A DNA stretch of 64,000 bases from Acidobacteriota bacterium. Its GTDB lineage: Bacteria; Acidobacteriota; Blastocatellia; Pyrinomonadales; Pyrinomonadaceae. Positions 1 through 64,000 of the stretch are shown one piece after another. Numbering within the stretch: the stretch's first letter is position 1; each line of letters starts with the position of its first letter. The stretch lies in NCBI GenBank assembly GCA_003222895.1, contig QHXI01000056.1:1-64000 (forward strand). The letters run 5' to 3'. The translations under genes and the position numbers were made by a program. The notes beneath the pieces are model-generated. The model was given only the letters and a program-made list of their open reading frames with translations, was not told the DNA's origin and made no database searches.

Positions 1-3000
1 TGGTTCGGCGGAGGATCGGGTGTTTTGGTCACCAGACGGCTCATGAGGTCATACGCATAGGAAGTCGTCTTTCCGTTGAAGTCGACCTTGCTTTGCAACC
101 TGCCCGTCGGGAGATAGGAATAGGTCTCAGACTGCCCACCGGGAAGAACCCGCAGCGCTCTTCGACCAAGTTGATCGTAGCCATACCGAGTCGTGCGATT
201 CAGGGCGTCGATCTGAGAGATCTGATTTCCGACTTCGTCATAGCCATAGCGCGTCTCCTGCCCGAGGGCATCCGTCACTTTGACGAGACGCGTTAAGGCG
301 TCGTATTCAAACTGAGTCGTCTTGCCCGCTTGATCAGTCTTGCTTATCGGCCGTCCCGAAGCGTCATAGGCTATCGTCTCGAAGGTACCATCTGCATAGT
401 TGGTCTTGATGCGTCTGTTGTTGGCGTCATATTCATAAGTCGTCGTATGGTTCAACGCATCAATCATGGAAATCTGGTTGCCATTCGCGTCATAGGTGAA
501 AGAAGTGATATGCCCGAGGGAATCAACCACCTTCGAGCGCCGTCCGCTACAGCCGCAGTTGGGATCGTATACGTAAGTTGTGGTGTTACCACGTGCGTCT
601 TTCGTCGCCACGATTCGCCCGATTGCATCGTAGCTGGTCTGCATAGACGTTCCATCAGCAAAGGTGGTCTTTATCAAGTGTCCGAGCTCATCATAGTCGT
701 AGGAAGTTACGTGACCAGCGCGGTCTTTGCTCGTCAGCTTACGACCCTCAGCGTCGTAGGTTACTTCTTCGAGCGTTCCATTAGGGTTGGTGGTCCTGGT
801 TAGACGTCCCATGTCATCGTACGTTAATTCAGTCCGCCGGCCGAGTTGGTCAATGGTCGCGCTTTGCTGACCAATTGAGTTGTACTCAACCTGGGTAAAT
901 GAACCGTCGGCAAAGGTTGTCTTCTTCAGACGGTTCAATTTGTCGTATTCATAGCTCGTCGTGATTGCTTCGAGCTGGCCTTGCGCGTTGGTGCGCGTGA
1001 CGGTCTGGCTTGCGCGATTGCCGCTATTGTCATAATTGAAGGTGGTCGCGTGGCCGAGCGCGTCCGTAACCTTAGTCAAGTAGCCACTCGTATATTCGGA
1101 TCCCGTTGAGTTATTCAAGGCGTCGGTCGCTGAAATTAGCTGACCGCCGAAGACGCTGTAGACGTAGGTAGTAACCTTGTGCAGCGCATCCTCTCTCGTT
1201 AGCAGCTCACCTGCCGAGTTGTAAGTATTGGTGGTTACGTGGCCGAGCGGATCGGTCTGCGAAAGCACCTTACCAAGTACGTTGTAAGTGAACTGCGTTA
1301 CGTTGTTGAGCGGATCAGTAATGCTCGTCAGATGATCGTTACTGTCGTAGGTGTAAGTCGTCGTCTTGCCGAGCGCGTTTGTCTCAGTCAATAGGTTGTC
1401 GTTGGCGTCGTAGGTGAACGAAGTCACGCCGCCGCGCGCGTCTGTCTTGCGCAGAACATTCCCGCGTTCGTCGTATTCAAAGACAGTCGGGTGCCCGAGA
1501 CGATCAGTGACCGTCTCAGTGCGGTTCGGAATGTCGTGAATGTACGTGATGACTTTACCGAAGCCATCGGTGTGACTTATCAAGCGGCCGCTTGGGTCAT
1601 AGTCGTTGCGAATCGGCTGAATGCCGCGCGGATCGTGAATCGTCAGCAGCCGGTGGTTCGAGTCGTAAGTGTAAGTCGAGGTGTTGTTTTCGTTATCGGT
1701 ATACGAGACGAGATCGCCGTTCGGATCGTATCCGTAGGTCATCGAGTTGCCGTTCGGATCGGTGATGCTGGTGATGCGGCCCACGATGTCGCGATTGAAG
1801 ATAATGCTCTTGCCGCTGGAGTGAACAATCCCGCCCGCGCTGATCGTCAGAGTGTTGCCATTTGGATCGGCGAGGCTTTGCAGGCCGGTACGCTGATCGA
1901 TGATGTAAGCCGTGCCGTCTTCGGCAGTGAACTTGAAGACAAACGAGTTGAAGATATCCACGCCGCCGCCGAAGCCGATCAGGTTCACCGGCCCGGGCAC
2001 GCTGCCATCGATTTGGACATCAGATGAGCCGACGACTTCCAGCTTGCCCACGGTCCCGGACATCGGCGTGAAGCTGATGTTGGCGCTCGTTATCGGCGCG
2101 TTGCGTTGACAGTGCGGCGCAACGCTGGGTTGGAACTTGAAGACCTTGCCGCCGGGGAACGTCACGGTCACTGCGTGCGAGCCGACCGGTTCGAGACAGT
2201 AATTCGGGAAGACTTCCTGCGAAACTGTTTCGTACCACTTGAGACCGACGACGCTGGATTTCTCGACGCGGATGTTATGCAGCCCGAGGGTCCAGCCAAA
2301 CCCGAAATCGCCCACGCGTTTGTCGCGGCTGTCGTAGGTGCGTGTTACTTCCATCGGCACTCCCGCGACCGGGATGCTGAGGTCGGTGAACGAGACGGTG
2401 AAGTTGCCGACTTTCAGATTGCGCTCGACGATCACGCTGATATGCGTGCGCGAAGTCTGTCCAAACTGATCGGTGGACGACAGACGAATGTCGAACAAGC
2501 CGTTCAGCATCATCGTTGGATCGATGGTGCCCAGGGTTCCGCTGGCGGCGCCGTTGCCGCTGGCCAAAGATGTCCAGACGCGATTGTTCGCGTTGTCATC
2601 ACTATCCAGACTGTATTCGAGCATCCACGCTCCGCCGCTGACTGAACCTGTAACTATCGTCGGCTCAGTAACGCTGGCGTCGTCGGCCGGCGCAGTAATC
2701 TGCACTGTCGGCCCAGGAACATTGTCGTTAACGATGACGGTGACATCGTCGCTGGAGGTCAGCGCGCTATCACTCGCCGTCAAACGCAGCACGTACGTTC
2801 CAATCGCGCTGAAATGTGCGCCGGTAATGATCGCGTGAAGATTGTCGAACGTAACGTTGCCCGGGCCGCTGACTTTGGACCAAGTGGTAGTCAAAGCACC
2901 ACCCACCGGCAGGCCATCATCACTCGCGCTGCCGTCCAGTTGAGCTCCCGCCGAGAGGATCGTTGTTTGATCCGCGCCGGCATTCACCGTTGGCCCGTGG

Positions 3001-6000
3001 TTCTGCGCATTCACAGTGATCGTCACATCATCGCTGCTGGTTAGTTGTCCGTCGCTCGCATTCAAGCGCAAGACATACGTGCCGGCTGTGCTGAACTGCG
3101 CAGTTGTGACCGCTGTGTTGGGATTAGCAAAGGTAGCGAGCGCGGGCCCACTTACCTGCGTCCATTGGACCACCAGCGTGCTGCCCGACGGCAGACCATC
3201 ATCCGCGGCGGCGCCGTTCAAGTTCACCGTATTCGCCGGCAGAGTGATCGTCTTATCCGGGCCGGCGTTGACGGTCGGCGGTTGATTGTTTGCTGCCGGA
3301 TTGACGCTGACATAGAAATAGTTAGTGCTCGCGTATTCGGAATCGTCAGCCGTCAGACTCAGAATATAGAAGCCGGGTGTGCTAAAGCTCGCCGTTGTGC
3401 TCGCCGCATTTGGATTGGAAAACGTTACGATCCCCGGGCCCTGATTCTTCGCCCAATGACTGGACACAGTACCCCCCACGGGCAAACCATCGTCGCTGAC
3501 TATTCCGTTGAGAGGAGCAGTATCGGGCAGCGTGATCGTTTGCTGCGTGCCGCTACCGACTGACGGAGGTTGGTTCACCGGACTGATCGTGACCGTCACG
3601 TCGTCGTTCGCACTTAGCTGGCCGTCGCTCGCGGTCAGACGCAGTACGTAGGTTCCGGGCGTAGTGAAGAGCGCACCTGAGTTTGCTGTGTTCGTGTTGG
3701 TGAACGAGACCGCTGTCGGACCACTCACCTGCGTCCAATTCGCGGACACACTGCTGCCAAATGGCAATCCGTCATCAGTCACGGCCCCGTTTAGTTTGAC
3801 CGCGGTGTTGCCCACTGGCCGTAAGCTGATCGAATCAAAGTAAGCATCGTTGGTCGGAGGACAGTTGTTCTGCGCGATTAAGCGCACACGAATCCAGCCT
3901 GTGCCTATGGGAACAGTGTTTACTCCCTGCACCAAACTCCAGCTTGGCGCGTAACCCGAATAGGATTGAAGCGAGCCGATGATGCCGTCGTTTTGTGCAT
4001 TACGGTATTCGAGAACGACTTGCGGGACATCCGGAATAAAGCATTCGATTACCTGACGTATATAAGCCTGAAGCTCGAATTGCTGCGTGCCGGCCGCGAT
4101 GCTGGCGGCAAACGGCGAGACGTCGATATCCTGACGCAGTTCGGCATATCCTCCGTCGGTACCGACCCAGAAGAAACTGTTGCCACGATGCGGATCGGGT
4201 AAACCGGCGATGCTGCTATTTCCCTGAGTCCAGGTGGTTCCCTGTTCTACGACCCATCCAGGGATATGGCCGTTGACCAGTGGCAGATCATTTCCGGGGT
4301 TAACGATTAAGTTGCCCTTGATCGCCGCGGACAGATCCGCTCCGGCATTTGCCGTCGGCTCGTGATTCGTTGGCACTGGATTCACAGTTATCTGAACGTC
4401 ATCACTGGCGCTCAGGCTTGTGTCACTCGCGGTCAGGCGCAGGACATAGACACCGGCGGCGGCGAACGTCGCCGTGGTGAAAACCGACGCAGAGTTCGCG
4501 AACGTAACAGAGCCGGGGCCGCTGACTTTGGACCAGCTAACGCTCAGTGCATAGCCGGGTAAGCCATCGTCGGTGACTGAACCCTGCAGACTCGCCGGCG
4601 CCGGCAGAGTGATTGTTTGATCACTGCCGGCGTTAACCACGGGCGGCTGGTTGGGTACGTCGGTTAACCACTGAACAGAAGCGGTGCTCGAAGCCGAGTC
4701 TACGGCGCCACGCACGAGGTCGCTGCCCAGGTGCGTTCCCGTGTAACAGAACTGCGCCTGGCCGGCGGCATCAGTCGTAGCCGAAGAGTTGGAAGCATTT
4801 GCTCCGGTTACGGTGAAGCTGATTGTTCTTCCGCCCAGCGGAAACTGATCCTGATTTGTGACAGTAGCCTTGAGACAAGCCTGTCCATTGATCGGGCGGG
4901 CCAAAGTCTCTGGCGCCAACACGACGTTGGTGCTCTGAACCGTCGCGGCCATGTTCATTCCGCCCGGATAGCCATAGCCTTCATCCTTGGCAAAGCCATA
5001 GACGAAAACTCCAAAGCTCGCCGGGCCGTCGAGATTGTGCATGCCAACGCCGATCGGAACCTGCGCGCCGGAATAACCACTGACACCAATCGGCGCAAAG
5101 CTGTCTGCCGGAATGGGTGTCCCGTCCAGAGTGATGCCGCCCAACGATGCCGTGGGCGCAACCACGTTCGCGTAGTTGATTACAAAGTCTGTCGGCGGCG
5201 TGCTAACGGTGTAGTGGTTGAGGAACTGCGAGTATGGCGGAATGATCATCATCAATGGATCAGCCTGGCCAGTCGTCGGATAGTCGTAAAAGACACTGGT
5301 AGCCAGTTGAGCAACCATGATCGGTTTGGTGGCGATGATCTCAGCGGGGTTCTGCACTATTCGTTCAACCCACTGCCCTTGATTTAGCTTGGCGGTGAGA
5401 CTGCCGTTCAGATAGACCTCGGTATCATCTTGGGCAGCGATTAGGCGGAAAAAGTCTCCCTTGATGCGCGTCGCGAGAGGAATAGTCGCGAAGCGCTTGC
5501 CCCAGGCTGTCGTCGGCGGCAGTTGTTCGAGCAAGTGATCCGCGCAGCAACCTGCCTCAGCGGGAATGGTTGCCGCCTGATGGGCGCCGAACACAGCGAT
5601 CGCTTTGTCGGCGGTGACACGACTTCCGGTAAGGTCGCCAGCCGTTGTCGGGACCGTATTCTGGAGCAGATAGGTTTGCCCCCGGTTGAGCACTACATTG
5701 TAAGCAACGCCGGCCGATCTGGCGCCGGTGGTGACGGCCGGAGTTATGGTCACCGTAGTGCCGTTCTCGGTCGCTACGACTCCTAATTCACTCGAGGGCG
5801 CGAAACCCATATTGCTGTAAGTAAGAATGTAGTGGTCTTTTCCCAGCGCATCGACCGGCAAGCCAAGAAAAGCGTCCGAGCTGAAAAAGCGCCGGTTCAT
5901 TCCGTAAACCGTAACGGGCAGCTGCGAGGTTACGTTGATGCCATGCTGGCTGACCGCGTCCGACTCGTAGGTTTCCGTGTAGGGTAATTGCACCTTTACT

Positions 6001-8753
6001 ACATTGTTAGCCTGTACCGTAAAGTTCTGAGTGAAATTGAGCGAAGGAATTGTCACTGTACCGTTGGTGGTCGCCGCCGCGCTGATGAACAAGTACTGAC
6101 TGCCTTGATAGCTTTGCGGAAACATCAACCAGAAGTTTGTTCCCTGACTGCCGAGCGTACCGCTGGGCGGAGTGCCGCCGGCAGTGACAGGTACGCCGAC
6201 GCCGCCGCAATTCAAATACAGCGAGTCGCCGGCAAAAGCTCCAGTGATAATGTCGATCTTGGTTCCAGCCGGCAGGGGCACGGATACTTCGGCAACTCCA
6301 CCTGCTCCAGTCACCGCGCTGAACGTCGCGCCGTTCAAAACGAACTGAATCGGCTTACCGCTCAACGGCAGGTTCGCAAACGTGTCCATTAAGGTGGCGT
6401 GAATGACCAGAGGCGCGTTAGACGTCTGGGCTGGCGGATTCTGGAAGATCAACGCCGTCGGCCGCTTATTCACTGTGTAAGTGGCCATCGCGGATCCAAC
6501 GGCACCGTCTTTATCATTTATCGTGAGCGTGGCGTTGTAGACGCCGGGCACAGCGTAAGCATGGGTTGCCGTTGCGCTCGTGTTGCTGCAGTTATTACAA
6601 GAAAAAGTCTGGCCGTCGCCAAAATCCCATACGCCATGCAGAGTTTGGCTATCGATCGAACTGGGATCGGAAATGTGCGGCGCGTTGATCCAGTTCTCGC
6701 CCCAAACAACGGTCTTGCCCGCCTCGACAGTGACTGAAGGTGGAAGATTGAGCACCGTGATCGTCTTTGTCACGCTGGCTTTCAAGCCGTTGTCGTCACC
6801 AACTGTCATCGTCACGTTGAAAGAGCCGCTATCCGGAAATTGATAGGGATAATAAGTCGCCTGAAATAGATCGGTGATCGCAGAGCCATTGCCAAAATCA
6901 AAGATCCGATGGCCGACCGGCTGCATGAGAAGTTCAGACGTATCGGTGAACCGTACGAATTCGGCGCCCTCATTCGCGATGACCGGCGAGAATGAGAAGT
7001 TCGGCGCGATTGGCGATCCAGATGCTTTGAAAGTCATCTGGTGAATGGCCGTCAGCCCTCCGTCGTCGGTGACGATCAAGCTAACAGTGTAAGTTCCCGC
7101 GGCCGCGTAATGATGCGATGGACTTTCTTCGGTGCTAGTCCCGCCGTCGCCAAAGTTCCACGCCCACGAAGCAACGTGCCCGTCGCTGTCGGTTGATCGA
7201 TCGACGAAGCGCACTTCTGTGCCGGCGTGATCCGTCGTGTAAACATAGAAACCATTCAATGCGATCGAGCCGGAGCCGTAGTTGTTCTTGAGCAGTAGCC
7301 TGACGTAACGCGCCTGGACCGGTGGAAACGAAAAATGCTGTAAGGTCGCGGTGTTAACCAACGTTCCTGAAAACACGGTCGCAAACGACGCATCAGAGGC
7401 ATCTGTGGTTGAAACCTGAATATCGAAATCCTTTGGCGAGACGCTGAATTCGATACAGCTAAAGCCGCAGCGCGCAGAGCCCGGCATGAGCGCGACGTGA
7501 TCGATTGTAAACAGATCGGTCCCGGGCAGATTCAGCTTTAGCCATTGATTTGTATTTTGACCGTTGGCGGTAACCCAGAGAGAACTAGTATCGATGTCCA
7601 AAGCATTCGCTGGTCCCTGTGAAGTCGGATCGGAAGTGCTTGAATAGCCGAGCAGCGTTGATCCATGCGTCGAGTCAGTCAGAACCTCCAGCTCGGATAC
7701 TCCGATATTCGATCCGCTGTAGGAGTTCTTCCAATAAAATTCGATGTACTTGGCATCAACGGTGCTCGGGAATAAGAACTCCTGCGGACCGCTGAATAGG
7801 GCACCCGACAAGGTTCCTGAATACACGGTGGCGAAGGCACTGTCGTCAGTTGTCGTGGTCGACACACGTATGTCGAAGTCCCTCGGCCCGTGCGGGCCGG
7901 ACCAGTCGTTTGCCGGGTTGATGCGTACCCCGTAAACTTTATGAACGCTCTCATCCTCGAGCGAGGTTTTGACCCAGACGTCATTCACGACGCCGTTCTG
8001 CGAGTACCAATAAGAATTTACGTTGGCGTCAAATGCGTTTTCCGGCGGAGTTGTTGCAAATTCATATTGACCTGAAGAAGAGACTACCCTAGCGACACCT
8101 TCCGCGATCACATCGAAGTCCGGCGTATTGATAACGGCGCCGCCGCCCCCGTTATTCAGCGGCACATACTTGACGTATCTCGCCTGCACCGGACCACCCG
8201 GAAAGATGAATGTTTGCAATTGTGGATTGAAGACTACAGTTGCGGACAAGACGCGCGTGAACGATGAAGCATCTGGCGTCGTTGAAGATACCCAAACCTC
8301 AAAGTCCTTGACCCCGGTCCCATAGCCGTAGCCGAAATCGTACCAGGTAGCAATCTTGATTCCGTCCAGCGTGTAAGGCTTGTTTCCCCCAAGTTGAATA
8401 ATCGCAAACTGGTTCGCCGTAGAGGTGGTGACCCAACCACCGCGCGCATAGCCCAGCATTTGATCCGGCGTGTTGGTGCCGCCGCCGTAGCTGAAGTCAT
8501 AGATCGCGCCACCGCTGGGAACAAGCGCTGGAGATTGATTCAACGCGGAGTTAGGCTTGCCGAGGAACGAAACTATCGAATCTAATCCGCCGGCCGAGAC
8601 CGTTTGGAACGTGCTCAGATTTGCAAAGCTCGAGCTTCCGTAATTGCTAACGACTACCAGCTTGATGAAGCGCGCGGTTGCCGGTCCTCCCGGGAAAACA
8701 AACTCGACGGGCGTTGGATTGTTTGGCAGCGAGCCGATGAGCACACTGAACAT
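1..8753 (-). CDS. Giant RHS/YD-repeat surface protein, C-terminal segment (runs off left edge)
   Basis: This is the third frame segment of one giant gene. The frame is open from an ATG at 8753 to the left edge with no stop, giving at least 2,917 codons. In order it encodes discoidin-like domains (about 8750-7240), PKD domains (7240-6440), a bacterial Ig-like stretch, and an IgGFc-binding-like domain (about 6190-4930, beginning near GTNFWLMFPQSYQG). Five REJ/PKD-like repeats follow (about 4660-2700; signature DDGLP...W..VSGPG...F...YVLRL.A.D), then a DUF6531-type RHS entry region (about 2440-2250) and a long run of YD repeats of about 63 bp (1850 to the edge). RHS proteins are exported wrapped polymorphic or adhesive proteins. 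No RHS core or toxin tip is visible, because the end lies outside the window. The ATG at 8753 is probably not the true start: the frame continues the segment at 8647-12165 after a one-base frameshift near 8753. Confidence 0.85.
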   Translation of the reverse strand, partial: MFSVLIGSLPNNPTPVEFVFPGGPATARFIKLVVVSNYGSSSFANLSTFQTVSAGGLDSIVSFLGKPNSALNQSPALVPSGGAIYDFSYGGGTNTPDQMLGYARGGWVTTSTANQFAIIQLGGNKPYTLDGIKIATWYDFGYGYGTGVKDFEVWVSSTTPDASSFTRVLSATVVFNPQLQTFIFPGGPVQARYVKYVPLNNGGGGAVINTPDFDVIAEGVARVVSSSGQYEFATTPPENAFDANVNSYWYSQNGVVNDVWVKTSLEDESVHKVYGVRINPANDWSGPHGPRDFDIRVSTTTTDDSAFATVYSGTLSGALFSGPQEFLFPSTVDAKYIEFYWKNSYSGSNIGVSELEVLTDSTHGSTLLGYSSTSDPTSQGPANALDIDTSSLWVTANGQNTNQWLKLNLPGTDLFTIDHVALMPGSARCGFSCIEFSVSPKDFDIQVSTTDASDASFATVFSGTLVNTATLQHFSFPPVQARYVRLLLKNNYGSGSIALNGFYVYTTDHAGTEVRFVDRSTDSDGHVASWAWNFGDGGTSTEESPSHHYAAAGTYTVSLIVTDDGGLTAIHQMTFKASGSPIAPNFSFSPVIANEGAEFVRFTDTSELLMQPVGHRIFDFGNGSAITDLFQATYYPYQFPDSGSFNVTMTVGDDNGLKASVTKTITVLNLPPSVTVEAGKTVVWGENWINAPHISDPSSIDSQTLHGVWDFGDGQTFSCNNCSNTSATATHAYAVPGVYNATLTINDKDGAVGSAMATYTVNKRPTALIFQNPPAQTSNAPLVIHATLMDTFANLPLSGKPIQFVLNGATFSAVTGAGGVAEVSVPLPAGTKIDIITGAFAGDSLYLNCGGVGVPVTAGGTPPSGTLGSQGTNFWLMFPQSYQGSQYLFISAAATTNGTVTIPSLNFTQNFTVQANNVVKVQLPYTETYESDAVSQHGINVTSQLPVTVYGMNRRFFSSDAFLGLPVDALGKDHYILTYSNMGFAPSSELGVVATENGTTVTITPAVTTGARSAGVAYNVVLNRGQTYLLQNTVPTTAGDLTGSRVTADKAIAVFGAHQAATIPAEAGCCADHLLEQLPPTTAWGKRFATIPLATRIKGDFFRLIAAQDDTEVYLNGSLTAKLNQGQWVERIVQNPAEIIATKPIMVAQLATSVFYDYPTTGQADPLMMIIPPYSQFLNHYTVSTPPTDFVINYANVVAPTASLGGITLDGTPIPADSFAPIGVSGYSGAQVPIGVGMHNLDGPASFGVFVYGFAKDEGYGYPGGMNMAATVQSTNVVLAPETLARPINGQACLKATVTNQDQFPLGGRTISFTVTGANASNSSATTDAAGQAQFCYTGTHLGSDLVRGAVDSASSTASVQWLTDVPNQPPVVNAGSDQTITLPAPASLQGSVTDDGLPGYALSVSWSKVSGPGSVTFANSASVFTTATFAAAGVYVLRLTASDTSLSASDDVQITVNPVPTNHEPTANAGADLSAAIKGNLIVNPGNDLPLVNGHIPGWVVEQGTTWTQGNSSIAGLPDPHRGNSFFWVGTDGGYAELRQDIDVSPFAASIAAGTQQFELQAYIRQVIECFIPDVPQVVLEYRNAQNDGIIGSLQSYSGYAPSWSLVQGVNTVPIGTGWIRVRLIAQNNCPPTNDAYFDSISLRPVGNTAVKLNGAVTDDGLPFGSSVSANWTQVSGPTAVSFTNTNTANSGALFTTPGTYVLRLTASDGQLSANDDVTVTISPVNQPPSVGSGTQQTITLPDTAPLNGIVSDDGLPVGGTVSSHWAKNQGPGIVTFSNPNAASTTASFSTPGFYILSLTADDSEYASTNYFYVSVNPAANNQPPTVNAGPDKTITLPANTVNLNGAAADDGLPSGSTLVVQWTQVSGPALATFANPNTAVTTAQFSTAGTYVLRLNASDGQLTSSDDVTITVNAQNHGPTVNAGADQTTILSAGAQLDGSASDDGLPVGGALTTTWSKVSGPGNVTFDNLHAIITGAHFSAIGTYVLRLTASDSALTSSDDVTVIVNDNVPGPTVQITAPADDASVTEPTIVTGSVSGGAWMLEYSLDSDDNANNRVWTSLASGNGAASGTLGTIDPTMMLNGLFDIRLSSTDQFGQTSRTHISVIVERNLKVGNFTVSFTDLSIPVAGVPMEVTRTYDSRDKRVGDFGFGWTLGLHNIRVEKSSVVGLKWYETVSQEVFPNYCLEPVGSHAVTVTFPGGKVFKFQPSVAPHCQRNAPITSANISFTPMSGTVGKLEVVGSSDVQIDGSVPGPVNLIGFGGGVDIFNSFVFKFTAEDGTAYIIDQRTGLQSLADPNGNTLTISAGGIVHSSGKSIIFNRDIVGRITSITDPNGNSMTYGYDPNGDLVSYTDNENNTSTYTYDSNHRLLTIHDPRGIQPIRNDYDPSGRLISHTDGFGKVITYIHDIPNRTETVTDRLGHPTVFEYDERGNVLRKTDARGGVTSFTYDANDNLLTETNALGKTTTYTYDSNDHLTSITDPLNNVTQFTYNVLGKVLSQTDPLGHVTTNTYNSAGELLTREDALHKVTTYVYSVFGGQLISATDALNNSTGSEYTSGYLTKVTDALGHATTFNYDNSGNRASQTVTRTNAQGQLEAITTSYEYDKLNRLKKTTFADGSFTQVEYNSIGQQSATIDQLGRRTELTYDDMGRLTRTTNPNGTLEEVTYDAEGRKLTSKDRAGHVTSYDYDELGHLIKTTFADGTSMQTSYDAIGRIVATKDARGNTTTYVYDPNCGCSGRRSKVVDSLGHITSFTYDANGNQISMIDALNHTTTYEYDANNRRIKTNYADGTFETIAYDASGRPISKTDQAGKTTQFEYDALTRLVKVTDALGQETRYGYDEVGNQISQIDALNRTTRYGYDQLGRRALRVLPGGQSETYSYLPTGRLQSKVDFNGKTTSYAYDLMSRLVTKTPDPPPN

Positions 8754-11700
8754 TGGTCCCATCCGGACCAAACACGTTTTGCAAACGTACTCGATCAATT
8801 AGCGCCGCCTGTCCGTTCGTGGGGCGAAACACGGCAAACTGATTACTCACCTGCCCTGACGAAGTCTGCCAATAGCTACCCGTGTTGGTGTCAAGCAATT
8901 GTTTCGGGTGATAGGTCTCATATCCATCGTTGTGGTAGCTGGAGTAAGAAACAGTGCTCAGTTGCACCGGCCCGTTATTTGAGGCCAAAGCGAAGTCCGC
9001 CACCGGAGGTTGATTGGCTGTTACATTGATCGTGACATCGTCACTTGAAGTCAGTGCAGAATCATTTGCAGTAAGTCGCAGAACATAAGTGCCCAACGCG
9101 CTGAACGTGGCTGTTGTCGCCGCCGAGTTCGCATTTGCGAAACTAACCGGGGCGGGGCCGCTGACCTGACTCCATGAAATTGTAAGCGGCGTGCATCCGG
9201 GCAGACCGTCATCCGTAACCGAGCCATTCAATGCCGCGGTCGTACTCGGAGCGAAAATCGATTGGTCCGGTCCCGCGTTAACAGTAGGCGCGGCATTACT
9301 GCTGCCAAAACCATATTGCAGATGATCGACTTCGATTCCTCCGCTGGTGTTGAGCACGTGGATCGCGGAGATGCCGTCAGGATTGTAAGCGCCCAGGAAT
9401 CGATCTTCGGCGGTCGTGTCATAGTAGACGTCATCAGGGAGATTGAAAGGACCACGCAGCCCCATCGAGACTCCGTTGCGATCAAAGGCTTCGAAGTAAA
9501 CCTGGCCCGCGCCGTCTGTCCAAACTAAACCTGCGTGCGTTGGCAGAGAGCCCAGCACGCTCGCGTCGAAAGTGAACTTAACGCCCTGCGAGCCGTTGAT
9601 ATTGAAGTAGGAATCTCCCGAACCACCGTGGCCATCGATCACTCCGTCATCAGCATCGACTGAATCATGATAGCCGGGGCCGAATATCACGCCGGTCACC
9701 CCACCCGCGTCCGCGCTAACGCCGGGCGTATTCAAGAGATGGTCTTCAAAGTCTTCCAGATAAAAGTAATTCAACGCAGCGTTTCGGAACGGACTATCTT
9801 GAAAACTCAGGTAGGGTGTCGGATCGAAATAGTGCGCCGGAGTCGTGCTCACGAAATTGAGAGAGATCGCCACATCGTCATTGCTGGAAAGCTGAGAATC
9901 GCTAGCCGTCAGACGGAGAACGTAGCTGCCGGCCGCGCTGAAACTCGCCGCGGTGGTCACGCTGGACGCATTCGCAAAAGTCACGCTGCCCGGTCCGCTG
10001 ACTTTGCTCCACGAAATCGTAAGAGTGCTTCCCGCTGGAAGAGCATCGTCAGTCGCGCTGCCCTGAAGGCTGGCCGTGCACGAGTTAATACTCTGATCGG
10101 CGCCGGCATTCACGACCGGCGCTTGATTTGCTGCTGTCACCGTGATGACGGCCTCATCGCTGCTCGAGAGCTGCGTGTCCGTCGCCGACAAACGAAGGAC
10201 GTAAGTTCCGGCCGCGCTGAAGGATGCAGTAGTTACGGTGACGGCCGGGTGCGCAAACGTGACCGTTCCCGGTCCGCTGACCGTGCTCCAAAGAGTGGAC
10301 ACACTACTGCCCAGAGGTAATCCGTCATCGTTGACCGTGCCGCTGAGATTGGCGACGTTCGGCAGAGTGATGGCTTGATCCGCGCCGGCGTTAACTGACG
10401 GCGCTTGGTTCGGCGGCGTGACGGTGATCGTCACATCCGCAGTGCTACTCAACTCGCCGTCAGTCGCCGTCAATCGCAAAACATAATTTCCCGCGACGGA
10501 AAAATGCGCGACCGTCGATGTAGCGTTCGGATTGTCGAACACAACTGAGCCCGGTCCGCTCAACATGCTCCAGGAAACTGTGAGTGAGCTGCCGAACGGC
10601 AATCCATCATCAGAAGCCGAGCCCGCAAGCTGGGCTGTGGCATTCGGCTGCGACACCGTTTGATTTTGTCCAGCGCCCACAGTCGGCGCGTGGTTTTCCG
10701 GCTGGACGGTGATCGTCACCTCACTCTGCGCGGACAGTTCACCGTCAGTCGCGGTCAATCGCAGCACATAAGTTCCTGGCGCGCTGAACGTGGCGTTCGT
10801 ATCGGTCAGGGTCGCATCTTCAAAAGCCACTGTACCGGGCCCGCTCACCTGACTCCACGTGTTTGTTACCGTGCTGCCAACGGGCAGACCATCATCGGTG
10901 ACAGTTCCGTTTAGGGTTGCGGTGTGCGGCAAGGCGATCATTTGATCGGGACCTGCGCTAACCGTGGGTGGTTGATTCTGCGGCTGAACCGTCATCGTTA
11001 TGTCGTCGGTCGTGGACAACGCCGTATCGCTTGCGGTCAAACGAAGCACATACGTTCCGGCCAGGTTGAAACTTGCGGTGGTATCGAGGGCGTTCGCATT
11101 TGTAAAGGTCACCGTCCCTGGCCCAGTGACCTTGGTCCACGTCGTGGTCAACGTGCTTCCGCTCGGCAAACCGTCGTCCGTCGCTGAACCGTGCAGCGAC
11201 GCCGTCTGCGGTAATGTCAGCGTCTGATCGGGACCGGCATCGGCAGTCGGCGCGTGATTGGTTGGCGATTGTCGCGTGACGGTGATGCTGGCAGTCGCCT
11301 GATTGCCCGCTTGATCGACCGCGCGCGCAGAAATCTGATTACTTCCGAGAGCCAGCGATACATTTGAAATGGTCCACGTTCCGGCTGCCGAGTTGTAAGC
11401 CGCTTCGACATTGTTCACATAGACGTGCGCGACGCCCGTGGCGCCCGGCCCTGTGTCAGTGGCCATTCCGTTGACCGTAACGGCAGTCACTGTCGTCGTT
11501 GAGTTATCAGCCGGTGAAGTAATTGCAACTACCGGGGGCGTCGTATCGCTGGTCGGCGTGGTTCCACAAATATTGATGATGAGATAAGAGCCGGGATCAC
11601 TCGCCACCCGAACATCCAACTGGTTATTCGCCGCCAGGTTGACGGTTCGATCCACAGCCGCAACGTTCTGATTAAGATCGCTCGGCGAAAGAATATCAAC

Positions 11701-12165
11701 GCCATTTAGTTTGACCGTCGCACTGGAAACACGGTGAGTGGCATCGGCCTCGCCATTCTGAATGTGCAGAGTAAAAGGAGATGTAAATCCGGCAGGCAGA
11801 GAGAACTGTTCGAGATATTGATTTGGCGGCCCAGTCGTGCGATCAAAACGGCGAGGACCGAAAATCGTTGGACAGCTCGCCGATTGTGCGGGCCACACTG
11901 CCCCAATCACTTTGCCGCTGCCATTGAGAACTAAAGCATTCGCGATGACCTGACCGCGAACTTGCGCGGTTCCGCTGATTGTCGTCGTGGCGTTGTACGA
12001 GCGCAGCAAACCCGTAACCTGGCTACTTCCATTGATGTTTACTATCGAGCCAAGCACATTCACGCGCACGTCTCCCGGAGAAGTGTAACTGCCGGGTACG
12101 ACGGCGCCGCTATTAATCGTGAGATTCTGACCGACGTTAATGGCCACCAAACCTGCCGTCTGCAA
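8647..12165 (-). CDS. Giant RHS surface protein, middle segment (PKD/REJ repeats, discoidin-like)
   Basis: This is the second frame segment of the giant gene, 1,172 codons as an isolated frame. It has an Ig-like domain near residue 210-300, then five PKD/REJ-like repeats of about 90 residues each with the signature NAGPDQ.I.LP...L.G...DDGLP.GS...W..VSGPG. A lectin-like or PEP-type domain follows (around FYLEDFEDHLLNTPG), then a sixth repeat and the start of a discoidin-like domain. The last 30 or so residues (after FGPDGTNVQ) are out of frame with the family pattern. Moving one frame at about 8753 restores the expected MFSVLIGSLPNNPTPVEFVF. The first residues, MQTAGLVAINVGQ, continue the upstream segment if one base is restored near 12167. 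The true product is therefore probably a single protein, with this frame as its centre. Confidence 0.8.
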   Translation of the reverse strand: MQTAGLVAINVGQNLTINSGAVVPGSYTSPGDVRVNVLGSIVNINGSSQVTGLLRSYNATTTISGTAQVRGQVIANALVLNGSGKVIGAVWPAQSASCPTIFGPRRFDRTTGPPNQYLEQFSLPAGFTSPFTLHIQNGEADATHRVSSATVKLNGVDILSPSDLNQNVAAVDRTVNLAANNQLDVRVASDPGSYLIINICGTTPTSDTTPPVVAITSPADNSTTTVTAVTVNGMATDTGPGATGVAHVYVNNVEAAYNSAAGTWTISNVSLALGSNQISARAVDQAGNQATASITVTRQSPTNHAPTADAGPDQTLTLPQTASLHGSATDDGLPSGSTLTTTWTKVTGPGTVTFTNANALDTTASFNLAGTYVLRLTASDTALSTTDDITMTVQPQNQPPTVSAGPDQMIALPHTATLNGTVTDDGLPVGSTVTNTWSQVSGPGTVAFEDATLTDTNATFSAPGTYVLRLTATDGELSAQSEVTITVQPENHAPTVGAGQNQTVSQPNATAQLAGSASDDGLPFGSSLTVSWSMLSGPGSVVFDNPNATSTVAHFSVAGNYVLRLTATDGELSSTADVTITVTPPNQAPSVNAGADQAITLPNVANLSGTVNDDGLPLGSSVSTLWSTVSGPGTVTFAHPAVTVTTASFSAAGTYVLRLSATDTQLSSSDEAVITVTAANQAPVVNAGADQSINSCTASLQGSATDDALPAGSTLTISWSKVSGPGSVTFANASSVTTAASFSAAGSYVLRLTASDSQLSSNDDVAISLNFVSTTPAHYFDPTPYLSFQDSPFRNAALNYFYLEDFEDHLLNTPGVSADAGGVTGVIFGPGYHDSVDADDGVIDGHGGSGDSYFNINGSQGVKFTFDASVLGSLPTHAGLVWTDGAGQVYFEAFDRNGVSMGLRGPFNLPDDVYYDTTAEDRFLGAYNPDGISAIHVLNTSGGIEVDHLQYGFGSSNAAPTVNAGPDQSIFAPSTTAALNGSVTDDGLPGCTPLTISWSQVSGPAPVSFANANSAATTATFSALGTYVLRLTANDSALTSSDDVTINVTANQPPVADFALASNNGPVQLSTVSYSSYHNDGYETYHPKQLLDTNTGSYWQTSSGQVSNQFAVFRPTNGQAALIDRVRLQNVFGPDGTNVQCAHRLAAKQSNARRVCFPGRTGNRALHQAGSR
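8749..8760 (-). other. Apparent +1 frameshift site in giant RHS gene
   Basis: On the minus strand the sequence reads GGGACCAATGTTC. Removing one A of the AA (plus-strand T8753/T8754) makes FGPDGTMFSVLIGS continuous. Without that change the upstream frame runs to a stop at 8647 with non-homologous residues. No slippery heptamer or long homopolymer is seen, so programmed frameshifting is not favoured. Confidence 0.6.
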
Positions 12166-13016
12166 ATTGCGCTTCCGTCGAGATTGAAGGTGTTTGAAAA
12201 ATTATAGGTTCCGGCCGTGAAGTTCAGTTGACTGTTTCCGTTTACTGTGAACGTTCCGTAGTTTCCCGGCGGGACGTCTATGGTGATGTGCGAACTGGTC
12301 ACGTTCAGGTCGCGCACTGTCTGCCAATTACCGATGTTGGCGACGCCCGATTGCGAAGATACCGAGACAGTCCGTGTGCCAGCCGGAGACGGAACAGAAT
12401 TAGGAAAGTCTGCCGGCAATTGAATAGCATCAACGTGCGTATGGATCTTGCCAGGCAGGTTGACTCCGCCGCTCAACGTCAGCGTGTAATTCGTCGGCGT
12501 TGCCGATCCTTCATCGGCAACAGCGCCTCCGTACTGCGAGCCGCCGCTCGACGTGATCGTGGGCAACCCGGGCAAGAATAAATCGGATGTAATCTGAGTA
12601 TTGCCGTTGATGGTAAACGACTCAGGCAACAGCATCCGTAATGTCCCGTCAATGCGTCCGCTGTTCAGAGTCGGTTTGTGACGCGTGACGACCGCGTCGG
12701 TGATGGTCGCGGGCAAAACATCACCTCCGCTGAGGATTGGTGGAAGCGTCTCGCTTACAAACCCGTCCACGCTCGCCTTAGCGAACCTTTCGGCCCCGTT
12801 CTCCGAAGCCTGCTTCTCCCGTGGAGGCTTTGAAGGGTTGGCCGGTCTGGCCGTAGCAACGCGGGGGACCAATTGCAAAAGCAGCGCATAAGCCAAGAGC
12901 AGTGAAAGTAACTGGCGTGAGATTGATCTCCAGCTCACTCTCGGCGTGTCAAGGTGTGCTCTCTGTACAAGACGACTAAGAAGTGCGAAAAGACGCACGG
13001 GGGCAAGGGGATTCAT
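12060..13016 (-). CDS. Giant RHS surface protein, N-terminal segment with signal peptide
   Basis: This is the true 5' end of the giant gene. ATG at 13016 is preceded by AGAAGGA about 9 bases upstream. Residues 30-57 form a long signal peptide or export segment with a Leu-rich core (QLLSLLLAYALLLQLVP) ending near ATA. The rest is beta-rich, with a right-handed-helix-like style around the repeated motif GNSQLNFTAGTYNFSN. The reading frame derails at DGSAICRRQ: adding one base there gives DGSANLQTAGLVAINVG, which flows into the next segment. As it stands the frame stops at 12060, overlapping the next segment by 106 bases. Whether the break is a real mutation or a sequencing error cannot be decided from the sequence. 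Confidence 0.75.
   Translation of the reverse strand: MNPLAPVRLFALLSRLVQRAHLDTPRVSWRSISRQLLSLLLAYALLLQLVPRVATARPANPSKPPREKQASENGAERFAKASVDGFVSETLPPILSGGDVLPATITDAVVTRHKPTLNSGRIDGTLRMLLPESFTINGNTQITSDLFLPGLPTITSSGGSQYGGAVADEGSATPTNYTLTLSGGVNLPGKIHTHVDAIQLPADFPNSVPSPAGTRTVSVSSQSGVANIGNWQTVRDLNVTSSHITIDVPPGNYGTFTVNGNSQLNFTAGTYNFSNTFNLDGSAICRRQVWWPLTSVRISRLIAAPSYPAVTLLRETCA
12161..12172 (-). other. Apparent -1 frameshift site in giant RHS gene
   Basis: On the minus strand the sequence reads GCGCAATTTGCAG. Adding one A (to GCAAATTTG) joins GTYNFSNTFNLDGSA to NLQTAGLVAINVG in one frame. The two indels in this gene have opposite sign, so the frame used before 12167 is the same as that used after 8753. 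Confidence 0.6.
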
Positions 13017-13680
13017 GATCTTGGTCCTTCTATCTACGTTGAGGGTCGCAAGGACTTACCTGGGGCCGGGCTACGATGGTAAGAAGGTGCGTGGCCCATG
13101 ACTCGAACTAATCAATTCTTAGAGCTTGCCAGAACTGATTTTCCCAAATGTGTTGGATACGAAGTCGGGAAGCCGTGCATATCCTTGTCGAGACTTCAGG
13201 ATCAGATCCGAAAAAAGGCCAAGCTCCAAAATGCTAGAACTGCGCGGCGGACTCTATGGGACTTAAGGCGGTTATGTCAATAGCAATTTTTCTTCGATGC
13301 TTTTCTTCGATGGCCTACAATGCTTTCGGCTGGTCATTCGCCGAGGGAATGTCCGATGTATCTCTAATCACTCGCGCTTGTTCTAGTAGAGCGAAACAGC
13401 CTAAATATCGATAGCTCTCACTATTGTTAATTGCTTTACGTGCGGGCACGCGCACGTAACTCCAAAACAACTCAACAGGCTGCGTGCTCGAGCGGAGAAC
13501 GTGGAGGTTTTACTCCCAAGTACTTGCGAATCGCACTTACGTATATCAAAAATGATGAACTTTTCGAGAATTCTGTTTGCTCGGAACCACTTCGGAAAGT
13601 AAAAGCTTACAACAAAACTCGATCTAGCGGTTTGTCAAAAATCGGCTGAAGCTTCTAAGTTATTGAGCAATTAGGAAAGT
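13017..13680. other. Intergenic region upstream of the giant RHS gene; no gene seen
   Basis: This is 664 bases of somewhat AT-richer sequence between the divergent giant gene start and a tRNA. Two short plus-strand open frames (13098-13283 and 13431-13649) have no family signature, no good ribosome-binding site and no neighbours in an operon. I treat them as chance frames. The region should hold the promoter of the giant gene, but I cannot point to a convincing -35/-10 pair. Confidence 0.6.
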
Positions 13681-13757
13681 TGGTAGCGGGGGGCGGGATC
13701 GAACCGCCGACCTTGGGGTTATGAATCCCACGCTCTAACCATCTGAGCTACCCCGCC
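13681..13757 (-). tRNA. tRNA-Met (anticodon CAT)
   Basis: The minus strand folds as a full 77-nt cloverleaf. The acceptor stem is GGCGGGG/CCCCGCT with a G-U closing pair, the D arm is GCTC-AGATGGTTA-GAGC, the anticodon loop is TTCATAA, the T arm is GGCGG-TTCGATC-CCGCC, the discriminator is A, and CCA is encoded. The anticodon stem has an A31-C39 mismatch. It lacks the initiator pattern of three consecutive G-C pairs next to the loop, so an elongator Met tRNA is favoured. A lysidine-modified Ile tRNA with the same CAT anticodon is the alternative. Confidence 0.93.
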
Positions 13758-13770
13758 AAACGAAATGCCA

Positions 13771-13803
13771 GTTTAAGGTTTCAAGTTTCAAGTCTCAAGT
13801 TCG
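13771..13803. repeat. Short 7-bp-period repeat (GTTTCAA type)
   Basis: Four degenerate 7-bp units (variants of AGTTTCA) lie between the tRNA and the end of the MerR-TPR gene. The same word family recurs at 27743-27812. Confidence 0.6.
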
Positions 13804-13833
13804 CTCGCCATAACTAGAAACTCTAAGCCGCCA

Positions 13834-14634
13834 CTAGTTCGGTCGTCCGGTATCCATCGCCTTCAGAAGCTGATCGACGAGTTCGATCTCTTCATCGCCG
13901 GGCTCGAGGTCCTTGTATTTGTTGAGAGCCTGCCGCGCGCCTTCGACGTTATTCAGCCGATGGTAAACGAGCGCGAGATTGTAGAAGACCAGCGAAAAAT
14001 TCGGTTCGATCTGAATCGCGGCTTCGTAATGCAGACGCGCCAGCGGAAAATCGCCGGCATCGTAGTAGAGATTCGCGAGGTTGTAATGCGCTTCGACGTG
14101 TCGTGGATCGTTCTTCAGCGATTGCGCAAAGTTCTCGAGCGCGCCCACCATATTGCCGCGATCCAATTCGATGATCCCGAGGTTGCAATAAGCCTCAGCG
14201 ATGTTGTCGCCTTCGGTGATTGCCTGCTCGTAAAATTCGGCAGCGGTCATATCGCCCTGCTCGTGCAAAACGAGCGCTTCTTCAAACGGCGTCAACAACC
14301 GCGAGACTTGCACCTTGCCGGTTTCCTGACGGAACAAACTCATCTGACCTTGCAGCTCGGCTTCGATTTGTTTGATCGTGAGGCCTTGCGCGCGCATCTC
14401 GCGCACGCGCCGAAACAAAGTCAGCGCCTGAAAATCGTAAGTGTAATCTCCGGTTTCTCCGACGGGCGCGCCGTAAATAATTCCCGCTTCGGTCCAGCGC
14501 CGGATCGTCCGATCGCTCAAACCAAACATCTGTTTGATTTCGCGAATCGAGTAACTTGATTTGACGCGTTGATAATCCGCCTTGGCTGGAACAGGGGATG
14601 GAAACGAGAGGATCTTGCGAATCTTTTCGGTCAT
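13834..14634 (-). CDS. MerR-family DNA-binding protein fused to TPR repeats
   Basis: The protein has 266 residues. Residues 28-95 form a MerR-type winged helix (SIREIKQMFGLSDRTIRRW, then the wing and YDFQALTLFRRVREMRAQG). Residues 115-255 form about four tetratricopeptide repeats (for example AEAYCNLGIIELDRGNMVGA and VEAHYNLANLYYDAGDFPLA). MerR proteins bind promoter DNA as dimers and usually carry a small-molecule effector domain. Here a TPR protein-interaction region takes its place, so the signal is probably a partner protein; that is inference. The start is the first ATG, close to the first helix. The gene appears to be monocistronic. The C-terminus after the last TPR is short. Confidence 0.85.
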   Translation of the reverse strand: MTEKIRKILSFPSPVPAKADYQRVKSSYSIREIKQMFGLSDRTIRRWTEAGIIYGAPVGETGDYTYDFQALTLFRRVREMRAQGLTIKQIEAELQGQMSLFRQETGKVQVSRLLTPFEEALVLHEQGDMTAAEFYEQAITEGDNIAEAYCNLGIIELDRGNMVGALENFAQSLKNDPRHVEAHYNLANLYYDAGDFPLARLHYEAAIQIEPNFSLVFYNLALVYHRLNNVEGARQALNKYKDLEPGDEEIELVDQLLKAMDTGRPN

Positions 14635-14699
14635 GCGCGGGCTGATAGCCTACCACGAAAATCACGCCGAAGTGGCAAGATTTTTTAGATAAAACAGCG

Positions 14700-14808
14700 G
14701 TGAGAGGTTCTCGCGGGAGCGCGGCCATCCTTGTCCGAATGAGTGCGAAGCACGAAAACTGTCGAGCCCCGCGGCGCTTTGCGGACAAGGATGCCCGCCC
14801 ACCGATCA
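14700..14808. repeat. Dispersed inverted-repeat element (catccttgtccg type)
   Basis: The arm CATCCTTGTCCG near 14726 is matched by CGGACAAGGATG near 14782. The interior carries GAGTGCGAAGCACG, itself palindromic. It sits in the leader between two minus-strand genes. A related GCATCCTGC-type element lies at 44082-44184. Confidence 0.6.
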
Positions 14809-14816
14809 CTCCCGCT

Positions 14817-14939
14817 TCAGCACTTCACATGACCAAGCAAAATATAAATGATGATGAAGATAATGATTGTCGAGAGACAGCCGCCGCCCCATTTCCAGGC
14901 AGCCGCGCCCGCCAGACATCCGCGCAATGGACCTTCCAT
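14817..14939 (-). CDS. Small membrane peptide, Gly/Cys-rich (40 aa)
   Basis: The frame has 40 codons, with ATG at 14939 preceded by a near-perfect Shine-Dalgarno (AGGAGG, 6 bases upstream). The N-terminal half is Gly/Ala/Trp-rich with two cysteines (GCLAGAAAWKWGGGC). The C-terminal half is one hydrophobic helix (LSTIIIFIIIYILLG) ending in HVKC. I do not recognise the family. The strong ribosome-binding site, hydrophobic helix and clean ends argue that it is a real gene. It stands alone between the isochorismatase-like gene and the MerR-TPR gene, on the same strand as both. A role in the membrane is the only safe inference. Confidence 0.6.
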   Translation of the reverse strand: MEGPLRGCLAGAAAWKWGGGCLSTIIIFIIIYILLGHVKC

Positions 14940-15085
14940 GTTTTCCTCCTGAGATTTGTAATCGAACGTTATTTGCTCGCGCCTAATTACGAAACGCGGC
15001 GCGCTGCATCCTTACCGAACAAATTGTTTTGCTTAGATACGCTGCATGAGCAATCACGATGCCATTACAGTTAGTTAACGAGTGG

Positions 15086-15685
15086 TCATCGATACGTGGC
15101 TAATTTCAAGTCAATTACATTCGCCGGTCGCGTACCGGCTTCCAACACGCGCTCCATATAATTCAGAATGCGTTCGTTTTCTCGAGCATCTTGCGACACG
15201 ACGCAGTCAGTTGGAACAATCAGATGATAGTCCCGCAAGTGCGCGCCGATCGCCGTGAACAGCACGCAGATGTCACCGGTGAATCCGGTCAAGATCAAGG
15301 TCTTCGCGCCCAGATGTTTTAGCAACAGGTCCAGCGTCGTCGAGTAGAACCCGGACTGTTTTGGTTTCAGCACGAGGTAATCTTCGTCGCGCGGCTTGAG
15401 CAGTTCCACGATCGGGCGTCCACGCGTGTCGTCATCGATGCAGTGCGAAACGAGGGTGCGGAAATCAGATCGCCACTTGCCGAAATTGTCGTTGATGTAG
15501 ATTGCGGGAATGCCTACTTTGTCAGTTCGTTTTTTCAGTAAGGCGATCGTCTTTGCGGCGGGCAGGGCATGTTTGAAGAGAGTTTCAGCTGCTTCAAATT
15601 CGAAATCATTAATTACATCGATGAGCAGCAGCGCAATGGTTGATTTGTCGGGCGCGTTGCCGTGTAGATCGGGGTGCTTGTTCAT
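15086..15685 (-). CDS. Isochorismatase-like cysteine hydrolase
   Basis: The 199-residue protein matches the cysteine hydrolase (isochorismatase/nicotinamidase) fold. The catalytic Asp is in LLLIDVINDF (near residue 20), the Lys in LKPKQSGFYST (near 106) and the nucleophilic Cys in LTGFTGDICVLFT (near 140). Members hydrolyse amides or vinyl ethers; the substrate cannot be read here. I place the start at ATG 15685, because the 34 codons upstream in the same frame are encoded by a dispersed repeat. No clear ribosome-binding site precedes this ATG, so the start is moderately sure. Nothing suggests an operon. Confidence 0.85.
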   Translation of the reverse strand: MNKHPDLHGNAPDKSTIALLLIDVINDFEFEAAETLFKHALPAAKTIALLKKRTDKVGIPAIYINDNFGKWRSDFRTLVSHCIDDDTRGRPIVELLKPRDEDYLVLKPKQSGFYSTTLDLLLKHLGAKTLILTGFTGDICVLFTAIGAHLRDYHLIVPTDCVVSQDARENERILNYMERVLEAGTRPANVIDLKLATYR

Positions 15686-15694
15686 CGTAAACGT

Positions 15695-15783
15695 ATCAGA
15701 AGCCCGCGCATCAGCAAGGGCACTCGGCGATTGAGTGGGTCTGACAAGTGAGGGGCCCTGTCTCACGGTCGGGCTTCTGACAC
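15695..15783. repeat. Dispersed inverted repeat (TCAGAAGCCCG type)
   Basis: TCAGAAGCCCG near 15695 is matched by CGGGCTTCTGA near 15769. The word TCAGAAGCCCGC plus AGCAAGGGC recurs near 46693-46722, at the edge of the cyclic-nucleotide/ferredoxin gene. It would encode spurious N-terminal extensions in both places. Confidence 0.6.
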
Positions 15784-15836
15784 TCAAGCCGCCGCACTAC
15801 AGTGCAACGCGGGCAACGCCCACCGCTAAACTACTG

Positions 15837-16364
15837 CTACTGATAAGGTGTCTTGCCTTTATTCTTTATGCCGGGTGTGTTTGCGTTCGCGGATTTGTTT
15901 CCGTTCGTGTTCGCCGCTTTTGCCGGCACGACCTTCAGTTGATTAGTCACCTTCTTCACGCCGTCAGTTTCTTTGGCGACGCGTTCAGCTTCGGCTTTGG
16001 CTGCCGCGGTATCGACGTCTCCACGCAACGTTACCGCGCCATCGACTACGTCAACATTGATCTTTCTCTCAGGCGTCTTGGTATCGCCGATTAGTTTTGC
16101 GACGAGCTTGGTATGAATCCAGGCATCTTCCAATGATTGCCCGATTGTCTCTTTGTTCGCTTTAGCTTTCTCGCGTTCTTCGCGTGCTTGTTCTTCGGTG
16201 TACTTCGGCGTTGGTGTCGCCGCCGGCGAAGCTTGACTCATCCTGCCGATGTTGCTATTCGCATTCGCGTTCGCGCCGGCATTCATGTTCGATTCGGCAT
16301 TATTGCAAGCCACTAGTGCGGCGCCGAACAGAACGATCGCGGCTAACAACAGATCTTTTTTCAT
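15837..16364 (-). CDS. BON-domain lipoprotein
   Basis: The protein has 175 residues. It starts with a lipoprotein signal peptide (MKKDLLLAAIVLFGAALVAC, lipobox LVAC, Cys20), followed by an Asn/Ala-rich linker. A charged helix comes next, then a BON domain (DAWIHTKLVAKLIGD to VTLRGDVDTAAAKAEAERVAK and VTNQLKVV). BON domains are found in envelope proteins such as OsmY and are linked to osmotic or membrane stress. The start at 16364 has GGGAGAAG in front, better than the upstream ATG at 16418. It lies just downstream of CsbD and an Lmo0937-like peptide, genes that often keep company in stress clusters. Confidence 0.9.
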   Translation of the reverse strand: MKKDLLLAAIVLFGAALVACNNAESNMNAGANANANSNIGRMSQASPAATPTPKYTEEQAREEREKAKANKETIGQSLEDAWIHTKLVAKLIGDTKTPERKINVDVVDGAVTLRGDVDTAAAKAEAERVAKETDGVKKVTNQLKVVPAKAANTNGNKSANANTPGIKNKGKTPYQ

Positions 16365-16395
16365 CGTGTCGCTTCTCCCTTTTGAAACCCACGCC

Positions 16396-16434
16396 ACAAA
16401 AAGAATCGCCAGCTTCACCGTTAGCTGGCGATCT
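16396..16434 (-). terminator. Intrinsic terminator overlapping the csbD-like stop codon
   Basis: ATCGCCAGCT (16405-16414) pairs perfectly with AGCTGGCGAT (16423-16432) across an 8-nt loop. On the minus strand a TTCTTTTTG tract follows. The stop codon of the CsbD gene lies at the loop/stem border. A T-tract on the plus side could make it bidirectional. Confidence 0.75.
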
Positions 16435-16627
16435 TTTTGCCCACTTCTTTCACGGCATCGCCGACTTTACGCCGGGTCTTTCCCACCGTCTCTTGCAGCT
16501 TTCCTTCTGCCCGTTCCTGTCGGCCTTTCGCTTCCAGGTTTTGGTCATTGGCCAACTTACCAAGTTTAGCTTCAGCTGCGCCTTTTACTTGCTTACCTTT
16601 GCCCTTTATCTCATCTTCGTAACGCAT
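16421..16627 (-). CDS. CsbD-family stress protein
   Basis: This is a 68-residue, highly charged, helical protein of the CsbD family (starting MRYEDEIKGKGKQVKGAAEAKLGKL, with the typical LEAKGRQERAEGKLQE pattern). CsbD proteins are general-stress proteins of unknown mechanism. The start has GGGGGAGG 4-5 bases upstream. It ends in an intrinsic terminator and is followed by the BON lipoprotein gene. Confidence 0.92.
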   Translation of the reverse strand: MRYEDEIKGKGKQVKGAAEAKLGKLANDQNLEAKGRQERAEGKLQETVGKTRRKVGDAVKEVGKKIAS

Positions 16628-16672
16628 AGCCTCCCCCTTGTTAGTTCGCTCCGTCGGGACAAAGATTCGACG

Positions 16673-16822
16673 CTACACCACTGCCCGTCGACCGGTAATC
16701 AATTGAATAATCAACACGGCCAGGGCCACGACTAAGAGCAGATGTATTAAGTTGCCGCCGATACCACCAATCAAACCAAGTAACCACAAGACCAGCAGCA
16801 CCAACAGAATTGTCCACAACAT
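16673..16822 (-). CDS. Lmo0937/DUF5670-like small membrane protein (49 aa)
   Basis: The frame has 49 codons, too short for most gene callers. It starts at ATG 16822, preceded by AAGGACG. Two hydrophobic helices (WTILLVLLVLWLLGLIGGIG and LIHLLLVVALAVLIIQLI) are joined by a Gly-rich turn, and the tail is basic (TGRRAVV). This matches the Lmo0937-family pattern, in which the turn is followed by N-x-I-H. Such peptides commonly sit beside CsbD and BON genes, as here. Confidence 0.85.
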   Translation of the reverse strand: MLWTILLVLLVLWLLGLIGGIGGNLIHLLLVVALAVLIIQLITGRRAVV

Positions 16823-16928
16823 AAATTTGACCGTCCTTTCTTAGAACACTGTGACCAGACTATGGGGTTATCGTGCAACGACCATGCCGCATAATTATCA
16901 GCAAAAGCTTGCGTGTAATCGGTTGTTT

Positions 16929-17076
16929 AGAGATTAGAGATTAGTCATGAAGAACCTGCGAACTTCGCCAAATAATTTTCCAGGAAGGTTCGAGGAAACT
17001 CCTACGTTTGAGGGTTAGACCATGCTTACGCTTTGCGTCTAACTCTAATCTCTAATCTCTAATCTCTAGTCTCTCC
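16929..17076. repeat. Inverted pair of 7-bp tandem repeats (AGAGATT / CTCTAAT)
   Basis: Two AGAGATT units at 16929-16944 face about five CTCTAAT-type units at 17043-17076. The right array overlaps the 3' end of the yihY-like gene and supplies its last codons and stop. Confidence 0.8.
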
Positions 17077-17937
17077 CGCTTCAAACTCACAATTGATTTC
17101 TCCGCCGATCAGGATCGCGGCGCCGGTGAGATAAAACCAAAGCATCATGATGATCAGCGCGCCCAGCGATCCGTACGTCGCGCTGTAAGAATTGAAGAAG
17201 TGGAGATACAAACGAAACAGAAGCGACACCAAGAGCCATAAAACGAGCGCGATGAGCACGCCCGGTGAAAACCATCTCCGTCGATAATCCGAATTGGGCA
17301 AGCCTTTGCCTTTTCGTTTCGCGCTCACGTTTGGCACGAACCGATAAATCATATCGAATGCGATAAAGACGAACCCGAGCGCGATGGGCCATTGCAGTAT
17401 GCGCCAAATGACGGCGAACGCGCGGCCTTCGTGAATCAACGCAGCGATCGCGATACCAAAGTGCCCGCCATACAGAACGATCAATAACGCCGAGACGATG
17501 AGCAGCGATAACCCAATCGTCATCGCGATCGAGAGCAAACGCACTTTCCACCAGGGACGCGTCTCGGCCACGTCGTAAGCAGCGTTCAAGGCTTGGGCCA
17601 AAGCGTTCACTCCGCTCGAGGCAGCCCACAGCGCGAACAGGAGGCCGAACGATAACTTTGCCGAGCCGCGCGCTTTCGTAACTTCAGCCAGCGTCGCAAT
17701 CACGAGTTGCAAAGCCGCCGGCGGCATCACGTTACCGAGATAGGAAATAAGTTTGTGCTGTAGACGAGATCCCGCGCCGTTGAAATAGCCAAACAGCGTG
17801 ATGAGAAAAATCAGCAGCGGAAAAAGCGCGAGCAGAAAGAAGTATGAGAGTTGCGCGGCGCGACCGAGGACTTGATCTTGCTCAGTGCGGTTCCAAACTC
17901 GAATCCAGAAATCTTTCGAAAGCAATCGCTGGAACAC
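17059..17937 (-). CDS. YihY/BrkB-family inner membrane protein
   Basis: The 292-residue protein has six predicted membrane helices and the family hallmarks RAAQLSYFFLLALFPLLIF near residue 26 and YGSLGALIIMMLWFYLTG near 259. The family was once called ribonuclease BN, but that assignment was withdrawn; its molecular role is uncertain. It follows lepB by 16 bases, probably as the last gene of the TPR-rnc-lepB-yihY operon. The final residues GETRD and the stop are encoded by a 7-bp repeat array, so the original C-terminus may have been replaced. Confidence 0.9.
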   Translation of the reverse strand: MFQRLLSKDFWIRVWNRTEQDQVLGRAAQLSYFFLLALFPLLIFLITLFGYFNGAGSRLQHKLISYLGNVMPPAALQLVIATLAEVTKARGSAKLSFGLLFALWAASSGVNALAQALNAAYDVAETRPWWKVRLLSIAMTIGLSLLIVSALLIVLYGGHFGIAIAALIHEGRAFAVIWRILQWPIALGFVFIAFDMIYRFVPNVSAKRKGKGLPNSDYRRRWFSPGVLIALVLWLLVSLLFRLYLHFFNSYSATYGSLGALIIMMLWFYLTGAAILIGGEINCEFEAGETRD

Positions 17938-17953
17938 GCGCGGGTCCTCGCAA

Positions 17954-18871
17954 TTACTTCACCATCGTTCCGGTGCGACTCCAGCGCGTGTTGGTGAAGA
18001 AATCGATTGGGCTGTTGAAGGGCTTCGTCTCGTCGTATGACCAGTAAACAAACATCGCGCGGCCGATGACCAAATCGCGGGGCACATAACCCCAGGCGCG
18101 GCTGTCCAAACTGTTATCGCGATCGTCGCCCATCACGAAATAAGAATTTGCCGGTATCCTCGCGGGCTTGCCATTCACGGCAAAATTAAAGTCCGGGCTC
18201 GGCGATAACTTGCGGCCTTGCCGCTCTGCCGCGACATTCTGCTCAAAATAATAGACATCGTAACGGTCTTCAGGCTTACGCGGCTCTTCAGCGACGATTT
18301 TCAGTGGGGCCTTCTGATTACCCTGCGCCACCCGTCCGTCAACCGCGATTATGTGTTCCGGCAAGGGACTGCCATTTACATAAACCTTCAGTCCCCTCAC
18401 TTCTACTTCGTCGCCCGGCAAACCAATAACTCGTTTGACGTAATTAACCTTGAAAGGAATGTTGTCTTCGTCTTTGTCGCGTTCCTGATTAAAAGGATTG
18501 CCGGGATATTTGAAAACGATGATGTCGCCGCGACGGATTTCGCGTTGCGGCAAGAGCGGAAAAGTTGGTCCCGGTGCGAAGATGAATTTGTTGACCAGCA
18601 AATGATCGCCGACGGTGATCGTATTTTCCATCGACGCCGTCGGAACCTTGACCGCCTGAACCACGAACGTCATTCCGAATAAAGCCATGATGACGGTAAC
18701 GACTGCCGATTCGAAGTATTCGCGAATTACCGTTTTCGGCGGGCCGGCTGGTTTCGCTTCGACTTTCAGATCGCGTTCGCGTCCGTTGGGACGAACCGAG
18801 CGAGCCGAAAACACTTCCGGCTTCTCTACAATCTTCTTCTCTGTCGTCACCGGTTCATTCATCACGGCCAT
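17954..18871 (-). CDS. lepB: Signal peptidase I
   Basis: This 305-residue protein cleaves signal peptides of exported proteins at the outer face of the inner membrane. One membrane anchor (residues 56-74) is followed by box B with the catalytic Ser80 (TASMENTITVGD). Box D carries the Lys146 base (YVKRVIGLPGD), and box E is GDDRDNSLDSR. A cytoplasmic N-terminal tail of about 50 charged residues precedes the anchor. ATG 18862 (MNEPVTTEKK) is an alternative start. It lies 23 bases after rnc, the usual pairing. Confidence 0.95.
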   Translation of the reverse strand: MAVMNEPVTTEKKIVEKPEVFSARSVRPNGRERDLKVEAKPAGPPKTVIREYFESAVVTVIMALFGMTFVVQAVKVPTASMENTITVGDHLLVNKFIFAPGPTFPLLPQREIRRGDIIVFKYPGNPFNQERDKDEDNIPFKVNYVKRVIGLPGDEVEVRGLKVYVNGSPLPEHIIAVDGRVAQGNQKAPLKIVAEEPRKPEDRYDVYYFEQNVAAERQGRKLSPSPDFNFAVNGKPARIPANSYFVMGDDRDNSLDSRAWGYVPRDLVIGRAMFVYWSYDETKPFNSPIDFFTNTRWSRTGTMVK

Positions 18872-18894
18872 CGTAGATGTTGCTCATTAGCCGG

Positions 18895-19701
18895 TCAAGC
18901 GACCGATTCTTTCAATGACATTTGCTTCAGAGCTTCCTGCGCCGCTGCCGCCTCTGCAGCCTTAATCGTTTGCCCCTCGCCGCGCGCGACGCCGCCGTTC
19001 CATTTCAACTCGACATGAAACATGCGCTTGTGCGGCGGGCCCAGCGTTTCCACGACCGTGTATTGCGGCGCCGGCTCATGCGTTGCCTGCAGTTTTTCCT
19101 GAAGCATTGTTTTTGGATCGGCCGCCGCCGCCGCAACTGGGTCGGCAGCGCGCAATTCTTCGCCGAGCACGTGCTGCACAAAATTGCTCGCAGCTTCCAA
19201 TCCACCATCGAGAAAAATCGCGCCGGTAACAGCCTCGAAAACATCCGCGAGCAAAGCGTGTTTGCGCCGGCCACCACTTTTCTCTTCTCCGCGACCGAAG
19301 CGCAGGTACTCGCCAAGTCGCAGACGATCTGACGCTTTCGCGAGCGTGGGCGCACTCACCAGGCGATGCTTCATGCGTGACAACTCGCCTTCACTCGCGT
19401 TCGGATTTGCTTTGAAGAGATAATCCGCCACGACGAGACCGAGAATTGAATCGCCAAGAAACTCGAGCGCTTCGTTGTGCAGATTGCGCGCGTGCGTCCC
19501 GGCGCGTGGCGAGACTTGCTCGTGCGCCCACGAACGATGCGTCATCGCCTGCGTCAAGAGCCCGCGATCGCAAAAGCGATAATTCAGAATTTCTTCGAGC
19601 TGTTCCGGATTTTCGAGGTCGTTTGATTTCACTCGTGTGGATTTTAGCAAAACGCCGAACGCAGCGTCGAAACTGACGATGCATTCGGCGTTGATACGCA
19701 T
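18895..19701 (-). CDS. rnc: Ribonuclease III
   Basis: This is a double-strand-specific endoribonuclease of rRNA and mRNA processing. The 268 residues contain the RNase III signature NEALEFLGDSILGLVVADYL (near residue 77), a second acidic cluster (LLADVFEAVTGAIFLDGG) and a C-terminal dsRNA-binding domain (residues 195-262, ending IKAAEAAAAQEALKQM). The first about 23 residues are longer than usual. A GTG at 19632 (VKSNDLENPEQ) is an alternative start, and neither has a strong ribosome-binding site. The gene is followed closely by lepB. Confidence 0.95.
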   Translation of the reverse strand: MRINAECIVSFDAAFGVLLKSTRVKSNDLENPEQLEEILNYRFCDRGLLTQAMTHRSWAHEQVSPRAGTHARNLHNEALEFLGDSILGLVVADYLFKANPNASEGELSRMKHRLVSAPTLAKASDRLRLGEYLRFGRGEEKSGGRRKHALLADVFEAVTGAIFLDGGLEAASNFVQHVLGEELRAADPVAAAAADPKTMLQEKLQATHEPAPQYTVVETLGPPHKRMFHVELKWNGGVARGEGQTIKAAEAAAAQEALKQMSLKESVA

Positions 19702-19734
19702 GAAAGAACGCGCGCGCGCCGTTATCGTTTTCGA

Positions 19735-20910
19735 TTAACTCCGCGGCCGCTTGTTCATCGGAGTCGGGCTGGAGGCGGGCTTGGCCGATCCGCCTTGCAC
19801 GGCAGTATTGGTTGCGGTTCCGGTTTTCGCAGGGCCATTGGTCGTAGTCGTGTTATTTGGCGCCGGCTTGCCGGCTCCGTTGTTGGTTCCGCCGTTGGTT
19901 CCATTAGTTCCGCCAGTCGTGGCGGGCGTTGAGCCTGATTGTGCCGGCAGCGAAGTGATCGGAGTAGGCGGATCAGGCACCGGCTTAGATAGCGCGGACG
20001 CAACCAAGGAGTTCAACTCGGTCTCAGCCGGATCTTTCTTGTTGCGATCCTTATATACTGCAGCGAGCACATCCATGAACGCTTTCTTGTCCGCAGGAGT
20101 TGTGCTGACGGCTGCGGCACGGGCGAAGGCGTCAATTTGCCGATCGAGCGCTTGATTCAAATTCGCCACAACCAGCTTGGCTTCCGGACTGTCCACCGAC
20201 TTTCCTGCTTCTGCGAGCGACTGGTAATCCTTGGAAAACTTAGCGACAGGACCTTCGCCGTAAGCCGTCGCGAGATCGTTATAGAGCAACGGGTTCTTTT
20301 TGAGATCGCTGTCGTACTTGGCAGCCTTCACCAGATAATTAATCGCCGTATTCGGATCTGATTTAGCATTCTTAGCAAGTACGTAGTTTAAACGGGCCAG
20401 CACTTGATCCTTGGACGTGAAAGGCGCAATAGACTTTCCTGCTTCGATCAATTCAATCGACTTCTTCGCATATTGGACCGACTCGGGAAGAAGGTTTGGG
20501 TCGCCCACACCGGCAATGCCGAGCGCTATATTTATGCCGGGGTTGTCCGGATCGGTTGCGAGGAGTTGTTTGCCGACTCTAACTTGATCTGAATACTTAT
20601 TTGCCTTTACCGCGTCTTCGAACTCCTTCACCAGCGCAGCCTTGTCCTTCACGGCCTTGTACTTATTGGCCCACTTCTCCATGTACGGCCGCTGCTGGTC
20701 GGCGGGATCAGCAGGGCACGCCGCGATGTAGGTATTGGCCGCGTCATAAGCAGCCTTTTGCTGCGCTTCATCACCCTTGAAGTTATCGTAAAATGTCTTG
20801 TACCAGGCCGCTTTGTTTTCTTCGTTGCACTCTTTCGACTGCGCCAATACGGGAACAGCGAACGCTGCCAGCGCGACAGCTAGTGCCATAATCTTGATCG
20901 TTCGTTTCAT
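19735..20910 (-). CDS. Exported TPR-like helical protein with Asn/Thr/Pro-rich tail
   Basis: The protein has 391 residues from ATG 20910. This start gives a clean Sec signal peptide (MKRTIKIMALAVALAAFAVPVLAQS) with CGGAGG upstream; an ATG 12 codons earlier only adds a charged extension. Residues 30-290 are helical, with TPR-like spacing and counting-type phrases (NPGINIALGIAGVGDPNLL; DPNTAINYLVKAAKYD). From about residue 315 the tail is a low-complexity Thr/Gly/Asn/Pro region. I do not recognise a named family. It begins a likely operon with rnc 34 bases downstream. Confidence 0.75.
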   Translation of the reverse strand: MKRTIKIMALAVALAAFAVPVLAQSKECNEENKAAWYKTFYDNFKGDEAQQKAAYDAANTYIAACPADPADQQRPYMEKWANKYKAVKDKAALVKEFEDAVKANKYSDQVRVGKQLLATDPDNPGINIALGIAGVGDPNLLPESVQYAKKSIELIEAGKSIAPFTSKDQVLARLNYVLAKNAKSDPNTAINYLVKAAKYDSDLKKNPLLYNDLATAYGEGPVAKFSKDYQSLAEAGKSVDSPEAKLVVANLNQALDRQIDAFARAAAVSTTPADKKAFMDVLAAVYKDRNKKDPAETELNSLVASALSKPVPDPPTPITSLPAQSGSTPATTGGTNGTNGGTNNGAGKPAPNNTTTTNGPAKTGTATNTAVQGGSAKPASSPTPMNKRPRS

Positions 20911-21152
20911 CGTGTTTGCTAAAAGCCTCCGATCGAATTCTTCCATCTGTCTTAATGCAACGTCGGCGAAGTTGCATTCGCCTTACGGCGCGATTCTTAA
21001 GATGCAATTGGCGAGCCGCTCGTTGTCATTACAGCCAACTACAGACTTGCTTCCGGGGATTACTTGCGACGCAAAGCGGCAATAATCATGCAACACCGGC
21101 TCAGGTGTCAAGCTTGAAATCACTCGACATTCCGCCGCAGCGCGATCGCATG
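20911..21152. other. Leader of the TPR-rnc-lepB operon; no gene seen
   Basis: With the terminator after it, this leaves about 330 bases without a gene between the TPR gene start and the transpeptidase stop. It should hold the operon promoter, but I see no convincing consensus pair. Short frames here have no coding signature. Confidence 0.5.
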
Positions 21153-21194
21153 AAAAATGCCGAACTCTCGCAAACAACTCACGAGAGTTCGGCA
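21153..21194 (-). terminator. Intrinsic terminator of the transpeptidase gene
   Basis: A perfect 13-bp inverted repeat (TGCCGAACTCTCG at 21158-21170 and its complement at 21182-21194) has an 11-nt loop. It is followed on the minus strand by TTTTT. It lies 46 bases past the transpeptidase stop. Confidence 0.9.
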
Positions 21195-21239
21195 GGGATT
21201 TAGTCGTTCAAAAACCGCGCAGCGATACGCTTTGCAGTG

Positions 21240-22943
21240 CTACTGCTGATCGGGTTGGATGCGCCGTGGCCGACCGTCATTAGGTTCATTCGTCTCCGGC
21301 TTTTTAGACGCCGGCGCCGTCTTGGTTGTTCCCTTCGATTTATTGTCGATGGGCATTACGGTCGCTTTGACTTTGCTCTTTGATTCAGGCGCGGCGGTGA
21401 CATTCGTTTTGGTGTCCGCCGTGTTTGAATTCATCTTCTCAGCCGCAGCCGCGTCGCCGTTTTCTTCGGCTTCGGTCGCAGCTTTCGTTTCCTGAGCTTC
21501 TTCATCGAGCGCCGCGGCCTTCTTGTCCTTCGTCGGCGTCGAGTCGTCGTCGGTTTGGGCGACCTGGAAATTAATTTGAGTGCCGAACCGCGGACTTAGA
21601 GCGCGATAGATGTCGCCCGCGACCGCCGCCGGCAAGTGATTGTGCGCGTCGGTGCCACGAGTGATCACGACGACCGCCAGCTTCGGATCGACCACCGGAG
21701 CATACGATGTGAACAAGCCCAACCACGATCCCTGGCCGATGCACGTGCCGGTTTTGCCGGCAACGGTTTGCTCCGGACGATAAGCTTTGCGTCCCGAGCC
21801 GTAATTCACCGCGCCGATCATGCCGGGCAGCATTCGATTAAAGGTCTGACCGTCAACGTTAATCCTACGTCGAGTTTCGGCTTTGAATTTCGAGTTCTCA
21901 TCGACTGTGCGCGGCACGTGCGGGACGACCAGTTTGCCACCGTTCGACATTGCCGAAACGAGCGTCGCCAACTGAATCGCGGTGACTTCGAAGTCGTCAC
22001 CGTGTGAACTCATATGGTTTACCGCGTATCCCGATTTGAATAGCGGCACTCGGCCGGCGTACTCGTTCACATAGTTGATGCCGGTCTTTTCGCCCAGGCC
22101 CATTTCGCGTGCATAGGAAAGCATCTTATCGAATCCAACTTCGCCGCCGACGCGCTGGAAGTATTGATTGTTCGAGTGTGCCAACGCATCGGTCAGGTTA
22201 ATGCTGTAATTACCGCCAACACTAACTGTTTCGACGGGCTGAATCACTTTCTCAGAAATGCCAGCGACACCGGTGACCAACTTGATTGTTGAGCACGGCT
22301 TGAATCCACGCCGCAGCGCCCAATCTTGATTTACCACTGTGTAGACCCGGCCAGTTTTCGGATCCATCACCACCACTGTTCCGGCATGATGGCCGAGTGC
22401 TGCGACCGCCGCTTTGCGAACTTCCAAATCCTCGCCGATGGTGTCGTCTTTGGCAATATTTGATTCGGCTTCGTTGCGCATACCTTCGTCGATTGCGCGC
22501 TGCCGAGCGATTGCGGCCTGCCGCGCCGCTTCGGCGCGACGTCGAGCTTCTTCCAAGTCCCGACGATGGGTGCGCTGAAACTTGCGAATCTCTGCGGCAA
22601 GTTCGCGCTTGTTCAATTTGCGGCCCGAACGTTTCTGAAGTTTCGCGATATAAGCAGATTGATCCCTGGCGCTTCGCGCACGCTCGGCACGCATCTCGCG
22701 CTTCGATAAATGAACGCGGCCGCCGCGTCGTCCCCCGCGGGCCAACTCGCGACGTTCGCGCCGGGAAAGTCTCCCGCCCCGCGCTACTCTGCGCGAAGCG
22801 GCCCGGCCGCGGCCGGCAGCAGCCCGGCCACGCTGATGCTTGGGACGTGCGTTAGCTTGTAAGTAATTTGAACCAATTAGTGCAAAGAGGATGAAGAGAC
22901 TAAACGATATGAGTGCAACCCTTGGGGAACGATTAAATTTCAT
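21240..22943 (-). CDS. Penicillin-binding transpeptidase-domain protein with Arg-rich N-terminus
   Basis: The protein has 567 residues from ATG 22943 (GAGGGAG upstream). After a signal or anchor segment (VALISFSLFILFALIGSNYL) comes an Arg/Ala-rich coiled region (residues 35-160). Then follows a transpeptidase domain with SxxK (STIK, Ser218), SxN (SNN, near 252) and KTG (KTGT, Lys397). The tail (440-567) is Lys/Glu/Thr-rich and disordered. It lacks a glycosyltransferase domain and the usual class B dimerisation domain. It may act as a DD-transpeptidase or be a divergent FtsI/MrdA-like protein. Terminated by the hairpin at 21153-21194. Confidence 0.88.
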   Translation of the reverse strand: MKFNRSPRVALISFSLFILFALIGSNYLQANARPKHQRGRAAAGRGRAASRRVARGGRLSRRERRELARGGRRGGRVHLSKREMRAERARSARDQSAYIAKLQKRSGRKLNKRELAAEIRKFQRTHRRDLEEARRRAEAARQAAIARQRAIDEGMRNEAESNIAKDDTIGEDLEVRKAAVAALGHHAGTVVVMDPKTGRVYTVVNQDWALRRGFKPCSTIKLVTGVAGISEKVIQPVETVSVGGNYSINLTDALAHSNNQYFQRVGGEVGFDKMLSYAREMGLGEKTGINYVNEYAGRVPLFKSGYAVNHMSSHGDDFEVTAIQLATLVSAMSNGGKLVVPHVPRTVDENSKFKAETRRRINVDGQTFNRMLPGMIGAVNYGSGRKAYRPEQTVAGKTGTCIGQGSWLGLFTSYAPVVDPKLAVVVITRGTDAHNHLPAAVAGDIYRALSPRFGTQINFQVAQTDDDSTPTKDKKAAALDEEAQETKAATEAEENGDAAAAEKMNSNTADTKTNVTAAPESKSKVKATVMPIDNKSKGTTKTAPASKKPETNEPNDGRPRRIQPDQQ

Positions 22944-23236
22944 TGGCATCTCCCTCGTGAATATTTTCGGCAAAACAATCACTATCGAGGCGGAACGAAA
23001 AAACTCTCGTTGCTTTGATTGCGCGCCGAGGGGCGACGCGCGATGTTCGTCCTTGTAAGCTTTAGAAACCGTTAAGGGTAACTAAATTCCGGTAATCAAA
23101 ACCATCGAGTCCGAAATTCCACCGCAGCCTGACATGAGGCGGGACCAGCTTCCCGCGGGCAGCTTCGGTCGGGTTTGCTTTGAAGCCGGGCCAACTATAA
23201 CATCGCCATAACGAAACAGCAATACGAAAATCAGCG
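22944..23236. other. Divergent intergenic region; promoters expected
   Basis: This stretch of 293 bases separates the divergently transcribed transpeptidase and histidine kinase genes. Both promoters should lie here. I see no clear -35/-10 pair and no strong hairpin. Confidence 0.4.
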
Positions 23237-24859
23237 GTGCTTATACGACGATTGGCGCGTATTTTGCTGTGGTTTGTGGCCTTGTCGAGATTACTAAACA
23301 GCTTCCGAGTTCGTCTGTTGCTTTTGCTGGCAGCACTACTGGTGCTCACGCTCGCCGCGCAGTACTACGTCAATCTTCGATCCGCGCGCACGAATACGCG
23401 GTTCATGATTGAGCAACGAGAAGCCATCCTTGCTGGGGTCGCTCTGGGCGTCAAGGCTATTACCAGCGGCGAATACCTCGACCAAATGCGGGACGAAGCA
23501 AAGCAGGCTGATCAGGGGCAGCGTGTAAAAAACATAATCATCGTTGATGAGCAGGGAAATATTAAGGACAGCCTGGATAAGAATCAGGTCCCGCGCTATA
23601 ACGCAGACAAGTCAATCACCCACGTAAAGGTGAAGGATATTTCGCTGCCGCCGCTCAACAGCACAGTTGGCCTAACCGCTGACAACACGCCGCTGCCTGA
23701 GGGCATGAATGTGGTGCCGGAAAATCGGGCGGGCTCGGCCGGCGCGTTCTACTTTCCGGTTGATACTACCAATGGTTTCCGCTATGTGATCGTCGTGCTC
23801 GATTCGGCGAACACAATGTCGGCAGTTTTCAGACGCCAAGCTCGTCAGTCCCTACTTTATACTCTTGCCGTGTTGCTGGCGATGACTTGTTTGACGGCAA
23901 TCGTAGTTTGGCAGTTCACTCGTCCGATCAAGTCCTTGTCGATTGCCGCGCGTCGCGTCGCGGTCGGTGACTTTTCATATCGTGTTCCCGAAATGAAACG
24001 GCAAAATGAGATGGGTGAGCTGACGGAGCTTTTCAACGACATGACGGTCAAGCTCGCGCGGACCCGTGAACTCGAAGCCCAGCTCTACAATGCCGAAAAA
24101 GCAATCGTCGTCAGCCGTCTGGCGTCAGCGATCGCGCATGAGATTCGCAATCCCCTGAACTACATCAATCTGACGTTGGATCATTTGCGCGCAACATTCG
24201 CACCTGCGGATCCTCGGAAGCAGGAAAAATTCGATCGCCTGACGAAGCAACTCAAGTCCGAGGTTGCGCGCATCAATTACCGAATAACTGAATTTCTCAA
24301 CTACTCGCGCCCGCCGAAACTGCATCCTGAACCGCTCAATCTCGAGGAAATAGCGCGCGACGCACTGCGCATTTTTGAAGTCCAAACGACCGAAACGAAC
24401 GTTGACGCAAGCGTGCAAGCGGAGGGTCAGGTCCCATTAGTCACGGCGGACGCGGAATCGGTGCGATCGGCATTGACTAATCTGATCATTAACAGCCTTC
24501 AGGCGATGGACGGCAGCGGCGGAAAAGTGACGATTGTTTTGTCGAGCGAAGATAAAGGCAAACGCGCGCGCATCGATGTCAGCGACACCGGTCGGGGCAT
24601 CGCGCCGGATGATATTTCAAAGGTTTTCGAGCCTTATTTTTCGACGAAGGAAACGGGCACCGGCCTTGGGCTGGCGATCGTGAAGAAGGCGATCGACGAT
24701 CATCACGGCACGATTACGGTAAAATCTAAAACAGGGGAAGGAACAACATTCACGATAACGCTGCCGTCAGAGGCGCGAACCATCGTGTCAAAACCGGGAG
24801 CGGACCGGGGTCCCCGCGCGGGCAGCCCGCGTGGGGTGGTGGATGCGACCGGATCGTAG
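23237..24859 (+). CDS. Sensor histidine kinase (HAMP, HisKA, HATPase)
   Basis: This is a 540-residue membrane sensor kinase. TM1 (residues 22-44) and TM2 (about 205-227) flank a periplasmic sensor of about 160 residues. A HAMP domain (RPIKSLSIAARRVAVGDFSY) follows, then HisKA with phospho-acceptor His301 (AHEIRNPLNYI) and HATPase_c with N, G1 (DTGRGI) and G2 (GTGLGLAIVKK) boxes. The organisation resembles NtrB/AtoS-type kinases. The cognate NtrC-type regulator starts 18 bases downstream. The last about 25 residues (PGADRGPRAGSPRG) are GC-rich and look repeat-derived. Confidence 0.95.
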   Translation: MLIRRLARILLWFVALSRLLNSFRVRLLLLLAALLVLTLAAQYYVNLRSARTNTRFMIEQREAILAGVALGVKAITSGEYLDQMRDEAKQADQGQRVKNIIIVDEQGNIKDSLDKNQVPRYNADKSITHVKVKDISLPPLNSTVGLTADNTPLPEGMNVVPENRAGSAGAFYFPVDTTNGFRYVIVVLDSANTMSAVFRRQARQSLLYTLAVLLAMTCLTAIVVWQFTRPIKSLSIAARRVAVGDFSYRVPEMKRQNEMGELTELFNDMTVKLARTRELEAQLYNAEKAIVVSRLASAIAHEIRNPLNYINLTLDHLRATFAPADPRKQEKFDRLTKQLKSEVARINYRITEFLNYSRPPKLHPEPLNLEEIARDALRIFEVQTTETNVDASVQAEGQVPLVTADAESVRSALTNLIINSLQAMDGSGGKVTIVLSSEDKGKRARIDVSDTGRGIAPDDISKVFEPYFSTKETGTGLGLAIVKKAIDDHHGTITVKSKTGEGTTFTITLPSEARTIVSKPGADRGPRAGSPRGVVDATGS

Positions 24860-24877
24860 CGATACTTTGAAACGATT

Positions 24878-26233
24878 ATGCCACGAAAATCAATACTCGT
24901 AGTTGACGACGACAAACCACAACGCGACATCCTGTCTGAGATTCTGACTGATGCTGGTTACGACGTTACGCCCGCGGCATCGGGCGAGGCGGCGATGAAG
25001 TTTGCGAAAGAGCGCAGCTTCGATCTCGCGTTGACCGATTTGAAGATGACCGGCATGGATGGTATAGAGCTCTTGCAGCACCTGCTCGCGCTCGATTCGT
25101 CCATCATCGTCATCCTCTTGACGGCGCACGGCACGATCGAATCTGCGAAAGAAGCGCTGCGACGCGGCGCGTTTGATTATTTGCAGAAGCCGTTCGATCG
25201 CGATCAGTTGCTGCACACGATCAAGCGCGCGCTGGGCACGCTCGACAAGATCGACGTGGAGATCATATCGGCATCGCCGAAGATGGAAGCCGTCAAGAAG
25301 ATGATCCTGAAAGTCGCGCGCTCAAATTCAACCGTTCTGATTCGCGGCGAGTCGGGCACCGGCAAGGAATTAATCGCGCGCGCGATTCACAATCAGTCGC
25401 CGCGATCGTCAGAGATGTTCCAGGCCGTGAACTGTGCGGCGATTAACGAGAACTTGCTCGAGTCAGAGTTGTTCGGCCATGAAAAAGGTTCGTTCACGGG
25501 CGCGCACGCCGAAAAAAAGGGATTGTTCGAAGTTGCGGATCGCGGCACGCTCTTTCTTGATGAAATCGCCGAGCTCAACATCAGCATGCAGGCCAAACTC
25601 TTGCGCGCGCTGCAGGAACGTCGCATTCGCCGCGTCGGCGGCACGTTTGAAATCCCGGTCGATGTGCGCGTCGTCGCTGCGACGAATCGCGACTTGCGTG
25701 CGATGGTCGGCGATGGACGCTTTCGCGACGATCTCTACTATCGTATCAACGTGCTCTCGATCGATGTGCCGCCACTGCGCGAACGACGCGAAGACATTCC
25801 CGTGCTCATCGATTTTTTTGTCCGGAAGCACACCAAGAACACGTCGCGCTTGATCAAAGGCCTCGCGCCGGAAACCAAGCGCATTCTTCATGATTACGGT
25901 TGGCCCGGAAACGTGCGCCAATTGGAATCGGCGATCGAGCGCGCCATTCTCTTGTGCGAAGGCGACTTGATCTCGCCGGAAGATTTGCCCTCTGAAGTTC
26001 GTCAGGAATCTTCGAGCGTCGCCACGGGCGGATTCAAATTGCCGGCCGAAGGAATCAACTTTGAAGAGGTCGAAAAGAATTTGATTCTGCAAGCGATGGA
26101 TCAGACCGACTACAACATCACCAAGGCTGCGAAGCTGCTGGGTCTGACGTTCCGCACTCTACAATATCGTTTGGAAAAGTTTGGAATTAAGCGGCCGGAC
26201 GAGAAAGACGGAAAGGAAGAAGGTGAGGAATGA
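24878..26233 (+). CDS. Sigma-54-dependent NtrC-family response regulator
   Basis: The protein has 451 residues. The receiver domain has phospho-acceptor Asp54 (LALTDLKMTGMDG) and Lys near 104. The AAA+ domain has Walker A (GESGTGKELIARA), the sigma-54 contact loop KGSFTGA (GSFTGA for the usual GAFTGA) and Walker B (GTLFLDEIAEL). The C-terminus is a Fis-type HTH (NITKAAKLLGLTFRTLQYRL). It activates sigma-54 promoters when phosphorylated by the upstream kinase. Its stop overlaps the start of the DsbD-N lipoprotein (ATGA), so the four genes down to 27492 are probably co-translated. Confidence 0.96.
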   Translation: MPRKSILVVDDDKPQRDILSEILTDAGYDVTPAASGEAAMKFAKERSFDLALTDLKMTGMDGIELLQHLLALDSSIIVILLTAHGTIESAKEALRRGAFDYLQKPFDRDQLLHTIKRALGTLDKIDVEIISASPKMEAVKKMILKVARSNSTVLIRGESGTGKELIARAIHNQSPRSSEMFQAVNCAAINENLLESELFGHEKGSFTGAHAEKKGLFEVADRGTLFLDEIAELNISMQAKLLRALQERRIRRVGGTFEIPVDVRVVAATNRDLRAMVGDGRFRDDLYYRINVLSIDVPPLRERREDIPVLIDFFVRKHTKNTSRLIKGLAPETKRILHDYGWPGNVRQLESAIERAILLCEGDLISPEDLPSEVRQESSSVATGGFKLPAEGINFEEVEKNLILQAMDQTDYNITKAAKLLGLTFRTLQYRLEKFGIKRPDEKDGKEEGEE

Positions 26234-26751
26234 AATCGATTTCTTTGGCCGCCGCCTTTTGCCTCCTGCTTCTGTGTTTGACCGGCTGCCCCAGATCGAA
26301 ACCTTCGGGCGAAGTTATCAATTCCGGTGGTCCGCCACCGGTTACCTCGTCTGAGAATGTTGTCAGGTTGGGCGGAGCGGGCGTCGGGTTTTCAGCACCC
26401 GGCAGTGGCAGTATTGAAATTCCCATACGTATCGACGCGGGTTATCACGTCAACGCCAACCCGGCGACCTTCTCTTACCTGATCGCTACCGAAGTCACGA
26501 CAGACAAAGTCGAAGGGCTCGACGTTGGCAAACCGATTTACCCGCCCGCCGTAAAGAGGAAATTTCAATTTGCTGATCAGCCGCTCGCCGTGTACGAAGG
26601 CAACGTCAATGTCACGCTTCTCCTGGTCGCGCATTCTCCCGGAAAGAAATCTCTGGCGATTTCAGTTCGCGTTCAGGCCTGCGACGAAGAAAAATGTTTC
26701 CCGCCGGCGACCTTACACGCAACCTATCCCGTCAACGTGGATGCGAAATGA
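26230..26751 (+). CDS. DsbD N-terminal-domain lipoprotein
   Basis: The 173-residue lipoprotein has lipobox LTGC (Cys20) and a single immunoglobulin-like domain resembling the N-terminal domain of DsbD (GYHVNANPATFSYLIAT; YPPAVKRKFQFADQPLAVYEG). The conserved motif is QACDEEKCFPPA near residue 155, whose two Cys match the redox pair of that domain. In DsbD this domain passes electrons to periplasmic partners. Here it stands alone without the membrane or thioredoxin parts. It is translationally coupled to the NtrC regulator upstream and to a small membrane protein downstream. Confidence 0.85.
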   Translation: MKSISLAAAFCLLLLCLTGCPRSKPSGEVINSGGPPPVTSSENVVRLGGAGVGFSAPGSGSIEIPIRIDAGYHVNANPATFSYLIATEVTTDKVEGLDVGKPIYPPAVKRKFQFADQPLAVYEGNVNVTLLLVAHSPGKKSLAISVRVQACDEEKCFPPATLHATYPVNVDAK

Positions 26752-26960
26752 CGGCGACGCGCCTGTGGATGTTTCTGTCTGCGCTGCTGCTAATCGCGGC
26801 AGCGGTTTTTCTTTGGCGAGACAATTTGTCTGCCGCGTTCGTGACTGCTGCTTTGGGAGCATGCGCCTGGTTCCTGAGTTATCGCGGTCAATTGCGAGCG
26901 ACAACGGAAACGCGAGATGACGAATCAGAAGAAGAGCATGACCAGTCAAATGAAAACTAG
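26748..26960 (+). CDS. Small two-helix membrane protein (70 aa)
   Basis: The start ATG at 26748 overlaps the preceding stop (ATGA). Two hydrophobic helices (LWMFLSALLLIAAAVFLW and AAFVTAALGACAWFLSY) are followed by an acidic tail (DDESEEEHDQ). The family is not recognised. An in-frame ATG further upstream (26694) would lie wholly inside the lipoprotein gene and is not favoured. The operon position suggests a function with the DsbD-N lipoprotein. Confidence 0.75.
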   Translation: MTATRLWMFLSALLLIAAAVFLWRDNLSAAFVTAALGACAWFLSYRGQLRATTETRDDESEEEHDQSNEN

Positions 26961-27492
26961 AATTGGATTACTGACCTTTGCACTCGCTGGCGGCCTCGCA
27001 TTCGCAGGCTTGCTCAACACCGCGCTCGCTGCCTCGGATGAATCTGATGTGCGGAGCGCCGTTCAGCACATCTTCGATCAACTAAAGAACGGTCAATACG
27101 AAGCGGTTTACGATTCGCTGCCGTCTGCTTCGCGGGCGCGAATCTCGCGCGACAAATTAGTTCAGGGTTTGCGCCGCAGTCAGAGCATGTTTCAGCTTCA
27201 GCGCATCGACATCGGCGCCGTACGGGTTGCCGGAAACATCGCCGTCGTCGATACGACGATGTATGCGCACGTCAAACAACCTTTCGACGCTGACGGCAAA
27301 CTAGTCGTGCAGCAATATCTGATTCGCGAAGATGGAAAATGGCGCGTGGCTACGGGCGATACCGCTACTATCAATTCGTTCCTCAAAAATAATCCGACTT
27401 TTGCGCGTAAGTTTCCCATCAAGAAGACTCGCGCGTTCGTCAATCAGAATGGAAATTGGATTGAGATTCCGCTGGGTGGTCGACGCGCGTAA
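26938..27492 (+). CDS. Exported NTF2-like (DUF4878-type) protein
   Basis: The protein has 184 residues from ATG 26938, which has the best ribosome-binding site (GAAGAAGAG). ATG 26917 and 26950 are alternatives. The signal peptide is RIGLLTFALAGGLAFAGLLNTALA. The mature part (SDVRSAVQHIFDQLKNGQYEAVYDSLPS ... KLVVQQYLIREDGKWRVATGD) has the helix-plus-curved-sheet pattern of NTF2-like or DUF4878 proteins. These bind small ligands or act as assembly factors. It overlaps the upstream small gene and ends 2 bases before a convergent HTH gene. Confidence 0.75.
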   Translation: MTSQMKTRIGLLTFALAGGLAFAGLLNTALAASDESDVRSAVQHIFDQLKNGQYEAVYDSLPSASRARISRDKLVQGLRRSQSMFQLQRIDIGAVRVAGNIAVVDTTMYAHVKQPFDADGKLVVQQYLIREDGKWRVATGDTATINSFLKNNPTFARKFPIKKTRAFVNQNGNWIEIPLGGRRA

Positions 27493-27493
27493 A

Positions 27494-27736
27494 TCAACTC
27501 GAAAGCAAATCTTCGAAACTCAACTGCGCGTCGTCGGTCTGCAAGTGATGCGGGCTGGAAACGCGCGGCACATCCAGCGCTTCACGGACCGCGTCGAGAT
27601 GAAAGCGAATGATGCGTGGCGTCAGGCGCACGGACGGAATGCGTCGCTTCCGGGCCAGACGCCGCACGGTCGATTCGCTCACCTGCAAAATTTCGGCGAG
27701 CTGTTTCGCGGTCAGAAACTCTTCGCGATCGGACAT
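27494..27736 (-). CDS. Excisionase-type helix-turn-helix protein
   Basis: This 80-residue protein has a MerR-like excisionase HTH (residues 6-55: FLTAKQLAEILQVSESTVRRLARKRRIPSVRLTPRIIRF) and an acidic C-terminus (DDAQLSFEDLLSS). Such proteins bind DNA as architectural or regulatory factors. There is no integrase nearby, so a phage excisionase role is unlikely. It is convergent with the NTF2-like gene. Confidence 0.85.
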   Translation of the reverse strand: MSDREEFLTAKQLAEILQVSESTVRRLARKRRIPSVRLTPRIIRFHLDAVREALDVPRVSSPHHLQTDDAQLSFEDLLSS

Positions 27737-27742
27737 GGATTG

Positions 27743-27812
27743 GGTTTCAAGTTTTGAGTTTCAGGTTTCAGGTTCGTCTTCAACCTGAAACATGAAACTT
27801 GAAACCTGAAAC
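27743..27812. repeat. Inverted 7-bp repeats (GTTTCAG type)
   Basis: GTTTCAAGTTTTGAGTTTCAGGTTTCAGGTT (left) is matched by a complementary right arm at 27782-27812 with few mismatches around an 8-nt loop. The unit has a 7-bp period. It lies between two minus-strand genes and could form a long hairpin in the transcript. Confidence 0.8.
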
Positions 27813-28432
27813 TATGATTTCTTTTTGTAAGGCAGCGCCACGCGATAGACGGCCGCACTCTCAACATCGACATCCTTCGAAACTGACTCGGCGCCGTCCG
27901 CCTTTAATGTCAAACGATACTTCGCCTCGTTCGGCGGCAGACGAAAAACAAACTCGCCGGTCTCGCCGGTCATGCGCGAATCAAGTTTCTGCACCGACTT
28001 CTCGTCGATTACCCGAACCAGATCCACGCGGGCTCCGGGGACGCTGCGTCCATCTTCAGTGAACACGCTGCCGCGAATGAAAACGATCGAACCTTCATCG
28101 ATCGTCAAATAAAGATGATCGCCGAGCGTGCGCGTCTGTCCTGCCTTGACGGTCACGTCGTCGATTGTGCCGACGCTCAGGCCGGCCTTGCGAAGCTTGA
28201 TGCTGTAGGTTCCGGGCTGAACCCGCGACAGAACGAAGTCACCACTCTTGTGGGTCACAAGGCGAGCCACTTCCCTTTCACCTTGAAGCAGCACCACTGC
28301 GACGCCCGCGGCCGAGCCTTTTTCCACGCGCACTTTGCCTTTGATCGAGGCAGTGTTTTTGTCCTGCGCAACGACAGTAACACAGACAAACACGAGAAGA
28401 CTGGCTGCAAAAATCGGTTTACTAAATGTCAT
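27812..28432 (-). CDS. Exported carboxypeptidase-regulatory-like domain protein
   Basis: The protein has 206 residues with a signal peptide (KPIFAASLLVFVCVTVVAQ). Two beta-sandwich repeats of the carboxypeptidase regulatory type follow (residues 28-112: SIKGKVRVEKGSAAGVAVVLLQG and PGTYSIKLRKAG; residues 118-200: FIRGSVFTEDGRSVPGARVDLV). These domains are common at the N-terminus of TonB receptors, but here they form the whole mature protein. Its role is unknown; surface or periplasmic binding is an inference. Confidence 0.85.
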   Translation of the reverse strand: MTFSKPIFAASLLVFVCVTVVAQDKNTASIKGKVRVEKGSAAGVAVVLLQGEREVARLVTHKSGDFVLSRVQPGTYSIKLRKAGLSVGTIDDVTVKAGQTRTLGDHLYLTIDEGSIVFIRGSVFTEDGRSVPGARVDLVRVIDEKSVQKLDSRMTGETGEFVFRLPPNEAKYRLTLKADGAESVSKDVDVESAAVYRVALPYKKKS

Positions 28433-28495
28433 GGCTACTCCTATACCCTCGACATTATCATGAGGACGAACCCTTCGGCGAGCGCTGCGGTTCCC

Positions 28496-28635
28496 AGCTC
28501 CGATAGGTGCGAAATATTTGTAGAACGCGAGATTCCCTCATCGATCTAGTCGGCAAGCGACATCACGATGTCGCTTGCCGACTAAGTAATCAAAGGATGG
28601 TTGTCGTCTATAAATATTTCGTTCCTAACGGAACT
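28496..28635. repeat. AATATTT-ended dispersed element, copy 1, with perfect 16-bp internal hairpin
   Basis: The left end AGCTCCGATAGGTGCGAAATATTTGTAG is the inverted counterpart of the right end CTATAAATATTTCGTTCCTAACGGAACT. In the centre a perfect 16-bp palindrome (28548-28563 / 28568-28583, 4-nt loop) could form a strong hairpin. Copies 2 and 3 lie at 30155-30297 and 39572-39720 with unrelated centres. Confidence 0.85.
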
Positions 28636-28714
28636 TATGAGGTTCTCGTTGCAACTAACGTTGCCCCGAAATATAGCGGCGCAATCGGCGCAAGCGTATA
28701 ATTACCGAAACGTC

Positions 28715-29773
28715 ATGTCGAGCTTTAATGATTTTCACGTGCCCCGAAAATTTGTTTTTGTCCTGCTCGCATTATTGCTCACGCTGTCGGCATCAGTTCA
28801 TTCTCTCGCTCAGACCGACGCTTCAAAGCAAGAGCGTCCTCGCCGCGCGCTGCCGACTGAAAGCGATCCGCAGGACGTCATCAAGATCGATACCGATCTC
28901 GTGCCGGTTGATGTGACCGTCACCGATGCCAAGGGTCGTTTGGTCCGCAACCTGAAAAAGGCAGATTTCAAACTTTTTGAAGACGGCGTGGAGCGGCCGA
29001 TCGCCTCGTTCAACGTTGAAAAGATCGAAGGCTCGCCGCGGCCCGTGGCCATCGTCTTCGCGCTCGATCTTTCCGGCAGCATGACGCCCGCAGAAGTCGA
29101 CCGCGTCACTGACGCAATGCGCGAATTCTCTCGACAGCTTGCCTCACACCCGGCAGTGTTCGCGCTGATGACTTTCGGCATGCACGTCAAGACTCTTCAA
29201 TCGCTGACCGGCGATCGCGAGAAACTCGATCGAGCATTCGAGCGTCTTTCGCATGAACCGAACGGCATGTCGACTCACGCATACGATGCCGTCGACGATG
29301 CCGTGCGCATGTTGGCCCGGCATGCGCCCCTCACGCGCCAGCATCAATTGATCAAGCGCGCGGTGGTAGTAATCACAGATGGATTTCCGGTCGGCGATAC
29401 TGTGTCGGCTGATACGGTCATTGAGCGCGCGAACGCCGCCGACACCAGCGTCTATGTCGTCACGATGCCGTCGTACACACGAATGCTCGCTTCGACTCAG
29501 ATGACGCCCCTGCCCACGCCTTTGGATGTGAGTGGATTGGTCGAGAAGACGGGCGGTCGCAGCGTCTATGCTAATCAGAAAGACCTGGGGCCGCTGTTCC
29601 GGGCGATCGCGGAAGAGGTCGCGTCAGCTTATGTGATCGGATTTTATCCGCCGGCGGAAAACCGCAAGGACGGGAAGCTGCACACGATTCGCGTTGAAGG
29701 TCCGTCGGGATTTACGTTGCGACAAAGCCGCGCAGGTTATCAAAGCCAGAAGGCAGGAAGCAGTAGGCAGTAG
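28715..29773 (+). CDS. Exported VWA-domain protein (acidobacterial VWFA-related type)
   Basis: The protein has 352 residues from ATG 28715, which begins a signal peptide (RKFVFVLLALLLTLSASVHSLAQ). The ATG at 28601 would add residues encoded by a dispersed repeat. An N-terminal beta region (IKIDTDLVPVDVTVTDAKGRLV ... FKLFEDGVERPI) is typical of the VWFA-related acidobacterial family. A VWA domain with MIDAS motif DLSGS follows (near residue 114), with a second metal-site region (VVVITDGF). VWA domains bind metal-dependent protein ligands. The C-terminal residues after QSRAGYQ come from a 7-bp repeat. Confidence 0.92.
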   Translation: MSSFNDFHVPRKFVFVLLALLLTLSASVHSLAQTDASKQERPRRALPTESDPQDVIKIDTDLVPVDVTVTDAKGRLVRNLKKADFKLFEDGVERPIASFNVEKIEGSPRPVAIVFALDLSGSMTPAEVDRVTDAMREFSRQLASHPAVFALMTFGMHVKTLQSLTGDREKLDRAFERLSHEPNGMSTHAYDAVDDAVRMLARHAPLTRQHQLIKRAVVVITDGFPVGDTVSADTVIERANAADTSVYVVTMPSYTRMLASTQMTPLPTPLDVSGLVEKTGGRSVYANQKDLGPLFRAIAEEVASAYVIGFYPPAENRKDGKLHTIRVEGPSGFTLRQSRAGYQSQKAGSSRQ

Positions 29774-29818
29774 GCATGAGTCACGAGCAGTTCCGTTTTC
29801 CTGCCTACCGCCTGCTAG
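29755..29818. repeat. Inverted 7-bp repeats (GCAGTAG type) between convergent genes
   Basis: Two GCAGTAG units at about 29761-29775 are followed by TGCCTACCGCCTGCT near 29801-29815, which is nearly complementary. The hairpin lies between the convergent VWA and LysW-like genes and could act on both transcripts. Confidence 0.65.
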
Positions 29819-29997
29819 AATTCGTCTTCGTCCTCATCGTCGTCGAGGCCTTCTTCCACCAGATCCAGCTCGACGGGATCGAGGCCGACAACTTCCAGCT
29901 GCACTCCGCACTCTTCACAATCGACGGTCTCGCCCTTGTCTGTATCAGTATCGACGTGAACTTCGGCTTCACATTCGGGACACGTTCCGGTCGGCAC
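29815..29997 (-). CDS. LysW-like zinc-ribbon acidic carrier protein
   Basis: The 60-residue protein has a four-Cys zinc ribbon (CPEC ... CEEC) and the LysW core (GTCPECEAEVHVD; VQLEVVGLDPVELDLVEE). It ends in a very acidic tail (DDDEDEDEF). LysW is the amino-group carrier for lysine or arginine synthesis, and the carrier residue is the C-terminal Glu of EDWGE. That terminus is absent here, so carrier function is doubtful. No lysine-synthesis genes are nearby. Confidence 0.85.
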   Translation of the reverse strand: MPTGTCPECEAEVHVDTDTDKGETVDCEECGVQLEVVGLDPVELDLVEEGLDDDEDEDEF

Positions 29998-30154
29998 TAC
30001 TCGCTACCTCCAATGCGTTTTCGAATTGCTTGGGTCAATCTAATGGGCGCTTTGGTATTTTGCAAATAACATTTCTCATCACGCTCGGCAAAGCGCAAAG
30101 TTTCAATTGAAAAGCGACGTTTTGCGGACATTATGGCGCAAGGCTCAATGTGTT
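29998..30154. other. Gap before repeat copy 2; no gene seen
   Basis: Together with the repeat at 30155-30297 this leaves about 290 bases without a gene. I see no coding signature. It should carry the promoter of the LysW-like gene. Confidence 0.4.
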
Positions 30155-30297
30155 AGCGCCGCTAGGCGCGGAATATTTATAGCCCCGATAGCGACTCCTT
30201 TCAGAAGCGGTCAAGAACGAGAAGCTTCCCGCTCCTGACCGCCACACGATCTAAAAAGAGGAACGTTATTCTATAAATATTAGGCTCTTACGGAGCC
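30155..30297. repeat. AATATTT-ended dispersed element, copy 2
   Basis: The left end AGCGCCGCTAGGCGCGGAATATTTATAG and right end CTATAAATATTAGGCTCTTACGGAGCC are inverted. An imperfect central hairpin is anchored by GCGGTCA/TGACCGC. The right end overlaps the last codons and the stop of the giant cytochrome gene. Confidence 0.85.
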
Positions 30298-33200
30298 TTT
30301 CTGACCCTTGCCCTTCTCATGCCACCATAACTCGCCAATGCAAATAGGAATCCAACTAACAGACTTAACCAGACACGGGTTGCGCTCGCGCTCGTAAAGT
30401 TCCGCGGCTCGGTCAATGGATCATCGCTGACCGTAAAGTAGTCCCCTTTGCCTTCGTTCGTGCGCAGCATTCGCTGCACTTCGTCAAAGGTGAATGGACG
30501 AGCACCGCGGCGTCCGAAAACAGCGATTTGATTTCCACTTTCGTCGACTGCTCGATCGCGATCGAGAGCTTTCGAAACCGCCAGGGCTTCGCCTCTTGTT
30601 TTGTAAGTCGCGATCAATTGCGGTTGCGGTCGCGGACTGAAGCCGGCGTAAGTCGGCATCGTCTCGGGCGAAGTGAGTTGCAAAACGCGCAGGCCGTTCT
30701 TGCCGTCGGCGACGTAAGCAAACAGGCTCGCGTTCGTCATTGCGATCTTTACCTGGCGCGCATCATTCAGCGCACCCCCGGCGTTGTATGTCTGATCGAG
30801 ACAAGGGTTATTTGGCTGTGTGATATTGACAATTGCAATGCCATTTTTGCCGTCCGCGACGTAGGCATAAGTTCGCGCCACGTAAACATCGCGGGCGTCG
30901 GTTAACGGAAGATATACGCCCTCGAAACGAACTTGCTCAGGCGAACTCACGTCGACAGTCTTCAGTCCTTCATCGTCAACCACAAATCCATAGCGAAATT
31001 GGATCGCGATTGCGCGCGGGTGCTTGAATGCAAGACGATCGACGATCTTCGGATTCAACGGATCATTGAGACTTACAACCACTAACTCGCGCTCGGTTGT
31101 GATGTAGGCACTCGTTCCGGCAATCGTAATGTTGTTCGCGCCCGTCAACGCGCCGTCAGGATTGAACGCGCCATTCGGATATTTCGATTCGTTGAGTTGT
31201 CGCTTCAAATAATTATTTAGCGGATCGCCGTCGAGCAGCGTCGCCGCATTCACCACAATCAATCCTTCGTCCTTGTCGACGATGTAAAGATAAGCGTAGA
31301 GCGGATGAATCGGCTGCTCCTGATTCAGCAATTGCTCGGGCGGCAGTCTTCGCGCTTCATCGGGCGAAACCATTTTGGCGTCTGTAGTCATTCGCCAGCG
31401 CGCGGGATCGACTGCGAGCGTCGAAGGCGCTGCGACCGCCGTCGCGTATTTTGTCTTGACCCAGAACTGCTGCCCAAACCGCGAAACCGGCGCGCTGGTA
31501 ATACGTTCCGAAAATCCTTTTTGATCGATCTGTGCCACATCGTAAACACGGAGGCCGCCTTCACCCGCGGCGACGTATGCGTACTCGCCGCGCAGTTGAA
31601 CTTGTAAAGCCCTTGGATTTCCTTTGTGCTCATAAGCTTCACGCAATTGGCGATCGCCGTTTACGAATTTTTGATAGTCGCCTGGATAAGCGATCTTTTG
31701 CAGCGTGCTGCCGATGATCGCCTGCGGCTCTGATCGTTCAGTCGCAACGACAGCTTCGAGCGAATCGTTCGCCGCAACGTAAACATATCGTCCCATAAAG
31801 TTGACGAAGTTAGTTCCCTGCAGAAGCACCTGGGCCATCCACGCGTTATTGTTGTTGCTCTTGGACACGTGACAGTCGGTGCACGTCTTTGTTTCAGTCG
31901 CGCGCACCGTGTGCGGCACGTGCGTGTTGAAAGTTTGGCCGGAATAACCTTCAGCGGAAACCGTCTGCTGCTGCGAATAAATCCATTCGCGATTTTGATT
32001 TTGAGAACTCACCAGGACCGCGCTCGACGAGCGCACGGGTGCGATGCGATTGCCGGTGACTGTTCCATCGCGACCGAGCATGAACACATCGTCGCGCAGC
32101 ACCTGATAGTTGTAGGTCGTGAAGTTGCGGGAATCGCCGCCCTCGTTATGGCGGTTCGGCGTCTTGCGATTCGCCTGCATCGATAGGTGACAGCCGAAAC
32201 AGCTTGTCATCCATGACGAGTGACACGCGAAACACGTCATGTTCGAATCGCGATGCGCAAGCTGTTTGTCGTCCGCGGGCACGTTGCCCCACGTAGTCGC
32301 ATCGGTGCGCATCGTTTTCGCATAACGAGACTTCACGCTGTAGTCCTCCGCGTGCGGCGCATTCGGATTGATCGTGTCGGCGGTCTGCTTCACGCGCCAC
32401 CAACGGCCGGGCACGACCATCGAATTCTGAATGATGTCGCCGGCTTTCAACTGAATTTCGTTTCCGCTATCGTCTTTCTTCTTTCTATCAGTCGGAATTT
32501 TTTGGAACAGCAGCACGCGCCCACCTTCTGGATCGCGAAAACGAATCGCCGCGAGATTGCGGCCCGTACCTTCAACAATCTTCCCGTCTTTGACACCAAC
32601 ACCAGACGCGAAACCTGAGGTGACAAGCGTCGCGCGTTCACGAATCGTGCCGTGACAGTCGATACAACCGATTTCGATCGCCGCGCGCGGTTCGTTGTAG
32701 AGCATGCCGTTGCCGTGCGCGTCCTGCCGGAAATGGCAGTCGACGCAATGCATCCCCTTTTCTAGATGAATGTCGTTCAGATGGACCGTCTTCTTAAAGC
32801 GATCCGGATCGTCGGACGAAACGATCGCATTCTTCGCATCGAGCAAATTTCCTTCGCGATCTCGTTTGAAGACCTGCCGAAATAGCCAACCATGCCCGTG
32901 AAAATCGGCGAACTGGGTGCGCTTGAGTTGTGAATTGAATTCCGGCGTGCCGGTCTTGTTTAGAAAATCCGGTTCTGACCAAAGGCCGCGCAAACTCGCC
33001 GCTTCCGGATTGTTGTTGAGTTTTCGCTGTTCTTCAGACGGCGAAGGATCGTGTTGCTGCGCGGGGTACATCTTGTCGCCGTCGGTTTCGTTGTCCCACC
33101 ACGTCAGGCCCAGGTACGACGCGACCATGTTTTCGCCCGGATGCATGTGGCAGATCATGCACTGCGAAGTCGGAATGCGACTGGTAAGTTGATGCTTGAT

Positions 33201-34319
33201 CGGATGACCCGATTCGTTTTTCGGAATACTGGCGTCGTTTGATTGCGACATTCCCAGATTGCCGGCCGAACCGTAGAACGCCGAATGCCTGACATCTCGA
33301 TCATTCGCATAGACCACATGACAAGCCGTGCAACCCGACGATCGATAATCGCCCGGATGATCGTTCGTCCCGAGAAAATTCAGCGTCGGATCAAGCAGAC
33401 GCGTTTTCTGCAATCCGAGATAAACCGGATCAGTTCGTTGCGCCGTGCCGAGCCCGCGCGCACTCAGGCCTTTGTCAGGCTTGCCCGCGTCTTCATCTCT
33501 GTCGGGCAGCGCCGTTTCAAGCCGCCGCTTTCCGCCCCGCTCAAATACACGCAGGATGTTTCCCGGCTGCGAGATCTCCCAGCGTGGCAGCGGATCGATA
33601 AACGAAAGAATGCCTTTAAGTCTTCTTTGCTCATCGGTCGGTTGCGGAATCTGAATTAAGGTCTGCGGCGCGCCGCTCGCGTTATAGCTCTCGCCGAAAT
33701 TCGTGTCCTTGATCGGAAAACCGCCATTGTTGTAAAGCGCCGCACCCCAGAGCATCGCGCCATGCGTCATCATGCTGCGCGTCGCATTCGCTGTTTCGCT
33801 CGTGTGACATTCAGAGCTGCCGCACGTTTTGGTCGCGACGCGGAAATCGCCGGGATTGATGAAGCGAACAAATTCGTCGCTCTCGCGAGCGAGCAATGGC
33901 CCTGAGTTCTCGGGCACCCGAAACCTTCCGTCGCGCATCCACGCGCGCGGAAAGCGCGGCTGCACGTGCGCCTCTTCTTTGGTAGTGGTGACGGGATTGC
34001 CGCCATGACACGCCGTGCACGCCAAACCCAGGCCGTCTTTTCCGTTGTCGAGTTTGTCCAACGCGCCGGCCACGGTGGGACCATAGCGATGCATAGGCTC
34101 GATCTTGTCATGACACTTCAGACAGCCTTCGAGGGTTGGTGGTGTCGTCGGTTTCTGTTGCGCACGCGATGAAATAATGATCGCCACAGAGACGCCGAGG
34201 CACAGAGCCGGAACGAGAATCAGCCGCGGATGAACGCGGATAGACGCGGATAAGAACTCAGGCAAAATGCCAAAAAGCGATTTGATTTGTTTGTTCTTCA
34301 TCCGCGTGCATCCGCGCAA
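30288..34319 (-). CDS. Giant multiheme cytochrome c with LVIVD repeats and C-terminal membrane anchor
   Basis: The protein has 1,343 residues. Nine CxxCH sites (for example GCLKCH, ACTACH, QCMICH, GCIDCH, SCFGCH, TCTDCH) plus one CX4CH (CGSSECH) lie within about residues 60-800. From about 810 to 1250, seven or so LVIVD-type blades ([32 protein letters not shown]) suggest a beta-propeller. A single C-terminal helix ([20 protein letters not shown]) followed by basic residues is a probable membrane anchor. The N-terminus is odd: the start region and [11 protein letters not shown] are encoded by an inverted repeat (34222-34329). ATG 34301 is an equally possible start. It follows the beta-barrel gene by 15 bases. 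A role in electron transfer across the envelope is inferred. Confidence 0.88.
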
Positions 34320-34329
34320 ATCTGCGGCT
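34222..34329. repeat. Inverted repeat (GCGGATGAACGCGGAT type) at the start of the giant cytochrome gene
   Basis: AGCCGCGGATGAACGCGGATAGACGCGGAT (34222-34251) and ATCCGCGTGCATCCGCGCAAATCTGCGGCT (34300-34329) are nearly complementary. Both arms lie at the 5' end of the cytochrome gene: one covers its start codons and the other encodes part of its signal region. Confidence 0.8.
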
Positions 34330-34334
34330 AATTA

Positions 34335-36458
34335 TCAGAAAACAAACTTCACCTGTCCGAACAGGTTGAACAGCGGCTTGCTTGGGTTGATGTTGACGTT
34401 GTCAGGCGTGCAGAACTCTGCCAGGTTCGCCGGACAATCGGTGTTCGCAGTCGTATAAATGTCGCGAAAGCCCCGGCCCGGCTTCAAAGTCGCCGCGCCA
34501 AACGTCAACGTCAAGTTATTGATCAGCAGCGGCCGGTATGCGACGCCCAAACTCAAGTCCCAACCAATCTCGTGTCGAATATTCGGTTGAAATAAAATGT
34601 ATTCGAGCGGCTCAGTGCGATGAAACCGAAGATAGTTCACGTTGAAGACAGCCTTCAGACGTTGCGTAACTTCCACGTCGACGCCCGCGTTATAAATCAA
34701 AATTCCGGGATTGACGAAGTTCGCTTGCCCTTCGATCTTGCTGCTGCGAAGCGACGGCAGAATGCTGTTCGGCTGAACTAAACCGACGCCGGTCTGCGTC
34801 AAACGGATTCCGTTCCGACTCCAAAACGAAAATTGGCCGCCGACAAAATTTGGATCGTCGAAGATTGCATCGAAACCATTGGCCTGACTATCGGTCGGGT
34901 TCTTGTCGCCCTGAGCGAAGAAAAATGAGCCGCGGAATCGCAAGTAGTCGTGATCGATTGATGCTTCAACTGCGGCCATATTCGAGCTGACGTGAACCGG
35001 ACGTCCGGCAATTGGATTTCGATCGTCGCGGCCAAAGACATGGTAGTAGGAGTTCGTCAGATTCAAACGGCCAAGGTGTCCATCGCCATTGATTCCAAGG
35101 TAGCCAACTTTGATCGCGTGCGGCCGCACGTCGCCAATCAAAGCCGGCCGCACCAGGAATCCATTGCGATCAAACTTGCGGCTGCGGCGATCGTCGTTGT
35201 AAAGCGCGCTGGCCTGAATCGTGTAGCCCTTCTTAATAAAGTCCTGCCGAAAAATATTCGCAACGTAAACGTTCTGCGGTCGCCGATCGAAGCGATTCAG
35301 TCCGCTGTTGGTGTCCTTCTCGAGCTGCGCAAAGTAAGCCGCGTTGAATTGATAACGGTTATTATCAAATGAACCGAAGATGCGTGCGCCCAAGTTGTTA
35401 TCGGAAAAGATAAACCCGCGAAAGTCAGACACGAACGGCTGAATGCCAACCCGCGCCGACACGAAATCGAAGTTCTCGCTCACGTCAGTCAACTTCATCT
35501 CGGCAAAAGCTTCTTCAAAAGAAAACTGGGTATCGGTGCGATTTGTGCCGCGCCGCACATCGATGTTCACAACGCCCGTCTCACGCGCATTCAAATTGTT
35601 CGGCAGGCTGAACGTTGGTGAAATTTTGATGGCCCAATCGCGCGGCCGAAACGTCGAGTCGCCATGAAACAATTCGAACGTGAGCTGGAAAAGTTGATTG
35701 ACCGCGAGCGCTTCGGACTTTCCGAAAAACTCGGCGCTGCCCGGCCGCGCACTGCTGACATCGGAAGGTTTCGGCGTGCGGCTTAACTCGGCCGTAGTCG
35801 AACTCACCGCCGAAAGAACCATGAAAACCTTGTTGCCGATGATCGGATAATCGCCTTTCAGCCAGCTCTGATTGTACGGGTCGTACCAGCGTCCGCGGCG
35901 AAAAGGAATGTCGCGGCCGCGCGCGCCCTTGTCGCCGTATCGATCGTATTCGGGAAAGCCGATGCGCCAACGATCGCGCACTTCGCGTCGATCTGATTGC
36001 TTCTGAGGCTTTGACTGGACGCTCGTGTTTCCCGCAGCGCCGAGAGGTTTGCGCGCCGGCACGTTTGCGATTGGTTTCTCTTCGATCTTCTCAATCGCGA
36101 AAGCGATCTTCGTGTCTTTCCCGTCGCTGACGATGACGTTCTCGATCGAATCGTCGCGAATCAAAGCATGTTCGCCGTAGGGTCTTGTCTTATCGAATCT
36201 CGCCACGAAAGGCGGCGCGACGCTCAAGCGGTACGCGCCCGGACGAACTTTGATCGCGTACCTTCCCGAGCCGTCGGTTTCGGTGCGCGTAACTTTGCTG
36301 GTGACTTGATTGGCCGCGATGACGATGACATTCGCAGTCGCGGGAGTAATCGTCCCGGTAATCGCGCCGCGTTTTTGCCCGAATGCCGACGCCGAAATCA
36401 GCAACACAGCCGCGACCGCTATGAATCGTGCCACCGCATTCGGTTTGCGACCGATCAT
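34335..36458 (-). CDS. Outer-membrane beta-barrel protein with N-terminal carboxypeptidase-regulatory domain
   Basis: The protein has 707 residues from ATG 36458 (MIGRKPNAVARFIAVAAVLLISASAFGQ signal peptide); an ATG at 36512 adds a non-signal extension. Residues 30-105 resemble a carboxypeptidase regulatory domain (GAITGTITPATANVIVIAANQ ... YAIKVRPGAYRL). Residues 185-707 show alternating aromatic beta-strands and end in an aromatic residue (FNLFGQVKFVF), typical of outer-membrane barrels. There is no obvious TonB plug. It precedes the giant cytochrome gene on the same strand. Together they could form a porin-cytochrome conduit; this is inference. Confidence 0.8.
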   Translation of the reverse strand: MIGRKPNAVARFIAVAAVLLISASAFGQKRGAITGTITPATANVIVIAANQVTSKVTRTETDGSGRYAIKVRPGAYRLSVAPPFVARFDKTRPYGEHALIRDDSIENVIVSDGKDTKIAFAIEKIEEKPIANVPARKPLGAAGNTSVQSKPQKQSDRREVRDRWRIGFPEYDRYGDKGARGRDIPFRRGRWYDPYNQSWLKGDYPIIGNKVFMVLSAVSSTTAELSRTPKPSDVSSARPGSAEFFGKSEALAVNQLFQLTFELFHGDSTFRPRDWAIKISPTFSLPNNLNARETGVVNIDVRRGTNRTDTQFSFEEAFAEMKLTDVSENFDFVSARVGIQPFVSDFRGFIFSDNNLGARIFGSFDNNRYQFNAAYFAQLEKDTNSGLNRFDRRPQNVYVANIFRQDFIKKGYTIQASALYNDDRRSRKFDRNGFLVRPALIGDVRPHAIKVGYLGINGDGHLGRLNLTNSYYHVFGRDDRNPIAGRPVHVSSNMAAVEASIDHDYLRFRGSFFFAQGDKNPTDSQANGFDAIFDDPNFVGGQFSFWSRNGIRLTQTGVGLVQPNSILPSLRSSKIEGQANFVNPGILIYNAGVDVEVTQRLKAVFNVNYLRFHRTEPLEYILFQPNIRHEIGWDLSLGVAYRPLLINNLTLTFGAATLKPGRGFRDIYTTANTDCPANLAEFCTPDNVNINPSKPLFNLFGQVKFVF

Positions 36459-36614
36459 AAGAAGGAAAATTAATCGACGTTGACTTGTAGCATACGAGCG
36501 ATCCGCTATCAATCAAAATTTTCGCCAAGAAAATCGTTTCGCTTGCCGGTGATTAATGATAGATTTTCAAATCCTCCGGACTTTCAGTTGCGAACACGCA
36601 GTCGTGGCACGTCG

Positions 36615-38768
36615 ATGACAGCCAAAGCATCCGTCAGGCGCGGGCACCTCGTTCTAGCATTGTCGGTATCCATAGCTGCGCTCGTCGTTGCTTCTGCGCT
36701 CACGCGCAGCCACGCACAAGCGACCAAACTGGTTTTGATCAGCCAGGAAACATCGACGCGCGCGATCGCGGCTGATTCAGTGACCCTGAAGCGTGAGCCG
36801 TTCCAAACAACTTCAGAAGTGACCTGGGGCAATGACGCCCGCACGCGCGTGATGTTGTTCGCGATGGGACTGGCTCGCGACGCGTCGCCAGCGGACATCA
36901 GCGCCACGGCCGAAGATGGATCGCATAAGCAGTATCCGTTAACAGTTGAATACGTCGGCCCGGTGCCTGAGCAGGATTGGGCCACGGCAGTGGTCGTGCG
37001 CCTCAACGATCAGATGGGCGATCTCGGCGACGTGCTGATCGGTATCAGTTATCAAGGATCGAATTCCAATCGAGTCCGTGTCGGCATTGGTCATGTTGGC
37101 GATGGACCGCCGGACGACAAAGGAGCAGTGCCGACGCCGGGAACAATTTCACCTTCTCTGGCGCCGGCCGCAACCGCCGGGACGCTGACCACCAGCGACG
37201 TGCAGACGATCATTGCGCAGGCAGTTTCCGCGGCGGCATCAATTAACCGCGCCGTGACGGTCGCCGTCACCGACAAAGAAGGAAATGCGTTGGGCGTGTT
37301 TCGTATGACCGGCGCGCCGGCGACGACACAACTTCGTGGCGGTGGACCAGGACCAACCCTGGCGCCGAATCCGATTACAGGATTTGTCGCGACAGGTTTG
37401 GACGGCAGCGTTGTGCCGGCAAAGGTCGCCGCAATTTCGAAAGCCGGCACGGCGGCTTTGTTCAGCACCCGGGGCAATGCGTTCACGTCACGCACGGCCG
37501 GCTTCATCATCCAGGAACATTTTCCGCCCGGCGTTGATTTCAGATCTGGCGGCCCGCTTTACGGAGTCCAGTTCTCTTCCTTGCCATGTTCGGACATCAA
37601 GACCCCGGGCTTGCCGCTCGGACTCAGCGGCGATCCGGGCAGCGCTCCGATTTACAAAAACGGTGAAGCTGTCGGCGGCGTGGGCATCGAAGGCGACGGC
37701 GCCTACACGGTCGATCGCGATCCGACAGATTTCGATCAACCGTTCGAAGAAGTGATCGCCGTTTCGGCGACGAGAAGTTTCGAGGCGCCTTCGTTGATTC
37801 GCGGGGACAACATTCTGGTCGATGGAATTCGACTGGCTTATCTAAACGTCACGAACGCGCCGGTGCCAGCGACGATCGCGTTTGGAAGTTTACCGGGCGC
37901 GGTCGATCCTTTGTTTCCAATTCGCGCCGCGCAACTTTCGGAATTCACACCGGCGATTGTCGGCGGCATCGCCGGCGAAGTCGACACAAGATTCTTCCCG
38001 TTCGCCGGCAGTCCCACGGTGACTGCGAATTCGTTGACGGCTGCCGACGTCAACACGATCATTTCGCACGCGGCGCAACAAGCCAACATCACGCGGGCCG
38101 CAATTCGCCAGCCGCTCGGCAGCAATGCGCGCGTCTCGATCGCGGTCGTCGATACGAACGGAGTCGTGCTCGGCATATTTCGTCAACAGGATGCGCCAGT
38201 GTTTGGATTCGACGTTTCGGTTCAGAAAGCTCGCACGGCGGCGTTCTATTCAAGCGGCAACGCCGGTGCTTTGCTGCGCGGCGCCGGCTTTGGATCGTAT
38301 GTCGATCGCGCGTCGGCAGATGGTTTGAAACTTGATGGTTCAGTTGCATTCACGGATCGCGCGGGAGGATTTCTGCATCGACCTTTCTTCCCTGACGGCA
38401 TCAACAACAGCGCCGCCGGACCATTCAGTCGCGAGCTTAACGAGTGGAGTGTCTTCAACGTAGGTCTGCAATTGGATCTAATCAAGACCAATCTGCAGAC
38501 GGTTCTGAGCGGCGGCGCGGCACCCTGCACGTCGATTCCGAATCTGCCAAATGGCATTCAGATTTTTCCCGGCAGCGTGCCGTTATATAAAAACGGCGTG
38601 CTGGTTGGCGCGATTGGCATCAGCGGTGACGGAGTCGATCAGGACGATCTGATTGCTGCCGGAGGAGGCGCAGGTTTCGCGCCGCCAGTGAACATTCGCT
38701 CAGATCAAGTCCTGGTGCGCGGCGTGCGGCTGCCGTTTCTGAAGTTTCCACGCAGCCCCAATTTGTAG
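36615..38768 (+). CDS. Exported protein with two HbpS/GlcG-type (heme-binding) domains
   Basis: The protein has 717 residues from ATG 36615 (MTAKASVRRGHLVLALSVSIAALVVASALTRSHAQA). Two copies of the HbpS/GlcG fold are visible. Copy 1 runs from TTSDVQTIIAQAVSAAASI to GVGIEGDGAYTVD, and copy 2 from TAADVNTIISHAAQQANI to GAIGISGDGVDQDD. Both have the family signatures VAVTDKEGNALGVFRM / IAVVDTNGVVLGIFRQ and IYKNG or LYKNG. HbpS-type proteins bind heme in the envelope. The first about 150 residues are a separate beta domain of unknown role. Next to five cytochromes, heme handling is plausible. Confidence 0.85.
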   Translation: MTAKASVRRGHLVLALSVSIAALVVASALTRSHAQATKLVLISQETSTRAIAADSVTLKREPFQTTSEVTWGNDARTRVMLFAMGLARDASPADISATAEDGSHKQYPLTVEYVGPVPEQDWATAVVVRLNDQMGDLGDVLIGISYQGSNSNRVRVGIGHVGDGPPDDKGAVPTPGTISPSLAPAATAGTLTTSDVQTIIAQAVSAAASINRAVTVAVTDKEGNALGVFRMTGAPATTQLRGGGPGPTLAPNPITGFVATGLDGSVVPAKVAAISKAGTAALFSTRGNAFTSRTAGFIIQEHFPPGVDFRSGGPLYGVQFSSLPCSDIKTPGLPLGLSGDPGSAPIYKNGEAVGGVGIEGDGAYTVDRDPTDFDQPFEEVIAVSATRSFEAPSLIRGDNILVDGIRLAYLNVTNAPVPATIAFGSLPGAVDPLFPIRAAQLSEFTPAIVGGIAGEVDTRFFPFAGSPTVTANSLTAADVNTIISHAAQQANITRAAIRQPLGSNARVSIAVVDTNGVVLGIFRQQDAPVFGFDVSVQKARTAAFYSSGNAGALLRGAGFGSYVDRASADGLKLDGSVAFTDRAGGFLHRPFFPDGINNSAAGPFSRELNEWSVFNVGLQLDLIKTNLQTVLSGGAAPCTSIPNLPNGIQIFPGSVPLYKNGVLVGAIGISGDGVDQDDLIAAGGGAGFAPPVNIRSDQVLVRGVRLPFLKFPRSPNL

Positions 38769-38771
38769 TCG

Positions 38772-39557
38772 GTGATTACACGAGTCATCTTCGCTTTAGT
38801 CTGTTGCCTGCTGGCTGTCTCTTTCTCTTTGGTCGCGCACACGCAAACTCCCCAAGCCGCGCGCGGCGTCATTCGTTTGAAAGTCAAATACAAATCGAGC
38901 GAAGTCACCAAAGAGTTGCCGCGCAAGCGATTCTTTCTGATTAATGGCTCGATCGATCAAAACAAATCGTTAGTCGAACAAATCAAACAGACACCGCTAA
39001 TGTCGCGCGAGTGTTATTACCGGAACCACGGCGCAAGTGACGCGCTGATCAAGTGGCTGAACGAAAATGATTGTGAATCGGTTTATTGCCGCGCCATCGA
39101 AGAAAAGTACACCGGAGGCCGCGAAGCCGTGCCGGAATTCAAGGCGGCGTACGATCAAGCGCTGGGCGAATTGAAGGCGCCGGCGATTGCGCGGCGATGG
39201 CTGCCGAATTATCTCGCGCCTGAGATTCGCGATGGTTTCTACACCGCGAAGCAGCAAACGATTTCGAATTTGGTGAAGCAGGCCGAGACCGCGACCGGGA
39301 AACCCGTGATGTCGATCATGACGGATCGCAAAGGGACTGCTTATCTGACTGACATCGATCCAGGCGTCTATACGATCTCAAATCTGGTCGGAAGCGAAAC
39401 TAACAAGAGCAGCATTTTGTGGGTATGCGAACGCGAAGTGAAAGCGACGGACCTGACGATCGCGATGAAGCGGCCGTTCATCTTGTCGAACGAAAAAGAT
39501 CCGAAGGTGAAGTGCGAAGTGATTGAACGGCCCTTGCCGGTTTGTGGTGCTAGATAA
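38772..39557 (+). CDS. Exported protein of unknown family, partner of the HbpS-like gene
   Basis: The protein has 261 residues with a GTG start at 38772, 3 bases after the HbpS-like stop. The signal peptide is MITRVIFALVCCLLAVSFSLVAHTQ. The mature part has several cysteines (SRECYYRNHG; NDCESVYCRAIEEKY; VCEREVK) and a C-terminal region with a carboxypeptidase-regulatory-like phrase (RKGTAYLTDIDPGVYTISNL). There is no CxxCH heme site. I do not recognise the family. Tight spacing implies it works with the HbpS-like protein. Confidence 0.7.
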   Translation: MITRVIFALVCCLLAVSFSLVAHTQTPQAARGVIRLKVKYKSSEVTKELPRKRFFLINGSIDQNKSLVEQIKQTPLMSRECYYRNHGASDALIKWLNENDCESVYCRAIEEKYTGGREAVPEFKAAYDQALGELKAPAIARRWLPNYLAPEIRDGFYTAKQQTISNLVKQAETATGKPVMSIMTDRKGTAYLTDIDPGVYTISNLVGSETNKSSILWVCEREVKATDLTIAMKRPFILSNEKDPKVKCEVIERPLPVCGAR

Positions 39558-39571
39558 TCGCGAAGGGTTTT

Positions 39572-39720
39572 ACCCGCGTAGCGGCGGAATATTTATAGTA
39601 CCGCCGCCAGGAGATAAATTCTCAGCTCCTTTTAGGAGCGAAATCCACATTGCGCCCATAAATGGGCTATGAAAACTCATTTCGTGAACTGGAGCTATAA
39701 ATATTTCGCGCCTACAGCGC
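39572..39720. repeat. AATATTT-ended dispersed element, copy 3
   Basis: The left end ACCCGCGTAGCGGCGGAATATTTATAG and right end CTATAAATATTTCGCGCCTACAGCGC are inverted. Small internal palindromes include GCTCCTTTTAGGAGC. The right end contains the only available ATG of the first nonaheme cytochrome gene and encodes its first about 17 residues. Confidence 0.85.
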
Positions 39721-40805
39721 TTTGCAAAACAAGATTTGTCGGCGCGTGCTGGCTCGTTACAGTAATGCTCTCGTGCCACTTCGGAATGTCGAGCGAGGCT
39801 GGCGCCCAGACTCGCCGTCGCCCAGGCACTACGCGACCTGCGCCGCAAGCGCAAGCGCCCCGCCGATCCACCATAAAGTATTCTGCCTTTCTTCATTCAT
39901 CGGACAAGCACAAGAGCCTTCAATGCAATGCTTGTCACAGGATTCCGACTGCGTGGAATGCGAAGCGCACATTTCCCGACGTCGCCGATTTTCCGGATCA
40001 CGACGCGTGTGTGCGCTGTCATCGTTCGCAATTCTTTTCCGGACAAGCGATGATCGGAACGGGTCCGGCGATTTGTACGGTGTGTCACGTACGCGCCGCG
40101 CCGCGTGAAGACGCCCGGTTTGCGTTTGGCCGGCCTAACAATTCGGACCAGCAAGTGAAGCCAAAAGACGAACGCCAGTTCGCGATCGAATTTCCGCACG
40201 ACAAACATCAGAACGCGATCGCGTCCACTTCGAGCGTTCGATTCGTCGTCGCATCTTTCACCGGACCGGTGGACGATCAGGCGCCCGATTACAACAACTG
40301 CTCGATCTGTCATCAACCAAACAAAACGCTCGCGATCGCACCCCTGCCAATATCGTCGCCCGATCCGGCTATGCTCTATCCATTCAAGTCGATGCCGCAC
40401 AGCCACGACGCGTGCTTTGACTGTCATTGGAAAAATCTGAAGCCAACGAGCGACGACTGTGGCGGCTGTCACAAAGCTTCGGCGACGTTCATTGCAGTTC
40501 TAGCTCCGAAGCGTATCTCTGCAAAGTTCGCGCACGCAGGGGGCAAAGGCGGGCACGTCATGGAATGCACGACTTGCCACATCAACATCACGCGCGCGAG
40601 CACGTTGCGGGGACTGACGCCTGATGTGCCCATTGCGGCGTGCACGACCTGTCACAAAGACAGCAAGAAGACGACGTATCCGAAAGCTATGACGATTGAA
40701 GAAGAATTTGCACAGAACAAGAAGACCGGCGAGTGCACTTACTGTCACACGGCCGAAGTTGGCAAGAAAAGGCCGCCGCCGAGTCATGAAACGGCGGCAC
40801 AGTAG
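39669..40805 (+). CDS. Exported nonaheme cytochrome c (c3-like), paralog 1
   Basis: The protein has 378 residues. Nine CxxCH sites are present: CNACH, CVRCH, CTVCH, CSICH, CFDCH, CGGCH, CTTCH, CTTCH and CTYCH. Several extra His (HDKH, HSHDAC) could be distal ligands. A hydrophobic segment (VGACWLVTVMLSCHFGMSSEAGA) acts as a signal peptide. The residues before it come from repeat copy 3, and no other in-frame start lies between 39669 and 39765. The first heme region (YSAFLHSSDKHKSLQCNACH) matches that of the next gene (YSKFLHTSSKHASIGCNECH), so the two are tandem paralogs. Probable periplasmic electron carrier. Confidence 0.88.
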   Translation: MKTHFVNWSYKYFAPTALCKTRFVGACWLVTVMLSCHFGMSSEAGAQTRRRPGTTRPAPQAQAPRRSTIKYSAFLHSSDKHKSLQCNACHRIPTAWNAKRTFPDVADFPDHDACVRCHRSQFFSGQAMIGTGPAICTVCHVRAAPREDARFAFGRPNNSDQQVKPKDERQFAIEFPHDKHQNAIASTSSVRFVVASFTGPVDDQAPDYNNCSICHQPNKTLAIAPLPISSPDPAMLYPFKSMPHSHDACFDCHWKNLKPTSDDCGGCHKASATFIAVLAPKRISAKFAHAGGKGGHVMECTTCHINITRASTLRGLTPDVPIAACTTCHKDSKKTTYPKAMTIEEEFAQNKKTGECTYCHTAEVGKKRPPPSHETAAQ

Positions 40806-40810
40806 AAGCA

Positions 40811-40852
40811 GAGGTCAGAGGTCAGAGGTCAGAGGTCAGAGGTCAGAGGTCA
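40811..40852. repeat. 7-bp tandem repeat, six copies of GAGGTCA
   Basis: Six perfect copies of GAGGTCA lie between the two nonaheme cytochrome genes, ending 15 bases before the second start. The variable copy number of such arrays could alter the spacing or the leader of the downstream gene. Confidence 0.95.
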
Positions 40853-40867
40853 GAAAAGTAAGAGCAG

Positions 40868-41674
40868 ATGATCGTTCGCGCAACATTTTTGATTTTGTTT
40901 TCTTTCGCGTTGCTCAGTTTCGTCTACGCGCAGGGCAACGATCAGGATTACTCGAAATTCCTGCATACAAGTTCCAAGCACGCGTCGATAGGATGCAACG
41001 AATGTCATCGTCGTAATGACAACTCATCCCGACCGAGTTTCCCAGGTCACAAGTCATGCACGGGTTGTCACCTTACGCAATTCACGACGCCTATACTGCC
41101 GATGTGCTCGATCTGTCATCAGAGCGTCAACGGGAACGATCCGCCGCGCAAAGCTTTCCCGGACAAATTCAAAGAGAGCTTCAACCTGAAGTTCGATCAT
41201 GCGCAGCACATGACGGCGGCCGCGCGACCGAAGAACGGATGCGTCGCTTGTCACAGCTCGCCTTTGCGTCGCGGGGCGGCGTTGTCGATCCCAAACGGAA
41301 TGGGCGCGCACGATGGTTGTTACTCTTGCCATACGCCGAACGCTACTTCGAACGGGCGCGACCTCGCCTCGTGCGGTGTCTGTCATGCGACAAAGTCGTA
41401 CGCGCGCACTCAGACCGACTCGCCTGCGTACCGCATCGGGTTCAATCATGCCGAGCACGGCACACGACAGCGACTAAACTGTTCTGATTGCCACAACTAC
41501 ACCGTGGGCTTGCCGCAGCGGCGCCAGGTTAGTTCGCCGCGCGCGCAGGAACATTTCCCGAGCGGCAACAATTCATGCGCAACTTGTCATAACGGCCGAA
41601 GATCCTTCGGTGGCGATTTGGATTTCAAGGCGTGCCGGCGATGTCATGAGGGAGCGAGCTTTCGCACGAGTTGA
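40868..41674 (+). CDS. Exported nonaheme cytochrome c (c3-like), paralog 2
   Basis: The protein has 268 residues with a signal peptide (MIVRATFLILFSFALLSFVYAQ). Nine CxxCH sites are present: CNECH, CTGCH, CSICH, CVACH, CYSCH, CGVCH, CSDCH, CATCH and CRRCH, about one heme per 28 residues. The spacing and the phrases FDHAQH and FNHAEH resemble cytochrome c3/c7-type packing, in which paired His ligands coordinate each heme. It is shorter than its upstream paralog. It probably passes electrons in the periplasm between membrane and outer-membrane partners. Confidence 0.9.
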   Translation: MIVRATFLILFSFALLSFVYAQGNDQDYSKFLHTSSKHASIGCNECHRRNDNSSRPSFPGHKSCTGCHLTQFTTPILPMCSICHQSVNGNDPPRKAFPDKFKESFNLKFDHAQHMTAAARPKNGCVACHSSPLRRGAALSIPNGMGAHDGCYSCHTPNATSNGRDLASCGVCHATKSYARTQTDSPAYRIGFNHAEHGTRQRLNCSDCHNYTVGLPQRRQVSSPRAQEHFPSGNNSCATCHNGRRSFGGDLDFKACRRCHEGASFRTS

Positions 41675-41835
41675 TTAACCACCGAGGACACAGAGAAGAA
41701 CAAATCGCCAAGTGGTAAGTGCAAAGAGCCAAGTCGAATTGTCCCCGTTGAAGTCATCTGGCGCGTTCGCACTTGCTCCTTGCCCTCAGCGCTTGGCCCT
41801 TTGCTCGTGTTTCCTCTGTGTCCTTTGTGGTTAAT
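41674..41835. repeat. Long-hairpin dispersed element (accACCGAGGACACAGAG type)
   Basis: ATTAACCACCGAGGACACAGAG is matched by TTCCTCTGTGTCCTTTGTGGTTAAT on the right. A nested inner pair (GCAAAGAGCCAAG / CTTGGCCCTTTGC) lies inside. It begins at the stop of the second nonaheme gene. Relatives lie at 42486, 47835, 52916, 57184 and, for the inner part, 59203. Confidence 0.85.
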
Positions 41836-41905
41836 CTTATTGACAGAGCGGCAAGCGTCTCCCTAACATGCGACGCAACATTGAGACGAGAATGGGGAGG
41901 GTGAG

Positions 41906-42478
41906 ATGAAGCGAGTTCCGATCGGACTAATCGTTGGTTTATTCGCCGTGGCGTTGTTAGTTCTGACCACTGGCGCGCGCACGCCGGTGCCGCAGCAGAT
42001 TCCCAAAGAAAGCAAAGACCAGCCGACCAAAGTAAAGCTCGATACGGACAGCCTGGACGACAAATGGGGCGAAGTCGCCTTCGATCACGAAACTCACTCA
42101 GTCAAGAAATACAATCCCGACGGCGCGGGCGTCACAGCCTGCACGTTCTGTCATCACACCGATCAGCCGAAAGAAAATCTCAAGCCGCCAAGAACTACGT
42201 CAGAGCGCAACGTCGTGCTAACCGCCGATGTCTTGAAGGACGCGGCCGCCACGCCGGTCAAGACCTGCCGCCAGTGTCACCTGCAAGCCGGCGACGACAG
42301 CAAGCAACTTCCGGTGATTACGAAAGACGGAAAGGAGGTAAAGATGGATAACGAGAACGCATATCACATCAACTGCTTTGAGTGTCATGACGCTGCGATC
42401 AAAGCGAAGCCCGAATTGGCTCAGAAGATTTCCGGATCAGATCCGAAGGGCTGTGGGAAGTGTCACGTTGCGAAGTAA
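41906..42478 (+). CDS. Exported tetraheme cytochrome c3-like protein
   Basis: The protein has 190 residues. ATG 41906 is preceded by GGGGAGGG. The signal peptide is MKRVPIGLIVGLFAVALLVLTTGA. Four CxxCH sites are present: CTFCH followed by H (CHHTD), CRQCH, CFECH and CGKCH at the C-terminus. FDHETHS before the first site supplies probable distal His ligands, as in class III cytochromes c. Small tetraheme proteins of this type shuttle electrons in the periplasm. It closes the plus-strand cytochrome run and is convergent with the heptaheme gene. Confidence 0.9.
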   Translation: MKRVPIGLIVGLFAVALLVLTTGARTPVPQQIPKESKDQPTKVKLDTDSLDDKWGEVAFDHETHSVKKYNPDGAGVTACTFCHHTDQPKENLKPPRTTSERNVVLTADVLKDAAATPVKTCRQCHLQAGDDSKQLPVITKDGKEVKMDNENAYHINCFECHDAAIKAKPELAQKISGSDPKGCGKCHVAK

Positions 42479-42485
42479 GAGCAGC

Positions 42486-42725
42486 ATCCACAGATTACGC
42501 AGATTACCCAGACAAGAAAAAATCAGGGCAAAACGTTGGTCGCGAATTGACCACCAAGACACAAAGAATACTAAGTCGGCAACTCGAAATGAGTTCGCTT
42601 TACTTTCTAAAATCTCCTTTGTGTCCTTTGTGACTTTGTGGTGAGTGTTTTGGAGTGATTGCAGTTGCGAACAATACTTAGCACACTGTCATTTCCTATC
42701 TGTGTAATCTGCGTAATCTGTGGAT
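42486..42725. repeat. Nested double hairpin element between convergent cytochrome genes
   Basis: The outer arms ATCCACAGATTACGCAGATTA and its complement at 42704-42725 enclose a second pair (GACCACCAAGACACAAAG / CTTTGTGACTTTGTGGTG). The right outer arm overlaps the heptaheme gene and encodes its last residues (STDYADYTDRK). Confidence 0.85.
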
Positions 42726-43630
42726 AGGAGTCCCGGATTCCAGTGCCGCTTGTCCTGCAAGTGTTGCACGTGACATGAAGTGCAGTTCGGTTTGTCGGAC
42801 GCAATCACCTGTCCGCCCGCGCGCGCATCCACTTGACCGTTATGACACTTGCCGCAGGTTGTTCGCGGCGTCCTGAGATCGATCGGATCGCGCGTGGCAT
42901 GGCAACTCGAACAACTCAGCTCGCCTTCTTTGTTTCCCGGCAAACCTCCGACAGCACGAACTCGATAAAGATGGACCGCGTGAAATTGTTTGCTGCGCCA
43001 TTGATCTTCCGTGTCGCTCGGTAAGCGTTCCAGCTTCAAAGTATCTTTGCGCACAGACATCTCGTCGGCGTCTAACCCCGCCCACTTCCAATGTCCGTTC
43101 ACGACTGGATAACCAAACGTGCCGCCGTGCGGAGTCGCAACACTCTTGCCGTTGTAAAATTTCTTGTTCCGATCGTTGTGGCATTCGAAGCAAGACAACA
43201 ACGCGCCATCGATCGCATTGAACTGTGAACCGCGATGTTCGGCATGACAATCGATGCAACCGATGCCGGCGCTCACGTGCGGCTTGATCACCGTCGCCTT
43301 AAACGCGTCAGTGGTATGGCACGATGAACATTGCTTCTCCATGTTCGTGCTCCATGCGTGACATGACGTACACGACCCGGCATTTGCGTGATTCGCGATG
43401 GGAGGTTTCAGATTCATGCTCGCGCGCTCGTGCGCATCCGAGATTGGCGCGGGCGCGAACGCTCGCGCATAAATCAGCGCGCCGCCGATAGACAGTAATA
43501 CGACGGGAATCACTCCCCACAAGAGCATCGAGGCTGGCCAGCGTCTGCGCAGATCAGTTGTCGGCGACCAGACGGATTGCGCTTTGCCGCTCGGCCTGCC
43601 AGTCAAAGGAAACAGCGGCGAAGGCTTCAC
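42689..43630 (-). CDS. Membrane-anchored heptaheme cytochrome c
   Basis: The protein has 313 residues. An N-terminal cytoplasmic stretch of about 33 residues is followed by one membrane helix (SMLLWGVIPVVLLSIGGALIYA), used as an uncleaved anchor. Seven CxxCH sites are present: CTSCH, CSSCH, CIDCH, CFECH, CSSCH, CGKCH and CTSCH. It starts inside the FHA gene stop (4-bp overlap), so the two are translationally coupled. As an anchored cytochrome it may take electrons from the ferredoxin/membrane protein of the same operon. Its final residues are repeat-derived. Confidence 0.9.
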   Translation of the reverse strand: MKPSPLFPLTGRPSGKAQSVWSPTTDLRRRWPASMLLWGVIPVVLLSIGGALIYARAFAPAPISDAHERASMNLKPPIANHANAGSCTSCHAWSTNMEKQCSSCHTTDAFKATVIKPHVSAGIGCIDCHAEHRGSQFNAIDGALLSCFECHNDRNKKFYNGKSVATPHGGTFGYPVVNGHWKWAGLDADEMSVRKDTLKLERLPSDTEDQWRSKQFHAVHLYRVRAVGGLPGNKEGELSCSSCHATRDPIDLRTPRTTCGKCHNGQVDARAGGQVIASDKPNCTSCHVQHLQDKRHWNPGLLSTDYADYTDRK

Positions 43631-44079
43631 CGTTTTCGTAGCCGCGGTGATTCGCTTGTCCCAAAAAACGTCGAGAGCCTTCGAGCTTGCGTCAGCCGGT
43701 TTCGGTTTGCGCGAGAGCGCTTTCTTCTTGTGTCCGGCGGTTTCTGCAGGAGCGGCTGCAGCGAAACTTTGATCGTCAATGAGCCTTGCGCAAACGTGAC
43801 GTTGAGCGCGAATGGGCCAATCCCGAGCACGTCCCCATCGGCGAGCGCTTCGTACTCTTCCAGTTTTGTTGCGTTCAGCAGAATCGGATTGCCCGGGCGC
43901 AAGTTGCGAACATAGTACTCGCCGTCGGCGTAGGTAACGCCGGCATGAAGACGAGAAACTGATGGATGATTTAGCAGCAGTTCACAAGTCGGCAGCCGAC
44001 CGATGAGCACACCTTCGGCGACGATCGTCACCGGATCGACCTGCAAGTCTTCGCGGACGATGATGAAGGTTGCTTCCAT
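43627..44079 (-). CDS. FHA-domain protein
   Basis: The protein has 150 residues from ATG 44079; upstream in-frame codons come from a repeat. Residues 5-95 form a forkhead-associated domain with the conserved GRLPTCELLLNHPSVSRLHAGV and YYVRNLRPGNPILLN. This is the fold that binds phosphothreonine. The tail (about 100-150) is basic (RRKRSRANRNRLTQARR). FHA proteins usually read Ser/Thr-kinase signalling. It sits between a cyclic-nucleotide/ferredoxin fusion and a heptaheme cytochrome in one operon, which points to regulation or assembly of a redox complex. Confidence 0.9.
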   Translation of the reverse strand: MEATFIIVREDLQVDPVTIVAEGVLIGRLPTCELLLNHPSVSRLHAGVTYADGEYYVRNLRPGNPILLNATKLEEYEALADGDVLGIGPFALNVTFAQGSLTIKVSLQPLLQKPPDTRRKRSRANRNRLTQARRLSTFFGTSESPRLRKR

Positions 44080-44081
44080 TC

Positions 44082-44184
44082 GAGCGCAGGCATCCTGCGT
44101 GCGGTGCGCAGGCATCCTGCCTGCAATCTTGTTTTAGAACGGCGAGCAAGATGCTCGCGGACCGCACGCAGGATGCGTGCGCTC
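44082..44184. repeat. Inverted-repeat element (GCATCCTGCGTGCG type) inside the redox operon
   Basis: GAGCGCAGGCATCCTGCGTGCGGT is matched by ACCGCACGCAGGATGCGTGCGCTC, with a second GCAGGCATCCTGCCTGC palindrome within. It fills the whole gap between the cyclic-nucleotide/ferredoxin gene and the FHA gene. As RNA it would form a stable hairpin between two cistrons. Confidence 0.9.
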
Positions 44185-46647
44185 CTATCTGACGTTGAAA
44201 AAAACGACTTGCACAATATGCACGACCATCAGCGCCAGCATCACGCACGTAGCTATCACGTGCCGCGCAATCCAAATCTTCAGCAGTCGATGAAGATAAA
44301 TTAGCGCATCGACGCGACGCAGCATCGCGAATCGTTCGATCGCTCTTAACAACAGATTTCGCTGTTCTTTGTCATTCGTAGCGACCATCTCGTTCTTAAA
44401 ATAAAATCGGGCTTTCGCGAGCGCAGCCGTCAACTCTTCGCGTCGCAAGTATTCCTTCATCAAATAGCCAATCGAGGAGAAATATCGCCGCACCTTGTTT
44501 TCGATCAACTGGCGCGTAACTTCGTTGGCCTTGCTCTCGATCGATGAGAGCTCATTACGCAATTCGGCGCGGCGGCCTTCGAGGTCTTCGATCAGCAGCG
44601 GATCGCCTTCGATACTGGTCATGATGCGCGGCACAATCAGGTAACAGAAAACTCCAAACAATCCGGTGAGAATCGTGGCGTCAAACCAGAGCATCAGGAT
44701 CAGCGTCAGCAATCCGCCGCCGTGACTGCCGCCATGAAACAGCAAAGCGATGCCGGCCAGGACACCGAAGTAAACATGCGCGAGCAGCCAGTAACGCAAC
44801 GCTCCGGCGCGCCGGCGATAGATTGTTTTGCGCACCGGATACGTCATCACTGCGGCGATGCCGGCGAGTCCCACCAAGCCTGTCAACCAGCGCAACGTCA
44901 GCCAGACTCCGCGCAGCGGCTGATTGAATCCGTAATGCATCGCGGCCCACGCGATCAGCATCGTCACTGCCAACGTTCCCGCGATTCCGCCGATGTGCCA
45001 GAGCCGCGCGACCGGATCGCTCTGGTGGATATTGCGGCCGATCGCGTGCGTCTGATCGCGAAACACCAGGCCCAGCGTCTTGTCGATCTCATCAAAATAT
45101 TCATGAGGATTGACGCGAACGAGCGCGCCCGTGGGGCAATTCTCTTCACATGAGTAGGCCGGACGTTTCGCACCGTTCGGATTCAGCGGTGTGTTTTCGC
45201 AGAGGTTGCACTTGATCGCGATCATGTCGTCTGCTTCAGCGATGGGCGCGGGTTCAGGAGCTTTGAGACTAAAAACTCTCTTGAGTCGGGTGAGTGGAGT
45301 GGTTCGCGCCGGCGGTGGCGGATTGCGCGGCACCATCGAGATCGCGTTATAAGGACATTGCGTCGCGCAATCGAAACATCCGATGCACGTCGGCGGATCG
45401 ATGTCGACGTGGCCTCTTGGATCGCGAAAGATCGCGCCCGTCGGACAGCCCGTCAGGCATTCAGGATCTTTGCAGTGCATGCAGACCGAAGGCGACAACA
45501 CATGTTGAGTGTTCGCGCTGTCGGGCTTCACCGGACGCTCGATGTGAATTCCGCGGCGCAGTAGTCGCGACTGTCCATGGACTTTGTGGCAGGCGAGCGA
45601 GCAGTTGCCGCAACGCACGCACAAGTCCATGTCCATCACCAGCAGATTGACGCCGTCAACGATTCCGGTCGCGATTTCTTTTTCCGCGGCGGCTCGGACA
45701 CTCTTGTCTGTCAGAGCTTCAACGCGCGTGTCGTCATCTGCGAGTGAGAAGTTCGCGAAGGCTTTGCCCACTCGTTCGCACAACGCCGGATCTGCATGCA
45801 ACGCGGTCAACGGAATCTCGAGCACTTCGCTCCGCGCCATCAACTCAGCCGAGTACTGCCATGTCGCTTGTCCCTTTAACGCTTCAAGACCGAGACAATT
45901 TCCCGCGCCCAGGAAATCTTCCGGAATCAAACTGCTGGAGGCTGCCCCTGCGCCTTCGGTCACTTCTTTGTAGATGGGCACGCCGCGCACGCGGCGCAAC
46001 CAGCCGCTGCGAATCAGAACAATTTTGTCGATTTGGGTGCCTTCCTTGACCAAAAGATGATGCTTTCCATAAGCGAGAAAGTGGGCGAGGTTACCAACGG
46101 CAACTAGATCGACTGGAGTTAAGGCATCGCCGGCGGCCTCCTGAAGTTCGCCGATCGTGTGTGCTAATCCGTGACCGCGATAGGTGTCGTCAACTTTTTC
46201 GGCAAACTTTTTCAGTGACCGCAGCAGACGCAGCGCCGGCCGCACCATCTCGATCACGTTTGCTTCGCGACCGTTGTCGGAGCACATGATCGTGGCGTTG
46301 CGCGGCACGCCGGCGAGAATCGACATCTCGCCAAAACACGTTCCGGGCGGGAGTACACCGACTTTTCTTTTCTTACCGGAATCGTCATCGCTGGCAAACA
46401 CCTCCAACTCAGCATCCAGCGAAAAATAAAACGTGTTGCCGCCCCAATCGCCTTCACGCATCACTACTTCGCGGGGCGCGTAGGTAAGCAGGCGCGCATA
46501 CGGACCAATTTGTTTGCCGCCGGCTTCTTTGCCTTCGGCGATCATCTTCAGGTTGTTTTTGTTTTTGTCTTCGAGCAGTTCAGAGAGAACATCGATCTTC
46601 TTGATCGCTTCGAGAATCGCTTCGGGAATCGTGCTCACTCTCGGCAT
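44185..46647 (-). CDS. Fusion: two cyclic-nucleotide-binding domains, four-cluster ferredoxin, multispan membrane domain
   Basis: The protein has 820 residues from ATG 46647 (MPRVSTIPEAILEAI); earlier codons to 46746 are repeat-derived. The first cNMP domain (about 35-150) has a good phosphate cassette (FGEMSILAGVPRNAT). The second (about 185-300) is degenerate. Residues 335-530 hold four Cys clusters: CVRCGNCSLAC, CMHCKDPECLTGCP, CIGCFDCATQCP, and CNLC with a later SCEENCP, as in DmsB/HybA-type electron-transfer subunits. About five membrane helices follow, with His in or near several (RLWHIGG, AHVYFG, FHGGSHGG, VVHIVQVV), possibly binding heme b. It appears to be a cNMP-responsive electron-transfer protein of the inner membrane. 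I know no characterised protein with this order. Confidence 0.85.
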   Translation of the reverse strand: MPRVSTIPEAILEAIKKIDVLSELLEDKNKNNLKMIAEGKEAGGKQIGPYARLLTYAPREVVMREGDWGGNTFYFSLDAELEVFASDDDSGKKRKVGVLPPGTCFGEMSILAGVPRNATIMCSDNGREANVIEMVRPALRLLRSLKKFAEKVDDTYRGHGLAHTIGELQEAAGDALTPVDLVAVGNLAHFLAYGKHHLLVKEGTQIDKIVLIRSGWLRRVRGVPIYKEVTEGAGAASSSLIPEDFLGAGNCLGLEALKGQATWQYSAELMARSEVLEIPLTALHADPALCERVGKAFANFSLADDDTRVEALTDKSVRAAAEKEIATGIVDGVNLLVMDMDLCVRCGNCSLACHKVHGQSRLLRRGIHIERPVKPDSANTQHVLSPSVCMHCKDPECLTGCPTGAIFRDPRGHVDIDPPTCIGCFDCATQCPYNAISMVPRNPPPPARTTPLTRLKRVFSLKAPEPAPIAEADDMIAIKCNLCENTPLNPNGAKRPAYSCEENCPTGALVRVNPHEYFDEIDKTLGLVFRDQTHAIGRNIHQSDPVARLWHIGGIAGTLAVTMLIAWAAMHYGFNQPLRGVWLTLRWLTGLVGLAGIAAVMTYPVRKTIYRRRAGALRYWLLAHVYFGVLAGIALLFHGGSHGGGLLTLILMLWFDATILTGLFGVFCYLIVPRIMTSIEGDPLLIEDLEGRRAELRNELSSIESKANEVTRQLIENKVRRYFSSIGYLMKEYLRREELTAALAKARFYFKNEMVATNDKEQRNLLLRAIERFAMLRRVDALIYLHRLLKIWIARHVIATCVMLALMVVHIVQVVFFNVR

Positions 46648-46914
46648 GATGGCGAAAGGATCCCGTGTGTATGGTTCCACGATCGGGATCGGTGTCAGAA
46701 GCCCGCACGTAAGCAAGGGCTCGTTGCGACACAAGCGGCAGCGCAAACTCTAAGTGCGCCTCGGGACAGTCGCGCAGCTTAGCATCGATTTGCGACTGAG
46801 GGAATCCACATTCCGCGAGTTGTACTAACCAAAACATAACAGTGGTTGGCCGAGGCGAGACGTGATAGCATCCGCGTGCCTGGTGAACCCAACACATCGT
46901 AATAATAGGCGGCA

Positions 46915-47811
46915 ATGCTAGAGCCCCTGCAAATGCGTGCCCCTTCAAAACGCTGGTTAGCGCTGGCGAGCATCATTTTTGTTTCCACCGCATCGCTCGC
47001 CTGGGGTTTCACGCGACTACGCCGCATCGCGAACGTTGAAGGGGCACCCGCCTTAAAACGAGGGGCGGGAGTCGGAGGCCGGGGGTCGGAATCATCTTCG
47101 TCATCGGATCGAACTTCCCGAACGCAGTTAATTGATTCGGATAACGACGGCATTCCTGACGTTATCGAGTTGCACACCTATCAGGATCGCGACAGCTTCC
47201 GGCGGTGGTTCACCGCGATTGCCGAAACCGAATTTTATCAACTGAGCGATCAGTGGAACGCTGAGCAACGGGATTGCGCCGGGCTGGCGCGCTTTTCGAT
47301 TCGCGAAGCGCTGCGCCATCACGATCGCGCATGGTTTCAAAAAATGGGGCCGGGTTATGAAACCGTCGCGCCGGACGTTGGCGAGTTGGATCTCGATCAC
47401 AACCCGCTCGGCGAGAAGATATTTCGCACTGATTTTGGATCGTTCGACGAAAGTGATTTGCGTAATGGCCGATTCAGCGAGTTCGCTGACGGCCGATCGC
47501 TCAAGAATTTCAACAGCGTATTCGTAACTCGTGATCGACGCGAAGCTCAACCCGGCGACTTGCTTTTCTTTTATCAGCCGTGGGTCCAAAAGTTTCCCTA
47601 TCACGTGATGGTTTTTCTGGGGTCGGCGCACATCGCGTCAAACGGCGCCAACGATTGGGTCGTCTATCACACCGGTTCGTCGCCAAACGACAAAGGCACG
47701 GTGAAGAAGGTCGAGCTGTCCGTGCTCGATCATCATCCCGATCCGCGTTGGCGGCCCGTTGAAAGCAACAAGAATTTTCTGGGGTTTTATCGATTGAAGA
47801 TTTTGCAGTGA
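46915..47811 (+). CDS. DUF1175-family exported protein (NlpC/P60-like)
   Basis: The protein has 298 residues with an N-terminal anchor or signal (RWLALASIIFVSTASLAWGF). Residues 75-298 match DUF1175 (YfaT-like). Cys121 in RDCAGLARFSIREAL and a His in YHVMVFLGSAHIASNGAND fit a papain-like NlpC/P60 peptidase or amidase site. DUF1175 genes lie beside alpha-2-macroglobulin genes in proteobacteria, as here (the next gene). ATG 46933 is an alternative start. Confidence 0.85.
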   Translation: MLEPLQMRAPSKRWLALASIIFVSTASLAWGFTRLRRIANVEGAPALKRGAGVGGRGSESSSSSDRTSRTQLIDSDNDGIPDVIELHTYQDRDSFRRWFTAIAETEFYQLSDQWNAEQRDCAGLARFSIREALRHHDRAWFQKMGPGYETVAPDVGELDLDHNPLGEKIFRTDFGSFDESDLRNGRFSEFADGRSLKNFNSVFVTRDRREAQPGDLLFFYQPWVQKFPYHVMVFLGSAHIASNGANDWVVYHTGSSPNDKGTVKKVELSVLDHHPDPRWRPVESNKNFLGFYRLKILQ

Positions 47812-47834
47812 GGTTTCGTGCTCCAAATGAGATT

Positions 47835-47910
47835 TCACCACAGAGACACCGAGAACCACAGAGACACAGAGACTCTGTGCCTTTGTGCGAACTCAGTGTC
47901 TCTGTGGTGA
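47835..47910. repeat. Hairpin dispersed element (TCACCACAGAGACAC type)
   Basis: TCACCACAGAGACACCGAG is matched by GTGTCTCTGTGGTGA, with internal CACAGAGAC/GTCTCTGTG words. It sits between the DUF1175 and alpha-2-macroglobulin genes, 40 bases before the start of the latter. Confidence 0.9.
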
Positions 47911-47949
47911 GAGTTCTTAATCAAGCGACCTCTTTCGAGGGTAAAAATC

Positions 47950-50900
47950 ATGTCTGAAACAAATCCCCGCGTTCGTCGCTACGTTGCGACCGCCGTCATT
48001 TATCTCGCGCTCGTCGCCTCGGTCTTCGGCTTCAACATGATGCGCGCGCGCACCACCTTGGCGAGCGCCGAGCTCAGTGGCGAAACACCGGCGCCGACGG
48101 TCTCTAGCACGAAGCCTTATTTCTCGCTGACGACGAATCGGACTTATTCGCCGAACGAATCAGCGCGGCTGTGGGCCAGCTATCAAAATATCGACTACCT
48201 GGATTTCCGTGTCTATCGAATCAAGGATCCGAACAAATTTTTCAAGCAGCTCGACGATCCGCACGAAATGGGCGAGAAGGAAAAGGAACAGATCGCCCAG
48301 GGCTACGGCGCGCGCGTTTCTCTGCTCGAGCGCACGCATCGTTTGAAGATTTCGATTTTCTCTGCCGTCAAAGATTATGTACGCACGCATCTGCTGAAAG
48401 ATCATCGCGCAAGATTCAATGAAAACTATCGCAAGGAACCCGAAGCCACACGAACGCCGCTGAACGTCGCGGATTACGCGCGGGTGCCTTTGCTGAATCC
48501 GGATCAGAAGGTGAAGGACTGGCGCGAGAAACTGCCGGCCCTCGAGAATGAATACGACAGCCGAATGATCTCGCTCGGCAAAGTCGATCCAGGTGTCTAC
48601 TTGATCGAAGGCGTCAGCGGCGGGATGCGAGCTTACTCGCTGGCGATCGTCACGAACCTGACCATGATCGAAAAGACTAACAAGCACGGTCAGGTCGTGG
48701 TCTACATTGTCGATCGCAAAACGGGCGCGCCGCACGAAGGCGTCGCCGTCGAAGTTACGAACGCGAAGAATACTTTGGCGACCGGCAAGACAGATAAAAC
48801 CGGTGTCTACAAGACTGATGTTAAGGTTCCGGAAACGCCTGAGACACCGGCCGAAGACGTCAATCCCGAAGAGTCGCAGAAGAATCCGTTTCTGATCATG
48901 GCGCGTGAGCGCGACAACTTCGTCATTTCCGATCTTGAATCGTTCTACTTCGGCGGCGGTGGCGGCGAAGACGACGTGCTGACCGGCGAAGACGTCACCA
49001 GCTACATCTATACCGACCGGCCAATCTATCGGCCTGCGCAATCGGTTTTCTTCAAAGGCATTCTGCGTCAATGGACCACCAATGGTTACAAGCTGCTCGA
49101 CAGCAAAACCGTTAACGTTGTCGTCGAAGATCCCAACAACGGCAAGCTCTTTGAAAAGGATCTACCACTTTCCGATCGCGGGACATTCAGTGGACAGATC
49201 GATTTAGGCGATGAAGCGCCGCTGGGCAGTTACAACGTCACGGCTTCGGTCGGCGAGGCAAAATCCACCGGCTACTTCGAGGTTCAGGAATACAAGAAGC
49301 CGGAATTCAAAGTCACGGTGAAAGGCCCGAAGGAATTCGCGGCCGTTGGCGAGAAGGTTCGCTTCACGATCAGCGCGAATTACTTTTTCGGCGCGCCGGT
49401 AACCAACGCCGACGTGCATTACTACATTTACAAACAACGCTATTACCACTGGTGGTGGGGCGACCAATCGAGCGATGAAATCGACGACGCGGCCGGGCCG
49501 GAGAATGAAGGCGGCGACGAGGATACTTCGGGTTACTACGGCAACGATTTGGTTACCGAAGGCGACGCTGCTTTGAATTCAAGGGGCGAGGCAGCGGTTG
49601 AGTTCGAAGTGCCGGCGCCGGAAGACAAGGAAGAATGGGATTATTCATATCGGCTCGAAGCGCAAGTAACCGACGCCTCGCGTCGCGAGATGCAAGGCGC
49701 GGCTTCTTTCATCGGCACGCGCGGGAAAACTGTCGCCGACGCTTACCCCGAGCGCTATCTCTATTATCAAGGCGACTCGGCAAAGATTCGCGTGAAGACT
49801 GCGGACTATGCGGGCAAACCTGTCTCAGAAAAGGTCACACTGAAGTTCATCGAACAGAAATACGAGAAGAAAGAAAAGGAAGAGGAGTACAACGGCTACA
49901 AGTACAAATCGTACGATTACATTCTGCATGAGCGCGAACTGGCATCAGCTGATGTGAACACGGACAGCCAGGGCGTCGCGACTTACGATTTCACAGTTCC
50001 CTCGCCAGGCGACATCTACGTCAAAGCAATCATCACCGAAAACGGTAAGCAGATCGTGAATCGCGGCGGCTCGTTCTGGGCGCCTGACAAAAAAGGCGAG
50101 TGGTCGGACTTTTCGTACCGCGACTACGACGAGAAGGCGATCAAGCTGGTGCCCGACAAGAAATCTTATAAGCCGGGCGAGACCGCGCACGTCCTGGCGA
50201 TGCTACCGGCAGACAAGGCTCACCTGCTGGTCACCACTGAACTGTCTGAGGTTCTTACGGTCCAACAGATCGATGCGTCCGGTCGCAGCATCGTCATCGA
50301 CGTGCCGATCGATCGCAAGTACGAGCCCAACGTCTACCTCGACGTGTCGTTCGTCAAAGACAATGACATGTACAACCAGAGTCAGATTCTCGCTGTGCCC
50401 GCGCGCGACAAGATGCTGAAGCTCGACATCGTTCCGAACAAAAGCGAGTTCAAGCCGCGCGATGTCGCGTCATACACAATCGTCGCTCGGAACGATGACG
50501 GCTCGCCCGCGGCAAACACCGAAGTAAGTCTGGGGATCGTCGACGAAGCCATCTATAGCATCCAGCCTGAGACGGCCGGCAATATCAAGCGCGAGTTTTA
50601 TGGCAAGCGCTATGACGAAGTGCAAACGAGCCTCGCGATTCATTACACGTTCACCGGTTACGCCGGCGAGAAGCCCGCCAACCTCGCAAAGAATAAATCC
50701 GGGTATCAGCTCGCCGATTTTAAGAACGAAAGTTCTTACGCCGAACCAACTGTCCGCAAGGAATTCAAAGACACTGCATTCTGGCAGCCTGACGTCGTCA
50801 CCGGCGGCGATGGCAAGGCGACCGTCAGTTTCAAACTGCCCGACAACTTGACTACCTGGCGGGCGACTGCGCGCGGCGTGACCGCTGACACGCGCGTCGG

Positions 50901-52875
50901 ATCGTCGGTGCAAAAAACGATCGCGCGCAAGGACGTGATCATGCGGCTCGAGATGCCGCGCTTCTTAACTGAAGGCGACACGGTCACGATCTCTGGCGTC
51001 GTGCACAACTTCCTGAAAAATGACAAGTCGATAAAGATTTCGCTCGAACTGAATGGCGCGCAGTTGCTCGACTCGCCAACGGAAACCGTGACGATCAAAC
51101 AGAACGGTGAGCACCGCGTCGACTGGCGCGTGCAAGCGAACCAGGTCGGCAAACTGACGCTGCTGGCAAAGGCTCTGACCGACACTGAATCCGATGCGGT
51201 CGAGATGACCATGGACATCGTGCCGCACGGCCTGAAACAAACAGCTGGCAACACGACCGCCGTGACGCAGAACGACGCGGAGCAGACTTTCAATCTCGAT
51301 CTGCCCGCGCGTGCTGACGTGCAAGCGCGAAATCTGCGCATTGAAGCGTCGCCTTCGATTGCCGGCGCGTTGTTCGGCGCGCTCGATTACCTGACAAGTT
51401 ATCCGTACGGATGTACCGAGCAAACGATGTCGAGCTTCCTGCCTAACGTCGTCGTTGCGCAGACCCTCAAAGACATTCCGACGGCGAAGATTCGCGCCTC
51501 GAATGATCTCGACAAGAAAGTTCAGAAAGGTCTCGATCGCTTGTACGCTTATCAGCACGACGATGGCGGTTGGGGTTGGTGGAAAGATGATAAGAGCGAT
51601 CCATTCATGACCGCGTATGTGGTTGATGGTCTGACAATGGCCAGCCGCGCCGGTTATCAGATTGACGGATGGCGGCACGCGCAGGGACGACAGAAGCTTT
51701 CTGCGTTGCTCACTGCCGGTAAGAATGACAACGGCAATCCGATCGACGATGAAACGCGTGCTTACATGATCTACGCGTTCACCGAAAGTGGCGACGGCGA
51801 TACGCACTTCCTCGACGATCTCTACGGCAAGCGTAACAACCTGGGACCATATGGGCGTGCGTTGCTCGCGCTCGGTTTGCAGGAGCGGAAGGATGGCCGC
51901 GCGAGCGAAATCGCAAAGTTGATCGAGGGTTCCACGCAACAGGACGAGTTCGAAGCGCATTGGCAGACGGCGCGCGTGAACGACTACGGTCGGGACGTGT
52001 ACCTCGACGCCGAAGCGACTTCACTGTCGTTGAAGGCGCTCTCGCAAATTAATCCCGGTTCGTCGCTGCTCCCAAAGGCCGCGCGCTGGCTCGTTAAGAA
52101 CCGGCGCAATGGTTACTACTGGCTCTCGACCAAGGAGACTGCGTTCGCGATCTATGGCTTGACTGATTATTTGAAAGTCAGCAAGGAACTTTCGCCTGAT
52201 TACTCATTCGAAGTTTACTTGAACGGCGAGAAGGTGGCCGGACAACACATTGGCGCGAGCGAAGCGACGAACGCCCAGACAATCACGATCAGTAAGAAGG
52301 GCAACGAAGTCGGCGGTTCGAACCAAATCCGGATCGTGAAGCACGGCAAGGGCGCCCTATATGTTTCCAGCGCGCTGGAATACTTCACGGCCGATGAAAA
52401 TGTTCCGGCGAATTCATCTGCCGGTTTGAAGCTCACGCGCGAATATCTGCGCCTGCACGTGACTGAAAACGACAGCGGCAAGCCAAGCTGGAAGATTGAA
52501 CCGCTAGGCAACAGCGAGCTGCGTTCGGGCGATATGATCGTTGTGCGTCTGCACCTGACCGGTCCGCGCGCGCAGTACTTGATGATTGAAGATCCGATTC
52601 CGGCGGGCGCCGAACAAGTCGCGCAGGTCAGTGGCATCTATCTGAACTACTCGTTGGGCCAATGGAGCGATTGGTACAGCAACCGCGAGTTCCGCGACAA
52701 CCGCACCGCGATCTTCATGAATTATTTTGACGGCGACGCGACGCTGCAATACGCAATGCGTGTCGAAGTGCCGGGCGAATTCAAGATCGCGCCGGCGCGC
52801 GCGGAACTGATGTATCAACCGACCGTGCAAGCGAATACATCGAATGACCGGTTGAGAATTTTGGATAAGAAGTAG
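47950..52875 (+). CDS. Alpha-2-macroglobulin family protein with thioester motif
   Basis: The protein has 1,641 residues. An N-terminal membrane segment (YVATAVIYLALVASVFGFNM) lacks a lipobox, so it is anchored or secreted. MG-type domains include YIYTDRPIYRPAQSVFFKG near residue 355. The A2M domain follows (TAFWQPDVVTGGDGKATVSF, DNLTTWRATARGV). The thioester motif YPYGCTEQ has Cys1155, and the alpha/alpha thioester domain runs to about 1400. In the bacterial family it traps proteases in the periplasm. A Glu/Lys/Tyr-rich insert lies around residues 500-660. GAGGG lies 9 bases before the start. Confidence 0.95.
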   Translation: MSETNPRVRRYVATAVIYLALVASVFGFNMMRARTTLASAELSGETPAPTVSSTKPYFSLTTNRTYSPNESARLWASYQNIDYLDFRVYRIKDPNKFFKQLDDPHEMGEKEKEQIAQGYGARVSLLERTHRLKISIFSAVKDYVRTHLLKDHRARFNENYRKEPEATRTPLNVADYARVPLLNPDQKVKDWREKLPALENEYDSRMISLGKVDPGVYLIEGVSGGMRAYSLAIVTNLTMIEKTNKHGQVVVYIVDRKTGAPHEGVAVEVTNAKNTLATGKTDKTGVYKTDVKVPETPETPAEDVNPEESQKNPFLIMARERDNFVISDLESFYFGGGGGEDDVLTGEDVTSYIYTDRPIYRPAQSVFFKGILRQWTTNGYKLLDSKTVNVVVEDPNNGKLFEKDLPLSDRGTFSGQIDLGDEAPLGSYNVTASVGEAKSTGYFEVQEYKKPEFKVTVKGPKEFAAVGEKVRFTISANYFFGAPVTNADVHYYIYKQRYYHWWWGDQSSDEIDDAAGPENEGGDEDTSGYYGNDLVTEGDAALNSRGEAAVEFEVPAPEDKEEWDYSYRLEAQVTDASRREMQGAASFIGTRGKTVADAYPERYLYYQGDSAKIRVKTADYAGKPVSEKVTLKFIEQKYEKKEKEEEYNGYKYKSYDYILHERELASADVNTDSQGVATYDFTVPSPGDIYVKAIITENGKQIVNRGGSFWAPDKKGEWSDFSYRDYDEKAIKLVPDKKSYKPGETAHVLAMLPADKAHLLVTTELSEVLTVQQIDASGRSIVIDVPIDRKYEPNVYLDVSFVKDNDMYNQSQILAVPARDKMLKLDIVPNKSEFKPRDVASYTIVARNDDGSPAANTEVSLGIVDEAIYSIQPETAGNIKREFYGKRYDEVQTSLAIHYTFTGYAGEKPANLAKNKSGYQLADFKNESSYAEPTVRKEFKDTAFWQPDVVTGGDGKATVSFKLPDNLTTWRATARGVTADTRVGSSVQKTIARKDVIMRLEMPRFLTEGDTVTISGVVHNFLKNDKSIKISLELNGAQLLDSPTETVTIKQNGEHRVDWRVQANQVGKLTLLAKALTDTESDAVEMTMDIVPHGLKQTAGNTTAVTQNDAEQTFNLDLPARADVQARNLRIEASPSIAGALFGALDYLTSYPYGCTEQTMSSFLPNVVVAQTLKDIPTAKIRASNDLDKKVQKGLDRLYAYQHDDGGWGWWKDDKSDPFMTAYVVDGLTMASRAGYQIDGWRHAQGRQKLSALLTAGKNDNGNPIDDETRAYMIYAFTESGDGDTHFLDDLYGKRNNLGPYGRALLALGLQERKDGRASEIAKLIEGSTQQDEFEAHWQTARVNDYGRDVYLDAEATSLSLKALSQINPGSSLLPKAARWLVKNRRNGYYWLSTKETAFAIYGLTDYLKVSKELSPDYSFEVYLNGEKVAGQHIGASEATNAQTITISKKGNEVGGSNQIRIVKHGKGALYVSSALEYFTADENVPANSSAGLKLTREYLRLHVTENDSGKPSWKIEPLGNSELRSGDMIVVRLHLTGPRAQYLMIEDPIPAGAEQVAQVSGIYLNYSLGQWSDWYSNREFRDNRTAIFMNYFDGDATLQYAMRVEVPGEFKIAPARAELMYQPTVQANTSNDRLRILDKK

Positions 52876-52915
52876 TGGTCGTTTCTTGTTCGAGCTAACG
52901 CCAATGAACGATAGG

Positions 52916-52993
52916 TCCACCACAGAGGCACCGAGATCACACAGAGACACGGAGACTCTGTGCCTCTGTGCGGACTCTGTGTCTCTGTGGTGA
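52916..52993. repeat. Hairpin dispersed element (CCACCACAGAGGCAC type)
   Basis: TCCACCACAGAGGCACCGAG is matched by GTGTCTCTGTGGTGA, with internal CAGAGACACGGAGACTCTGTGCCTCTG. It lies between the alpha-2-macroglobulin gene and the GxxExxY gene. Confidence 0.9.
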
Positions 52994-53002
52994 ATTCCTT
53001 CA

Positions 53003-53434
53003 ATGTCGAGGGCCGTTACAGAACTCAATCAAATCACGCGTGAAGTAATTGGCGCGGCGATAGAAGTCCATCGTCAGTTAGGTCCGGGCCTGCTTGAATC
53101 TTCTTACCGAGAGTGTCTTTGTCGAGAGCTGGTGCTTCGAGGAATCCCTTTTGAAAGGGAGAAGCCATTGCCGCTTGAATACAAGGGGATCCACCTCGGA
53201 TGCGGCTATCGGTTGGACTTGTTAGTTGCTGGAGCTGTAGTCGTCGAAATCAAATCAGTGGAAGCATTGGCTCCAATTCATGATGCGCAGCTTCTAACTT
53301 ATTTGCGCATTGGTGGGTGGCGGCTCGGTCTTTTAATTAACTTCAATGTCGCAGTGCTTAAGAGCGGCATTCACCGAAGAATCCTAGGTTATGACTCAGA
53401 ACAGGCAGCGATGCCTGAGAAGGAAGTCGTATGA
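53003..53434 (+). CDS. GxxExxY-family protein
   Basis: This 143-residue protein is recognised by [13 protein letters not shown] (GxxExxY near residue 30) and a PD-(D/E)XK-like core ([21 protein letters not shown]). Members are small nuclease-like proteins of unknown function. It starts only about 10 bases past a hairpin element and overlaps the next gene by 4 bases. It may have arrived with the repeat, or simply be inserted in the envelope cluster. Confidence 0.9.
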
Positions 53435-54273
53435 GTACTATCAAATTGTTTCTGAATACCATCAAGACGACGATCACAAACGTTGGCGCCTTGCTGATCT
53501 TCGCGATTATTTACGCAATTCTGTTGGCGACGTTCTTCCGCTTTATCTGGATTCGCGAAGCGACCCTGTGGCAGGTCCTGTTCACCTACGCGTTCATGAT
53601 CCTGATTCCCGCAGAGTTCTTCATCTTCCAGGCCGCGATCATCGATCGAGTGCGCGACCAAAAGTTCCGCTGGCGCGCGATTATGATCGACGCAGTGAAG
53701 TTTTTCGTCGCGACGATTCCAATCCTGCTGCTGGGTTGGCTGCTGTATTACCTGCTGAACAAGATCGCTTTGCGTTTTCCGGCTCCGGCCGTTCCGCTTT
53801 TGCCGGTTACGCAGGGTCCGCCGAAAACTCAACCTCTTCACTGGCCCAGTCTGCTGTTCGCGACCTTCCGTTTCGTGCTGCTTGGGGTGGCATTACCGCT
53901 CGCCGCGATTCACGTTTGGATCGCAATTGCCGGTGGTGAACTTAGATCGCTCTTCGCCGGTGGCGCGAAAGCATTTCTGAAACGCATCGGCTCGGCGGTC
54001 GCGCGCGCTTTCGCATCAGAATCAGTTTTGATTTATGCGTTGGGTCTGATCATTTTCTTTGTGCTGCCTTATTTCGTCTTGGTGCCCACCTTTAACATAA
54101 AAGGCAACAAGACAGAGTTCCTGGTCTTTGTTTTGCGGCTGGTACTCGCCTATCTCTTCAGTTTTTTTGGATGGGTCGTGACAGTCGGCGCCCTCACCAA
54201 GAGCGGCACGGAAACCGCACCGGCGATGTCGGTGGCGATCGCCCAGCCCGCGGAGGCGGAGGCGGCGGCGTGA
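53431..54273 (+). CDS. Multispan membrane protein of unknown family
   Basis: The protein has 280 residues with about six membrane helices (for example [61 protein letters not shown] and [20 protein letters not shown]) and an Ala/Glu-rich tail. The pattern is like a membrane-assembly or glycosyl-carrier protein, but I cannot name it. Its start overlaps the GxxExxY stop, and its stop overlaps the GTG start of the transpeptidase fusion. It is likely to work with that protein. Confidence 0.75.
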
Positions 54274-57188
54274 CTTTGATCGGCGTCGGTGTTCGCGCGT
54301 TTGATCGCGTGCGCAAAGAGCACGCGCTGCTACTTACGTGCGCATGCGTGGCCATTCTGTTTTTCAATCTTCCAGGCCAACGATTCGCGGGCGGCCTAAT
54401 AAGCCTCGGGCCGAATAATTCCACGCAGCACGAATCCGAAGTTGATTCAGCGTTGCAAGACGCGGCCACATCCGCGCTCGCCGGGCGCGACGGCACTGTA
54501 ATAGTAATGGACTCGCAAACCGGACGAGTGCGGGCCATCGTCAACTCTGACGGCGCGTGTGCGCAGGCGCTGATGCCCGGTTCGTCCATCAAGCCGTTCA
54601 CGGCACTGGCCGCGTTGCGTGCGGGACTGATCGATGAAGATTCGCGCACGGTTTGTCCCGGACGATTTACCGGATTAAGTTTCTCGCTGTCGTGCGTGCA
54701 CGCCGACCACCTGCCGCCTTTCTCACCAGCGCAGGCGATCGCTTATTCGTGCAACTTCTATTTTGCGACGTTGGGTCAGCGGCTGGGTCGCGACCGGTTG
54801 ATTGCCACGCTCCGCGAATTTGATTTTGGTCAGCCGACGGGGATCGCAGCAGAAGAAGTCAGCGGCATCGTGCGACCATGTGAAATGGGAAACGTCGCCC
54901 GCGTTCGCACTGCTGAAGCAAACCACGCATCCGCAGAAGCTGATTGCGGCGCACGCGAGGCCATCGGCGAGAGCGATCATATTCAAGTCACGCCGATTCA
55001 ACTTCTCAGCGCGTACACGGCGTTGGTCAACGGTGGTCACTTGTACGAGCCACGCGTCGCGAGCCCGGACAACTTCGATTCGGTCGAGCGCGCCAGACTC
55101 AACATCGCCGCGCAACATCGCGCTATCATCATCGAGGGAATGGCCGGCGCGGTCCGATACGGAACCGCGCGATCTGCGAAGCTCGATGCTCTGCCGCTGA
55201 CCATCATTGGCAAGACGGGCACGGCAAACCCGCCGAAAGGTTTTCGCACGAATGGGTGGTTCATTGGATTCGCCGGCGCATTTCAGAGTAATCGACAACT
55301 CGATCCGACGGATGTGAAGCTGGCGGTACTGGTGCTGCTGGCGCGGGCACACGGATCGCAAGCGGCTGAAGTCGCAAAGCCAATCTTTGAGACTTACGCA
55401 AACGCGTATCAGAAGCCCGACCCGGGGTCCCCGGCGGGGCAGCCCCGGCGGGGTGGGGGCGGTCAGGGAGGGCCGCTAAGCCAGGAGTCCGGTTCCGATC
55501 GAACGAACAGTCGATCTGATCAATCCGCAATCCGCAATTCGCAATGCACGATTCGTGTCCATCTCGTTCACGACAACATCACGCAAGAACTCTCGCTTGA
55601 AGATTATGTGCTCGGCGTGATGCGCGCCGAAGGCACGACTGAGACTGAGCCTGAAGCCTTGAAGGCTCTGGCGATTGCAATTCGAACGTATGCGCTGAAG
55701 AACATCGGACGTCACGCCAAGGATGGTTACGACTTTTGTTCGACGACACACTGTCAAAGGTTTGTCGGAGCGCCCGCATCTCTGCGGGCGGGTCGCGCGC
55801 ATCCTGCGCGCAACGAGATGGCGGCCATCGATGCTGTTCGCGCGACCGAAGGCCAGGCGCTGCTCGATGATCGCGGGCAGCCGATCGATTCATATTTTGG
55901 CGCTTCGTGTGGAGGCGAGACGGCGAACATCGGTGAGCTTTGGGGCGTTACTCCTCCGGCGTATCTGCGCGGTGTCCGCGATGAGTATTGTGATGCCGGG
56001 CCACACGCGACCTGGATCGACACGATCAAGCGCGGCGATCTGCTGCGCGCGCTGAAGAGCGATTCACGTACCGACATCGGCAATCGACTCGAACAGGTTC
56101 TGATTAGCAAACGCGACGAAACCGGTCGCGCCGAATGGATCACGCTCGAGGGTGAAAATCGTAAGACGGTCCGTGGCTGGGATTTCAAGATCATCGTCGG
56201 TCGCGTGCTCGGCTGGAATGTCTTAAAGAGTTCGCGCTTCGAAATTGCCCGCAGCGGATCTAATTTCATTTTTCACGGCAGCGGCTTTGGTCACGGCCTA
56301 GGCCTTTGTCAGGAAGGCGCGCATGTGATGGCCGCGCGTGGCGCTGGTTATCAGAAGATTCTGGAGAAATATTTTCCGGGAACGCGTTTGAGGCCGCGGA
56401 GTGGCGCTGTGAGTTTAGCCCGGCCTTTCAAGGCCGGGAATGACACGAATAAGGATGACTGCGTCGCGTCAGCGACGTATGAAGTCGCGTCGCTTCAAGC
56501 GTCGCTAACGCGACGAATCGATTGGTCTGACGATCTGTTCCCGGCCTTGAAAGGACGGGCTAAACTCAATCGCCGCTCTGCGGCGGTTGTTTCACGGGCT
56601 CGATTCATCACCATTTCAAGCGATCACTTCACCGTCACCTATCCTGCCGATGTCGATCGCCTCGATGCTAATCAGGTTTTGAAAACTCTGGAAGTCACCC
56701 GCAACGAGTACCTCCATCGCGCTTCAGTAGCATCCATCTCAGTTAACGTTCCTAATCTCGATATCCGGTTCAATGAAAGCACCGGCGACTTCACGGCCCG
56801 CACGGGCCAGCCCTGGTGGGCCGCAGCGGCGACGAAGGGAAATCGGATCGAGTTACAGCCCATCGCGATTCTGAAACGACGCGGAGTTCTGTTCACGACT
56901 CTTCGTCACGAGCTAGCGCTCGTCGTGATCGATTCGGCCGGCAACAATCGCGCGCCGCGCTGGTTGGAAGAAGGTTTTGCGATTTATCTCGCGGGCGAAG
57001 GGAAACTATTTTCGCATTATCAGCTGCGTGGCGCGCTATCGAATGAAGAATTGGAAAAGCGACTTGAACGGCCAGGATCGCAGCAAGACATGCGTGCGCT
57101 TTACGCTCAGGCTTATCTTAGTGTCACTGAAATGATTCGCAATCAGGGCGAGGTGAGTGTCTGGAAGAAGCTGGCCGGCATAAATTAA
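54270..57188 (+). CDS. Fusion: penicillin-binding transpeptidase, SpoIID-like domain, degenerate peptidase-MA domain
   Basis: The protein has 972 residues; its GTG start overlaps the upstream TGA. A signal anchor (ALLLTCACVAILFFNLPG) comes first. The transpeptidase domain has SSIK (Ser105, Lys108), SCN (near 158) and KTGTANP (Lys315). The SpoIID/LytB domain (about 430-710) has LSLEDYVLGVMRAEG, AIRTYALKN, SCGGETA and GSGFGHGLGLCQEGA. The tail (about 800-972) resembles peptidase MA: LRHELALVVID (His880, Glu881) and APRWLEEGFAIYLAG. The HExxH site is broken, with Leu at the second His. Residues about 716-766 come from an inverted repeat. It probably remodels peptidoglycan, with the alpha-2-macroglobulin upstream. 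Confidence 0.88.
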   Translation: MTLIGVGVRAFDRVRKEHALLLTCACVAILFFNLPGQRFAGGLISLGPNNSTQHESEVDSALQDAATSALAGRDGTVIVMDSQTGRVRAIVNSDGACAQALMPGSSIKPFTALAALRAGLIDEDSRTVCPGRFTGLSFSLSCVHADHLPPFSPAQAIAYSCNFYFATLGQRLGRDRLIATLREFDFGQPTGIAAEEVSGIVRPCEMGNVARVRTAEANHASAEADCGAREAIGESDHIQVTPIQLLSAYTALVNGGHLYEPRVASPDNFDSVERARLNIAAQHRAIIIEGMAGAVRYGTARSAKLDALPLTIIGKTGTANPPKGFRTNGWFIGFAGAFQSNRQLDPTDVKLAVLVLLARAHGSQAAEVAKPIFETYANAYQKPDPGSPAGQPRRGGGGQGGPLSQESGSDRTNSRSDQSAIRNSQCTIRVHLVHDNITQELSLEDYVLGVMRAEGTTETEPEALKALAIAIRTYALKNIGRHAKDGYDFCSTTHCQRFVGAPASLRAGRAHPARNEMAAIDAVRATEGQALLDDRGQPIDSYFGASCGGETANIGELWGVTPPAYLRGVRDEYCDAGPHATWIDTIKRGDLLRALKSDSRTDIGNRLEQVLISKRDETGRAEWITLEGENRKTVRGWDFKIIVGRVLGWNVLKSSRFEIARSGSNFIFHGSGFGHGLGLCQEGAHVMAARGAGYQKILEKYFPGTRLRPRSGAVSLARPFKAGNDTNKDDCVASATYEVASLQASLTRRIDWSDDLFPALKGRAKLNRRSAAVVSRARFITISSDHFTVTYPADVDRLDANQVLKTLEVTRNEYLHRASVASISVNVPNLDIRFNESTGDFTARTGQPWWAAAATKGNRIELQPIAILKRRGVLFTTLRHELALVVIDSAGNNRAPRWLEEGFAIYLAGEGKLFSHYQLRGALSNEELEKRLERPGSQQDMRALYAQAYLSVTEMIRNQGEVSVWKKLAGIN
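56414..56564. repeat. Nested inverted repeat inserted in frame within the transpeptidase/SpoIID gene
   Basis: TTTAGCCCGGCCTTTCAAGGCCGGGA (56414-56439) and its complement (56539-56564) differ at one base in 26. Inside, CGTCGCGTCAGCGACG pairs with CGTCGCTAACGCGACG. The reading frame stays open through it, adding about 50 residues between two domains. Confidence 0.9.
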
Positions 57189-57336
57189 CCACTGAGGACA
57201 CAGAGGAAGAAATGGCAAAGAGCTAAGGGCAAAGAGCCAAGTGATAGCACCTTAATCGAGTTTCATTGCGCCCGCCATCGCGCTTAGAACTTTGCTCTTT
57301 GCCGAGTGGCTTTCCTCTGTGACCTCTGTGGTTAAT
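57184..57336. repeat. Long-hairpin dispersed element (ATTAACCACTGAGGACACAGAGG type)
   Basis: The left end ATTAACCACTGAGGACACAGAGG pairs with CCTCTGTGACCTCTGTGGTTAAT. Inner words GGCAAAGAGC and GCTCTTTGCC also pair. It fills the gap between the convergent transpeptidase fusion and DNA glycosylase genes, and provides the TAA stop of the former. Confidence 0.9.
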
Positions 57337-57337
57337 C

Positions 57338-57940
57338 TCATCGCTTGCTCACGAACGGATTATCCTTGACCCAAAACCGCCACGGCTTCGTCACCCACTT
57401 CTCGGCATAATCAATTCCAACCCGCGGACCGCGAGCGATTTGACGCGGCGAGATCGAAACACCTGCTTCGATCCAGACGCGATTACCAAGCAGATCCGCT
57501 TTATCCAATCCGCGATCAATTCCCATCGCCAGGCACAAACGACCAGGGCCGCTCGTTAACTCGTATTCCGATCTTCCTTTTCTTCTGCGGCGCATGACAT
57601 CCAACCCTTCAATCGGTTCCAAAGCTCGAACGAGGATCGCGTGCGGAATATTCTCGACATTCGTCACGACATTGAACTGGTTGTACATGCCGTAGACAAA
57701 ATAGACGTACGCCGTGCCGCCGATGCCATACATTGTTTCGGTGCGATTCGTTCGTCGTCCGCCGTACGCGTGCGATGCGCGATCTTCCGGGCCGCGATAG
57801 GCTTCGGTCTCGACGATGATTCCGGCGACGCGCGACCCGTTTCGATTCGGCACCACAAGCTTCTTGCCGAGTAGATCGCGCGCGACTTCGAGAACATTGG
57901 AGCGCGTGTAGAATTCGCGAGGAAGTTTCATGGCAGTCAT
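57338..57940 (-). CDS. 3-methyladenine DNA glycosylase (AAG/MPG family)
   Basis: This 200-residue base-excision enzyme removes alkylated purines. Family marks are ARDLLGKKLVV near residue 20, ETEAYRGPEDRASHAYGG (near 45, with the catalytic Glu), TAYVYFVYGMYNQFNVVT, HAILVRALEP and SGPGRLCLAMGI. The length is typical. ATG 57940 overlaps the toxin gene stop by 4 bases; ATG 57931 (MKLPREF) is an alternative. It seems to be co-transcribed with the toxin-antitoxin pair. Confidence 0.95.
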   Translation of the reverse strand: MTAMKLPREFYTRSNVLEVARDLLGKKLVVPNRNGSRVAGIIVETEAYRGPEDRASHAYGGRRTNRTETMYGIGGTAYVYFVYGMYNQFNVVTNVENIPHAILVRALEPIEGLDVMRRRRKGRSEYELTSGPGRLCLAMGIDRGLDKADLLGNRVWIEAGVSISPRQIARGPRVGIDYAEKWVTKPWRFWVKDNPFVSKR

Positions 57941-58194
57941 CGGTACACTTCTCTCCGATGAGCAATTTTCGCCACGAGCACCTCTTGTTCGCTATCCCAA
58001 ACGTAATAGAGAATTCGATAGTCACCCACGCGAATACGATAGAGATTCGGTTCACCTTCCATTTTCTTTGTTCCCGCAGGGCGTGGGATGATCGCTAAAG
58101 GATCGATATGCTGCTTCAGTCGCTGCTGAATCAAAATTGGAAATTTTCGGAACTGGCGGACAGCGGCGGGTGAGAGGGAGACGGAATAGGCCAC
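57937..58194 (-). CDS. RelE/ParE-type toxin
   Basis: This 85-residue protein has the RelE/ParE fold signatures: VSLSPAAVRQFRKFP at the start, GEPNLYRIRVGDYRILYYV near residue 48, and VAKIAHRREVYR at the end. RelE members cleave mRNA in the ribosome, while ParE members poison gyrase; the RxGDYRILY core fits the RelE branch better. Its partner lies 3 bases upstream. Confidence 0.92.
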   Translation of the reverse strand: MAYSVSLSPAAVRQFRKFPILIQQRLKQHIDPLAIIPRPAGTKKMEGEPNLYRIRVGDYRILYYVWDSEQEVLVAKIAHRREVYR

Positions 58195-58197
58195 GAT

Positions 58198-58389
58198 CTA
58201 GATTCCAACTTCGCGCTTGACTTGCTCCCAGGGGATCGAGCCCTTCTTCCGAGCTTCTTTCAGAGCACGCCGCGCGTCTTGAATGTCTTGTTCATCCTGG
58301 CGGTTTTTCCTCATCTCGCCATCACGTGAGTTCTCCGGCGACGGCTCTGGACGATTGCGGCGGTTCTTTGTTTGGGCTTGCTTCGTCAT
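58198..58389 (-). CDS. Antitoxin of the RelE/ParE-type pair
   Basis: The 63-residue protein is highly charged. The first about 30 residues are disordered (QAQTKNRRNRPEPSPENSRDG). The rest is one helix followed by the common antitoxin ending ALKEARKKGSIPWEQVKREVGI, which wraps the toxin. It lies directly upstream of the toxin gene. No DNA-binding fold is obvious, so autoregulation is uncertain. Confidence 0.82.
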   Translation of the reverse strand: MTKQAQTKNRRNRPEPSPENSRDGEMRKNRQDEQDIQDARRALKEARKKGSIPWEQVKREVGI

Positions 58390-58422
58390 TTGTGAATACC
58401 CTGGCTCTGATTATATCAATAA

Positions 58423-59190
58423 TCACCTCATCCGCCACAGCATCACGATCGTTATCACAAATCCAATCACTACAATCGAGCGACGGATGAATCCTTGTCC
58501 GACTCGCCGCGCCGTGCGCGCGCCAAAGTATCCGCCCAGCGATGCCGCCACCGCCATTAATAACGATCGCGGCCACGAAACCAAATGCGTGATCGAGAAC
58601 GCCACGACCGCGACGCTGTTGATACAGATGCCCAGAAAATTCTTGATGCCATTCGCGCGATGAATGTCGTTCATGCCGAGCAGCCCCATCGCCGCCAGCA
58701 TCCAAATTCCGTTGCCCGCCCCAAAGTATCCGCCATATATCGCTGAGAAAAACTGCACGACGATCGCGATCGTCCACCAGCTTGTTTGCGATCCTGTGGT
58801 CGGCGAAGGCAGCCGCAGCCAACGCGTCACCGGCGCTTGCAGCATAAACAGAATCGTGGCGAATAGAATTAGAAATGGCACGAGCCGCGCGAAGGTTGCC
58901 GATGGCGTCACGATCAAAAGCCACGCCCCAAGTCCGCCACCGACAACGCTCGTTGCGCCCAGACGCATCAACATCATCGAGCTGTCATTCATCTCGCGAC
59001 GATAACCGAACAGCCCGCCGAACAGTCCCGGCCACAGCGCGACCGTGCTCGTCGCATTCGCCACTTTCGGATCAAGGCCCAACCAAATCAACACGGGAAA
59101 AGTCAGCAACGTCCCGCCACCCGCGATCGAATTTACGACGCCGGCAAAGAATGCGGCGAGAAACATCGCGACGCCATAAATGAAAGGCAT
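58423..59190 (-). CDS. TauE/SafE-family permease
   Basis: The protein has 255 residues from ATG 59190 (MPFIYGVAMFLAAFFAGVVNS); ATG 59211 adds seven residues. It has about eight membrane helices, with the two family repeats GVVNSIAGGGTLLTFPVLIWLG near residue 18 and IYGGYFGAGNGIWMLAAMGLLG near 160. Family members export sulfite, sulfonates or other anions. The substrate is not evident, and no sulfur genes lie nearby. Confidence 0.92.
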   Translation of the reverse strand: MPFIYGVAMFLAAFFAGVVNSIAGGGTLLTFPVLIWLGLDPKVANATSTVALWPGLFGGLFGYRREMNDSSMMLMRLGATSVVGGGLGAWLLIVTPSATFARLVPFLILFATILFMLQAPVTRWLRLPSPTTGSQTSWWTIAIVVQFFSAIYGGYFGAGNGIWMLAAMGLLGMNDIHRANGIKNFLGICINSVAVVAFSITHLVSWPRSLLMAVAASLGGYFGARTARRVGQGFIRRSIVVIGFVITIVMLWRMR

Positions 59191-59202
59191 GCGCGGTAGG
59201 AT

Positions 59203-59330
59203 AAGGCGCAAAGGCCAAAGCGCAAAGAGCGAAGGGGGATTTGTTCATTGATCCCTTCATTGATTCAATGAAGAAATGATTAAATGAATGAATCCGCTCC
59301 GCACTTTGCTCTTGGCCCTTTGCTCGCTCA
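59203..59330. repeat. Inverted-repeat element (GGCGCAAAGGCCAAAGCG type)
   Basis: GCGCAAAGGCCAAAGCGCAAAGAGCG is matched by TTTGCTCTTGGCCCTTTGC. The centre is an AT-rich ATTCAATGAA-type palindromic stretch. It lies between divergent genes, with inner-arm words shared with elements at 41674 and 57184. Confidence 0.75.
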
Positions 59331-59375
59331 TAATTGCGCTCACGTTCTCATTAAATTCTTTCAGGGGGAATTAGC

Positions 59376-59606
59376 ATGGCAGATGTATCTATTCGTCCGA
59401 AACCAAATGGTCCATATTTGATCGAAGGCGCCGTCGATGTTTATGACACGGCCGGAAACAAGATTCCGACCGATGACAGACCACGCATCGCGCTGTGCCG
59501 CTGTGGCGCTTCGTCGAACAAACCTTTCTGTGACGGCACTCACAGCAAGATTGGATTTCAAGCGGCGGAAACGGTAAATCCGGAAAGCGCTGAAACGCAG
59601 CCGTAG
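59376..59606 (+). CDS. CDGSH iron-sulfur domain protein
   Basis: The 76-residue protein is preceded by AGGGGGA. The CDGSH [2Fe-2S] site is CRCGASSNKPFCDGTH (Cys41, Cys43, Cys52, His56). Such proteins bind a labile cluster with 3-Cys/1-His ligation and serve in redox or Fe-S handling. It is monocistronic. Confidence 0.95.
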   Translation: MADVSIRPKPNGPYLIEGAVDVYDTAGNKIPTDDRPRIALCRCGASSNKPFCDGTHSKIGFQAAETVNPESAETQP

Positions 59607-59616
59607 TCCTTCTTAA

Positions 59617-59706
59617 CTCCCTCTCCCTCTGGGAGAGGATTGGGGTGAGGGACGAAGTTACTGCCCGCTAACCCCTCACCCTTGCCCCTCCCAGAGGGAG
59701 AGGGCA
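59617..59706. repeat. Inverted repeat (CTCCCTCTCCCTCTGGGAGAGG type)
   Basis: The left arm (CTCCCTCTCCCTCTGGGAGAGGATTGGGGTGAGGG) is largely complementary to the right arm (ACCCCTCACCCTTGCCCCTCCCAGAGGGAGAGGGCAG). It could act as a transcription terminator or regulatory hairpin after the CDGSH gene. Confidence 0.85.
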
Positions 59707-59716
59707 GATCGTTCGA

Positions 59717-60535
59717 GTGAAGCATCTCAAATCGCTACTGCTGATCATCGTTGTCGCGCTGCCGGTCGTTGGATTTTCTGTGCGCCCGGCGGCGCGACGC
59801 GCATTGCCATCCCCCGTTTCACGAAGATCGATTCGCGTGATGACCTACAACATTCATGTCGGCGTCGGCATGGACAAGAAGCTCGACCTCGCGCGCATCG
59901 CGAGCGTAATTAAGAAACAGCATCCCGATCTAGTGGGACTTCAGGAAGTCGATCGCGGCGTCGAGCGCACCCAGCGAATCGATGAGATCGCCGAACTCGC
60001 AAACCTGACGAAAATGGATTATGCGTTCGCCTTTAATTTGAAGTACCAGGGCGGACAATACGGCGTCGCGATTCTTTCGAAGTCTCCGATTCTCGCTACC
60101 GATCACCATCTCTATCTGAACACGCGTGAAGCCGAGCGCCGCGGATTCATTCGCGCCGAGGTTCATATCGGCGGTCAACTTGTAAACTTCGTTACGACGC
60201 ACCTCGATTATCAATACGAGGATGGCCGCGTGTTCGAAGCTCAGCAGTTGCTGGCGGCGATGAAAGATGTCAAAAGCCCTCTAATCGTGGTCGGCGATTT
60301 CAACGACGTGCCTGCTGGTGAAGCTTTTAAGTTGATGCGCCAATCATTTGATGATGCCTGGAGTCAGACCCGCGCGAGCGACGACGGATTCAGTTATCCG
60401 GCGGACAAAGCGGCGAAGCGAATCGATTACATCCTGACGCGTCAGACAGATCGGATTCGAGTGCAACGCGCCTGGATCGTCGACACGCTTGCCTCGGATC
60501 ACGTCCCCGTGGTTGCTGAACTTGAACTTCCGTAA
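59717..60535 (+). CDS. Exported endonuclease/exonuclease/phosphatase-family protein
   Basis: The protein has 272 residues with a GTG start at 59717. The signal peptide is MKHLKSLLLIIVVALPVVGFS. The EEP fold motifs are VMTYNIHVGVG (42-52), LVGLQEVDRG (73-82, metal-binding Glu), TTHLDY, VVGDFNDVPAGE and the final SDHVPVVAEL, all with catalytic residues in place. Exported members hydrolyse phosphodiester or phospholipid head groups; the substrate is unknown. The ABC ATPase starts 3 bases downstream. Confidence 0.92.
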   Translation: MKHLKSLLLIIVVALPVVGFSVRPAARRALPSPVSRRSIRVMTYNIHVGVGMDKKLDLARIASVIKKQHPDLVGLQEVDRGVERTQRIDEIAELANLTKMDYAFAFNLKYQGGQYGVAILSKSPILATDHHLYLNTREAERRGFIRAEVHIGGQLVNFVTTHLDYQYEDGRVFEAQQLLAAMKDVKSPLIVVGDFNDVPAGEAFKLMRQSFDDAWSQTRASDDGFSYPADKAAKRIDYILTRQTDRIRVQRAWIVDTLASDHVPVVAELELP

Positions 60536-60538
60536 TTG

Positions 60539-61627
60539 ATGCCTCTTCTTTCTCTCAAATCGATTTCAAAACGCTTTGGGGCGACAGCGGCGGTCGATAA
60601 CGTTTCCGTCGCTGTCCAGCGCGGCGAGTTCTTTGGCCTGCTTGGTCCATCGGGATGCGGAAAGACGACCACGCTGCGAATAATCGCGGGACTGGAAACT
60701 CCGGACACTGGCAGCGTTGAGTTCGACGGTCGTGAGATCACAAACCTTCCGCCGGAACATCGCGGCTTCGGCATGGTGTTTCAAAATTACGCGCTGTTTC
60801 CCCACCTGAACCTTTTCGAGAACGTCGCCTTCGGTTTGCGCGCGCGTCGTGGCAGTACTAGCGACCAGATTACAACCAGCGACAGAGTCAATCAGGCACT
60901 CGATCTGGTTCAACTCTCCGGCTTCGAAAAGCGTCGCGTGGATCAACTCTCGGGAGGGCAGCAACAACGCGTCGCAATTGCCCGCGCCATTGCGATCGAG
61001 CCGTCTCTGCTGTTGTTCGATGAACCGCTTTCAAATCTCGACGTGGCGCTGCGTGAAGAAACCCGGAGCGAGCTGCGCGCACTGGTGAGACGCCTCAATC
61101 TAACCGCGGTTTATGTAACCCACGATCAGGAAGAAGCATTTGCGCTGTGCGATCGGATTGCGGTAATGAGCGCAGGACGTGTCTTGCAAGTCGGTGCGCC
61201 GCGCGAGCTTTATGAGCAGCCAGCGAACGTGACGATTGCGAAGTTTCTCGGCCGCAACAACCTGATTCGGGCGATGCGGCTGACTTCAAGCAACGACGCG
61301 ATCGCACAATTCAAGACTCTTGAAGGCGGACACCCGCTCATAGTTGAAGCCACGCACGATCAATTGATGCACTTGCCGGTGAACAAACCGTGCATCCTCG
61401 CGATCAGGCCGGAAGCGATCTCGATTTTACCAACCGAAGCCGCTGGCGAGAATCAGATTGCAGCGCGCGTCGAGCAAATCGAATTCAGCGGCGCAACCAC
61501 TACTGTCAAGCTCAATGCCAATGGTTTGAAGTTGGAAGCGCTGGTGCTGAGAACCGATCTCGCTGTCGACCACGACTGCGTATTGATACTGCCGCGCAAT
61601 CGAATCAAGCTTCTACGAGAGAACTAA
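60539..61627 (+). CDS. ABC transporter ATP-binding protein (MalK/PotA/FbpC type)
   Basis: The protein has 362 residues from ATG 60539, just after the upstream stop. It has Walker A (GPSGCGKTTTLR), Q-loop (FQNYALF), signature LSGGQQQRVAIARA, Walker B (LLLFDEPLSNLD), H-loop (VTHDQEEA) and a C-terminal TOBE region (265-362). This subtype drives import of sugars, polyamines, iron or sulfate. No permease or binding protein is nearby, so it may serve a transporter encoded elsewhere. Confidence 0.93.
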   Translation: MPLLSLKSISKRFGATAAVDNVSVAVQRGEFFGLLGPSGCGKTTTLRIIAGLETPDTGSVEFDGREITNLPPEHRGFGMVFQNYALFPHLNLFENVAFGLRARRGSTSDQITTSDRVNQALDLVQLSGFEKRRVDQLSGGQQQRVAIARAIAIEPSLLLFDEPLSNLDVALREETRSELRALVRRLNLTAVYVTHDQEEAFALCDRIAVMSAGRVLQVGAPRELYEQPANVTIAKFLGRNNLIRAMRLTSSNDAIAQFKTLEGGHPLIVEATHDQLMHLPVNKPCILAIRPEAISILPTEAAGENQIAARVEQIEFSGATTTVKLNANGLKLEALVLRTDLAVDHDCVLILPRNRIKLLREN

Positions 61628-61647
61628 ATCAAGTGAGTTGACCAAAC

Positions 61648-62040
61648 ATGTACACGCTGAAAGTTCGTTCACATCAACGCGAAGAACTCGTCGAATTCAC
61701 CGACGAAGTCCAAAAGAAATTGCATGAGACCGGCGCGAAAGAAGGCGTCGTGGTGCTTTACGTTCAGCACACGACGGCGGGATTGACGGTCAACGAGAAT
61801 GCCGACCCGGACGTGCCGCGCGACATGTTGCACGCTTTGCGCACGCTAATTCCGCAACACGGCATGGGCTTTCATCATGGCGAGGAAAACTCGGATGCGC
61901 ACATCAAGGCGAGTCTAGTCGGGCCGAGCGTGACAATTCCGTTTGCCGATGGAAAACTCCTGCTGGGCCGTTGGCAGGGAATTTTTCTTTGTGAGTTCGA
62001 CGGTGGGCGTGAACGAAAAGTGGTCATGATCGTGCGATGA
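61648..62040 (+). CDS. YjbQ/UPF0047 family protein (secondary thiamine-phosphate synthase type)
   Basis: The 130-residue protein has the family motifs VLYVQHTTAGLTVNENAD (near residue 37) and HHGEENSDAHIKASLVGPS, and ends GRERKVVMIV. It carries several His that probably bind metal. Members have weak thiamine-phosphate synthase activity, but the in vivo role is unclear. The gene follows the ABC ATPase by 20 bases. Confidence 0.92.
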   Translation: MYTLKVRSHQREELVEFTDEVQKKLHETGAKEGVVVLYVQHTTAGLTVNENADPDVPRDMLHALRTLIPQHGMGFHHGEENSDAHIKASLVGPSVTIPFADGKLLLGRWQGIFLCEFDGGRERKVVMIVR

Positions 62041-62380
62041 CATCGCTTGAGTATCAATACGTACTGAGACTCCAGGCGAGGGCCTTGCGTGGGGGGCTCT
62101 CGAAGAGCACGGCAAACACGTTTGAATACTCAAACAGAATAAGTCTCCAGGAAGCGGGATTTCCCTTGAAGGTGAAGGCAATCAGGCGTAAGCTCCCCCT
62201 TCAACATTCCCCAGTCAAGTGACTCAACCAAACTGATTTTTCTTTTAGGATACAAGGCCTGCATTAGAAGTTTCCCAAGAGTGGGTCAATCCGTTCGGTG
62301 TTCTCTAGATAATTTGGGGAGTCCGCGTTCCGGTCGCCCTTTTTTGCGACGTGCGAGAGTTCTGTTCAGAGATTTTTGCG
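62041..62380. other. Intergenic region before the TonB-type receptor; no secure gene
   Basis: This stretch of 340 bases follows the yjbQ-like gene. A 61-codon frame (62037-62222) overlaps its stop, but has no domain or ribosome-binding site and a basic, low-content sequence; I do not accept it. The rest should hold the promoter of the receptor gene. Confidence 0.45.
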
Positions 62381-64000
62381 ATGACTGATCTGTTCCTTCC
62401 GTGCCGTAGCCAACAACTGTTAAATCTGAAAAGGAGGCTCAGGCTGACTTTCAGTTGCTTGTGTGTGCTCGCTTTTCTTTTGCAGTTGGCGACAGTCTCT
62501 CGACCGGCGAACGCTCAGGGCGTGACTGGCAGCATCAAAGGCACAGTTAGCGCAACGGCCGGCGACACCACAACTCAGCCGGAACTAGTTCCCGGTGCGC
62601 GCCTGACTCTCGTCAACCGCGATCTGCCCAACGCCAGCTTCAAAACCGTTTCAGACGACACGGGTAATTTTGGATTTCTCGAACTGCCAGCCGGTTACTA
62701 CATCCTCACTGTCGAAGCCAACGCGCTCCCTCGCGTCACGCGCGAAATTCATCTGACGACGGGCGCGAGCCTGGTCGTGGAAATTATCCTGACTGCGACG
62801 CTTTCCGAATCGGTCACGGTCCGTGACGAAGAGGGGTTACTAAGCGCCGGAGAAACGGTTACGTCGAATACGGTGCGCGCCCAGAAGCTCGAGCAGCTTC
62901 CTTTGCGTGCTGATAATGTTCAGGGTGCTTTGCCGCTTACGCCCAGTGTGATCCGTGACGTTGCTGGAAGGGACCACATTAAGGGCACCCGCGCGGGCGA
63001 GAACACCTATACGCTCAATGGCGCGGACGTTACAGATCCTGTCAGCGGCAACTTGGCTTTTGATATTCCGCTGGAAGCAGCCGCCAACGTGCACGTCGAG
63101 GACAACCCCTACTCCGCAGAGTTCGGCAAAGCCACGGGCGGCGCGAGTAATTTGGAAACCAAGACGGGCGGAGACAAGTTTAAGTTTGGCGCGGCGCGCA
63201 TCTTTCCAGTCTTTCACAACATCATCGGCGGCAAGGTCGATTCTTTCCGGCCGCGCCTGACTTTCGAAGGCCCCATAATCCAGAAACGGCTAAACTTTCT
63301 CCAATCGTTCGAATATCGCTTCTCGAGGGTTTACGTGCCGAGCCTGTCGGCGCCGCGCGACAATTCAACCTCTGAGGCCTTCAACTCTTTCACGCAACTC
63401 GATCTCACTGTGAACAGTGCGAATCGATTGAAGTTTGTGGCTGCTTTCTTTCCGGAAAAGAAACGCTACGTCGGACTGAACACTTTCAATCCGCAGGAAA
63501 CCACTCCGAACACCAAACAGCGCGGAGTACTGATTTCAGTTTCCGAACAGGCGACTTTTCAAAATCAATCTTTTCTCAGCTCGCTTTTCGCTTACAAGAC
63601 TTTCGATTTCGACGTCTTTGGCCAGGGAGCAAAGCCGCTGGTGCTGCTTCCTGATGGAAACACGGGGAGTTATTTTGCCGACACGCGCCGTTCGGCCCAG
63701 CGCTGGCAATCGCAGGAACAATATTTCGCGCGCACAATGACGCTCTTCGGTCAGCACTCAATCAAGTTCGGCGGTGAATTAGATCTTACTAACCTGACCG
63801 GACAATTTAACTTCCGGCCTATTGAGATCCGGCGAGGCGACCAAACCCTTAGCCAGCGAATTGATTTCAAGGGGCCGACCGACCTCAATCGATCGCTGAC
63901 GGAGTTGGGCAGCTTTATCCAGGATCGTTGGGTCATCAATCAGAGACTGACGCTGGATGGGGGCCTGCGCTTTGATCGCAACTCTATCTCGCATCAATAT
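62381..64000 (+). CDS. TonB-dependent receptor-like (Oar-type) protein, N-terminal part (runs off right edge)
   Basis: The frame is open from ATG 62381 to the right edge, giving 540 codons with no stop. The signal peptide (CLCVLAFLLQLATVSRPANAQG) lies about 25 residues in. A carboxypeptidase regulatory domain follows (about 47-140: GSIKGTVSATAG, GFLELPAGYYILTVEA), then a plug-like region (LEQLPLRADNVQGALPLTPSV; AGENTYTLNGADVTDPVSGN; NPYSAEFGKATGG) and beta-barrel strands. This is the Oar-like receptor pattern that is abundant in Acidobacteriota. No TonB box can be pinned down. The ligand is unknown. Confidence 0.88.
   Translation, partial: MTDLFLPCRSQQLLNLKRRLRLTFSCLCVLAFLLQLATVSRPANAQGVTGSIKGTVSATAGDTTTQPELVPGARLTLVNRDLPNASFKTVSDDTGNFGFLELPAGYYILTVEANALPRVTREIHLTTGASLVVEIILTATLSESVTVRDEEGLLSAGETVTSNTVRAQKLEQLPLRADNVQGALPLTPSVIRDVAGRDHIKGTRAGENTYTLNGADVTDPVSGNLAFDIPLEAAANVHVEDNPYSAEFGKATGGASNLETKTGGDKFKFGAARIFPVFHNIIGGKVDSFRPRLTFEGPIIQKRLNFLQSFEYRFSRVYVPSLSAPRDNSTSEAFNSFTQLDLTVNSANRLKFVAAFFPEKKRYVGLNTFNPQETTPNTKQRGVLISVSEQATFQNQSFLSSLFAYKTFDFDVFGQGAKPLVLLPDGNTGSYFADTRRSAQRWQSQEQYFARTMTLFGQHSIKFGGELDLTNLTGQFNFRPIEIRRGDQTLSQRIDFKGPTDLNRSLTELGSFIQDRWVINQRLTLDGGLRFDRNSISHQY

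Follow-up and report, generated by a model that had tools for sequence, protein, structure and literature searches.

A 2026 paper on cave MAGs (PMC13264449) describes, in the accessible part of its account, 11 clusters, termed group 1, in which a 4–5 kb decaheme gene lies beside a porin of about 20 strands. The nearest studied analogue of the locus reported here is the Geobacter ext cluster, where loss of extI lowers selenite and tellurite reduction (PMC5877670), and where partial reduction of Mn and Fe oxides remains in a strain that retains extHIJKL alone among the conduit clusters (PMC6148476). In freshwater Verrucomicrobia, a novel porin unrelated to MtrB, with at least 20 predicted strands, sits beside multiheme cytochromes and has been proposed to serve extracellular electron transfer (PMC5615132). 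Among cultured acidobacteria, some Acidicapsa and Acidobacterium reduce ferric iron (PMC8790237). Our literature search returned nothing on LVIVD with multiheme cytochromes, nor on alginate export with multiheme cytochromes; as judged by title and abstract, none of the papers that mention both LVIVD and cytochrome concerned multiheme porin systems. To our knowledge, the mechanism of ferric iron reduction in Acidobacteriota is unsettled.

The DNA analysed, here called the window, is a stretch of 64,000 nucleotides from an Acidobacteriota bacterium (Table 1). Two minus-strand ORFs separated by 15 bases, a barrel gene just upstream of a giant cytochrome gene, were confirmed as given in the first-pass annotation; the gap is 33 bases if the in-frame ATGs at 34301 and 36458, the second being the end coordinate of the first-pass annotation, are the starts. 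The cytochrome gene is 4.03 kb long and its ORF has 1343 codons' worth of protein (1343 aa), with the in-frame ATG giving MKNKQIK... as the N-terminus. The ten heme sites claimed for it were found as nine CX2CH motifs and one CX4CH motif (aa 166), compared with a mean expectation of 0.008 CXXCH in shuffled sequence. The predicted LVIVD-type propeller also held: PF08309 matched with E 5.6e-18 (64.4 bits against a Pfam cut-off of 20.2), and the propeller of the structural model superposes on seven-bladed structures with Z up to 29.6. Besides the propeller, the whole model (pLDDT 77, pTM 0.80) comprises a heme region that is helical and an insert rich in beta structure. Its top structural matches were propellers throughout, so that none was obtained for the heme region, for which Pfam gave only sub-threshold c7/c3 matches. 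A single-sequence search of solved structures gave no useful match for either the cytochrome or the barrel. The 5′ end of the cytochrome ORF and its surroundings (34225–34326) hold four copies of an ATCCGCG heptad-type element, where shuffling predicts 0.62. Across the genome the element gave 31 matches and its reversed control 0. It resembles a dispersed repeat that is translated within the cytochrome N-terminus.

Table 1. Features of the barrel–cytochrome locus and its neighbours in the window.
Feature	Position	Strand	Basis or remark
Decaheme LVIVD-propeller cytochrome	30288..34319	(-)	ORF, ten heme motifs, Pfam LVIVD, orthologues
C-terminal hydrophobic helix, aa ~1310-1334	30318..30392	(-)	Followed by Arg-rich tail; not conserved in family
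Seven-bladed propeller of LVIVD repeats, aa ~843-1254	30558..31793	(-)	Pfam and model
Ten-heme region, aa 66-817	31869..34124	(-)	Beta-rich insert between hemes 7 and 8; model and profile match
Outer-membrane barrel protein, 725 aa	34335..36512	(-)	ORF, orthologues, fold; likely ATG start at 36458
18 transmembrane strands, AlgE/OprD-like	34341..35828	(-)	Model and structural matches
Conserved loop 7 of barrel, 70 residues	34704..34913	(-)	Extracellular side, from porin topology
Barrel N-terminal beta-sandwich (CarboxypepD_reg-like), putatively periplasmic	36087..36368	(-)	Pfam, model
HbpS-like protein, hydrophobic N-terminus	36480..38768	(+)	Divergent from pair
261-aa protein	38772..39557	(+)	Matches no known family; conserved in 8 related loci
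Nine-heme c7/MtrC-domain-like cytochrome	39669..40805	(+)	
Nine-heme c7-type cytochrome	40868..41674	(+)	
Tetraheme c3-type cytochrome	41906..42478	(+)	Similar to heme domain fused to L096 barrel
Seven-heme c3-type cytochrome	42689..43630	(-)	N-terminal hydrophobic segment
FHA-domain protein	43627..44115	(-)	
853-aa inner-membrane protein	44185..46746	(-)	cNMP-binding and 4Fe-4S domains plus membrane part

The barrel protein was modelled (pLDDT 85, pTM 0.74) as an N-terminal beta-sandwich followed by 18 strands, with the long loop placed after strand 13. Its best structural match was AlgE (Foldseek E 9.3e-15, TMt 0.65; VIA Z 28.9 over 361 residues, rmsd 3.0, 12% identity), with OprD/Occ porins next at Z 23–27. 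In Pfam, the CarboxypepD_reg-like match at the N-terminus was the only family match of the ORF. Of the 63 barrel members, 8 matched Alginate_exp (PF13372) with E values of 1 or less, the best being 5.4e-9; the barrel of the window was not among them. An MtrB/PioB barrel was rejected, PF11854 being absent at E<0.1 from the window barrel, from the 25 families shown for the 63 members, and genome-wide; an MtrB-type large barrel was rejected on the predicted strand number, 18 and not 26. A plugged TonB-dependent receptor, which had been named at the outset as the finding that would count against a conduit, was rejected too: no plug or TonB receptor match was shown, and the model has a beta-sandwich N-domain with 18 strands, not 22, so the conduit idea survived this check.

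With the outside and inside of the barrel assigned from porin topology, the loops predicted to face outward match the strands in conservation (for example, two short loops score 0.92 and 0.89 and the long one 0.73, compared with 0.47–0.71 among the strands). Porin loops are not usually conserved to this degree, which suggests either a conserved partner or a constriction of the pore. The barrel also occurs in natural fusions with a tetraheme c-type domain, which stands at the N-terminus in the place of the beta-sandwich (L094, 5665–8013; L096, 7448–9739); in some other members the beta-sandwich was not detected. The heme domain of the L096 barrel resembles the tetraheme cytochrome of the window (blastp E 1.9e-14), a kind of score that heme motifs inflate.

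Relatives were found by scanning genome contigs with an alignment of 22 cytochromes, which yielded 508 encoded relatives. The best 80 of these 508, whose loci were examined, span Blastocatellia, Terriglobia/Bryobacterales, Vicinamibacteria, Planctomycetota, Verrucomicrobiota and Rokubacteria bins and include one from the cultured Granulicella aggregans (L113). Seven of the 80 have no upstream DNA and were left out of the linkage count; in all 73 others a barrel homologue was observed next to the cytochrome, so the second finding that would have spoken against a conduit, cytochromes that never neighbour a barrel, did not materialise. A strict same-strand gap test is passed by 66 of these pairs; in six more the ORFs overlap or are broken but the arrangement is unchanged, and the remaining pair (L134) is divergent. 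Among 60 near relatives, strong cytochrome matches and strong barrel matches came from the same genomes, except for G008, whose cytochrome begins at a contig end, and none of these genomes had a strong barrel match without the cytochrome. Pairwise distances of barrel and cytochrome were correlated (r = 0.846, with 0 of 2000 permutations as high), a value to which shared species history contributes. The same arrangement is kept by a paralogous pair at 50% identity (L146). Ten heme motifs are present in all complete members, and the propeller is likewise conserved. In a draw of Acidobacteriota the cytochrome was present in 20 of 199 genomes, so the distribution is patchy, and the Planctomycetota sequences are scattered in several places among acidobacterial ones. 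A cytochrome filed under a Bordetella parapertussis MAG (L114) is nested among Bryobacterales/Terriglobia and probably comes from a mislabelled bin. A distant 11-heme relative (L145, 4445–7348; E 1.7e-71) has no barrel beside it.

The genes on the far side of the barrel would provide a route from the inner membrane to the periplasm. The membrane part of the 853-aa protein contains two H-X13-H pairs (H657/H671 and H829/H843), both invariant across 12 sequences of this part; in cytochrome b and ferric-reductase-type proteins, paired b-heme ligands are spaced in this way. Tested alone, in L135, the membrane part matched no Pfam or NCBIfam family; going by its histidine pattern, it is probably a di-heme cytochrome b. 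Of 48 long loci, 18 encode a homologue of the 853-aa protein. The window gene is a fusion, the cNMP-binding, 4Fe-4S and di-heme-b-type membrane domains being separate genes at other loci. The HbpS-like protein, the sole one in the genome, has a homologue in 29 of the 48 long loci; it is large, with repeated HbpS domains, and tied to the pair, and a part in heme handling can be raised as a question. No polysaccharide genes were seen in the cluster. Beyond it, at 46915–57188, a DUF1175 protein, a bacterial alpha-2-macroglobulin and a penicillin-binding transpeptidase with a SpoIID domain are encoded close together.

We propose that the pair forms the outer-membrane end of a trans-envelope electron-transfer chain, conduit-like and unrelated in sequence to MtrAB, and consider the chances for and against this evenly balanced. 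Genes, domains and linkage were observed directly, and the folds come from prediction. In the route that we infer, with its direction of flow, physical complex, localisation and acceptor, electrons from a cytoplasmic or quinone donor would enter the Fe-S/di-heme-b inner-membrane protein (44185–46746) and pass to the membrane-anchored c3-type cytochrome (42689–43630), from there to the small periplasmic multiheme cytochromes (39669–42478), and on to the decaheme-propeller cytochrome held at the AlgE-like barrel. This cytochrome would then reduce an acceptor outside the cell, or one admitted through the barrel. In the favoured form of the model, docking of the cytochrome on the barrel would let electrons arrive at the cell surface, and the propeller would serve for docking or for binding a substrate. 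Twelve free histidines, beyond the ten of the motifs, are conserved in at least 97% of the 63 cytochrome members; with these to draw on, bis-His ligation would be possible for each of the ten hemes, which is compatible with an all-bis-His wire.

The conduit-like reading is favoured because of the linkage, the barrel–tetraheme fusions and the conserved outer loops. The porin–cytochrome conduit of the first-pass annotation is retained as far as the conserved adjacency goes, whereas a decaheme inserted in the manner of MtrAB is doubtful: the MtrB barrel has 26 strands, and one of 18 strands is much narrower and seems to lack the room for a folded decaheme in MtrB style. Also counted against a conduit are that no separate outer-surface cytochrome was identified, that L145 lacks a barrel, and that so few of the Acidobacteriota genomes drawn carry the system. 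Furthermore, heme-copper oxidase genes are present, so respiration of oxygen is probable in this organism and the chain may have an auxiliary role.

The narrowness of the barrel favours a channel that serves an enzyme, as does the distant likeness of the cytochrome to nitrite and selenite/tellurite cytochromes. In this alternative, the barrel imports a small anion or organic compound, which is then reduced or oxidised by the decaheme-propeller protein on the periplasmic side, and electrons do not cross the outer membrane; we think this possible but rather doubtful. The fold is that of substrate-specific 18-strand porins, as the AlgE and OprD/Occ matches indicate. In a profile search of solved structures the heme region matched octaheme nitrite reductase (E 2e-6) over two short collinear stretches, at hemes 1–2 and 6–7, and the heme core gave weak profile matches to NrfA/NrfB. 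ExtM of the selenite/tellurite operon (NF040943 in NCBIfam) was matched at 61.9 bits by the window protein and 83.2 bits by that of Granulicella, far under the cut-off of 800, and Geobacter extI mutants are deficient in selenite and tellurite reduction, with ExtI discussed as a possible channel (PMC5877670). However, the cytochrome contains no CXXCK site, the catalytic heme site of NrfA and octaheme nitrite reductase, and the conserved histidines suffice to ligate every heme on both sides. The barrel–tetraheme fusions, moreover, suggest that electrons are delivered at the barrel itself.

The membrane anchors of the cytochrome bear on where it is held. The C-terminal hydrophobic helix noted earlier is present, with RRARVRK directly after it, but it is specific to a lineage, occurring only within part of the Blastocatellia, and most relatives lack it. 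Several Planctomycetota and Vicinamibacteria cytochromes have instead a lipobox-like N-terminus, which points to membrane anchoring of these members. The anchor thus appears to vary by lineage, and the helix, not being conserved, cannot decide the topology. Such differing anchors (lipid or C-terminal helix) would suit a barrel that acts as a dedicated export or display partner and brings the cytochrome to the surface, where they would hold it. The AlgE-like fold is that of an exporter, and the propeller weakly matches choice-of-anchor B proteins. Still, we consider display by the barrel improbable. No secretion partner is linked to the pair, and although the genome has an exosortase, sorting through the C-terminal helix was not supported, as the cytochrome is not among the four PEP-CTERM matches in the genome. 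We know of no 18-strand porin that passes folded proteins. The first-pass annotation remarked that the helix would keep the cytochrome at the inner membrane; that it is such a protein and only shares an operon with an unrelated porin is very improbable: the helix and Arg-rich tail are compatible with a tail anchor in the window lineage, whereas the helix is missing in most relatives and the barrel linkage is universal.

Returning to the pair as the outer-membrane end of an electron-transfer chain, it may be a largely unstudied way of exchanging electrons with the outside. We tentatively suggest, while thinking it somewhat more apt to fail than to hold, that the AlgE-type barrel, decaheme-propeller cytochrome and HbpS-like partner, fed by the Fe-S/di-heme-b protein, constitute an undefined cross-phylum system of outer-membrane electron exchange. 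If so, the AlgE-barrel/decaheme-propeller system could be the main extracellular or outer-membrane electron route in many Acidobacteriota and their relatives. As the pair is linked wherever this could be checked and is carried by cultured G. aggregans, the question can be tested in an isolate. Should the 18-strand barrel support electron exchange, the notion that conduits require wide barrels of the MtrB type would be incomplete; should it not, the pair would represent a new class of channel-coupled redox protein of the outer envelope.

Compared with AlgE and OprD/Occ porins, the window barrel shares the 18-strand fold, but its gene is tied to that of a decaheme cytochrome. Octaheme nitrite reductase and NrfA differ from the window cytochrome, which has ten hemes, a propeller and a dedicated barrel. 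With the MtrCAB and Pcc systems of Shewanella and Geobacter, the locus has in common adjacent barrel and multiheme genes, ten hemes, and periplasmic or inner-membrane feeder cytochromes. It differs in its AlgE-like barrel without an MtrB_PioB match and in the LVIVD propeller of its cytochrome, which is about four times the size of MtrA. The Geobacter extHIJKLMNOPQS cluster likewise combines a non-MtrB porin and multiheme cytochromes with Fe-S and b-type inner-membrane partners. Here, however, no rhodanese or ExtKL-like gene was identified, the remote match to ExtM, a 12-heme protein, covers part of the window protein, and ExtI and the window barrel are likened by description. The 4.03-kb ten-heme gene with its 18-strand barrel fits the description of the ghost-rock group 1 PCC, and these clusters, matched by description only, are most likely of the same family. 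The earlier statement that no known conduit has an LVIVD propeller must accordingly be read beside these large decaheme–porin pairs; the accessible part of that account mentions neither a propeller nor a structure, and it offers no definition of a family and no conserved inner-membrane module (PMC13264449). In the freshwater Verrucomicrobia, finally, the cytochrome adjacent to the porin is described as periplasmic and with eight hemes (PMC5615132), whereas the family described here, which includes Verrucomicrobiota members (L139 and L141), has ten together with the propeller.

Follow-up and report, generated by a model that had tools for sequence, protein, structure and literature searches.

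The window, by which we mean the whole 64,000-nucleotide stretch analysed, probably encodes an electron conduit across the cell envelope that is driven by NAD(P)H or ferredoxin. A cyclic-nucleotide sensor and an FHA domain would sit at its entry in the inner membrane. We place the probability of this reading at roughly 0.6; the gating and the direction of electron flow in such a conduit are inferred.

Architecture and distribution of the core protein

The predicted entry is a core protein of 820 aa (44188..46647, minus strand; start ATG 46647), defined by profile searches and by comparison with relatives. It comprises two cyclic-nucleotide (cNMP) domains, CNB1 and CNB2, followed by four [4Fe-4S] sites and a membrane domain resembling a di-heme cytochrome b. 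A sequence-only reading of this DNA had described a single polypeptide with a cNMP domain, a degenerate cNMP domain, four Fe-S sets, and five helices; Pfam (cNMP_binding, PF00027, 64 bits against a cut-off of 27.5 in two stretches, and several Fer4 families), the cysteine sets, and hydrophobicity all confirmed it. That anatomy was real and conserved, but it was smaller than the actual one, as it missed the membrane histidines, the input module of relatives, and the outward half of the locus at 30288-42478.

The core protein was found in 69 of the 147 genomes of the class. Its full-length architecture was conserved in relatives across the class at 41–81% identity, so the fusion did not arise during assembly; the same ORF occurred in dozens of genomes. 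Some of the relatives are Chloracidobacterium-like, and those from Myxococcota are known only from the loci of one relatives search. Gene neighbourhoods were drawn with a simple ORF caller and cover the loci other than L091 and L109. No protein of the window scored above the cut-off of any named NCBIfam family, and the Foldseek matches listed for the full core model were all to cNMP domains. The architecture was not found described in open-access papers, an absence that is weak evidence.

The Fe-S domain (residues 337–520; 45088..45639, minus strand), delimited by profiles and cysteine conservation, contains 16 cysteines in four ferredoxin-type CxxC...C sets (343/346/349/353, 389/392/397/401, 421/424/427/431, and 480/483/500/504). 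Each was kept in 75–79 of 79 aligned sequences, the remainder being gaps. When the core was compared with the named subunits DsrO, NrfC, ArrB, DmsB, and HybA, the scores for DsrO, ArrB, and NrfC were 65, 63, and 62 bits, the best of them standing against an equivalog cut-off of 200.

Membrane domain and electron input

The membrane domain (44191..45015, minus strand) was predicted to have five TM helices, and helix hydrophobicity and the positive-inside rule agreed with the proposed topology. Two of the helices carry paired histidines with 13 residues between them, H624/H638 in TM3 and H796/H810 in TM5, and all four were invariant in every relative covering them, including a stand-alone homologue of 22% identity. 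These two invariant His-x13-His helices make a di-heme cytochrome b the very probable identity of the membrane part, with H624/H638 and H796/H810 as putative ligands. Two further histidines, H786 and H551, were also conserved, and a cytoplasmic helical insert of approximately 80 residues lies between TM4 and TM5. The Pfam family Ni_hydr_CYTB matched the domain weakly (12 of 36 members) and Ferric_reduct did not match it. With the membrane domain alone, Foldseek gave no significant match and a PDB profile search gave none. Structure matches were to cytochrome b561 and NADPH oxidase, both within the noise for helical bundles (4o6y: Z 7.5, rmsd 3.8, 139 aligned; 8qt6: Z 6.6, rmsd 3.5, 119 aligned).

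In relatives, an NAD(P)H-type input module is fused to or adjoins the core or partner genes. One such input, a YpdA-like flavoprotein, has two [4Fe-4S] sites, and NuoEF/NuoG-like domains take this place outside the class. Two of the fusions occur as single ORFs: FHA-multiheme-2x[4Fe-4S]-FAD, and FAD-cNMP-cNMP-4xFe-S adjoining a cytochrome b gene and an FHA-decaheme gene. A NuoG-like Fer2_4-cNMP-cNMP-4xFe-S protein was also observed beside a NuoEF fusion. We searched the genome of the window for an input module and found none. A stand-alone YpdA-like protein encoded there was rejected as a candidate, since it lacks Fe-S sites and a same-genus genome has one besides the full module. With the dedicated module absent from the genome, the Fe-S domain would have to receive its electrons from a soluble donor or from some other dehydrogenase.

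The same absence means that quinol could be the donor. The membrane b domain might then house a quinone site, and the assembly could act as a menaquinol:cytochrome c or ferredoxin:menaquinone oxidoreductase to which NAD(P)H modules are optional side inputs. The weak likeness to Ni_hydr_CYTB-type cytochromes b, many of which meet quinone, is consistent with this arrangement, and the conserved H786 and H551 could serve it. However, H-x13-H in two helices only resembles the quinone-free plan of NOX and ferric reductases, and flavin and NuoEF modules that are repeatedly fused or adjacent favour cytoplasmic input; we consider a quinone site rather unlikely.

Cyclic-nucleotide domains

CNB1 (residues ~46–150; 46198..46512, minus strand) was assigned by PF00027, pocket conservation, and PKG/PKA matches. 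The phosphate cassette claimed for it, FGEMSILAGVPRNAT (46291-46335, minus strand), is present and has the GE(x8)R form. The pocket residues E107 and R116 were each retained by 74 of the 75 sequences in the alignment and ranked second in conservation among the 89 CNB1 columns; the loss of this Glu/Arg pocket in homologues, which the sequence-only reading had named as evidence against its proposal, was looked for and not found. CNB2 (residues ~180–305; 45733..46110, minus strand) corresponds to the second PF00027 stretch and is degenerate, lacking the GE...R motif, and residues 155–310 of the structure model match CNB domains. The closest solved structures to the cNMP domains of the core were those of PKG and PKA.

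Predicted ligand binding by CNB1 is thus well supported by conservation. In a domain search of the genome, class III cyclases were represented by two domains and Ser/Thr kinases by about 27 loci; in one relative (L131), an FHA-GAF-cyclase gene lies 1 kb downstream. Because the CNB1 pocket is conserved, the nearest solved structures are PKG/PKA cNMP domains, and the genome encodes cyclases and many Ser/Thr kinases, direct post-translational gating of the electron-transfer module by a cyclic nucleotide, as proposed earlier, can be soundly predicted; that the gated process would be respiration is plausible. The cNMP domains could instead be structural or dimerising only, binding no ligand, with regulation being transcriptional or lacking altogether. 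CNB2 is already degenerate, and many domains with the CRP fold do not bind cyclic nucleotides, but the rank of E107 and R116 is hard to explain unless a phosphate/ribose ligand is bound, which makes this reading improbable.

FHA-heptaheme partner

The FHA part (43627..44079, minus strand) was identified by PF00498 (51.9 bits against a cut-off of 20.7) and alignment. Homology places its start at ATG 44079, whereas the mechanical ORF starts at 44115. The core columns G-R...S-R-x-H...N are kept, and the adjacent Gly of NG is Ala in the window. The heptaheme part (P0003; 42689..43630, minus strand) was recognised by motifs, hydrophobicity, and alignment, and has seven CxxCH motifs and one N-terminal TM anchor. 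Both domains, the seven motifs, the TM helix, and the 4-bp overlap (GTGA, 43627-43630) had been described earlier and were all found; the division into two genes did not stand. FHA-TM-multiheme is a single ORF in 56 of 78 related loci, and DNA alignment with same-genus relatives located a linker deletion of approximately 100 nt around 43730..43756 (minus strand), which shifted the frame. Naturally separate genes are therefore ruled out: as judged from these alignments, the FHA and heptaheme parts are one ancestral gene split here by the deletion, and the overlap is a by-product of it. An earlier concern that a frameshift had created the fusion does not apply to the core, which is intact in relatives; a frameshift does exist, but it breaks the ancestral FHA-heptaheme fusion.

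Since this gene is frame-shifted and the input module is absent from the genome, the copy in the window may be impaired. An outright decay, in which the locus is non-functional here and intact in relatives, seems doubtful to us, because the genes for the core, the three periplasmic cytochromes, the barrel, and the nonaheme protein all have open, conserved reading frames, and the input module is also absent from several relatives with an intact FHA-heptaheme gene. In addition, an error in metagenome assembly could account for the deletion, or the heptaheme part could re-initiate at GTG 43630.

Probable outward half of the locus

Beyond the partner gene lie conserved neighbours on the plus strand, assigned by motifs and neighbourhoods: a tetraheme cytochrome (41906..42478) and two nonaheme cytochromes with nine CxxCH motifs each (40868..41674 and 39669..40805). 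They are followed by a conserved exported protein of no recognised family (38772..39557, plus strand; neighbourhoods) and an exported protein with a repeated HbpS-like domain (36609..38768, plus strand), which recurs beside the module in other Acidobacteriota classes.

A 707-aa protein (34335..36458, minus strand) is a probable outer-membrane beta-barrel, judging from its signal peptide, C-terminal signature (...FVF), and weak beta alternation; profile searches matched it to no known family. It is co-encoded with the periplasmic multiheme cytochromes. Among 147 class genomes, 66 had both barrel and core, 3 the core only, 6 the barrel only, and 72 neither, a co-occurrence (66 of the 75 having either) that is inflated by shared phylogeny. 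The order input-core-cytochromes-barrel was seen again in other families and classes, and Chloracidobacterium-like two-contig genomes carry core and barrel on different contigs. The last gene encodes a 1343-aa nonaheme cytochrome with LVIVD repeats (30288..34319, minus strand; motifs and profiles), whose similarity to ExtM (62 bits, cut-off 800) lies in a heme region; the second score of the ExtM/ExtO NCBIfam test was 24 bits against a cut-off of 200.

Proposed pathway and its significance

In the proposed conduit, NAD(P)H or reduced ferredoxin would donate electrons to the Fe-S chain of the core on the cytoplasmic side, where both cNMP domains and the four [4Fe-4S] sites are located. From there they would pass to a stacked pair of b hemes (the inner one at H624/H796, the outer at H638/H810), the periplasmic heptaheme domain, and the 4- and 9-heme cytochromes, and then through the outer-membrane barrel and nonaheme protein to an extracellular or outer-membrane acceptor. 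Binding of cAMP or cGMP to CNB1 might shift the two CNB domains relative to the Fe-S domain, altering donor docking or cluster distance, and the FHA domain could provide a Ser/Thr-kinase input by binding phosphothreonine on a kinase or partner. Inward flow, in which periplasmic or extracellular electrons reach NAD(P)+ or ferredoxin and the membrane potential drives transfer across the b hemes, seems unlikely: the relay is symmetric in principle, sequence does not decide the direction, and Chloracidobacterium-like relatives could use reverse flow, but the loci examined contain no enzyme known to oxidise an external donor.

More tentatively, the outward conduit and its relatives might be a group of ligand-gated respiratory entry complexes, in which cAMP/cGMP binding to the relay polypeptide opens or closes inner-membrane electron flow to the extracellular conduit and kinases exert a second control via FHA. 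The sensor core would stay constant while NAD(P)H inputs are swapped (YpdA-like flavoprotein, NuoEFG-like, or none).

Acidobacteriota are abundant in soil and wastewater, and the locus offers a candidate envelope-spanning electron route for them. In a survey of wastewater Acidobacteriota, substrates were unknown for most of their multiheme cytochromes (PMC8100337). Second messengers are known to act on extracellular electron transfer mainly through gene expression, e.g., the c-di-GMP and cGAMP riboswitches in Geobacter (PMC12285248), whereas the sensor here lies within the relay polypeptide. A small signalling molecule might thus switch a respiratory chain directly, and since sensor and relay share one polypeptide, gating could be tested on a single purified protein.

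Comparison with known systems

The 1343-aa protein has its heme region in common with ExtM of the ExtM-ExtN-ExtO selenite/tellurite proteins (NCBIfam), but its score is far under the cut-off. The 16-Cys four-cluster arrangement is that of DmsB/NrfC/HybA/DsrO-type subunits; unlike them, the core scores far under equivalog cut-offs, has no molybdo- or hydrogenase partner, and has its clusters fused to cNMP and b-type domains. With NADPH oxidase, ferric reductase, and cytochrome b561 it shares two helices with two histidines each, ~14 apart, and the proposed passage of cytoplasmic electrons across the membrane. It differs in its five helices and TM4-TM5 insert, in giving no Ferric_reduct match, and in its predicted supply by Fe-S clusters rather than an attached FNR-fold FAD/NADPH domain. 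CNB1 has the canonical cassette of PKA/PKG and bacterial CNB domains (the M. loti channel and mycobacterial Pat), in which Arg stands nine positions after Glu, whereas the effector here would be an Fe-S/heme electron relay, for which no precedent was found described in the open-access literature. As in the Pcc/Mtr conduits (PMC4245776), the locus encodes a predicted inner-membrane entry and periplasmic multihemes together with a putative barrel and a large multiheme protein. The barrel and cytochromes here have no family match to MtrB/Omb, and the entry combines Fe-S clusters, cNMP, and FHA domains, in contrast to the plain quinol-oxidising CymA, ImcH, or CbcL of those systems.

Architecture and distribution of the core protein

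The core protein (820 aa, reverse strand, ATG at 46647 to 44188) showed two cNMP_binding stretches (CNB1 and CNB2) and a run of 4Fe-4S families in Pfam. Its 16 cysteines made up four ferredoxin-type sets, followed by five hydrophobic helices, as the sequence-only reading had described. The nearest cysteine sets were those of DsrO, ArrB and NrfC-type subunits, with scores far under the cut-offs of those models. Using the core as query, matches at E below 1e-40 were obtained in 69 of 147 Blastocatellia genomes, so the fusion is not an assembly artefact. A scan of named genome contigs yielded 78 core loci, almost all from Blastocatellia and other Acidobacteriota; a few, at 26–31% identity, came from single Myxococcales and Thermoanaerobaculia bins and from proteobacterial bins. 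In an alignment of 79 sequences, all Fe-S cysteines were kept wherever covered. Judged from these comparisons, the domain fusion is real and old. A DUF1175 gene and an alpha-2-macroglobulin gene (46915-52875) are divergent from the core gene; they keep this position next to it in the genus only and are probably unrelated to it.

FHA and heptaheme ORFs

Located 3' of the core were an FHA-domain ORF and an ORF with seven CxxCH motifs and one membrane anchor, sharing a GTGA overlap (43627-43630). These features had been correctly recognized before, but the interpretation as two overlapping genes did not hold. FHA and six to eight CxxCH motifs were found in a single ORF at 56 loci (seven motifs, n = 43; eight, n = 12; six, n = 1), among them L037, L038 and L040, the three relatives of the same genus that were examined closely. 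In the DNA alignment with these three, the window's linker had lost about 100 nt net near 43730-43756, and the heptaheme frame extends upstream into conserved linker residues (DVFWDKRITAATK) ahead of the frame shift. The single ORFs and the linker alignment rule out two natural genes. On this alignment evidence the two ORFs are one gene broken in the linker, and hence the 4-bp overlap is a by-product; the loss may be a genuine mutation or an assembly error. The intergenic stretch at 44085-44181, which separates the FHA gene from the core gene, contains three GCAGGATGCSTGCG copies, inverted and direct (0.07 expected in the window), resembling a REP element.

Membrane domain

H624/H638 (TM3) and H796/H810 (TM5), 14 residues apart within each pair, were invariant in every sequence covering them, and the same four were kept in a 281-aa stand-alone homologue (22% identity) at locus L134. 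NADPH oxidases and ferric reductases share this layout of two helices with two His each. Ni_hydr_CYTB was weakly matched in 12 of 36 members. The predicted model was confident (pLDDT 87.9) and matched cytochrome b561 (4o6y, Z 7.5) and NADPH oxidase (8qt6, Z 6.6), with unrelated helical proteins scoring equally high. The domain is probably a di-heme cytochrome b. Hydrophobicity and positive charges placed the N-terminal domains on the cytoplasmic side; H624/H796 would therefore bind the heme on the inner side and H638/H810 that on the outer side. In another Acidobacteriota family, the same cytochrome b type (L165:7144-8994 and neighbours) has a ferredoxin-flavoprotein and two large cytochromes, of 23 and 28 hemes, next to it. 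At L166, a 1672-aa ORF with 53 CxxCH motifs is close to a cytochrome b of this type.

Putative electron-input modules in relatives

In 12 loci, the FHA-multiheme protein was extended by a second TM helix, two [4Fe-4S] sites and a YpdA/TrxR-type pyridine-nucleotide oxidoreductase; at about 34 loci, the two-[4Fe-4S] and YpdA/TrxR-type module was a separate gene shortly downstream. At L134, a flavoprotein domain was fused N-terminally to CNB-CNB-4xFe-S, and this gene was followed by genes for a cytochrome b and an FHA-decaheme protein. NuoG-like Fer2_4 was fused to CNB-CNB-4xFe-S at L161 and L164, preceded by a NuoE-NuoF fusion, and Fer2_4 likewise at L167. Because differing NAD(P)H modules were repeatedly joined to one constant core, the core would take cytoplasmic electrons; these joins are the strongest evidence for such input. 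No input module was found in the window genome, nor nearby in several relatives with intact genes. In a Myxococcales relative (L133:3321-7295), several FHA domains precede a multiheme-FeS-FAD protein.

Cyclic-nucleotide domains

CNB1 was proposed earlier to retain its phosphate cassette, and the alignment agreed: of 75 sequences, 74 had pocket residue E107 and 74 had R116 (second of 89 columns by conservation), with L082 the exception for the Glu and L097 for the Arg. Nine residues separate the two positions, the same Glu-Arg spacing as in PKA. Most members have N, S or T directly after the Arg, so either cAMP or cGMP may be preferred. The nearest solved sequences were PKG and PKA regulatory domains. 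CNB1 thus looks like a functioning receptor, with predicted ligand binding. CNB2 lacked the motif throughout the alignment; both domains carried it in L134, L161, L164 and L167, suggesting that CNB2 degenerated later. With two cyclase domains and about 27 loci bearing kinases in the window genome, both cyclic-nucleotide and FHA signals are possible. In a single relative, the module is followed downstream, at a distance of about 1 kb, by an FHA-GAF-class III adenylate/guanylate cyclase gene (L131:14603-16288).

Proposed outward half

Adjacent to these genes, the window also encodes a 4-heme cytochrome (41906-42478), two 9-heme cytochromes (40868-41674 and 39669-40805), a protein of no assigned family, an HbpS-like protein (36609-38768), a 707-aa probable barrel (34335-36458; signal peptide, C-terminal ...FVF, beta-type alternation) and a 1343-aa nonaheme LVIVD protein (30288-34319). 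At L085, L087, L088, L113, L123 and L126, the order was divergent barrel, HbpS-like, unassigned protein, three cytochromes and core, the cytochromes and core on the same strand, with FHA-heptaheme and flavoprotein genes after the core where the contig extends. In other classes, the core was likewise followed by HbpS-like, barrel and nonaheme genes. Among the 147 genomes, core and barrel were both present in 66, single in 3 and 6, and both absent in 72 (Fisher p about 1e-30, uncorrected for shared descent); the nonaheme protein occurred in 72. Of 32 genomes checked, 13 lacked a core-barrel pair on one contig at a distance of 35 kb or less; in three of these, core and barrel were on different large contigs.

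Proposed pathway and comparison with known conduits

Here, we propose that electrons would enter from NAD(P)H or ferredoxin into the Fe-S chain of the core and pass to its two b hemes, the heptaheme, periplasmic cytochromes and finally the barrel/nonaheme protein and an acceptor, with control at entry by cyclic nucleotide and FHA. Sequence shows the parts with their order and topology; we infer the direction of electron flow, its acceptor, the binding of a ligand and the gating. No NCBIfam model named the window proteins, and no description of this architecture was found in open-access full-text literature. Multiheme conduits across the envelope are already known (PMC4245776), and cyclic-nucleotide and FHA domains inside the entry complex of such a conduit appear to be new.
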